Source of the DNA: Deltaproteobacteria bacterium
GTDB lineage: Bacteria > Desulfobacterota > Syntrophia > Syntrophales > UBA2210
NCBI GenBank assembly: GCA_026388515.1
Contig: JAPLJO010000114.1
Location: forward strand, 1-33,542
Reading direction: 5' to 3'
Length of the DNA: 33,542 nucleotides
Below the pieces are notes generated by a model that searched no databases, was not told the origin of the DNA, and saw only the letters and a list, made by a program, of their open reading frames with translations. Shown piece by piece: positions 1-33,542 of the stretch. The first letter of the stretch is position 1; each line of letters starts with the position of its first letter. The translations under genes were made by a program, and so were the position numbers.

Positions 1-471
1 TGAGACCGTGTCTCCCGGCGTTCCCCGTATTTCGCGGCGATCCTTCACGATGAAGTGTTCGCACGCCTCATCGCGGATCACTGCATCCACGCCGCACTCG
101 CCCGCCATGACAAGGAGTGAGATATTCGCCAGTGTATGGTCAATGCGCCCGCCGAGGGCGCCGAGAATGACGATGTGATCGGGCTTCATCTCAAGGGCGC
201 GCGCGAGGGCAAGCTCCGTATCCGTTTCATCCTTGTGCACGGGATGACGCTCGATACGGCTTCCCCTCTGCATGAAACCATCGAGTGTCGTTTTATCCGC
301 CGAATCCATATCGCCCACAATGAGGTCGGGAACGATGCCGGTCCCGACAAGGTGACGGAGCCCGCCGTCGGCGCAGATGATCACCGGGCCTCCAAGTAGA
401 GCGATTGTCCGCGAAATGAGTCCGGCGTCCTTGATGGCGCCTCCCGAAATGATGACCACGTTTTTTTTCAT
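1..471 (-). CDS. thiN: Thiamine pyrophosphokinase, 3' end cut by window edge
   Basis: The gene is missing from the ORF track because it runs off the window, but the minus strand is open from an ATG at 471 to base 1 (157 codons; the family is about 210 aa). The enzyme transfers pyrophosphate from ATP to thiamine, giving thiamine diphosphate in the cytoplasm. Visible family marks are ADGG (residues 34-37), GDMDS (53-57) and the diagnostic HPVHKDETDTELA (76-88), followed by LGALGGRIDHTLANI. A GGAGG ribosome site lies just before the ATG. It sits directly behind a TPP riboswitch and terminator, which independently supports the assignment: product feedback on salvage of thiamine. The missing C-terminus would carry the rest of the substrate-binding domain. 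Confidence 0.93.
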   Translation of the reverse strand, partial: MKKNVVIISGGAIKDAGLISRTIALLGGPVIICADGGLRHLVGTGIVPDLIVGDMDSADKTTLDGFMQRGSRIERHPVHKDETDTELALARALEMKPDHIVILGALGGRIDHTLANISLLVMAGECGVDAVIRDEACEHFIVKDRREIRGTPGDTVS

Positions 472-495
472 GGAGCCTCCGGGTACTGCAAAATG

Positions 496-530
496 AAAAA
501 AGGGCACGCCCTCAACGGGTAATGCCCTTT
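496..530 (-). terminator. Riboswitch-controlled intrinsic terminator before thiN
   Basis: On the minus strand AAAGGGCA pairs with TGCCCTTT, with a further CCC/GGG pairing inside, followed by a run of T. The 5' arm contains GGCATTACCC (518-527 on the minus strand), the exact complement of GGGTAATGCC in the aptamer (559-568). Ligand-bound aptamer and terminator can therefore coexist, whereas the ligand-free RNA can form an antiterminator. Confidence 0.85.
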
Positions 531-544
531 AACAGATCATTCAC

Positions 545-614
545 GACCTCCCTACGCTGGCATTACCCAGATCAGGTTCAAAGGGTATTATCTCAGCCGC
601 AACGGCACCCCTGA
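545..614 (-). promoter_or_regulatory. TPP (thi-box) riboswitch aptamer
   Basis: The minus strand carries the conserved thi-box elements in order: GGGGTGCC, GGCTGAGA, ACCCTTTGAACCTGATCTGG, then GTAATGCCAGCGTAGGGA. These form the pyrimidine- and pyrophosphate-sensing arms of the class. It lies between a candidate promoter (638-666) and thiN, so it acts on thiN and not on the tatD gene upstream. Expected behaviour is transcription termination when thiamine diphosphate is abundant. Confidence 0.96.
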
Positions 615-637
615 TACACTATTCCGATTTGCGATGT

Positions 638-666
638 ATCGTACGCGAAGCGCTCCCGGGAATCAA
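638..666 (-). promoter_or_regulatory. Candidate sigma-70 promoter for riboswitch-thiN transcript
   Basis: The minus strand has TTGATT (661-666), a 17-bp spacer, then TACGAT (638-643). Initiation would fall a few bases before the riboswitch, as expected for a riboswitch leader. This is a by-eye match only. Confidence 0.55.
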
Positions 667-727
667 GAAAATACTTGACGTGTCGGCACTGGTAAAAGAC
701 TTGCCGTGGTGGAGTATATTGCCCTGG

Positions 728-1504
728 TCAGGGCTTAAGAACCGCCAATCCGAATACTTCCCTCGCATTCCTGGTTGTCACACGGGCCACTTCTTCATAG
801 GAAACGCCCTTTATAGTGGCCACCGCCCGGGCCGTCACTGTCACGTACAGCGGCTCATTTCTTTTGCCTCTCTTCGGTTCGGGCGTAAGAAAGGGGCAGT
901 CCGTCTCCACGAGCAGGCGGTCCAGAGGAGTCTTTCTCACCACATCCCGGAGGATGGAGGAGTTTTTATAGGTGACGGTGCCGGGAACGGAAATATAATA
1001 CCCCATGTCGAGACACCGCTTCGCCATGTCATAGTCACCGGAAAAACAGTGGACGATTCCCCTCACGCTTCCGTTCCACTTCTCCAGCATGGTTACAATT
1101 TCTCCGTGGGCGTCCCGGTCATGGATGATGACGGGCTTGCCAAGCTCACAGGCCAGTTCCATCTGTTCTCCAAAGCACCGGATCTGAACGTCCCGCGGTG
1201 AGAGGTTTCTGAAAAAATCGAGCCCTATCTCGCCATAGGCAACCACCTTCCCGTGGGCGGCAAGCGCTCGTAACGTATCATAGGTTTCCTTTTTTATATA
1301 TTTCACGGAGTGAGGATGAATACCCACGGTGGCAAAGACCATCTCGTATTTTTCCGCCATGGCTATTGCTTTGCGGCAATCGGGAAGATCGATCCCCACG
1401 GTGACAATGCACTCCACACCGCCTTCCTGTGCCCGCCGGATCACCTCATCCCTGTCCCTGTCAAACTCTTTCAGCTCTATATGAGCGTGCGAATCTATAA
1501 GCAT
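728..1504 (-). CDS. tatD: TatD family metal-dependent deoxyribonuclease
   Basis: A 258-aa TatD/YcfH-type hydrolase with a TIM-barrel metallo-dependent fold. The metal ligands are visible: HAH (H6, H8), GEIGLDF with E92, IIHDRDAH (H128), HCFSG (H152) and ETDCPFLTP with D202. Family members act as 3'-5' DNA exonucleases in the cytoplasm and have been linked to DNA repair and quality control. Length is normal. The start is two bases after the stop of the upstream permease gene (GAGGGAGTAAGGATG), so it is translationally coupled and belongs to the same minus-strand unit. The exact biological substrate cannot be inferred. Confidence 0.93.
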   Translation of the reverse strand: MLIDSHAHIELKEFDRDRDEVIRRAQEGGVECIVTVGIDLPDCRKAIAMAEKYEMVFATVGIHPHSVKYIKKETYDTLRALAAHGKVVAYGEIGLDFFRNLSPRDVQIRCFGEQMELACELGKPVIIHDRDAHGEIVTMLEKWNGSVRGIVHCFSGDYDMAKRCLDMGYYISVPGTVTYKNSSILRDVVRKTPLDRLLVETDCPFLTPEPKRGKRNEPLYVTVTARAVATIKGVSYEEVARVTTRNAREVFGLAVLKP

Positions 1505-1506
1505 CC

Positions 1507-2158
1507 TTACTCCCTCAGGCGCGGGTCAAGGGAATCCCGAATCCCTTCGCCGAGAAGATTATAGCCCATGACCGTTATCAGGATGGCAAGACCGGGGTAC
1601 AGTGAAAGCCACCATGCGATATCGATGTTGTCCTTTCCCGCCGTGAGAATATTCCCCCAGCTCGGCGTGGGCGGCTGCACACCGATGCCCAGGAAACTGA
1701 GCGCGGACTCGGTAAGTATGGCCCCCGCCACCCCGAGCGTTGCGGCAACGAGGACGGAAGACATGGCATTCGGCAGGATATGCCTGAAGATGATGCGGAA
1801 ATCCCCGGCGCCGATGCCCCGTGCCGCCTGTACGAAATCCCTCTCCTTGAGGGATATGAAATCGGCTCTCACGAGGCGCGTGATGCCCATCCATCCCGTG
1901 AGGCCGATGACAATCATGATATTCCATATGGACGGCTCAAGAAATGCAATCACGGCGAGAATGAGAAAGAACGAGGGGAAGCAGAGCATGATGTCCACGA
2001 AACGCATGATGACCGCATCAACCCATCGTCCATATCGCGTTCGGATCAAAGGGCGATATCCACGGCGAGAGAAAGGAAACAACGAAAAGGAACACCACGA
2101 TGACGCCGCCCGCCACGGCCATTTTGTTTTTTAAGAATCGGTTCCGGAAATCATCCAT
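1507..2158 (-). pseudogene. ABC peptide/nickel-type permease (OppC/DppC), internal deletion and frameshift
   Basis: The ORF track shows only a 191-aa fragment from 2082. An ATG at 2158 opens a different frame encoding a normal OppC N-terminus (MDDFRNRFLKNKMAVAGG, one membrane helix, then SPWISPFDPNAI). That frame stops at 2018-2020, and the homology resumes in the other frame at YGRWVDAVIMRFVDIML. In intact homologues these two parts are separated by roughly 60 residues containing the LGTDxxGRDxxSR signature and membrane helices, all absent here. The remainder is well preserved: the EAA loop (FVQAARGIGAGDFRIIFRHILPNA), PPTPSWG and the C-terminal DPRLR. The break is near GAACGCGATATGG at about 2030-2045. 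It is either a real pseudogene, which would disable the transporter, or an assembly error. Confidence 0.82.
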
Positions 2159-2164
2159 ACTGCT

Positions 2165-3139
2165 TCACTTCACCCGTATCCGGGGATCGGCCACGGCATA
2201 GGATATATCCGCAATCAGGTTTCCCAGGAGCGTGAGTATCGCCCCGATAAAGAGGACGCCCATGATCACCGGGTAGTCCCTCGACATGACGGACATGTAG
2301 AAGAGCTGTCCCATGCCGGGTATCGCAAAAATCGTCTCGAAAATCACACTCCCGCCGATAAGCCCGGGCACGGAGAGCCCGAGAATCGTAATCACCGGGA
2401 GCAGCGCATTTCTCAGGGCGTGCTTGTAGATGACGGTCCTTTCGGAGAGACCCTTGGCCCGTGCAGTGGTGATGTAGTCCTGTTTGATCACCTCCAGCAT
2501 ATTGGAGCGCATGTACCGCGAGAGACCCGCAAGACCGCCGAAGGCGGAGAGCAGGACCGGCAGAAGCAGGTGTTTCGCCATATCAAAGAGTGCTGCAAAA
2601 AAAGACACCTCCCCGTAGCCGATCGAACGGAGCCCGGAAATGGGAAGCCAGTTCAGCTTCACACCGAACAGAATCATGAGAAGGAGGGCCAGCCAGAAGG
2701 TCGGTACGGCAAAGCCTATAAAGACAAAGACCGTGGTCGCTTTGTCGAAGAGGGAATCGCGGTGGACCGCCGAGAGAACGCCGATGGGTATGGCAATGAC
2801 GATAATCATGAAAAGTGACAGCACGTTGATGACAATCGTAATGGGGATACGCTCCATTACCTTGTCAACGACGGGCCGGTGATCCGATGAAAAGGAAGTC
2901 CCCAGATCAAAGAGGGCGAGCTTTTTCAGCCACAGCAAGTACTGGACATGGAGCGGCTTGTCGAGATCGTACATCGCCTTCAGGCGCTCCTTTGCCTCAG
3001 CGGAAACCTGGGGATTGAGATCCGTCTGGAGGTCCGTGGGCGATCCCGGAGCGAGATGGATCACGACAAAACATATGATGGTGATTCCGAGGAGAAGCGG
3101 AATCATAAGGATAAGCCGTTTTGCGATATATTCAGGCAT
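2165..3139 (-). CDS. ABC transporter permease, OppB/DppB type
   Basis: A 324-aa inner-membrane permease of the oligopeptide/dipeptide/nickel importer class. The family layout is clear: an N-terminal helix (residues 8-30), a periplasmic stretch with APGSPTD, about five further helices, and the EAA loop [31 protein letters not shown] (about 221-251) that docks onto the ATPase. The C-terminus ends [14 protein letters not shown], also typical. It lies 6 bp before the damaged OppC partner and 19 bp after the TIM-barrel gene, so it is mid-operon. Neither the ATPases nor a binding protein are in the window, so the substrate is unknown. With OppC broken, this half may have no functional partner. Confidence 0.92.
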
Positions 3140-3158
3140 ATGCGCCCGCCTCAGTGTC

Positions 3159-3959
3159 TCATTGTGACTGCCCGAAAAGCCCCATGGACTTGATGTTTTT
3201 CATGGTCCGCCTGAACGCCGCCTCATTGTGGGGCTCCAGCGTGATGAGCGGCAGCGAATCCATCGTCTTCAGATACTGGAAGAGTTCTCGGAAAGGAAAT
3301 GTCCCCTCGCCCACGGGCAGATGATCATCGCGGGAGCCGCTATTATCGTGGAGGTGAACCTGCCGAATCGCGGAACCGAGCCTGTCCAGCCACGCCTTGA
3401 GCGGTTCTTCTGAAAAGACATTGAAATGCCCCGTATCAAAGCAGAAAGAGAGATTCGGCGAGGCCGGCAGGGCTTCGATGAGCCGTGCGATGTAGTGAGG
3501 GCCCCCTTCGTACACATTTTCCAGGGCGATGACCGTATTCATCTCTTCCGCGAGCGTAAGGAAATACGCCCAGGTATCACGGCTGTTCTCGAGCCACGCC
3601 TCCTCGTTCGACACATAATACCGCTCATCATATGAGGGATGGCAGACCACGCTCAACGGCTTGTAGTACGGGATGAGGTCAAAGACCTGCTTCAGCCGGT
3701 CCTTCGTCACCTCCCTCACTTTTCTGTCCAGGGCGCCCGGCCTAAGGTCAAAGAACGGGGCATGAAACGTCACGTTCACCCCTGCACCGGAAAGTATACG
3801 GGCCGTCTCGATGAAATCGCCAGTGGTAAACCGGTCGAGTACGAAACAGTTGAAGCCGATTTCGGGATTCAGTTTTTCGCGGATGACGAGGGGAAGATGC
3901 TCATCAATGAGCATCTGGTAGGGCATGTTCACCTGGACTTTCCGCATCACGTCACGCAT
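3159..3959 (-). CDS. Sugar phosphate isomerase/epimerase-like TIM-barrel protein
   Basis: A 266-aa protein of the xylose isomerase-like/AP endonuclease family 2 barrel superfamily. Likely metal-binding positions are FHAPFFDL (H66), VCHPSYD (H107), ALENVYEGG (E147), FCFDTGHFN (D175, H178), VHLHDNSG (H202, H204), and LEPH (E242). Members include sugar isomerases, epimerases and endonuclease IV; the sequence does not tell which applies. It begins the minus-strand unit running into oppB-oppC-tatD. Start choice is uncertain: ATGs at residues 1, 5 and 12 are all possible and none has a strong ribosome site; homologues commonly begin close to MPYQM. Confidence 0.8.
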
Positions 3960-4050
3960 AACCCACCGTCACACACGCAATTCACGCGCATTCCTCTACC
4001 ATATCGACACTGATTCCACAACGGCGCCGGGATGACGTCATAAATTTTTC

Positions 4051-4080
4051 TTGACAGGGGCGGAACGAAAAGAATATAGT
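4051..4080 (+). promoter_or_regulatory. Promoter of the aromatic amino acid supraoperon
   Basis: A perfect TTGACA (4051-4056) and TATAGT (4075-4080) are separated by 18 bp. AATATA with 16 bp is an alternative -10. Initiation near 4087 would give a leader of about 20 nt before the leader-peptide ATG. This is the only strong promoter seen before aroF. Confidence 0.78.
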
Positions 4081-4109
4081 GCATCACTTTTTGAAAAAGG
4101 GAGTTTTCG

Positions 4110-4196
4110 ATGGGCAGTACCACTCACGCAACCTACTTTTATTTTAGCTACTATTATAGCGTGGGTTCGGTGTGCCCGTCGCCCGTGAGTAGCTAA
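4110..4196 (+). CDS. Tyr/Phe-rich attenuator leader peptide
   Basis: A 28-codon ORF too short for the ORF track, with GGGAG five or six bases before its ATG. Residues 9-16 read YFYFSYYY: five Tyr and two Phe codons within eight. Such clustering directly upstream of DAHP synthase, between a promoter and a terminator, is the hallmark of a ribosome-stalling leader peptide. Translation would stall when charged tRNA-Tyr (and tRNA-Phe) are scarce, changing RNA folding downstream. The peptide itself is not expected to have a function. Known pheL and tyrosine/phenylalanine leaders of enterobacteria follow the same principle; this sequence is not one I recognise. Confidence 0.85.
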   Translation: MGSTTHATYFYFSYYYSVGSVCPSPVSS

Positions 4197-4307
4197 CTCT
4201 TTCAAAACTACGAAACGCAGGCCATGGGTAAACCGAACGGTGTACACCATGGCTTTTCTGTTTCTGAGCCATGGCGAACGAAAGGTCCCATGGCTTTTTT
4301 ATTTTTT
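4161..4307 (+). promoter_or_regulatory. Transcription attenuator with four CCATGG arms before aroF
   Basis: Four copies of a CCATGG-cored arm occur at 4221-4227, 4247-4253, 4268-4275 and 4288-4294. Because CCATGG is self-complementary, each arm can pair with its neighbours: 1:2 and 3:4, or 2:3. Arms 3:4 are followed by TTTTTTATTTTTT and form an intrinsic terminator; arms 1:2 are followed by a weaker TTTTCTGTTT. In addition GTTCGGTGTGCCC (4165-4177), just after the Tyr codons, can pair with GGGTAAACCGAAC (4226-4238), with one mismatch and one wobble in 13. This pairing would occlude arm 1. The set forms a chain of mutually exclusive hairpins. Which one the stalled ribosome favours cannot be decided by eye. 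Confidence 0.8.
4268..4307 (+). terminator. Attenuator terminator of the aro leader
   Basis: GCCATGG (4268) pairs with CCATGGC (4288-4294) around a 13-nt loop, followed immediately by six T, an A and six more T. It lies between the Tyr/Phe leader peptide and the aroF ribosome site, so read-through is needed to express the operon. Confidence 0.82.
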
Positions 4308-4366
4308 AGGAATGCAGCGCAACGCAGAAGATGGACTTTTTACGAAGCCATCTAAGGAGGTGTACG

Positions 4367-5395
4367 GTGATTATTGTAATGAAACGAAGTGCGACGGACC
4401 AACAGATCGATGCAGTCGTCCAGTGGATTGAATCGCTCGGCTACAAGGTTCACCTGTCGCGTGGCACTGAGCGTACTATTATCGGCGCTGTGGGCGATCA
4501 GCGCGGCAAGGAGAATCTCCGTCTCGTCGAGTCGCTCCCGGGGGTGGAAAAAACAGTACCCATCCTGAAGCCCTACAAGCTCGCGAGCCGCGAATCAAAA
4601 GAAGGCAATACCGTCATCAGGGTAAAAGACGTTCAAATAGGCGGCGGCACGTTCGTCGTCATGGCCGGGCCCTGCGCCGTGGAGAGCGACGAGCAGATGA
4701 TGGAGAGCGCCTATGTGGTAAAAAAGGGCGGCGCCGATATCCTGAGAGGCGGCGCCTTCAAGCCGAGAACGTCGCCGTACAGCTTCCAGGGAATGGAAGA
4801 GGAAGGACTCAAGCTCCTGAAACGGGCGCGTGAAAAGTCGGGATTGCCCATCATCACCGAGGTCGTCAATCCCGCCGACGTGGACCTTGTGGAGGAATAC
4901 GCAGACGTGTTCCAGATAGGCGCGAGAAACATCCAGAACTTCGCCCTTCTCAAGGAAGTCGGCAGGGCGAAGAAACCGGTGCTCATCAAGCGGGGCATGA
5001 TGACGACCATCGAGGAACTCCTCATGTCCGCAGAGTATATTCTTTCCTCAGGCAACAGCGAGGTCATCCTCTGCGAACGGGGTATCAGGACCTTCGAGAC
5101 TGCGACGCGAAACACCCTCGACATCAGCGCCGTGCCCGTCCTTAAGGAACTGACCCACCTGCCTGTCATCGTGGATCCGAGCCACGCCTCGGGCAACTGG
5201 AAATACGTGCGGCCGCTGGCCAAATGCGCGCTGGCCGTGGGTGCCGACGGCATCATGATCGAAGTGCACCCGGATCCTGAAAAGGCCTTCTCCGATGGAA
5301 AGCAGTCGCTCAAGCCGGAAAAGTTCTATGAGCTTATGGAAGAGCTGCGGCTCATGGAGAAGTTCATCATGAAAGAGACGGTGGTGGTGCAATGA
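4367..5395 (+). CDS. aroF: 3-deoxy-7-phosphoheptulonate (DAHP) synthase
   Basis: This enzyme condenses phosphoenolpyruvate with erythrose-4-phosphate, the committed step of the shikimate pathway. The ORF track starts at 4331, but a GTG at 4367 has a perfect AAGGAGG six bases upstream and gives [12 protein letters not shown], the usual start of this type (342 aa). Residues 1-70 resemble the ferredoxin-like regulatory domain of Thermotoga-type DAHP synthases ([16 protein letters not shown]), known there for Tyr/Phe inhibition. The catalytic barrel shows GPCAVES (101-107), [14 protein letters not shown] (129-142), [29 protein letters not shown] and DPSHASG. It is the first gene after the Tyr/Phe attenuator and overlaps aroB by ATGA. 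Confidence 0.95.
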
Positions 5396-6486
5396 TTAAA
5401 ATCAAAGTGAACCTCGACCGGTACGCCCCCGCGTCCTACGATATCTGCATCGGGAGCGGCATTCTTGACCGCGTCGGTCTTCTCATCGGGAACGGAACTC
5501 CCGCAACGCGCTACATCATTGTGAGCGATACGACAGTCGCCTCGCTCCACGGTGAAAAACTGAAGGTACTCCTCGGCGGCATGGGATATGACGTTCACCT
5601 GGTCACCTTTCCGCCGGGCGAACGGTCAAAAACGCTTGGCACCGCACTTGCCGTCATCTCCTCGCTCCTCGAACTCGGGGCCGACCGCGCTTCGATGCTC
5701 ATCGCACTGGGCGGAGGAGTGACGGGAGATCTCGTGGCGTTCATCGCCTCCGTCTACATGCGGTCCGTGCCGTATGTCCACATACCGACGACGCTCATGG
5801 CGCAGGTGGACAGCAGTATCGGGGGGAAGACGGGAATCGATCTTCCCGAGGGGAAAAATCTCCTGGGCACCTTTTACCAGCCCAGGGGCATCTTCATCGA
5901 TCTTGATCTCCTCTCCACTCTTCCCGACGAAGAATTCAGAAACGGGCTCGCCGAAGTCCTCAAGTACGGCATCATCGAAGACCTTCGCCTTTTCGACCTT
6001 CTCGAAGGAAGCGCCGGCGAGGTGATGGCACGGAACCGGGCGATTCTCGAAACCATCGTCACGTCGTCCTGCACCATCAAGAAAGGGATTGTCGAAATCG
6101 ATGAGCGGGATACCGGTGTGAGAAGGGTGCTCAACTTCGGCCACACCGTGGGTCATGCCATCGAGGCGGAATCGGGCTACACCATATCCCACGGCAATGC
6201 CGTGGCGGCGGGAATGGTTGCCGCGGTGCGCATATCAGAAAAAGGAGGACACCTCCTCCCACAGGACCGGGAGCGCATCGAGGGGCTTATCAGGACCTAC
6301 GGACTTCTTGACCGCATACCGGCTTCGATTTCGACAGATAGCCTGATGGCACGAATGACAAAGGACAAGAAAAAGAAGGGCGATGCGATTCACTTCGTCC
6401 TCCTCAGGAAACCGGGGATACCTTTCATTCATGCCTCGGTGAAGCAACGCATAATCCGTGACACCCTGGAGGAGATGCACGCATGA
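5392..6486 (+). CDS. aroB: 3-dehydroquinate synthase
   Basis: A 364-aa NAD- and metal-dependent cyclase converting DAHP to 3-dehydroquinate, the second step of the shikimate pathway. Conserved blocks are [13 protein letters not shown] (about 105-117), [20 protein letters not shown] (131-150), [22 protein letters not shown] with metal ligand E188, [11 protein letters not shown] (248-258) and [11 protein letters not shown] (265-275). Length is normal for the family. Its ATG overlaps the aroF stop (ATGA), and its own stop overlaps pheA the same way, indicating translational coupling. Confidence 0.97.
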
Positions 6487-7565
6487 AGAATTCAGAGCTC
6501 ACACGGCTGCGTCACAGGATACGGAAGACCGATGAAATGCTTGTCGAAGTATTGAACGAGAGGTCGCGCCTTTCCATTGATATCGGCAAAATCAAGAAGC
6601 GCCGCCACATGGATGTGTACGATCCCGCCAAGGAAATGGCCGTCTACCGCCACCTTGACGAAATGAATGCCGGACCTCTTCCGCCCCGGGAGCTGCACCA
6701 CATCTTCAGGGAAATCATTTCTTCATCGCGCGCGCTCCAGGCCCCGGTATCGGTTGCCTGCCTGGGGCCCGAGGCGTCATTCTCCCACCTCGCCGCCCGG
6801 CATCATTTCGGGGAGGCGGCGCAGTATGTCTCGCTTCCCACCATCTCAGATGTCTTCGACCGGGTGGAGCGCAAGCAGGTCGCCTGCGGCGTAGTACCCA
6901 TCGAAAACTCCCTCGAAGGTTCCGTCGCCATGACGCTTGACCACCTTCACACGACGCCGCTCACCATCAGGGCCGAAATCCTGCTCCCCATCCAGCACTG
7001 CCTGCTCTCGGCGGCGGCGAAAATCAGGCCCCTCAGGCAAATCTACTCACATCCCCAGGCGCTTGCCCAGTGCCAGCAATGGCTCACCACTCACCTGCCC
7101 CGCTGCGACCGTCACGCCGTGGAAAGTACCGCAGTAGCGGTCCAGAAGGTTGCCGGCGACCGCGAAAGTGCCGCCATAGGAAGCAGGGAGGCCGCTACCC
7201 TTTACGGGCTGAATGTTCTTTTCGAAGGGATTGAAGACTACCACACGAATGTGACCCGTTTCATCGTCATCGGCGAAGGACTCACCGCGCGCACGGGGAA
7301 CGACAAGACTTCCATCCTTTTCGGGACCCGCCACGAGCCGGGTGCCCTCTTTCACGCGCTGGAACCGTTCGCGAAGAAAAAAATCAATCTCGTCAGGATT
7401 GAATCGCATCCCATAAAGGGGACCATGTGGGAGTATCTCTTTTTCGCGGACTGCACCGGAAGCATTGCCGATCGCACGGTCCGGTCGTGCCTCGCGGCAT
7501 TGAAGAAAAAAACGACTTTTTTCAAGATTCTTGGTTCATACCCCGCAGGAGAAATCCCGGCATGA
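6483..7565 (+). CDS. pheA: Bifunctional chorismate mutase/prephenate dehydratase
   Basis: A 360-aa P-protein. Residues 1-90 form an AroQ-type chorismate mutase helix bundle (LRHRIRKTDEMLVEVLNERSR, KIKKRRHMDVYDPAKE). Residues 90-268 are the prephenate dehydratase domain, with GPEASFSHLAA, VVPIENSLEGSV, AIGSREAA and the catalytic NVTRF (256-260). Residues 275-360 are an ACT domain with GALFHAL (287-293) and ESHP (307-310), the Phe-binding motifs, so allosteric feedback by phenylalanine is expected. It makes phenylpyruvate from chorismate. The mutase domain probably also supplies prephenate to TyrA, which has no mutase of its own. Overlaps of four bases with aroB and aroD. Confidence 0.96.
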   Translation: MKNSELTRLRHRIRKTDEMLVEVLNERSRLSIDIGKIKKRRHMDVYDPAKEMAVYRHLDEMNAGPLPPRELHHIFREIISSSRALQAPVSVACLGPEASFSHLAARHHFGEAAQYVSLPTISDVFDRVERKQVACGVVPIENSLEGSVAMTLDHLHTTPLTIRAEILLPIQHCLLSAAAKIRPLRQIYSHPQALAQCQQWLTTHLPRCDRHAVESTAVAVQKVAGDRESAAIGSREAATLYGLNVLFEGIEDYHTNVTRFIVIGEGLTARTGNDKTSILFGTRHEPGALFHALEPFAKKKINLVRIESHPIKGTMWEYLFFADCTGSIADRTVRSCLAALKKKTTFFKILGSYPAGEIPA

Positions 7566-8248
7566 TATGCCTTTCGATATTGAAACGGACACACGAAGAG
7601 GCCCTCGCACTCATGGAGCGATATACCGGCCTCTGCGATATTGTTGAACTGAGGCTCGATTCCATGGTGAATCCCGACCTGAAGAAATTGTGCAGCTCCA
7701 GGAAGTGTCCCGTCATTGCGACGAACAGGAAAAAGGGTGAGGGGGGGTACTTCGAGGGTACGGAGCGCGCGTGTGTTGCACTTCTGTGCGAAGCCGTGGA
7801 ACGCGGTGTGGATTTCGTGGATATGGAACTGCGTACCGGCACGGAGGGGGCGCAGATGATTGCGGATGCGCGCGCACGTACAAAGAAGCGGACACAACTC
7901 ATCGTCTCGTACCATGATGTCGAGGGAACCCCGTCTCTCAGACGGCTTCAAGCGATTGCGTCGCGGTGCAGGGCGCGTGGCGCCGATATGGTAAAAATCG
8001 TCACCCGCGCGAGGGTGATTGAGGACACAATATCAATACTGCAGCTTCTCCATCACGCCCGGGCAACGGAGACTGCAATGACGGCGTTCTGCATGGGTCC
8101 GGAAGGGCGATTGAGCAGGATTGCGGCGCCCTTCTTCGGCTCCCGTATCAGCTACGTCGCCGCCGGCGAGGCCGATGATACGGCACCGGGACAACTCACC
8201 ATCAAAGAAATGAACACCGTCATGGAGATACTAAGGCGACGAACATGA
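7562..8248 (+). CDS. aroD: 3-dehydroquinate dehydratase, type I
   Basis: The ORF track begins at 7427 inside pheA; the real start is the ATG at 7562 overlapping the pheA stop (ATGA), giving MICLSILKRT and 228 aa. Type I dehydroquinases dehydrate 3-dehydroquinate through a Schiff base. Visible residues: ELRLDSM (29-35), ATNRKKGEGGYFEG, the catalytic His in SYHDVEGT (H118), the Schiff-base Lys in DMVKIVTRA (K145), GPEGRLSRI (179-187) and the C-terminal YVAAGEADDTAPGQLT. Length is typical. It hands product to aroE, with which it overlaps by four bases. Confidence 0.95.
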   Translation: MICLSILKRTHEEALALMERYTGLCDIVELRLDSMVNPDLKKLCSSRKCPVIATNRKKGEGGYFEGTERACVALLCEAVERGVDFVDMELRTGTEGAQMIADARARTKKRTQLIVSYHDVEGTPSLRRLQAIASRCRARGADMVKIVTRARVIEDTISILQLLHHARATETAMTAFCMGPEGRLSRIAAPFFGSRISYVAAGEADDTAPGQLTIKEMNTVMEILRRRT

Positions 8249-9054
8249 CACGCGACCTCTATGCACTTTTTGGCAACCCTGTCTCGCAGAGCCTTTCACC
8301 GCTCATGATGAACACGGCATTCGCGAAGCTCAATATGCCGGCCCGGTACGCGGCGTTCCAGGTGGATCATGCAGCCGACATCAGAAAACGCATGGATACC
8401 CGTTCGCTCCGCATACGGGGAGCGAGCGTTACCATACCCCACAAGGTGGCAGTGATGGACTGCCTTGACGGTCTGACGGAAAGTGCGGGGGCCATCGGCG
8501 CCGTCAATACCATCATCCGGGCGGATGACAGGCTCACCGGCGACAACACGGACTGGATAGGCATCATCCGGGCTCTATCGGAGCATATGGAGATTGCGGG
8601 AAGCACGTTTCTTATCGTGGGGGCGGGCGGCACCGCGAGAGCGGCGCTGTACGGCATTATCTCGAAAGGCGGCATCCCCTCCGTCACCAGCCGTTCCGCC
8701 GTAAAGGGCGAAGCACTGGCGAAGGAGTTCGGGTGCGACTTTCTCCACCCCGACGACCTGCCCGGCGTCATTGCAGATTGCCTCATCAATACGACACCGC
8801 TCGGCATGAAGGGATACGGCGATGCATCACCCGTTCCGTCGGGAATACTTGAGCGCTTTGCTTCGGTGATGGATGTCATCTACAATCCCCCGGTCACGAA
8901 GCTTCTCAGCGATGCAGCGGCGCGCGGATGCACCACGATTTCGGGTGTCTCCATGTTCGTCAGCCAGGGCGCTGAGCAGCTGAGGCAATGGACCGGCATG
9001 ACGCCCCCTGAAGAACTGATGAAACAGGTGGTCATGGAAAAACTCACAATATGA
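8245..9054 (+). CDS. aroE: Shikimate dehydrogenase
   Basis: A 269-aa NADP-dependent enzyme reducing 3-dehydroshikimate to shikimate. The N-terminal substrate domain has GNPVSQSLSPLMMN (10-23), VTIPHK with catalytic K67, GAVNTI with N88 and GDNTDWIG with D103. The dinucleotide fold has VGAGGTARAALYG (125-137), followed by SRSAVKG where NADP-specific residues normally sit. DVIYNPP and GVSMFVSQGAEQLRQWTG close the protein. It overlaps aroD and aroA by ATGA. Confidence 0.96.
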   Translation: MTRDLYALFGNPVSQSLSPLMMNTAFAKLNMPARYAAFQVDHAADIRKRMDTRSLRIRGASVTIPHKVAVMDCLDGLTESAGAIGAVNTIIRADDRLTGDNTDWIGIIRALSEHMEIAGSTFLIVGAGGTARAALYGIISKGGIPSVTSRSAVKGEALAKEFGCDFLHPDDLPGVIADCLINTTPLGMKGYGDASPVPSGILERFASVMDVIYNPPVTKLLSDAAARGCTTISGVSMFVSQGAEQLRQWTGMTPPEELMKQVVMEKLTI

Positions 9055-10313
9055 TTACGATACAGCCACTGCACAACCTCGACGCCACGGTACGCGCACC
9101 CGGCTCGAAGAGCCTGACACAGCGCGCGCTCGTGATTGCCTCGCTCGCCGCGGGGACCTCGACGATTACCCATCCGCTCATCGCGGACGACACGCGCTGC
9201 CTCATCGAAGCACTTCGCCTGCTGGGGGCGCACATTGATGAAGATGAGAACTCGCTCCGCGTTACCGGCACGGCGGGCCGGATACAAAATCCCGGCACCA
9301 GGCTTCTTCTCGACAATAACGGCACGGCGCTCCGTTTCCTGGTATCGGTTGCCACCCTCGGCGTGGGACGTTATATTATCGACGGGAGTGACCGGCTGAG
9401 GGAACGCCCCGTGAAGCCTCTTCTCGATGCCCTCGCGGTACTCGGTGTCGAGAGCCGGACCGTCGAGAACTGCGGCTGCCCGCCGGTGGTGATACAGGGG
9501 CGGGGAAGACTGGAAGGCGGCACCGTTACGTTCAGGAATTCCGAAAGCAGCCAGTACATCTCGTCGCTGCTCATTGCCGCGCCCTGTGCCGCGGGCCCCA
9601 TCGAAATCAGGGTCGAGGGGGATATGGTGTCGAAGCCTTACATTGATATGACCATGGATGTAATGAAACGGTTCGGCGTGGAAGCAGCCGCGCATGAAGG
9701 TGCATATCGTGTGAACGCACCACAGCACTACCTTCCCTGTGAGTTCGCCGTTGAGGGTGATATTTCGAGCGCCTCATATTTCTTTCTTGCCGCGGCCCTC
9801 TGCCGGGGAAAGGTACGGGTTGAAAATCTGAACGCCGGCACCATCCAGGGAGACCGGCGGGTTCTTGATATTTTTCAGCGTCTCGGCTGCCGTGTTTCGA
9901 AGGGAGACGGCTGGATTGAGGTCAATGGAGATGTGACCTCCGCGGGCGATTTTCTTTTTGACATGGCCGACATACCGGACATGGTTCCCACCGTCGCCGT
10001 CCTCTCGGCATTCCGTCGGGGACGGACGGTCATTTCAAAGGTTCCCCATCTCCGGGTGAAGGAGAGCGACCGCATTGCCGCCCTTGTCACCGAACTCAAC
10101 CGGATCGGCGTCAGTGCGGATGAACGTACCGACGGCCTTGTCATCGAAGGAGGTTCTCCCCACGGAGCGGTCATTGAGACCTATGGGGATCACCGCATCG
10201 CCATGAGCTTCGCCGCGGCAGGTCTGGCCATGGAAGGCATCAGCATTAAAGATGAAGAGTGCGTCAGAAAATCCTTCCCGGATTTCTGGAAAACACTCGG
10301 GGAGCTCTCTTGA
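9051..10313 (+). CDS. aroA: 5-enolpyruvylshikimate-3-phosphate (EPSP) synthase
   Basis: A 420-aa enzyme that adds enolpyruvate from PEP to shikimate-3-phosphate. Signature blocks are PGSKSLTQRALVIA (K20 in the PEP site), LDNNGTALRFL, DGSDRLRERPVKPLL, SSQYISSLLIAAP, GDISSASYFF, KESDRIAALVTELNRIG and YGDHRIAMSFAAAGL. The NNGTALR block, where the classical enzymes have GNAGTAxR/T, may matter for inhibitor sensitivity, but this cannot be judged by eye. It overlaps aroE by ATGA and aroK by a single base (TGATG). Confidence 0.96.
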   Translation: MITIQPLHNLDATVRAPGSKSLTQRALVIASLAAGTSTITHPLIADDTRCLIEALRLLGAHIDEDENSLRVTGTAGRIQNPGTRLLLDNNGTALRFLVSVATLGVGRYIIDGSDRLRERPVKPLLDALAVLGVESRTVENCGCPPVVIQGRGRLEGGTVTFRNSESSQYISSLLIAAPCAAGPIEIRVEGDMVSKPYIDMTMDVMKRFGVEAAAHEGAYRVNAPQHYLPCEFAVEGDISSASYFFLAAALCRGKVRVENLNAGTIQGDRRVLDIFQRLGCRVSKGDGWIEVNGDVTSAGDFLFDMADIPDMVPTVAVLSAFRRGRTVISKVPHLRVKESDRIAALVTELNRIGVSADERTDGLVIEGGSPHGAVIETYGDHRIAMSFAAAGLAMEGISIKDEECVRKSFPDFWKTLGELS

Positions 10314-10864
10314 TGAAGCATATTGTTCTTATCGGATACCGGGGCACCGGGAAATCCACGGTGGGAAGAAACCTGGCGGCGAAACTTGACCTTCCCTTCG
10401 TCGATACCGATGACCTCATCCGGCAGGAGACCGGCAAAACAGTGCGTGAACTCGTAGAAGAAGGAGGCTGGCCGCTCTTCCGTTTCCACGAAAAACAGGT
10501 TATACAGAGACTCGCGGAGAATGCCGCACCCGGCACTGTAATCGCCTCGGGGGGCGGCGTCTTCGATGACGGTGAATGCAGAGGTCTCATGCAGTCGAAA
10601 GGAGTATTCGTCTGGCTCTATGCCGACCTTTACACCATCATTGAGAGAATCGCGGGTGACACGGAAGGAGCGGACCAGAGGCCACCGCTCGATGGCGCCG
10701 ACGCTGTGCGCGAGGCGGCTGCAGTTCTCGAACGAAGAATCCCCGTCTATCGGAGTCTTGCCGATATTACGGTCAACACGGAGGGTAAAACGATCGGGGA
10801 GATAGTCTCAGAAATACACATCTGTCTCGCCATGAGGGAATGCCAATGTCAGGAAACACCATAG
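10313..10864 (+). CDS. aroK: Shikimate kinase
   Basis: The ORF track starts at 10259, but the ATG at 10313 sharing one base with the aroA stop gives the proper N-terminus MKHIVLIGYRGTGKSTVGRN (183 aa). The enzyme phosphorylates shikimate at C3 using ATP. Walker A is GYRGTGKST (8-16); the shikimate-binding DTDD lies at 31-34, FRFHE around R57 and ASGGGVFDD at 78-86. A lid segment with DQRPPL follows. Its stop lies beyond the start of aroC, an overlap of 19 bp. Confidence 0.94.
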   Translation: MKHIVLIGYRGTGKSTVGRNLAAKLDLPFVDTDDLIRQETGKTVRELVEEGGWPLFRFHEKQVIQRLAENAAPGTVIASGGGVFDDGECRGLMQSKGVFVWLYADLYTIIERIAGDTEGADQRPPLDGADAVREAAAVLERRIPVYRSLADITVNTEGKTIGEIVSEIHICLAMRECQCQETP

Positions 10865-11928
10865 GCGCCATATTCAAGCTCACCACGTGGGGCGAATCAC
10901 ATGGTCCCGCCGTCGGGGCAGTGATAGACGGCTGCCCGCCGGGGATTTTCCTCACTGAGGCGGAGATCCAGGCCGAACTTGACAGGCGGCGGCCGGGCAC
11001 GCTCTCCTCCGGCTCGCCCAGAGAAGAAGAGGACACCGTGGAAATTCTCTCCGGCACATTCAAAGGTGTCACCACTGGAACGCCGATTGCACTCATGATA
11101 CGAAACCGGGACGCGAAGAGCTCCGACTATGAAGACATGAAAAACATCTTCAGGCCCGGACACGGGGATTACACCTATTTCAGGAAGTACGGCATGCGTG
11201 ATCACCGTGGCGGCGGGCGCGCGTCGGGACGCGAGACGGCGGCCCGCGTGGCGGCGGGGGCCATCGCACGGAAAGTGATTGCGGAAAGCGGCATTCACGT
11301 CATCGCCTATACGAAGGAACTAGGCGGCATTGCGGCGGAGACACTTGATCTCGCGGAGAAAGAAAAAAACCTCCTCCTCTGCCCCGATCCGAAGGCAGTA
11401 CCCCTCATGGAGGCAAAACTCAAGGAAGCGCGGGAAAAAGGCGACACGCTGGGGGGCATCGTGGAGATTGTGGTGACGGGATGCCCGGCGGGACTGGGGG
11501 AACCTGTTTTTGATAAGATGGATGCGGATTTTGCAAAAGCCCTCATGAGCATCGGCACCGTCAAGGGAGTTGAAATCGGCGCCGGTTTTGATGCCTCGCG
11601 CATGACGGGCTCCACATGCAACGATCCCCTCACCTCCGAGGGGTTTCTCACCAACAACGCGGGCGGAATACTTGCAGGCATCACGAACGGCGCGGACATT
11701 ATCCTGCGTGCCGCCTGCAAACCGATACCATCCATCTCGCTGCCGCAGCAGACCATGGACACCGAGGGAAACCCTGCCACCATCAGCATTTCAGGCCGGC
11801 ACGACATATGCGTCATTCCACGCATCATCCCCGTCTGCGAGGCAATGGTGTGCCTGGTACTCGCAGATCATCTCCTTCGCCAGCGGGCACTTAATAAAAA
11901 TATTGACAGCAGCGAAAAACCCTGTTAG
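10846..11928 (+). CDS. aroC: Chorismate synthase
   Basis: This FMN-dependent enzyme makes chorismate from EPSP, the last common step. The ORF track starts at 10840 (MPMSGNT), but GAGGGA at 10834-10839 is correctly spaced for the ATG at 10846, giving MSGNTIGAIFKLTTWGESHG, the usual N-terminus (360 aa). Other signatures are GCPPG, RRRPG, MRDHRGGGRASGRETAARVAAG and RHDICVIPRIIPVCEAMV. It is the last gene before the trp leader. A perfect -35 hexamer lies in its final codons and its stop codon overlaps the candidate -10 of the internal trp promoter. Confidence 0.96.
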   Translation: MSGNTIGAIFKLTTWGESHGPAVGAVIDGCPPGIFLTEAEIQAELDRRRPGTLSSGSPREEEDTVEILSGTFKGVTTGTPIALMIRNRDAKSSDYEDMKNIFRPGHGDYTYFRKYGMRDHRGGGRASGRETAARVAAGAIARKVIAESGIHVIAYTKELGGIAAETLDLAEKEKNLLLCPDPKAVPLMEAKLKEAREKGDTLGGIVEIVVTGCPAGLGEPVFDKMDADFAKALMSIGTVKGVEIGAGFDASRMTGSTCNDPLTSEGFLTNNAGGILAGITNGADIILRAACKPIPSISLPQQTMDTEGNPATISISGRHDICVIPRIIPVCEAMVCLVLADHLLRQRALNKNIDSSEKPC

Positions 11929-11931
11929 TCG
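11903..11931 (+). promoter_or_regulatory. Candidate internal promoter for the trp segment
   Basis: A perfect TTGACA (11903-11908) lies in the end of aroC, followed after 17 bp by TAGTCG (11926-11931), which is a weak -10. Initiation would fall about 25 bases before the trp leader ATG, the expected geometry. The -35 and position are good; the -10 is poor. Confidence 0.42.
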
Positions 11932-11961
11932 GGTGCAGCATACAGCAACGGGAACGTCATA

Positions 11962-12036
11962 ATGATTTCACAATTCAGCATAAAGAATAACTGGTGGTGG
12001 TATCCGGACATACTGAAGGGGTTCGTCCACCGCTGA
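11962..12036 (+). CDS. trpL: Tryptophan leader peptide, three tandem Trp codons
   Basis: A 24-codon ORF not in the ORF track, between aroC and trpE. Codons 11-13 are TGG TGG TGG, followed by Tyr. Given the rarity of Trp codons, three in a row directly upstream of trpE and two strong hairpins identify a trp attenuator leader. The ribosome site is weak (CGGGAA). The Trp codons (GGTGGTGG) can also pair with CCACC at 12026-12030 near the stop, the usual first hairpin of such leaders. Ribosome stalling on uncharged tRNA-Trp would prevent this pairing. Confidence 0.9.
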   Translation: MISQFSIKNNWWWYPDILKGFVHR

Positions 12037-12054
12037 TCTTTACCGTCAATGCAT

Positions 12055-12153
12055 AAAAGGCCGTGGGGAATCTCCTGAATCCCCACGGCCTTTTATATTT
12101 GTACCATCATAGGGATTAACATGAAAAGGCCGTGAGTCATCACGGCCTTTTTT
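12055..12153 (+). promoter_or_regulatory. trp attenuator with two competing hairpins
   Basis: Hairpin 1 pairs AAAAGGCCGTGGGGA (12055-12069) with its perfect complement at 12080-12094 and is followed by ATATTT. Hairpin 2 pairs AAAAGGCCGTGA (12124-12135) with TCACGGCCTTTT (12140-12151), followed by more T. The arms are shared: CACGGCCTTTT of hairpin 1 is exactly complementary to AAAAGGCCGTG of hairpin 2 (11 bp), so a central antiterminator can replace both. The trpE ribosome site begins about 8 bases after hairpin 2. Both hairpins have T-rich tails, so this may be a double terminator. Confidence 0.85.
12124..12153 (+). terminator. trp attenuator terminator
   Basis: A 12-bp stem with a 4-nt loop (GTCA) ending in six T, placed immediately before the trpE ribosome site. 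In the attenuator model it forms when Trp-tRNA is plentiful. Confidence 0.82.
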
Positions 12154-12171
12154 ATTGGCGAAAGGAGCACT

Positions 12172-13650
12172 ATGTACTACCCGTCACTCAATGAATTTAA
12201 AACTCTTGCCACGCCGGGACGCATGGTTCCCGTCTTCAGGGAAATCCTCGCCGACATGGAGACACCCGTCTCGGCCTTTCAGAAACTCGCAGGAAAACAA
12301 TATGCCTTTCTCCTCGAAAGCGTGGAAGGCGGGGAGAAATGGGGCCGCTATACATTTCTCGGCGCGGACCCGAGAATGGTCCTCACGGTGCGGGGAACGA
12401 AGGTGCTCATACGGGAACGGGGCAGGACCCGATCGTACGACCACGACGGGCAGCCGCTCGCGTTCCTGAAAGAAATCATCGAGCGGCACACTCCTGTCCA
12501 GGTGTCCGGACTTCCCCGGTTCTACGGCGGCGCCGTCGGATATTTCGGTTACGATATGGTGAGATATTTCGAGCGGCTTCCCGCCCATGCGACAGGCTCG
12601 CCGGTGACCGATGACGCAGTATTTCTCGTTACCGACACACTCATCATCTTCGATAACGTGCGACACACCATCAAGGTGGTCGCATGTGCATTTGTAAATG
12701 ACGGTGACGATACGGAGAGCCTGTACCATGATGCCACCCGGAGCATCGACGGCATGGCACGTCTTCTCATGCGTCGGAAGGCCATCGCGGGACGCCGTGA
12801 GGAGACTCCGAGGCTCCCGTCTTTTACGGCCAATATGTCCCGCTGGGAATATACCAATATCGTCGCACAGGCAAAAGAGTACATTGCCGCCGGCGATATC
12901 ATCCAGGTGGTGCTTTCCCAGCGTTTCACGGGAACATCCCCCGCGCCTGCGCTCGATCTCTACCGTGCGCTCCGCTTCATCAATCCATCGCCCTACATGT
13001 TCTTTCTGAAACTGGGCCGCCTCACCCTCATCGGCTCGTCACCGGAGGTCATGGTGCGGCTCGAAGAGGGAGTTGTTGAGTTGAGACCCATTGCCGGCAC
13101 ACGACGACGCGGCGGGAGCGAACAGGAAGACAGGAAACTCGCCTGCGACCTTCTGCAGGACCCCAAGGAACGGGCCGAGCACGTCATGCTCGTCGATCTG
13201 GGAAGAAACGATCTGGGAAGAATAGCCCGCACCGGCTCCGTGCAGGTAACGCAACTCATGGCAGTGGAGCGCTACTCCCACGTGATGCATCTCGTCTCCA
13301 CCATCAGGGCGGAACTCGCCGCCGGGAAGGACTTCACCGATGTCATCAGGGCAACATTCCCGGCAGGCACGCTCTCGGGAGCGCCCAAGATCAGGGCCAT
13401 GGAAATCATCGACGAGCTGGAGCCGTCCGGGAGGGGGCCCTACGGCGGCGCCGTGGGATACATCGGATATTCGGGCAACATGGATCTGTGCATCACCATA
13501 AGAACCATGGTGCTCGAACGCGGCATCATACACATCCAGAGCGGGGCGGGCATCGTCGCCGACTCCGATCCCGACTCGGAGTACGAAGAAACGAAGAGCA
13601 AGGCACAGGGACTCATACAGGCCGTCCAGATGGCGGCATCAGGCCTGTAA
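12172..13650 (+). CDS. trpE: Anthranilate synthase component I
   Basis: A 492-aa enzyme that converts chorismate and ammonia (from TrpG) to anthranilate, the first step of the Trp branch. The N-terminal domain has FLLESVEGGEKWGRYTFLG (46-64), containing the LLES motif linked to Trp feedback inhibition. The chorismate-binding domain carries LPRFYGGAVGYFGYD, IIQVVLSQRF, SPYMFFL, RPIAGTRRRG, DLGRNDLGRIA, FPAGTLSGAPKIRAMEII and GPYGGAVGYIGYSGNMDLCI. AAAGGAG precedes the ATG. It is the first structural gene after the trp attenuator. trpG follows after 25 bp. Confidence 0.97.
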   Translation: MYYPSLNEFKTLATPGRMVPVFREILADMETPVSAFQKLAGKQYAFLLESVEGGEKWGRYTFLGADPRMVLTVRGTKVLIRERGRTRSYDHDGQPLAFLKEIIERHTPVQVSGLPRFYGGAVGYFGYDMVRYFERLPAHATGSPVTDDAVFLVTDTLIIFDNVRHTIKVVACAFVNDGDDTESLYHDATRSIDGMARLLMRRKAIAGRREETPRLPSFTANMSRWEYTNIVAQAKEYIAAGDIIQVVLSQRFTGTSPAPALDLYRALRFINPSPYMFFLKLGRLTLIGSSPEVMVRLEEGVVELRPIAGTRRRGGSEQEDRKLACDLLQDPKERAEHVMLVDLGRNDLGRIARTGSVQVTQLMAVERYSHVMHLVSTIRAELAAGKDFTDVIRATFPAGTLSGAPKIRAMEIIDELEPSGRGPYGGAVGYIGYSGNMDLCITIRTMVLERGIIHIQSGAGIVADSDPDSEYEETKSKAQGLIQAVQMAASGL

Positions 13651-13675
13651 TACTACCTACAGGGAGAAGATTCAC

Positions 13676-14260
13676 ATGATTCTCATGATAGACAATTACG
13701 ATTCCTTCACCTTCAACCTTGTCCAGTACATTGAACAACTCGGAAGGGAAGTCACGGTGGAACGGAACGACACCATTACCACTGACGACATCGAATCGAT
13801 GCAGCCGGAGGCAATCGTCATTTCTCCGGGTCCCGGCGGTCCCGCCGGCGCAGGCATTACCGTCGATGTAATCAGGCGTTTTTACGAACAGACCCCCATT
13901 ATGGGAATATGCCTCGGCCACCAGGCCATCGGATACAGTTTCGGCGCCGAAGTAGTCCGGGCAGGCTCCCTCATGCACGGGAAAACGTCGGAAATCCTCA
14001 ACGACGGGAGAACCATCTTCAAGGGACTGCCCTCACCTTTTGTTGCAGGCCGCTACCATTCTCTTCTTCTTAAAAGGGATACCATACCGGATTGCCTCGA
14101 AATCAGCGCCGAGACCGGCGAGGGTGAAGTCATGGGGGTCAGGCACCGCCGTTATCCCGTCGAGGGAATCCAGTTTCATCCCGAATCGATACTGACGCCA
14201 AACGGAAAGCGCATCATCAGGAATTTTCTGGAAATCGCCGATCTCTATCGTCATTCATGA
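13676..14260 (+). CDS. trpG: Anthranilate synthase component II (glutamine amidotransferase)
   Basis: A 194-aa class I glutaminase that releases ammonia from glutamine for TrpE. The catalytic triad is visible: GICLGHQ with C79, and GIQFHPESI with H168 and E170. [12 protein letters not shown] (49-60) forms the oxyanion region. It is a free subunit here, not fused to trpD or trpE. It could also serve para-aminobenzoate synthesis, since these subunits are sometimes shared and no pab genes are in the window. A GGGAGA ribosome site precedes the ATG. Confidence 0.95.
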
Positions 14261-14277
14261 ATGAAAGGAGTGTCACC

Positions 14278-15288
14278 ATGATCAGGGAAGCCATCGAAAA
14301 GTTCGTGCAACGCATCAACCTCACGGAACAGGAAATGATACGCGTCATGGAGGAAATCATGACGGGAGAGGCGACATCGTCGCAGATTGCCGCGTTCATC
14401 ACCGCGCTCCGAATGAAGGGGGAAACAGTGGACGAGGTCACGGGGGCGGCGCGTGTCATGCGCCGGAAAGCAGTCCGGATCGACGCCCGCTCATCCGTCG
14501 TGGTGGATACCTGCGGTACCGGCGGCGACGGCATGCACACCTTCAATATCTCCACCACCACCGCCTTTGTCGTGGCCGCGGCGGGCATCACCGTCGCCAA
14601 GCACGGGAACCGCGCCGTGTCGAGTGGTTGCGGGAGCGCCGATGTGCTCGAGGCACTCGGCGTGAATATCGACGCACCGCCGGAAGTCGTCGAGGAATGC
14701 GTGCAGACCGCCGGCATCGGATTTCTCTTCGCACCCCGCCTTCACGGCGCCATGAAGTACGCCGTCACACCCCGGAAAGAAATCGGCATCAGGACCATAT
14801 TCAACATGCTGGGGCCTCTCACCAACCCGGCGGGCGCCACGTCACAGCTTCTCGGCGTCTACGACGCGACACTCACCGAGGCATTCGCCGGTGTCCTGAA
14901 GAATCTCGGCACGCGCCGGGCCTTTGTCGTGCACGGTTTTGACGGCCTCGACGAAGCGACCGTCACGGCGGAGACGCGCGTCTCGGAACTGAAAGACGGC
15001 ATTATCAGCACCTATAACATCGACCCGGTACGTTTCTTCGGCGACCGCTGCCACATCGACGATTTAAGAGGCGGCGACGCCTCGGTGAACGCCGAGATTC
15101 TCACGCGTGTGCTTGCCGGACACGACGGGGCATGCAGAAAAGTCGTGCTTCTCAACGCCGCGCTCGCCATCATGGCGGCGGAGAAAACCGGCACCATGGA
15201 GGAAGGCCTCGCCATTGCGGGAGAATGCATCGAAAGCGGTGCCGCTCTTAAGAAGCTGAAGGTGCTGATAGACATGAGTAACGGATGA
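14278..15288 (+). CDS. trpD: Anthranilate phosphoribosyltransferase
   Basis: This enzyme joins anthranilate to PRPP. The ORF track starts at 14257 overlapping trpG, but the ATG at 14278 has AAAGGAG seven bases upstream and gives [20 protein letters not shown], the usual N-terminus (336 aa). PRPP and substrate motifs are [17 protein letters not shown] (77-93), [19 protein letters not shown] (107-125), [13 protein letters not shown], and [14 protein letters not shown]. Length is normal. Confidence 0.96.
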
Positions 15289-15297
15289 AAATACACC

Positions 15298-16086
15298 ATG
15301 ATACTGGATCGTATACTTACACATAAAAAGAACGAGGTGGAAGAACTGAAGCGTTCCACAGGACGTGCGTCTCTTGAACGGGCCGTCCGGGATCTTCCCC
15401 CAACGCGAGATTTCGCCGTAGCGCTCCGAAAGCGCGAGTGTGCCGTCATTGCTGAGATCAAGAGTCGTTCCCCATCGGCGGGCACCATCCTTGACAACTT
15501 CGATCACCGGACCATCGCCGCGATCTACGAATCACACGGCGCCGCCGCCATATCGGTCATCACGGACAGGCATTTTTTCGGCGGTGACCGCTCCTTTCTT
15601 GCCGATATACGAAGCACCGTCTCACTGCCCCTGCTCCGCAAGGATTTCATCATCGATGACTGCCAGATCATAGAGACGCGTGCACTCGGAGCCGATGCCG
15701 TGCTGCTCATCGCGATGATACTTGATGCACGCACGCTTCGAAGCTTCATCATGCGTGCGGAGTCGCTTGGAATGACGCCGCTCGTTGAAGTGCATTCCAA
15801 TGAGGACGTAAAGAGAGCGCTCGCTGCCGGCGCCCGTGTGATAGGCATCAATAACCGTGACCTGCAAACCTTCAAAACCGATATCACGGTAAGCGCGAAC
15901 CTCGTGCCTTTCATACCGGAAGATATTCTTGTGGTGAGTGAAAGCGGGATTCGCACACGAAATGACATCGACACGCTCATGGCAGTGGGTATCCGGGCAT
16001 TTCTCGTGGGCGAGGCACTTATGAAGGCTGCTGATAGAGGCGGGACGCTCCGCACGCTCCTCGGAAGAGACGACTACAATGCCTGA
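15298..16086 (+). CDS. trpC: Indole-3-glycerol phosphate synthase
   Basis: A 262-aa TIM-barrel enzyme closing the indole ring. Motifs are AEIKSRSPSAG (52-62, with catalytic E53 and K55), LLRKDFIIDDCQI, GADAVLLI, LVEVHSNED, IGINNRDLQTF and VVSESGIRT. It is separate from trpF, unlike the fused TrpCF of enterobacteria. It starts 9 bp after trpD without a strong ribosome site and overlaps trpF by 8 bp. Confidence 0.96.
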   Translation: MILDRILTHKKNEVEELKRSTGRASLERAVRDLPPTRDFAVALRKRECAVIAEIKSRSPSAGTILDNFDHRTIAAIYESHGAAAISVITDRHFFGGDRSFLADIRSTVSLPLLRKDFIIDDCQIIETRALGADAVLLIAMILDARTLRSFIMRAESLGMTPLVEVHSNEDVKRALAAGARVIGINNRDLQTFKTDITVSANLVPFIPEDILVVSESGIRTRNDIDTLMAVGIRAFLVGEALMKAADRGGTLRTLLGRDDYNA

Positions 16087-16759
16087 AGTAAAAATATGCG
16101 GAATCACCAGGATTGAAGATGCCCTCGCCGCTGTGGAATGCGGCGCCGATGCCCTGGGTTTCGTCTTTTACCGCAAGAGCCCCCGGTGTATTCATCCCGA
16201 AGCCGCCAGGCGCATCATAGATGCTCTACCCCGCACCGTTTCCTCAGTAGGGGTGTTCGTCAACGAAGACATAGGGATCGTTACCAGCACGATGGAGTTC
16301 TGCGGGCTTTCCATGATTCAGCTTCACGGAAATGAATCGCCGGATTATTCGAGGATGTTTCCTCTCTCGAGGATAATCAAGGCTTTTTCACCGTCTTCCG
16401 AAGAAGATCTTGATGCCGCCCTTCGCTATCCATGCCGTGCCGTACTCATCGACGCCAGTGTCCCGGGACAATACGGCGGCACCGGGAAAAGGGCCGACTG
16501 GGAACTCGCGGCGAGACTGCGGGAAGCGCGCCCCCTTATAATCTCCGGCGGGCTCTCTTCAGAGAACATCATCGAGGCGATCCGGGTACTATCGCCTGAC
16601 GCGGTGGACGCAAGCAGCGGTGTCGAGATCACACCCGGCCTGAAAGATATCGATAGAATGGAGACATTCATTAAAGCCGTTCGAACCGCCGAGGAGTCCG
16701 GTACTGTTCGGCGGCACACAATTTTCACCATCACTGCATCCGGAGAGACACAACAATGA
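16079..16759 (+). CDS. trpF: Phosphoribosylanthranilate isomerase
   Basis: A 226-aa TIM-barrel isomerase. Motifs are VKICGITR (4-11, with catalytic C7), [34 protein letters not shown] (catalytic Asp), [19 protein letters not shown] and DASSGVE. The last 20 or so residues extend beyond the usual end. It overlaps trpC by 8 bp and trpB by ATGA. Confidence 0.95.
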
Positions 16760-17955
16760 AAAAAAGACTGCCTGATAAAAAAGGACATTTCGGGATTTTC
16801 GGAGGACGGTACGTTGCGGAAACACTCATTCCGGCCCTCGTGGAGCTGGAGGCATCATATAAGAGTGCGAAAAAAGACCGGGCATTCACGCGGGAGCTGG
16901 CCCATTATTCCCGCGATTATGCGGGGCGAGAGACACCTTTGTACTTCGCGTCACGCATGACGAAGGCGCTTGGCGGCGCGAGAATCTACCTGAAGCGGGA
17001 AGACCTCTGCCACACGGGCTCCCACAAAATTAACAATACCCTCGGCCAGGCGCTCCTGGCACGACGCATGGGGAAAAACCGCGTGATCGCCGAGACGGGC
17101 GCCGGCCAGCACGGTGTCGCCACCGCCACCGTCGCGGCCCTTTTCGGCATGACCTGTCGCGTGTTCATGGGAACCGAGGATGTGGCGCGTCAGTCATCCA
17201 ACGTGCTCCGGATGCGGATGCTGGGCGCGGAAGTGGTTCCCGTGGAGAGTGGCACGAGGACCCTCAAGGACGCCATGAATGAAGCGATGCGCCACTGGGT
17301 ATCCCATGTGAGAGACACCTTTTATGTCATCGGCACGACGGCAGGTCCGCACCCCTACCCTGCCATGGTAAGAGATTTCCAGAGCGTGATCGGTCGGGAG
17401 ACGAAACGCCAGATCATGCAACAGGAAGGCAGCCTTCCCGATTTTCTTATCGCCTGTATCGGCGGCGGCAGCAACGCCATGGGGCTTTTTCATCCTTTTC
17501 TTCATTACCGCGGTGTGCATATGATCGGCGTCGAAGCGGCGGGCGCGGGAATCCATACGGGCATGCATGCAGCGAGCATCACCGCTGGGAAGTTAGGCGT
17601 CCTTCATGGCAACAAAACCTTCCTTCTCCAGGATGATGACGGGCAGATCCAGGAAACTCACTCCATCGCGGCGGGACTGGATTACCCCGGCGTCGGGCCG
17701 GAACATGCCTACCTCCATGACACGGGCCGCGCGGACTACGTCGCTGTCGATGACGATGAGGCGGTCAAGGCGGCGCTCTTCCTTTCACGACACGAGGGAA
17801 TCATCCCGGCCATGGAAAGCGCCCACGCCCTTGCCTATGTCATGAAACTGGCGCCCCGGCTTCGCAAAGACAAAATCATCATCGTCAATCTCTCGGGAAG
17901 AGGTGACAAGGACGCGGGCATTATCGCCGCGAGAATGAAGGAGCGGGTTGCATGA
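16756..17955 (+). CDS. trpB: Tryptophan synthase beta chain
   Basis: A 399-aa PLP enzyme joining indole and serine. The PLP lysine is K91 in [27 protein letters not shown] (113-125) and the phosphate-binding [13 protein letters not shown] follow. The N-terminal [16 protein letters not shown] and the C-terminal [10 protein letters not shown] are typical of the TrpB1 type that pairs with TrpA. It overlaps trpF and trpA by ATGA. Confidence 0.97.
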
Positions 17956-18755
17956 AACGGCTGGAAACGACATTCTTCAAACTTCGTGAACGGAACGAAA
18001 AAGCGCTTGTGGTGTATCTGACCGCCGGCGATCCGAACCTCACCACCACCCTTGACATACTGCGAGTGCTCTCCGAGAGCGGCGTGGATATCATCGAGGT
18101 CGGCGTTCCCTTTTCCGACCCCACGGCCGACGGGCCCGTCATCCAGGCCGCGTCACAGAGGTCTCTCCGGAACGGAACGACACTTTCCGCCGTCCTTGAT
18201 ATGATTACCTCATTCAGAAAAATCTCTGAAACCCCCGTGGTGCTCTTCGGATACTACAACCCCGTCTTCCGCTACGGCAACGCCCGCTTCGCAAGAAACG
18301 CCTCAAACGCGGGCGTGGACGGCGTTCTCATCGTTGACCTTCCGCCGGAAGAATCACAGGAACTAAGACAATATACCGACCGCGCGGGCATCGATTTCAT
18401 CTCGCTCATCGCCCCCACGACACCCACCGGGAGGATCCGGACGATTGCACGCGCCTCTTCCGGCTTCCTCTACTATATCTCCATCACGGGCATCACGGGA
18501 ACGGCAAAACCAGATTCTTCCTCGGTCAAGAAGGAGGTGAAACGGATACGGGAGGTCACCAACCTGCCCGTGGTCGTCGGCTTCGGCATATCCACCGCCG
18601 GACAGGCGGCGGATCTTTCACGGCATGCCGACGGCATCGTCATCGGAAGCGCCCTTGTCCGCCTCGTGGGCACGCATGGCACGAGCAGGAAGTTGATGCA
18701 GATCGTCGGCTCTTATGTTAAGGAAATCAAAAATTCCATGAGAATGAAGCGGTAG
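17952..18755 (+). CDS. trpA: Tryptophan synthase alpha chain
   Basis: A 267-aa TIM-barrel partner of TrpB that cleaves indole-3-glycerol phosphate and passes indole through the tunnel. Catalytic E49 and D60 are in [73 protein letters not shown] and GIVIGSALV are all conserved. It ends 24 bp before tyrA. Confidence 0.96.
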
Positions 18756-18779
18756 CGCCGGTACGAAAGATCCACGGGG

Positions 18780-19553
18780 ATGGGTGATATGAAACACGTG
18801 ACAATCGGCATCATAGGAGGCACGGGCGGCATCGGCAGGTGGTTCGCCCGCTTTTTCGAGGAACAGGGCTTCACCGTGCATGTCGCGGGGAGAAAATCGG
18901 GAATGGACATACCGGCAATGGCAAAAGCTTGTTCCGTCGTCATCGTGAGCGTCCCCATCGGCGCGACCATCGGGGTAATTAAAAAAATCGGCCCATACAT
19001 GAAGCGCAACTCTCTTCTCATGGACCTCACCTCCCTCAAGGAAGAACCGGTAAAGGCGATGCTTGCATCCTCCCGCTCAGAGGTCACCGGGCTCCATCCT
19101 CTCTTCGGCCCTTCCGTGCGCTCCCTGAAAAATCAGAATATCGTGCTCTGCCCCGCACGCGGCAAACATTGGCTCACCTGGCTCAGAGCAATTCTCGAAA
19201 AGAAAGGTGCGCACATCGTTGAAACAACGCCTGAGGACCATGACGAGATGATGGCCGTTGTCCAGGGACTTACCCACCTCAATACCATGACGATGGGTAT
19301 CATGGTCCGTGAATCCGGTATCGACCGGGCGGGACTGGAGAAGTTCTCAACGCCCACCTTCCGGAAGAAACTCAAACTCATCGACAGGGTATTTTCCCGC
19401 CCGGGGCTCTACGCGGAAATCATCACGGGGAATCCGGCACTGCGGCCGCTGGCGCGTCGCTATGCGCACATTGCCGCACAGCTGAAAAAAGTGACGCTGC
19501 AAAAGGACAGGGATTTACTCGTCGCGCTCATCACCGGACGCCGCCGCCCGTGA
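18780..19553 (+). CDS. tyrA: Prephenate dehydrogenase
   Basis: A 257-aa single-domain TyrA that oxidises and decarboxylates prephenate to 4-hydroxyphenylpyruvate. The dinucleotide fold begins IGIIGGTGGIGRWFARF (9-25). VVIVSVPIGAT, LLMDLTSLKE, TGLHPLFGPS (H106) and EDHDEMMAVVQGLTHLNTM (H154) are the expected catalytic blocks. There is no chorismate mutase domain, so prephenate must come from the mutase half of PheA. The start could be 18780 or the ATG three codons later; both share GGGGATGGGTG upstream. No clear terminator follows: a CCGTGAG/CTCACGG hairpin at 19548-19568 overlaps the stop but has no T run. Arogenate as substrate cannot be excluded. Confidence 0.88.
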   Translation: MGDMKHVTIGIIGGTGGIGRWFARFFEEQGFTVHVAGRKSGMDIPAMAKACSVVIVSVPIGATIGVIKKIGPYMKRNSLLMDLTSLKEEPVKAMLASSRSEVTGLHPLFGPSVRSLKNQNIVLCPARGKHWLTWLRAILEKKGAHIVETTPEDHDEMMAVVQGLTHLNTMTMGIMVRESGIDRAGLEKFSTPTFRKKLKLIDRVFSRPGLYAEIITGNPALRPLARRYAHIAAQLKKVTLQKDRDLLVALITGRRRP

Positions 19554-19660
19554 GCGGGAATCTCACGGAGCATCCGTACCTTATCCGGCATCGTGCACCC
19601 ATTTTCTTCTTGACGCCCAAAAGGCTTCCTGCTACGAAGTGACCCTTCAAAAAACATCGC

Positions 19661-19737
19661 GGGCCGTTAGCTCAGACCGGTAGAGCAGCGGACTTTTAAT
19701 CCGTTGGTCAGGGGTTCAATTCCCCTACGGCCCACCA
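19661..19737 (+). tRNA. tRNA-Lys (anticodon TTT)
   Basis: A full cloverleaf can be drawn: acceptor GGGCCGT with ACGGCCC, a D arm starting TTAGCTCAG, anticodon stem GCGGA/TCCGT around CTTTTAA (anticodon TTT), a T arm with GGGGTTCAATTCCCC, and an encoded CCA. Its 3' 44 bases are the attachment core of the island that follows; the gene was left intact by integration. Confidence 0.97.
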
Positions 19738-19743
19738 GTAATT
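19694..19743 (+). repeat. Left attachment repeat (tRNA-Lys 3' end)
   Basis: Fifty bases, from the anticodon loop of the intact tRNA-Lys through its CCA to GTAATT, are identical to 31226-31275. The attachment core coinciding with the tRNA 3' half is typical of tyrosine-integrase elements. Confidence 0.9.
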
Positions 19744-19745
19744 TC

Positions 19746-19787
19746 AAGGGGTTGCAATCGTATCATTGCGACCCTTTGCTGCTTTTT
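19746..19787 (+). terminator. Putative terminator after tRNA-Lys
   Basis: AAGGGGTTGCAA (19746-19757) pairs imperfectly with TTGCGACCCTTT (19766-19777), followed by GCTGC and six T. A more perfect version of this hairpin follows the right repeat, so the pair looks like diverged copies. Confidence 0.6.
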
Positions 19788-19791
19788 TAGG

Positions 19792-19813
19792 CAAAATGTA
19801 GCCAAAATGTAAC
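19792..19813 (+). repeat. Two tandem 11-bp repeats beside the left att site
   Basis: CAAAATGTAGC and CAAAATGTAAC are adjacent and differ at one base. They lie 49 bp inside the island from the left repeat, where arm-type integrase-binding sites are often found. No binding is demonstrated; this is an inference from position and repetition. Confidence 0.5.
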
Positions 19814-20496
19814 CATCGTAACCGAAATAATTCTATAGGTTATCCAAAGTGTCCTCCATAAGTTCTTGATATATATATCACCCAAAATAGACAAATATTA
19901 ATTTTCATCTCAATAAATACCATAAAATCCGATGTGCACCCTGTTGATGTAACTAAAACATTAGTCCAGGAATTTATTATTATTTTGACGTCTTAAATAA
20001 GGAGGTTAGAGTGAGTCGGAAGTAATTCATTAATTATTTCCATTAACGCGGATTGCCAGTTGAAAGATTGAATGTTGAGATAGGAAGATGGACACACTCT
20101 TTCGTGCACAAATCTTTTAAAACGACACTTGGATAAAGTTAAAGATTATCGATAGAAATGTTGTTAAACGACACCTTCTCCGCATACGTAAAACTGACTC
20201 ATCAATTACATAATCGTATCTCAAATAACATAAGAATACAGAATAGTAATTATCATACAAATGATACTTATCAAAAACACCAACATTCCTTAATGATTAT
20301 AGTGACTTATTTTCTCCCCAATTATTCCTATCAAGGAATGACTCTTGCAATAGTAAACTGATTAATCTCTTGTAATACATAGGAAGTTCTCATAATCTTT
20401 GTACCATTGAAAATTTATTGTAAGGGTTATCAGCATAAATAAGTGCCATGAGTTGTTGAGCCTCACAACATTACTATGATTTAATCAGAGGCACTA
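19814..20496. other. Gene-less AT-rich left end of the island
   Basis: About 680 bp with no convincing gene on either strand. It holds a 14-bp palindrome TGATATATATATCA (19867-19880) and, near 20000, an AAGGAGG ribosome site followed by a GTG that meets a stop after four codons, as in a decayed gene. The 67-aa ORF at 20158 is AT-driven and not supported. This is where an integrase gene would be expected, but none is visible. It must also hold the kdp promoter, which I cannot place. Confidence 0.55.
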
Positions 20497-22203
20497 ATGA
20501 TCATCACCGACTTGATACCAGTTTTGGTTTTGCCTTGTGTCCTCACAGTTCTGGCCATTTTCTTAGGCGAATACATGGCAAAGGTGTTTAATGGTGAACG
20601 CACTCTCCTTACGCCCCTTCTGAACTCGCCGGAGCAATTTCTTTATAAAATATTCGGTGTCAATAAAAATGATGAGATGTCATGGAAGACCTACTCATGG
20701 GCATTTATTGTATTCAATATTATTGGTATTGTGGCGCTTTTTCTTCTTCAAATATTGCAGGGGTTTCTTCCATTTAATCCCCAGAAGTTAGGGCCTGTTC
20801 ACTGGGATATTGCGCTGAATACTGCGATATCGTTTGTGACTAATACAAACTGGCAGGCGTACAGCGGTGAGCAGACCATGAGTTATTTGACCCAGATGAT
20901 GGGGCTTACCGTACAGAATTTTCTTTCCGCTGCTGTTGGAATTGCTCCTGCCATTGCACTCATCAGGGGATTTGCACGTAAAGAAACTTCTACCTTAGGC
21001 AATTTCTGGGTCGATCTCACACGCTCCATTATATATATTCTGTTGCCGCTGACGCTCATCTGGTCCCTTGTCTTTGTTTCACAGGGTGTCGTTCAAACGC
21101 TTCATCCTCAAATAGATGCCCTGACTCTTGAAGGACAGAAGCAAATTATATCAGTGGGGCCTGTTGCATCACAGGAAGCTATCAAACAACTTGGCACTAA
21201 TGGTGGCGGTTTTTTCAACGCCAACTCATCGCATCCTTTTGAAAATCCCACTCCTCTCACGGATTTTATGGCTGTGCTGGGACTTCTTTTAATTCCTGCC
21301 GCATTGCCGTTTACTTTCGGAGCTATGTTGAAAAATCGCAGACAGGGCTGGGCCATATACGCTTCCATGTTGATGCTCTTCATAATAGGTGTGGGTCTTA
21401 TAATCGGAACGGAGGTGCAGGGAAATCCACTCCTGGAAAAAATAGGCGTCATGGGCGGTGTAAACATGGAAGGGAAAGAAGTGCGATGCGGCATTATCAA
21501 TTCCGTATTATTTGCACAATCGACAACTGCAACTTCGTGCGGAGCCGTCAACAGTATGCATGACAGTCTCATGCCCCTCAGCGGACTGATACTGATTTTT
21601 AATATTGCGATAGGCGAGGTAATCTTCGGAGGCGTCGGCACCGGACTGATCAGCATGCTGGCCTACGCGGTACTTACCATGTTCATCGCAGGCCTGATGA
21701 TTGGAAGGACACCAGAATTCATCGGGAAAAAACTCGAATCGTTCGAGATGGTGATGTCCATCATCATTATTCTGTCCCCGGCGTTACTGCTTCTCGTGTT
21801 GTCAAGTATCGCAATCTCAACACAGGCCGGACTTAGCAGTCTCAATAATATGGGATCTCATGGACTTTCAGAGATACTGTATGCGTATGCGTCGACAGCC
21901 GGCAATAACGGTTCTGCCTTTGGTGGATTAAATGCCGGCACGCTGTTCTACACTCTTACCACCTCCCTCGCCATGCTGGTGGGAAGATTTTCCACAGTCA
22001 TTCCGGCGCTCGCCATTGCAGGATTCCTCGCGACGAAGAAAATAGTTCCCGCTGGCATTGCTACTTTTCCCACGACGGGCGTACTCTTTATCGTGATGCT
22101 GGTGAGTGTGGTTGTCATTGTCGGTGCATTAACTTTCTTTCCTGTATTAACACTAGGACCCTTTATCGAACACCTTCAGATCTTTGCGGGGAAGGCGTTC
22201 TGA
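20497..22203 (+). CDS. kdpA: Potassium-transporting ATPase subunit A
   Basis: A 568-aa inner-membrane channel subunit that binds and translocates K+ in the high-affinity KdpFABC pump. The four pore loops are visible: TNTNWQAYSGE (115-125), GTNGGGFFNANSSHPFENPTPL, TATSCGAVNSM and AGNNGSAFGGLN. About ten hydrophobic helices surround them. Length is normal. AGAGG precedes the ATG. No kdpF-like small ORF was seen upstream; that peptide is often unannotated or absent. kdpB follows after 9 bp. Confidence 0.96.
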   Translation: MIITDLIPVLVLPCVLTVLAIFLGEYMAKVFNGERTLLTPLLNSPEQFLYKIFGVNKNDEMSWKTYSWAFIVFNIIGIVALFLLQILQGFLPFNPQKLGPVHWDIALNTAISFVTNTNWQAYSGEQTMSYLTQMMGLTVQNFLSAAVGIAPAIALIRGFARKETSTLGNFWVDLTRSIIYILLPLTLIWSLVFVSQGVVQTLHPQIDALTLEGQKQIISVGPVASQEAIKQLGTNGGGFFNANSSHPFENPTPLTDFMAVLGLLLIPAALPFTFGAMLKNRRQGWAIYASMLMLFIIGVGLIIGTEVQGNPLLEKIGVMGGVNMEGKEVRCGIINSVLFAQSTTATSCGAVNSMHDSLMPLSGLILIFNIAIGEVIFGGVGTGLISMLAYAVLTMFIAGLMIGRTPEFIGKKLESFEMVMSIIIILSPALLLLVLSSIAISTQAGLSSLNNMGSHGLSEILYAYASTAGNNGSAFGGLNAGTLFYTLTTSLAMLVGRFSTVIPALAIAGFLATKKIVPAGIATFPTTGVLFIVMLVSVVVIVGALTFFPVLTLGPFIEHLQIFAGKAF

Positions 22204-22212
22204 GACAAGAGT

Positions 22213-24249
22213 ATGAAGGCACAAAAACCGGGAATATGGCAATCAGGACTCATTTTGGAGGCTATGAAGGATTCGGTGATCAAACTGAATCCCGTGTCCA
22301 TGATGAAAAATCCCGTTATGGGTATCGTAGAAATTGTAACGCTCATAACCTCTTTGATTGTGCTGGGGGATCTCTATTCAGGGAAGAGCTTTTCATATGA
22401 TGGCCAGATAACGTGCTGGCTGTGGTTTACGATCATATTTGCAAATTTTGCAGAGGCCCTCGCAGAGGGTCAGGGCAGAGCGCAGGCAGAGTCTCTGAAA
22501 AAGAACCGCAGTGAAGCGTTTGCGAAGAAGTTACATGCCGATGGTAGCAGTGAAAGAATCCCGGCGCTACAGCTGCGTAAAGGAGATATTGTTATTGTCG
22601 AGGACGGAGACCCTGTGCCGGGGGATGGTGATGTGGTGGAAGGTGCGGCGCTCATCGACGAATCGGCTATTACTGGTGAATCAGCACCTGTGATCAGAGA
22701 AGCGGGGGGTGACCGTTGCGGTGTGACCGGAGGGACCCGGGTTCTTTCGGGCACAATAAAAGTTAAAATTACGACCAATCCAGGAGAAACGTTTCTTGAC
22801 CAGATGATAGCCATGGTCGAGGGTGCGAAACGTCAGAAGACACCTAATGAAAAGGCATTGAACATTCTTCTCATTGGACTGACTGTGACGTTCATCGTTG
22901 TTGTCATTACATTAAAATATTTTGCAGGATACATGAATGTCATCGTGGGGATATCAACACTTATTGCATTGCTCGTGTGCCTCATGCCGACGACGATTGG
23001 GGGCCTCTTGCCAGCTATCGGTATTGCCGGGATGGATCGTTTATTACGGCATAACTTCATCGCCACGAGCGGACGTGCTGTGGAAGCGGCAGGCGATGTT
23101 GATGTGGTGCTTATGGATAAGACCGGTACTATCACTCTTGGTAACAGGGTAGCGACAGATTTTCTTCCCGCTGATGAGAGTGATAAAAAAACCCTTGTAA
23201 ATGCGGCATTACTTTCGTCTCTTGCCGATGAAACGCCCGAAGGCCGAAGTATAGTGATTCTCGCAAAAGAGCAACTTGGCGTGAGAGGACGTGACATACG
23301 TGCGCCTGAGGGCGCCATATTCTTCCCATTCAGCGCAGACAAGCGCATGAGCGGTATCAACTGGAATGGCCATAAGATCATGAAGGGTTCTTCGGCTGCT
23401 ATTCATGATTTCGTGATTTCAAATAACGGTCGGGTATCTGAAAAGATACAAAAGATAACTGCAGATGTCTCTCGTGAAGGATCAACGCCGCTCCTTGTCG
23501 CAGAAGATGATAAGGTCCTTGGTGTCATTCGATTGAAGGATGTTCTGAAAGAGGGCATCAAAGGAAGAATTTCTCAACTTGGTCAAATGGGAATAAAATC
23601 AGTTATGATTACTGGAGATAATCCATTGACGGCAGCTACCATAGCCGCTGAAGCTGGTATCGATGATTTTGTGGCCGAAGCAAAACCAGATATCAAGCTT
23701 GATCTCATCAGAAAGTACCAGTCAAAAGGACATCTTGTCGCAATGATAGGCGACGGCACTAATGACGCGCCCGCGCTGGCTCAGGCTGACGTCGCCGTTG
23801 CCATGAATGCGGGAACGCAGGCAGCACGAGAAGCGGCGAACATAGTCGATCTTGACTCCAATCCAACAAAACTCCTCGATATTGTCGAAATCGGAAAACA
23901 AATATTAATTACCCGCGGCTCGCTGACGACGTTCAGCGTAGCAAATGATGTGGCAAAATACTTTGCAATCATCCCGGCGATATTCGTGACCCAGTATCCG
24001 AACCTCAGCGTGCTCAACATCATGAATCTTTCGAGTGCCAATAGCGCGGTGTTGTCTGCGGTCATCTTCAATGCCATTATTATACCAATGTTGATTCCCC
24101 TGGCGCTCCGCGGTGTGCGATACAAGCCGGCAACTGCTTCGACGCTTCTTCGCCGAAATCTTTTGATTTATGGTCTTGGAGGGTTGGTAGTACCTTTTGC
24201 AGGGATTAAACTGATTGATCTCATCATATCATCACTAGGACTGGTGTAG
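22213..24249 (+). CDS. kdpB: Potassium-transporting ATPase subunit B (P-type ATPase)
   Basis: A 678-aa catalytic subunit of the Kdp pump. The phosphorylated Asp is D302 in [13 protein letters not shown]; the actuator has [12 protein letters not shown] (149-160), where in E. coli the Ser of TGES is an inhibitory phosphorylation site. The nucleotide domain has [11 protein letters not shown] and KGSSAAI; the hinge has [10 protein letters not shown] and [22 protein letters not shown]. The membrane part includes [11 protein letters not shown]. Length and all motifs are intact, so the pump itself looks functional. Confidence 0.97.
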
Positions 24250-24261
24250 GGGCAGTATTCA

Positions 24262-24849
24262 ATGTTACAGGTGAAGCGTGCCGTCATCGTTTTTGTCTCA
24301 TTTTCTCTCCTGTGCGGTCTCGTCTACCCACTTGGTATTACCGCAATTGCCCAGATACTCTTCCCTTATCAATCAAGAGGAAGTTTACTAATCAGTGGTA
24401 ATCAATGCATCGGTTCAGAACTTATCGGTCAAATGTTCACAAGCCCGAAGTACTTTCATGGAAGACCATCGGCAACAGATCCTGCCTATAATGCCGGTGG
24501 CTCAGCCGGGAGCAATCTCGGACCTTCCAGCGCACAGCTCCTTGAGCAAGTTAAAGAGAGAATAGCAGAGATGCGTCGTGAAAACGGATTGTCTCCCGCA
24601 ACACCAGTTCCTGCCGATATGGTTCTTGCATCGGCAAGCGGACTTGATCCCCATATCAGTATGCGGTCCGCCATGCTTCAGGTTCGCCGCGTCGCCGGTG
24701 AGAGAGGGCTGCCGGAAGCGGAGGTTGAGTTGCTTCTGAGGCACTATGTTGAAACGCCCCTTCTGCGGATGTGGGGACAGGAAAGGGTCAACGTTTTGAG
24801 ACTTAACATGGCTTTGGATACGCGGGGGAATAACCATACTATAAATTAG
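24262..24849 (+). CDS. kdpC: Potassium-transporting ATPase subunit C
   Basis: A 195-aa subunit with a single N-terminal membrane helix (about residues 7-32) and a periplasmic domain. YFHGRPSATDPAYNAGGSAGSNLGPSS and ASASGLDPHIS are the conserved family blocks. It stabilises the KdpA-KdpB complex. It follows kdpB by 12 bp and precedes the kdpD-like gene by 43 bp. Confidence 0.95.
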   Translation: MLQVKRAVIVFVSFSLLCGLVYPLGITAIAQILFPYQSRGSLLISGNQCIGSELIGQMFTSPKYFHGRPSATDPAYNAGGSAGSNLGPSSAQLLEQVKERIAEMRRENGLSPATPVPADMVLASASGLDPHISMRSAMLQVRRVAGERGLPEAEVELLLRHYVETPLLRMWGQERVNVLRLNMALDTRGNNHTIN

Positions 24850-24892
24850 GAAACGCGTTACTATCACCGGATCCTTTATTTGAAGAAGTGAA

Positions 24893-26914
24893 ATGGAATT
24901 AAAAAGACCTAGCCCTGACGCGCTCTTGAAGGAAGTGGAGCGTGAGGAGAACAATAAGGGGAGATTGAAAATATTTATCGGATACTCCCCCGGTGTCGGA
25001 AAGACCTACACCATGCTCAATGAAGCGCATGTCTTGAAGAGTCGTGGTGTGGATGTGGTGGTCGGCTTTGTAGAGACTCATAACCGCGTCGAAACGGAAA
25101 CACTGCTTACCGGGCTTGAAGTTATACCCCGACAGCAATTTGAATACAGGGGAATCACACTCGGAGAACTTGATCTTGATGCCATTCTTGCCAGGCATCC
25201 CTCAGTAGTGCTTGTTGATGAACTTGCCCACACAAACGCGCACGAAAGCAAGCATCCAAAACGATATCATGACATCGAAGAGCTGCTTAAAAGCGGCATT
25301 GATGTATACACCACGGTCAATATCCAGCACTTTGAAAGCATGAATGATGTGGTGGCAAAAATTACGGGAGTGCGCATGCAGGAAACCATTCCCGACTCGT
25401 TTCTCGATCATGCGGACGAAGTACAGGTTATCGACATTCCCTGGGAAGAGCTGTTGCAGCGATTGAAAGAGGGGAAGGTATATGTTCCCGAACAGGCGCG
25501 GCATGCCATGGATAATTTCTTTCAGCGCGGTAATTTATTTGCCCTTCGGGAACTTATGCTTAACCTTGTTGCACGCAAGGTGGACAGCGAACTTCTCAAT
25601 TACATGAGAGCACGAGCGATTCCCGGTTCATGGCCCGCGTCAGAAAGATTAGTGGTGTGTATCGCTGCGAGCCCGTATGCAAAACAGCTCATTCGAAAAG
25701 CATACACAATTGCCAAGGATACACACGCAGAATGGTATGCCGTATATGTGTCAGCGACATCACTCTTGGATCAGTCGGGGGCTGAGCAGACCTATTTAAC
25801 GGAGGCACTGAATCTGGCGGAAGAACTGGGTGCAAAAGTTATCACGCTGACGGGAACGGATATCGCCGATGAAATTCTGCGTTTTGCCCGCGAACACAAT
25901 ATTACCCATATTGTAATCGGTAAACCGCTCAGGTCGATATTTGTCGGCTTCTTTAGGGGTTCTCCTGCATCTCGTCTTCTCCATACTCAAGGCGAGTTCG
26001 AACTTCACCTCATTTCACCAACGATTGAAAAAAGAGCGGCGGAATTGAAGGTCCCCCCAAAGCAATTCACTTTTTCACTAAAAGAGTACATCCTTTCACT
26101 CGCTATCGTTGCCGCGATCACACTGGTTAATTTTTTCATCCTCCAAAGGATGCTCAATCCTACATCGCTTTTATTCATTTATCTTATTGCAACAATTGCA
26201 TGCGCACTGTTTTATGGTACAGGACCTTCTCTCTTTGCCTCCATTATAAGTATGTTGGTTTTTGATTATTTTTTCACTGTGCCTAAATTCAGTTTTTCAA
26301 TGTATATTGTTCATGATGTGATTAACGCCTCTGCATTCTTTTTTGCATCAATTGTTATTGGTCAGCTTGTAAAAACAATTCGAAGACAGCATCTGGCACT
26401 GCAGTTACGGCTCGAACGTGTTTCACTCGCTGAGGATATGAGCAGGGAATTAATGACACTTCCGCCGGCTGAGCAATTGGTAGAAGAACTGGCCAGTTGT
26501 TCAAGCGAGACGACCAACATCTTAACGCTCCTGCGCACAACGATACTCAATGACATTAGCCAGTTAATGATCAAGTATGTGGCAAGGATCATTAACGCCC
26601 CCTCGGTTGTACTTTTTCGAGCAAAAGATGGCGGACTCCAAGTATGGGCGCGAAGCAATCCAGAATTGGAGATCAGTCAGAATGAAAAGGCCGCGGCCGA
26701 ATGGACATATTCACACGGGGAGATTGCGGGTTCCGGCACGGGAACCCTTTCAGGTATCGCATATTTATTTATGCCAATCAAATCCCAAGATACAACAATT
26801 GGTGTTATGGGCATTCAGTATGATTACAAGAATCTCTTCCCTGAACAACGCCAACTGCTGGGAACAATATCCAATCTCACGTCTCTCGCGGCTTCAAAGT
26901 GGATTAAAATATGA
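24893..26914 (+). CDS. kdpD: KdpD-type sensor lacking the histidine kinase domain
   Basis: A 673-aa protein with the sensory part of KdpD. The N-terminal KdpD domain has a Walker A GYSPGVGKTYT (30-40), VLVDELAHTN, and YTTVNIQHFES. A universal-stress-like domain spans about 250-375 (VVCIAASPYAKQLIRKA, HIVIGKPLRS), a four-helix membrane block about 395-500, and a GAF-like domain to the end. Full KdpD (about 890 aa) continues into a HisKA-HATPase kinase; here the frame stops at LAASKWIKI, just where the linker to the kinase should begin. A neighbouring frame continues about a dozen codons (YDRRMKQIEMLLN) before stopping. No kinase or kdpE follows. Shortened KdpD proteins are known in some bacteria, so this may be a functional short form or a truncation. 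Confidence 0.88.
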   Translation: MELKRPSPDALLKEVEREENNKGRLKIFIGYSPGVGKTYTMLNEAHVLKSRGVDVVVGFVETHNRVETETLLTGLEVIPRQQFEYRGITLGELDLDAILARHPSVVLVDELAHTNAHESKHPKRYHDIEELLKSGIDVYTTVNIQHFESMNDVVAKITGVRMQETIPDSFLDHADEVQVIDIPWEELLQRLKEGKVYVPEQARHAMDNFFQRGNLFALRELMLNLVARKVDSELLNYMRARAIPGSWPASERLVVCIAASPYAKQLIRKAYTIAKDTHAEWYAVYVSATSLLDQSGAEQTYLTEALNLAEELGAKVITLTGTDIADEILRFAREHNITHIVIGKPLRSIFVGFFRGSPASRLLHTQGEFELHLISPTIEKRAAELKVPPKQFTFSLKEYILSLAIVAAITLVNFFILQRMLNPTSLLFIYLIATIACALFYGTGPSLFASIISMLVFDYFFTVPKFSFSMYIVHDVINASAFFFASIVIGQLVKTIRRQHLALQLRLERVSLAEDMSRELMTLPPAEQLVEELASCSSETTNILTLLRTTILNDISQLMIKYVARIINAPSVVLFRAKDGGLQVWARSNPELEISQNEKAAAEWTYSHGEIAGSGTGTLSGIAYLFMPIKSQDTTIGVMGIQYDYKNLFPEQRQLLGTISNLTSLAASKWIKI

Positions 26915-27331
26915 CAGACGGATGAAACAAATCGAAATGCTGCTTAATTGAGCACACTTGATATTTATAGAAATCGATGAACACCATCATTTCCACTTGA
27001 AAGCGCGCATTTGGTGAAAATTGCCAGATGCACAATTATCAGGAAGCTATGCTTCCCACGTCACCGTCTTTCCGTGTAAGTGTTGATCAGGGCAATCTGG
27101 AAGCTGCCTGCCCGATCACATAATCCTGCTTGTCGATTTAAGGTAGATCCTGACGTTTGACTGTCTACTCACCTGAATAAAAAAGACAATGTTGTTGCCT
27201 TCTCATCAAAAGCAAATAACTCTTCTCGCTTTGAACAATTCTGTACCATCATCATTCTGAATATACAATTCTGTATGATTTTCAGTAAACCCCCCTTTTA
27301 TAAGTTATTATAAATAAACCCTAATTCATCA
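26915..27331. other. Intergenic stretch between kdpD and amtB
   Basis: About 420 bp in which I see no kinase, kdpE or other recognisable coding remnant. A 31-codon ORF at 27028-27123 has no recognisable relatives. The stretch is AT-rich towards its end and holds the sigma-54 promoter of amtB just beyond. Composition differs on either side, so this may be a junction between two acquired segments. Confidence 0.5.
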
Positions 27332-27347
27332 TGGCAAGGTACTTGCT
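27332..27347 (+). promoter_or_regulatory. Sigma-54 promoter of amtB
   Basis: TGGCAAGGTACTTGCT matches the -24/-12 consensus TGGCAC-N5-TTGCW with one mismatch, and the invariant GG and GC are 10 bp apart. It lies 40 bp before the amtB start. Nitrogen-controlled ammonium transporters commonly use this promoter type with an NtrC activator; no clear NtrC site was found. Confidence 0.8.
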
Positions 27348-27386
27348 AAAAAACATGCAATTTACTTGAGAGGATGGAATATCATT

Positions 27387-28610
27387 ATGAATCAGATCAG
27401 CGCAGGCGACACCGCGTGGATTCTCGTGTGTTGTTCTCTGGTGTTATTAATGACGCCGGCTCTGGCACTTTTTTATGCGGGGATGGTGAGGAGGAAGAAC
27501 GTCCTCTCCACGTTAACCATGAGCTATGTCTTTATGGCTCTTATCGGTGTTCAGTGGGTGCTGTACGGTTATTCCCTGGCCTTCGGAGCAGACATCAATG
27601 GGCTCATCGGCGGGCTGAATTTTGTGGGATTCAACGGCGTGAATGCGCTGCCTAACGCAGATTACAGCACGACCATCCCGCAGTCACTTTTCGCAGCTTT
27701 TCAGATGATGTTTGCGATCATCACCCCCGCATTGATTACCGGTGCCTTCGTGGAAAGGATAAAATTCAAAAGCTTTCTGCTGTTCAGTCTTCTCTGGGCG
27801 ACGCTGGTCTATGATCCATTGTGCCACTGGGTCTGGGGGCAGGGCGGCTGGCTGAAAACAATGGGTGTTTTGGATTTTGCCGGGGGGACTGTGGTCCATA
27901 TCGCCGCCGGCTTTTCGGCTCTCGCCTTTGCGCTGGTAATAGGTCCCCGCAAGGGCTACGGCAGGTGCCCCATGGAACCGAACAATATTCCGCTGACGGT
28001 CATCGGGGCCGGCTTGCTCTGGGTGGGCTGGTTCGGCTTTAACGCTGGTAGCGCCCTGGGAGCCAATGGCGTCGCTGTGAATGCCCTCCTGACCACCAAT
28101 ACCTCGGCGGCGACAGCGGGACTCGTCTGGATGCTGCTCTCCTGGCTGGACGGACGGCCGAGCACACTGGGGATCGCCACCGGGATGGTGGTGGGCCTGG
28201 CGGCAGTCACACCGGCCTCGGGCTACATCACCCCATTGGCATCGATGGTTGTCGGGGCGGTTGCCGCGCCAGTGTCATATTACACCATGCGTTTTCGGGA
28301 CAGACGCAAGCTGGACGAGTCGCTGGATGTATGGGCCTGTCATGGCATGTCAAGTTCATGGGGAATGATTGCCACCGGTCTCTTCGCCACCGTGGCCGTT
28401 AACAGTAGTGGCGCCAACGGACTGTTTTTCGGCAATCCCGGGCAGATAGGAATCCAGATTCTTGCCGTGATCGTCACCATCGTTTTTTCTTTCGGGATGA
28501 CCTATTTACTGGCCAAGATGCTGAGTGCAAGCATCGGATTAAGGGTAACTGCCATAGAGGAAGAAATCGGCCTGGATATCAGTTCTCACGGAGAGAGGTC
28601 CTATTCATAG
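27387..28610 (+). CDS. amtB: Ammonium transporter
   Basis: A 407-aa Amt/Mep/Rh family channel of the inner membrane. The ORF track uses a TTG at 27366; the ATG at 27387 gives MNQISAGDTAWILVCCSLVLLMTPALALFYAGMVRRKN, the normal mature-like N-terminus. The pore twin histidines are H147 (PLCHWVWGQGG) and that in VWACHGMSSSWG; FQMMFAIITPALITGAFVER is the family signature. It lacks a clear signal peptide. It is GC-richer than the kdp genes and is followed by a PII gene, the partner that normally blocks Amt pores when nitrogen is abundant. Confidence 0.96.
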   Translation: MNQISAGDTAWILVCCSLVLLMTPALALFYAGMVRRKNVLSTLTMSYVFMALIGVQWVLYGYSLAFGADINGLIGGLNFVGFNGVNALPNADYSTTIPQSLFAAFQMMFAIITPALITGAFVERIKFKSFLLFSLLWATLVYDPLCHWVWGQGGWLKTMGVLDFAGGTVVHIAAGFSALAFALVIGPRKGYGRCPMEPNNIPLTVIGAGLLWVGWFGFNAGSALGANGVAVNALLTTNTSAATAGLVWMLLSWLDGRPSTLGIATGMVVGLAAVTPASGYITPLASMVVGAVAAPVSYYTMRFRDRRKLDESLDVWACHGMSSSWGMIATGLFATVAVNSSGANGLFFGNPGQIGIQILAVIVTIVFSFGMTYLLAKMLSASIGLRVTAIEEEIGLDISSHGERSYS

Positions 28611-28672
28611 ACCTGATTCCCCGGTCACATGAGCCATTGCAATAGTCCATTTCATATGTGGGAGATGCCATT

Positions 28673-29077
28673 ATGCTGAAAAAGATTGAAGCCATTATTC
28701 GTGAAGATAAGGTCAACGATGTCAAGGAAGCTCTGGCCGAAATCGGCATTGTGGGTATGAATATGTTCGAGGTCCGCGGTCATGGACGCCAGGGAGGTAT
28801 CCAGCTGGTGGGCCGCGCCGGTACTTACCAGGTCAACATGCTGCCGAAAATACAGATCAATATTGTCTTGAGCGACCGTAATCTGGAAGATGTGATTGAG
28901 ACCATCCTGAAGTCAGCCTATACCGGGGAAACGGGAGATGGCATCATATTCGTCTACCCGGTGGAAGAGGCAATCCGCGTCCGGACCCGCGAACGGGGAC
29001 AGGGCGCCATGATGTATCCCGACGATATTGACGCAAAAAGGGACGGATTAAAGACTGACGACAGATCTTTGCCATAA
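28673..29077 (+). CDS. PII-family nitrogen regulatory protein, T-loop variant
   Basis: A 134-aa PII homologue. The ORF track begins at a GTG (28658), but GGGAG is spaced for the ATG at 28673 (MLKKIEAIIREDKVNDVKEAL). Family marks are RGHGRQ, LPKIQINIVL, TGETGDGIIFVYPV and IRVRT. Compared with E. coli GlnB, the uridylylation site Tyr51 is replaced by Gly (GRQGGIQLVGRAGTYQV), and the B-loop Lys of TGKIGDGKIF are Glu and Ile. It has about 20 extra C-terminal residues. It presumably binds AmtB's cytoplasmic face, but covalent uridylylation at the usual site is not possible. Not assignable to GlnB or GlnK. Confidence 0.9.
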   Translation: MLKKIEAIIREDKVNDVKEALAEIGIVGMNMFEVRGHGRQGGIQLVGRAGTYQVNMLPKIQINIVLSDRNLEDVIETILKSAYTGETGDGIIFVYPVEEAIRVRTRERGQGAMMYPDDIDAKRDGLKTDDRSLP

Positions 29078-29106
29078 GTCATTCTGTATAGAAGGATAGT
29101 CATACT

Positions 29107-29859
29107 ATGCACAGCCAGAGAATAATTCCATGCCTCCAGTTAAAAGGGATGGAACTTGTAAAAACATATCAATTCAAAACACCTCAACTCATCGGTGATC
29201 CCATAAGAGCCATTCGTGTATTCAACGAAAAAAAAGTAGACGAACTGATTATTCTCGATATTCAAGCGACGATGAAACAAAGAAAGCCCAACTTGCAGCT
29301 CATCACTGATATCTTGAATGAATGTTCTATGCCAGTCATGTATGGCGGCGGCATTCACAGCCTCGATGACATAAAGAGTATAGTGGACATCGGCGTTAAT
29401 AAAGTAATCCTGAACTCCTATGCAGCCGAAAACCCTCAGGCAGTCAAGATGGCAGCAGAAGAATTCGGAAGTAACCGTATTGTGGTATCCATGGATGTAA
29501 AAAAGAATTTTTTCGGCAGATATGAAGTGTGGACACATAGCGGCACGGTGAGCACAAGAATGAGCCCCATACGATATGCTGTCGAGATGGAACATATGCT
29601 ATGTGGTGAGCTGTTCCTGAACTCAATAGACAGAGATGGAACGCGTCAGGGATACGATCTGGATTTAATCAGAGAGGTATCTGAAGCGGTATCAATACCG
29701 GTGATTGCATGTGGTGGCGCAAGTAATGTGTCTGATATCATGGAAGCGCTTGAAATGAGTGGCGCCTCGGCGATTGCCGCGGGGAGTATGTTTTTGTATG
29801 ATGAAAGACGAAGAACCATATCAATAACTTTTCCCGCCTTTCAGGAACTGCACGTTTAA
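29107..29859 (+). CDS. HisF-like cyclase (WbuZ/HisF2 type), orphan
   Basis: A 250-aa TIM barrel of the HisF family. RIIPCLQLKG, LVKTYQFKTPQLIGDP, FNEKKVDELIILDI, MYGGGIHSLDDI, VVSMDVKKNFFG, SIDRDGTRQGYDL and ACGGASNVSDI follow the paralogues used in surface-sugar amidation (WbuZ/HisF2) more closely than true HisF. HisF's catalytic Asp11 is Gln11 here (CLQLK), while the second Asp (SMDVKK) is kept. No HisH-type glutaminase or sugar amidotransferase is next to it. It lies 29 bp after the PII gene on the same strand, so may be in the amtB operon. Role unknown; it might use free ammonia. Confidence 0.8.
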   Translation: MHSQRIIPCLQLKGMELVKTYQFKTPQLIGDPIRAIRVFNEKKVDELIILDIQATMKQRKPNLQLITDILNECSMPVMYGGGIHSLDDIKSIVDIGVNKVILNSYAAENPQAVKMAAEEFGSNRIVVSMDVKKNFFGRYEVWTHSGTVSTRMSPIRYAVEMEHMLCGELFLNSIDRDGTRQGYDLDLIREVSEAVSIPVIACGGASNVSDIMEALEMSGASAIAAGSMFLYDERRRTISITFPAFQELHV

Positions 29860-30572
29860 TTCAAGACAAATTATTTTTCCTCCGAAAATCACAACGATAA
29901 AGCCAAATTATGTATTATTGAAGATGTAAATCTTTTCATAGAATGTGAGATTGGTGCCTTGTTGATTAGTTGTAGAAAGCGTGTATTTTGGGAAAATAGT
30001 TCGACGCACGATTTCAGGAAAGCATGATGATTTTACTCCTTGTATAAAATCTGTTTAGTACAAGGAGAAGTTTATTATTCTGATACTGTATCCTGAGAAA
30101 TATCGGTCGTCTTGAAACACTGTGTCGCCATCATTAGGCTGGTACTTATTGTAATTTTCTTTTGTCCTGTCTCGGAATATCGTGGTCTGGAGTGAAGAAA
30201 GAACTACCTGCCCTGTAGTCAATACAATCACACTTCTTGTTTTATGACCGGATGTGGCGTTAATAAGTATCCCCTTCTTCGTCGCATCTTGGCGAAGTTT
30301 TTTTCACATGGGCACTGTCTGGTTTCAAAATTTAAACTAAACCGTGAGTGATCGTTTTCAGTACATTACCTCCTTACTGAAATCGTTAAATCTGCTCTTA
30401 CCATAGAAATATAAGACTTCAATTGGATTTATATAGAAATGGCTCTCACAGACAATAGGAGCCCTCAAAATCGCGGAACCCTAACTCTAAATGTGGTACA
30501 CTTATCGGGGGCAGACCACCCTCTTCTTGGGGAACTTTTGACAATACCTCGTCACGGAAAGGAGGATAGGAT
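29860..30572. other. Gene-poor stretch holding the remA-like remnant
   Basis: About 710 bp between the HisF-like and flavoprotein genes. Apart from the remA-like remnant, it has a 9-bp inverted repeat CTCCTTGTA/TACAAGGAG at 30036-30067 overlapping that gene's end; it has no good T run. Nothing else is supported. The block looks like decayed DNA within the island. Confidence 0.5.
30055..30361 (-). pseudogene. Decayed RemA/DUF370-like gene
   Basis: No ORF is listed here, but the minus strand encodes, across two frames, ILKPDSAHVKK then LRQDATKKGILINATSG and KTRSVIVLTTGQVVLSS, which aligns without gaps to the DUF370/RemA family (PDSAPIKR, QDAR..G, DATHGRRTRAVI, VILSS). The frames meet in a run of seven A (GTGAAAAAAACTT); removing one A restores the reading frame. 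A TAA interrupts the upstream part just before ILKPDSA. AAGGAGG at 30369-30375 lies at a suitable distance, but no proper ATG follows it. After the family core about 35 unrelated residues run to TAA at 30055. RemA proteins are small DNA-binding regulators. The context gives no target. Confidence 0.68.
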
Positions 30573-31139
30573 ATGAAGGTTATCAGCTTCAACGGCAGTC
30601 CAAGGAAAGACGGCAACACCACCACGTTGATAGGCTATCTCTTACGGGAAGTCGAGAAAGAGGGCATTGAAACGGAACTCGTTCAGCTCTCGGCAAAAGC
30701 AATTCACGGGTGCATTGCCTGCTACAAGTGTTTCGAGAATCAGGACCAGCGGTGCGCCGTGAAGAACGACGCGGCGAACGAGTATATCGAAAAGATGACA
30801 ACGGCTCAGGGTATCGTTTTGGGATCTCCCTCCTATTTTCAGGATGTAACAGCGGAGATGAAGGCCTTGATCGACCGGGCGGGCTTCGTTGGACTGGCAA
30901 ATGGAAGGATCTACAAGAACAAAATCGGGGCTTCCCTGTGCTGTTTTCGTCGCTCTGGAGGGATGCATACAATAGAAACCATGAATCATTTCTTTTTTGG
31001 TAACGAGCTTATCATCGCCGGTCGAGCATTGTGCGTTGCCAGAGACAAGGGAGATGTAGAAAAAGATGAGGAAGGCGTCAAGACCGCACAAACCCTGGGG
31101 CAAAAGATCGCTTGGATGGTGAAGAAGCTCCATAGCTGA
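30573..31139 (+). CDS. NAD(P)H-dependent FMN reductase/iron-sulfur flavoprotein-like
   Basis: A 188-aa flavodoxin-fold protein. The FMN phosphate loop is NGSPRKDGNT (7-16); GSPSYFQDVTAEMKALIDR is the second flavin block. Between them GCIACYKCF with a later Cys (C47, C50, C53, C61) gives the compact cysteine motif CX2CX2CX7C of iron-sulfur flavoproteins, suggesting a 4Fe-4S cluster passing electrons to FMN in the cytoplasm. Such proteins are common in anaerobes for redox or oxygen defence. AAGGAGG precedes the ATG by 7 bases. It is a lone gene at the right end of the island. Confidence 0.85.
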   Translation: MKVISFNGSPRKDGNTTTLIGYLLREVEKEGIETELVQLSAKAIHGCIACYKCFENQDQRCAVKNDAANEYIEKMTTAQGIVLGSPSYFQDVTAEMKALIDRAGFVGLANGRIYKNKIGASLCCFRRSGGMHTIETMNHFFFGNELIIAGRALCVARDKGDVEKDEEGVKTAQTLGQKIAWMVKKLHS

Positions 31140-31225
31140 AAGCGTGCGTCACTGCCGTTTTTGATTTATACACTCTTTCAAGTTATCGTAGCTAAGGGAA
31201 TCAGGCGCGGCCTGAAGATTCGTGG

Positions 31226-31275
31226 TTTTAATCCGTTGGTCAGGGGTTCAATTCCCCTACGGCCCACCAGTAATT
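31226..31275 (+). repeat. Right attachment repeat (tRNA-Lys 3' fragment)
   Basis: Fifty bases identical to 19694-19743. The tRNA 5' half is absent, so this is a non-functional fragment marking the distal boundary of the island. A TCAGGC/GCCTGA hairpin (31201-31215) lies just inside. Confidence 0.92.
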
Positions 31276-31278
31276 AAG

Positions 31279-31310
31279 AAGGGGTTGCAGAAATCAAATG
31301 CAACCCCTTT
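31279..31310 (+). terminator. Hairpin after the right att copy
   Basis: AAGGGGTTGCA (31279-31289) pairs perfectly with TGCAACCCCTT (31299-31309). It is homologous to, and better paired than, the hairpin after the intact tRNA-Lys. The T run is short. It is likely the original tRNA-Lys terminator, left downstream when the island inserted. Confidence 0.62.
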
Positions 31311-31396
31311 CGCTTTGCAGGGCAAGTTATCCCTACTCTTTCCACGTATTTTATTACTGTGTGCAGTCAAGTATCGGATAAAAGGTTTTGATTTGA

Positions 31397-31621
31397 TCAG
31401 AGTATTTTCCGGAGCTCATCCCGAAAGAGTTCGCAATCTCGCAGGATTTGAGCAAGGAGTCCACGCCCAATCGTCTCGCCGAGGTGTACCGGTATGACTG
31501 TGCTCCTGCCATCCGGATGGCGCAAGAAATGGTGACTGCCCTTCGTACGGATCACTTCAAAACCAAGTTTCCGAAGGGCTTTGATAAGTTGGGAACCTGT
31601 GACTGAAAGAAATCTACTCAT
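31397..31621 (-). CDS. hicA: HicA-type mRNA interferase toxin
   Basis: A 74-aa double-stranded-RNA-binding-like toxin. LIKALRKLGFEVIRTKGSHHFLRHPDG contains the family motif with the catalytic His (H30 or H31), followed by IPVHLGETIGRGLLAQILRD. HicA cleaves mRNA and stops growth when free. Its start overlaps the antitoxin gene by four bases. Order is antitoxin then toxin, the reverse of E. coli hicAB but common elsewhere. It lies outside the right att repeat. Confidence 0.93.
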   Translation of the reverse strand: MSRFLSVTGSQLIKALRKLGFEVIRTKGSHHFLRHPDGRSTVIPVHLGETIGRGLLAQILRDCELFRDELRKIL

Positions 31622-31827
31622 GAGGAGACGGCCACACGCTGAATGCCAATGAATTCGTTTGATACGGGTTCCTCAACCTCGAGACAGAGCTGTATAGCTT
31701 CTTTCACTCGTTTCATCAGCACATCAAGGGATTTAGCTTGTGTATGGCATCCTCGCAGCTCGGGGACAGAGGCAACAAAATAGCCGTCTTCATCCCTTTC
31801 TATTACCACATTGAATTCTCTGGTCAT
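31618..31827 (-). CDS. hicB: HicB-type antitoxin
   Basis: A 69-aa partial-RNase-H-fold antitoxin: FNVVIERDEDGYFVASVPELRGCHTQAKSLDVLMKRVKEAIQLCLE is the HicB core. It has no long C-terminal DNA-binding domain, so it may be the short form, with autoregulation uncertain. A GGAGG site precedes the ATG, and TATAAT on the minus strand about 25 bp upstream is a candidate -10. It is co-transcribed with hicA. Confidence 0.92.
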   Translation of the reverse strand: MTREFNVVIERDEDGYFVASVPELRGCHTQAKSLDVLMKRVKEAIQLCLEVEEPVSNEFIGIQRVAVSS

Positions 31828-31917
31828 CTTTGAAAACCTCCATCAACATTATATTGTGGGAAGTATATCATGGGGTGTGAAACATTTCATTTTTTTCTTG
31901 ATCGAACGTCAGCGTTG

Positions 31918-31943
31918 AGGCGCGCGGTTTGCCCGCGTCGCCT
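31918..31943. repeat. GC-rich hairpin between hicB and the decarboxylase gene
   Basis: AGGCGCGCGG pairs with CCGCGTCGCCT with one bulged base. It lies after the decarboxylase gene on the minus strand, but lacks an adjacent T run, so it is at best an atypical terminator. Confidence 0.4.
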
Positions 31944-32005
31944 GAACCGGATGGTTCGGATTTGCTTTCCCTGATTTTTACCATAAAGATGCAGGAAGTC
32001 GATGG

Positions 32006-33346
32006 TTATTTAATGACGGTTGCGATTCGATCCCTGACCGGTATATTCTCGGATTGAAGTCCGGGGGATTGTCCGTGCAACTCGAATTTCAATTTGACGT
32101 GTGGCCTGAAAATCATGCAATGGGTGGATCCGCCAAAGTGGAACATTCCCAGTTGCTCGCCCTTTTTTACATGCTGCCCCTCATGGACGGTTATGTCGTT
32201 GGATGACACTTCAGCCATGCCGACAAAAATGATGCACATCAAACCGATGTCCGGATTGTCGGCCTCGATGAAGATCAATGCTCTGGACGCCACCTGCGTA
32301 ATGTAGCCCTGGGAATCATTGGGGCCCGCCGGGTCAAAACCTTCAGACAGGGCTTCAGCATAATACGAGCCGTCAATCAGGCGGGTTTTTACAATTCTTC
32401 CGCTGACAGGACTGTGCCAGCGGTGGTAGCTCAACGCGCTCAGAAAAGCCTGATACACCGTGCCGCCCGCAAACTGTCCGGCAAGGGGGTCCATCGCCAT
32501 AATATGCTGCAACGAATAAGGCTGGGCTTTGATCCAGAACATGTCCGCAAGTTTCACGTCTTTTGCTATCCTGTATGGAGCGGATTCACAGGCGTTCGCG
32601 ATAACCGCATCATCATCAGGGCGCGCCACAGGACGCCGCTCCTCCCGAATTTTTCTGGTGAAAAAATCATCCCATGAGGAAAATCCATAGTAGGGCAAAT
32701 TGGGATCGCATATAAAATCCTTCACAAATAAAGGCATCGCCGCTTTGGCGTCTCGCCCGAACCATCCTTTCTCGGGATCGTCATTTAACACATAGCGGGA
32801 GTCCGCCGAACTCAAGAATATGGCCCATTGATTCAATATTTTTTTTAACTGTCGGTTCACCTTTTCATTCAAGAAAGCCGTGGTTCCGGCAGGCGTACCC
32901 ATGGGCCAGTCAAGGATGGCATTGATAGGAAAACCAACCAGGCCGGTTTTATTGAATTCAGGTGCAATGGTCAAAATCCGGTTCATTACCTGAAGCATCT
33001 GGCGATAGTTTTTTATCTGGGGCTTCCCGGTAGGGTCCTTGCTGAAAGATTTATTGTGCGGCACTTGATCAAACATCTGATTGAACAACATATATAATTC
33101 CGGGTCTTCTTCTATTATCTTTTTGAATTCCTGAATGACAGGCAACAATGGTTCTTTTGCGGATTCCGTTCCCTCGGTCAGCTTTGCCATCCATTGATCG
33201 AAAAACAACTGATCTGACGGCAGCCATTGTCCCACGCTGTAAGGCGCAGAATTTTCAGGCGATGCGGCAACCGCTTTGTATCCGGGAAACAGGCAGATAA
33301 AAGCCAGCACCAATGAGGTAACGAAAAATAAGGTATTCCTTTTCAT
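32006..33346 (-). CDS. Exported phosphatidylserine decarboxylase-family protein, PsiD-like
   Basis: A 446-aa pyruvoyl-type decarboxylase homologue. Residues 1-28 form a signal peptide (positive start, hydrophobic core, AVAA). Residues 60-200 match the extra N-terminal domain of fungal PsiD-like enzymes (DPELYMLFNQMF, DPTGKPQI, GFPINAILDWPMGTPAG, ILNQWAIFLSS, GWFG). The C-terminal half is the decarboxylase domain: SWDDFFTRKI, LSYHRWHSPVSG with H308 and H311, and MFHFGGSTHCMIF, whose GGST has the Ser (S407) expected to become the pyruvoyl group on self-cleavage. GGAGG precedes the ATG. Relatives act on phosphatidylserine or tryptophan; the substrate here is unknown. Export to the periplasm is unusual. 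Confidence 0.85.
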   Translation of the reverse strand: MKRNTLFFVTSLVLAFICLFPGYKAVAASPENSAPYSVGQWLPSDQLFFDQWMAKLTEGTESAKEPLLPVIQEFKKIIEEDPELYMLFNQMFDQVPHNKSFSKDPTGKPQIKNYRQMLQVMNRILTIAPEFNKTGLVGFPINAILDWPMGTPAGTTAFLNEKVNRQLKKILNQWAIFLSSADSRYVLNDDPEKGWFGRDAKAAMPLFVKDFICDPNLPYYGFSSWDDFFTRKIREERRPVARPDDDAVIANACESAPYRIAKDVKLADMFWIKAQPYSLQHIMAMDPLAGQFAGGTVYQAFLSALSYHRWHSPVSGRIVKTRLIDGSYYAEALSEGFDPAGPNDSQGYITQVASRALIFIEADNPDIGLMCIIFVGMAEVSSNDITVHEGQHVKKGEQLGMFHFGGSTHCMIFRPHVKLKFELHGQSPGLQSENIPVRDRIATVIK

Positions 33347-33542
33347 GTAGCTACGCCTCCAAAAGGATTTTGCTTCAGCAAAGTATTTTCATTTTTCCGT
33401 TTTCATTATGTGTCCGAACGCTTGAGCATCACCGGTCCCGTGAGGGGCGCTTGCGAACCTTACTGGGTACGGTGGATGCTTTTGTTCGGGCTGCCTTTTT
33501 TGTAATCCTTTCCGGTTTCTTGGTGGAGACCACGGCTTGTTG

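Follow-up and report, generated by a model that had tools for sequence, protein, structure and literature searches.

Which substrate would a pyruvoyl-dependent decarboxylase act on if it is exported from the cytoplasm? Bacterial amino-acid decarboxylation is usually regarded as a cytoplasmic process that is supplied by antiporters. The question is raised by a 446-residue open reading frame in the stretch of DNA analysed here (33,542 nucleotides, in the following called the window). An earlier note had described this reading frame as combining an export signal with decarboxylase domains, an observation which our analysis confirms. The features referred to below are the following:

32006..33346, minus strand: coding sequence of 446 aa, putative exported PSDC-type pyruvoyl decarboxylase; open reading frame with ATG start
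33356..33360, minus strand: GGAGG ribosome-binding-like motif, 9 nt 5' of the decarboxylase ATG, read from the sequence
33266..33346, minus strand: predicted Sec signal peptide, residues 1 to about 26/27, with AVA/A site (sequence and comparison)
32735..33142, minus strand: PSDC domain (PF12588), residues 69-204 (Pfam, E 9e-54)
32087..32671, minus strand: pyruvoyl decarboxylase domain (PF02666, PS_Dcarbxylase), residues 226-420 (Pfam, E 1e-35)
32414..32428, minus strand: YHRWH, residues 307-311, with H308/H311 aligned to His144/His147 of E. coli Psd
32123..32134, minus strand: GGST self-cleavage motif, residues 405-408; the S407 codon (32126-32128) specifies the predicted pyruvoyl precursor

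The distance from the gene to the contig end is 196 bp, and the genes flanking it are of unrelated function; its own operon context is hence uninformative. Directly downstream, a HicA/HicB-like toxin-antitoxin pair can be recognised by eye (~31480-31830, minus strand). Likewise by eye, positions 4331-19553 hold a nearly complete shikimate/tryptophan/prephenate gene run, extending from an aroF-like gene to trpA and including a prephenate dehydrogenase-like gene. This run is located about 12 kb from the decarboxylase gene, with unrelated genes (kdp, amtB and others) in between: kdpABCD-like potassium transport genes occupy 20497-26914 and are followed by amtB- and PII-like genes up to 29077. An orphan HisF-like protein is encoded at 29107-29859, no his operon being seen around it in the window.

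Read from the sequence, the signal peptide consists of MKRN, followed by TLFFVTSLVLAFICLF and the AVA/A site. It thus represents an n/h/c-region signal with an AXA site that is retained across relatives, as judged from sequence and comparison. Residues 1-40 show 23-50% identity to close relatives, compared to 73-88% for the mature part; nevertheless, the charged start and the hydrophobic stretch are kept in every relative of the exported clade. Since the N-terminus has diverged in sequence while its hydrophobic signal character persists clade-wide, the signal peptide appears to be real, and the earlier claim of an export signal is thereby backed by the relatives. In addition, N-terminal hydropathy is bimodal over about 65 homologues, separating exported and cytoplasmic sets cleanly, and some members of the Sec clade (L009, L012, L013) carry a lipobox-like cysteine. 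Export of the window protein can therefore be regarded as well supported at the sequence level.

With regard to its catalytic part, the PsiD-type two-domain layout proposed earlier stands, as Pfam finds both the PSDC and the PS_Dcarbxylase domain. Alignment places the GG-Ser-Thr site as well as the histidine and acidic maturation residues in the window protein. Hereby, the aligned FHFGG forms the end of the solved PsiD beta chain, and the alpha chain (42 aa) of the Aspergillus oryzae (A. oryzae) enzyme aligns from S407/T408 onward, which supports the previous assignment of S407 as the cleavage serine and thus as predicted pyruvoyl precursor. An AlphaFold model of the window protein reached a mean pLDDT of 79.5 and a pTM of 0.76, with stretches of low confidence at residues 20-43, 102-107 and 330-350. 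At fold level, the model can be matched firmly to PsiD and the A. oryzae enzyme, but its pocket loop around residues 330-350 is not reliable.

The earlier note had placed its emphasis on tryptophan and PsiD. Among relatives of known structure, an arginine decarboxylase from A. oryzae is at least as close. Its PDB entries 9jer (ligand-free) and 9jf5 (with arginine bound) are deposited under this function, and PMC12283126 lists the enzyme (Murakami et al. 2024) as a distinct pyruvoyl-dependent arginine decarboxylase. In a profile search 9jer/9jf5 is the best solved match (E 2e-112), followed by PsiD (8x4q, E 7e-101) and canonical Psd (E 4e-12). A single-sequence search returned 8e-78 for 9jer and 8e-75 for PsiD. 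In an alignment, the identities to the A. oryzae enzyme and to PsiD amount to 45% (326 columns) and 42% (351 columns), respectively. Foldseek reverses the order, with PsiD first (E 4e-30, 39-40% identity) and the A. oryzae enzyme second (E 4e-25, prob 1.00). As PsiD is slightly ahead by structure and slightly behind by single sequence, closeness alone cannot settle the substrate. In a comparison by column, 35 conserved columns match the A. oryzae enzyme alone and 26 match PsiD alone. Ten positions (L118, N142, W225, N251, P257, W271, Y298, S303, Q346 and V380) do not vary among 61 bacterial members and carry the residue of the A. oryzae enzyme, not that of PsiD, while five invariant positions go the opposite way (G221, S224, I360, A362 and F404). 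Taken together, the column comparison favours the arginine enzyme. Moreover, the window protein and almost every bacterial relative carry GGST, whereas the motif of PsiD is reported as GGSS (PMC6121855), a form absent from the window protein. Together with the gene context of cytoplasmic relatives, which points to arginine and agmatine, this moves the emphasis away from tryptophan.

This context was tallied by us for 40 cytoplasmic loci, 20 of which, in distant branches, adjoin agmatine-pathway or basic-amino-acid/polyamine antiporter genes; the tally is descriptive, as the loci are mutually related and the flanks variable, and it does not constitute an independent statistical test. AguA (agmatine deiminase) and AguB (N-carbamoylputrescine amidase) adjoin the PSDC gene in L034, L041, L060 and L062. 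A TIGR00905-type antiporter lies beside ten loci (L026, L029, L031-L035, L037, L039, L040), a PotE-like one is present in L041, and YfcC adjoins L052. An agmatine-deiminase-like neighbour occurs in L024, L027, L038, L047, L049 and L059, often with a C69 dipeptidase. The assignments lying above the NCBI cut-offs are AguA of L041 and L060, AguB of L041 and the antiporters of L031, L026 and L041. As the AguA+AguB clusters otherwise have no assigned arginine decarboxylation step, the PSDC protein would supply it, although a published assay of such aguA/aguB-linked bacterial PSDC proteins was not found. Based on sequence and context, the PSDC family is hence most likely a pyruvoyl-dependent arginine decarboxylase. 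In a recurrent trio of genes, the PSDC decarboxylase is accompanied by a C69 dipeptidase and a divergent agmatine-deiminase-like protein (L038, 811-5852; L047, 5986-10337; L049, 2222-6750); parts of this trio recur at L024, L027, L059 and L065.

The exported loci are silent in this respect. Polyamine-pathway neighbours were seen in none of the 29 exported loci examined, some of which have short flanks, so that arginine as substrate of the exported clade rests on homology to the cytoplasmic branch. Neighbours are conserved among close relatives only, for example a DNA-3-methyladenine-glycosylase-like gene at L003, L007 and L015 (by eye). An exported enzyme would need no antiporter; yet the silent context leaves room for another substrate. 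By analogy, arginine is the probable substrate of the window enzyme.

How the exported members are distributed was followed over 65 loci returned by a pattern search of genome contigs for the family. In a tree built by a quick method without the N-terminal columns, in which PsiD, the A. oryzae enzyme and E. coli Psd are long-branched and of unsure placement, 21 members including the window protein form an exported clade (SH-aLRT 98), all 21 with Sec or lipoprotein-like signals. Outside this clade, L023 and L028 form a pair with Tat signals (SH-aLRT 100), and L069, which has a Sec signal, branches apart; judged from the sequences, the pair and this distant member would have acquired export independently. 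A phylum search added further exported members (L081, L082, L083 and, with a Tat motif, L084), while a class-level search around L010 yielded no further member. The family gene is present in the window's own genome, in none of 18 other genomes searched from the same taxonomic family, in one of 41 other genomes of the order and in seven of 395 genomes of the phylum, the own genome counted. Such a patchy distribution fits lateral transfer or frequent loss. Members of the exported clade come from Thermodesulfobacteriota, Chromatiaceae, Bacteroidales, Planctomycetota, Thermotogota and other groups. At L061 (5998-6639) an exported-clade decarboxylase is truncated, lacking its N-terminal half, and apparently represents a decayed gene. 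Directly upstream of the exported decarboxylase at L003, a protein with a Tat-like motif (569-1348; 7385-8164 in L085, the same record) reads as iron superoxide dismutase.

Several other readings of the window protein have to be weighed against an exported arginine decarboxylase. That it is an ordinary cytoplasmic or membrane-anchored enzyme, its N-terminus staying on as an anchor or resulting from a wrongly called start, would agree with the many cytoplasmic relatives without N-terminal extension. This is highly improbable in view of the GGAGG motif upstream of the ATG, the hydrophobic signals conserved in the clade despite low identity, the lipobox-like cysteine of some members and the separate members with Tat signals. 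The reading as a secreted phosphatidylserine decarboxylase acting on an outer-leaflet or outer-membrane lipid, to which the PF02666 domain and the lipoprotein-like exported members that would sit on a membrane could point, is the least probable of all. The lipid phosphate is held by Tyr137 and Ser166 in E. coli Psd, whose Y137F/S166A double mutant shows substantially reduced activity and whose His144 is essential (PMC7952604). F301, A330 and H308 of the window protein align with Tyr137, Ser166 and His144; it thus carries the same changes as the low-activity mutant at the phosphate-binding positions, which makes phosphatidylserine an unlikely substrate. Furthermore, the PSDC domain occupies the place of the lipid-binding N-terminal helices of E. 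coli Psd, and the window protein falls below the cut-off of all NCBIfam Psd models. A canonical Psd is encoded separately in the same genome (L001) next to a PssA-like gene, and E. coli Psd forms a very long branch in the tree. The protein hence stays distinct from canonical Psd, as claimed earlier, while the lipid substrate left open at that time was rejected on account of the replaced phosphate-binding residues and the separate Psd. A periplasmic L-tryptophan decarboxylase, that is a bacterial PsiD yielding tryptamine, is very unlikely as well. The first rank of PsiD in Foldseek and the trp operon on the same contig speak for it; against it stand the missing GGSS, the very long branch of the single PsiD sequence with its unsure placement, the residues N142, P257, W271, Y298 and Q346 that PsiD does not match, and the kdp, amtB and other genes separating the trp genes from the decarboxylase gene. 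In line with this, the neighbourhoods of the bacterial members show no tryptophan link.

A stronger competitor, which we nonetheless consider unlikely, is that the exported pyruvoyl enzyme decarboxylates another amino acid, be it aromatic or not, the clade having switched substrate after leaving the arginine branch. The exported genes are orphans without polyamine neighbours, and PsiD proves that the fold can accept tryptophan. Moreover, the exported clade has F374 and A330 as fixed residues in common with PsiD, whereas the AguA/AguB-linked members have A at 374 and S or L at 330; in Psd, the position aligned with A330 contacts the ligand, but alanine is found there in both fungal enzymes. On the other hand, the ten invariant positions agree with the A. 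oryzae arginine decarboxylase and not with PsiD, and many of the differences between exported and alphaproteobacterial members also occur in L060, which is itself AguA/AguB-linked.

Returning to the arginine reading, the precursor would leave the cytoplasm through Sec, and signal peptidase would cut it near residue 26/27. Sec passes unfolded protein; self-cleavage and cofactor formation of the Sec members would thus occur outside the cytoplasm, while the Tat members, according to general knowledge of both pathways, would mature ahead of export. After periplasmic folding the chain would cut itself between G406 and S407, giving a beta chain with the PSDC domain and the core and an alpha chain of roughly 40 residues on which S407 would become the pyruvoyl group. 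The latter would bind a free amino acid (most likely L-arginine) as a Schiff base through the substrate's amino group, so that CO2 and an amine (agmatine) would be released outside the cytoplasm with consumption of one proton. As the cofactor would stem from its own chain, no PLP would be needed there. We consider it reasonably probable that the window protein is such a Sec-exported, self-cleaving pyruvoyl decarboxylase, most likely converting L-arginine to agmatine outside the cytoplasm. For the wider claim, namely that a laterally spread cross-phylum clade decarboxylates an amino acid (arginine) outside the cytoplasm, with export having arisen more than once via Sec, lipoprotein-like and Tat signals and being practical thanks to the self-made cofactor, we see an even chance. 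Regarding its role, the own genome encodes PvlArgDC (PF01862), a short cytoplasmic pyruvoyl arginine decarboxylase, at G000:C11:6808-7335 with an adjoining agmatinase-family gene; an agmatine deiminase is absent from this genome. The window enzyme is thus not needed for putrescine synthesis, and our guess is that it more likely serves to consume acid or to release agmatine in the periplasm. What we infer here are self-cleavage, the periplasmic location, arginine as the substrate and this role (local acid consumption or agmatine supply).

If true, a periplasmic PLP-free enzyme would produce an amine, be it agmatine or another one, and use up acid on the spot, an unusual case of amino-acid decarboxylation outside the cytoplasm. 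Many bacterial proteins with PSDC- or PsiD-like names would then likely be arginine decarboxylases, extending to bacteria an enzyme type found in one fungus. A phrase search of a collection of open-access papers returned none describing an arginine decarboxylase that is periplasmic or secreted.

Compared to known systems, E. coli Psd and the genome's own Psd share with the window protein the pyruvoyl domain, with the serine, two histidines and an acidic residue at equivalent places, but canonical Psd has no PSDC domain, carries LGST as well as Tyr137/Ser166 and is only about 24% identical. PvlArgDC would catalyse the same proposed reaction with the same type of cofactor, yet belongs to an unrelated Pfam family. 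PsiD of Psilocybe (8x4q and the tryptamine-bound 8zia) agrees in fold and domain order at about 39-42% identity and differs in the reported GGSS and in its residues at positions N142, P257, W271, Y298 and Q346. The AguA/AguB-linked cytoplasmic proteins of Klebsiella sp. BIGb0407 (L041), Ruegeria haliotis (L034) and Endozoicomonas sp. (L060) possess all catalytic residues at 50-63% identity, but have no signal peptide, and their genes lie within arginine-to-putrescine clusters. The A. oryzae arginine decarboxylase (9jer, 9jf5, 9jfn) shares the two-part architecture, about 45% identity, the ten invariant residues and GGST-type cleavage, with a beta chain ending in GGS and an alpha chain going on with THC; it is fungal, whereas the window protein has a predicted bacterial signal peptide. 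Judged by its sequence, the latter thus looks like an exported form of this recently recognised PSDC-type pyruvoyl arginine decarboxylase.
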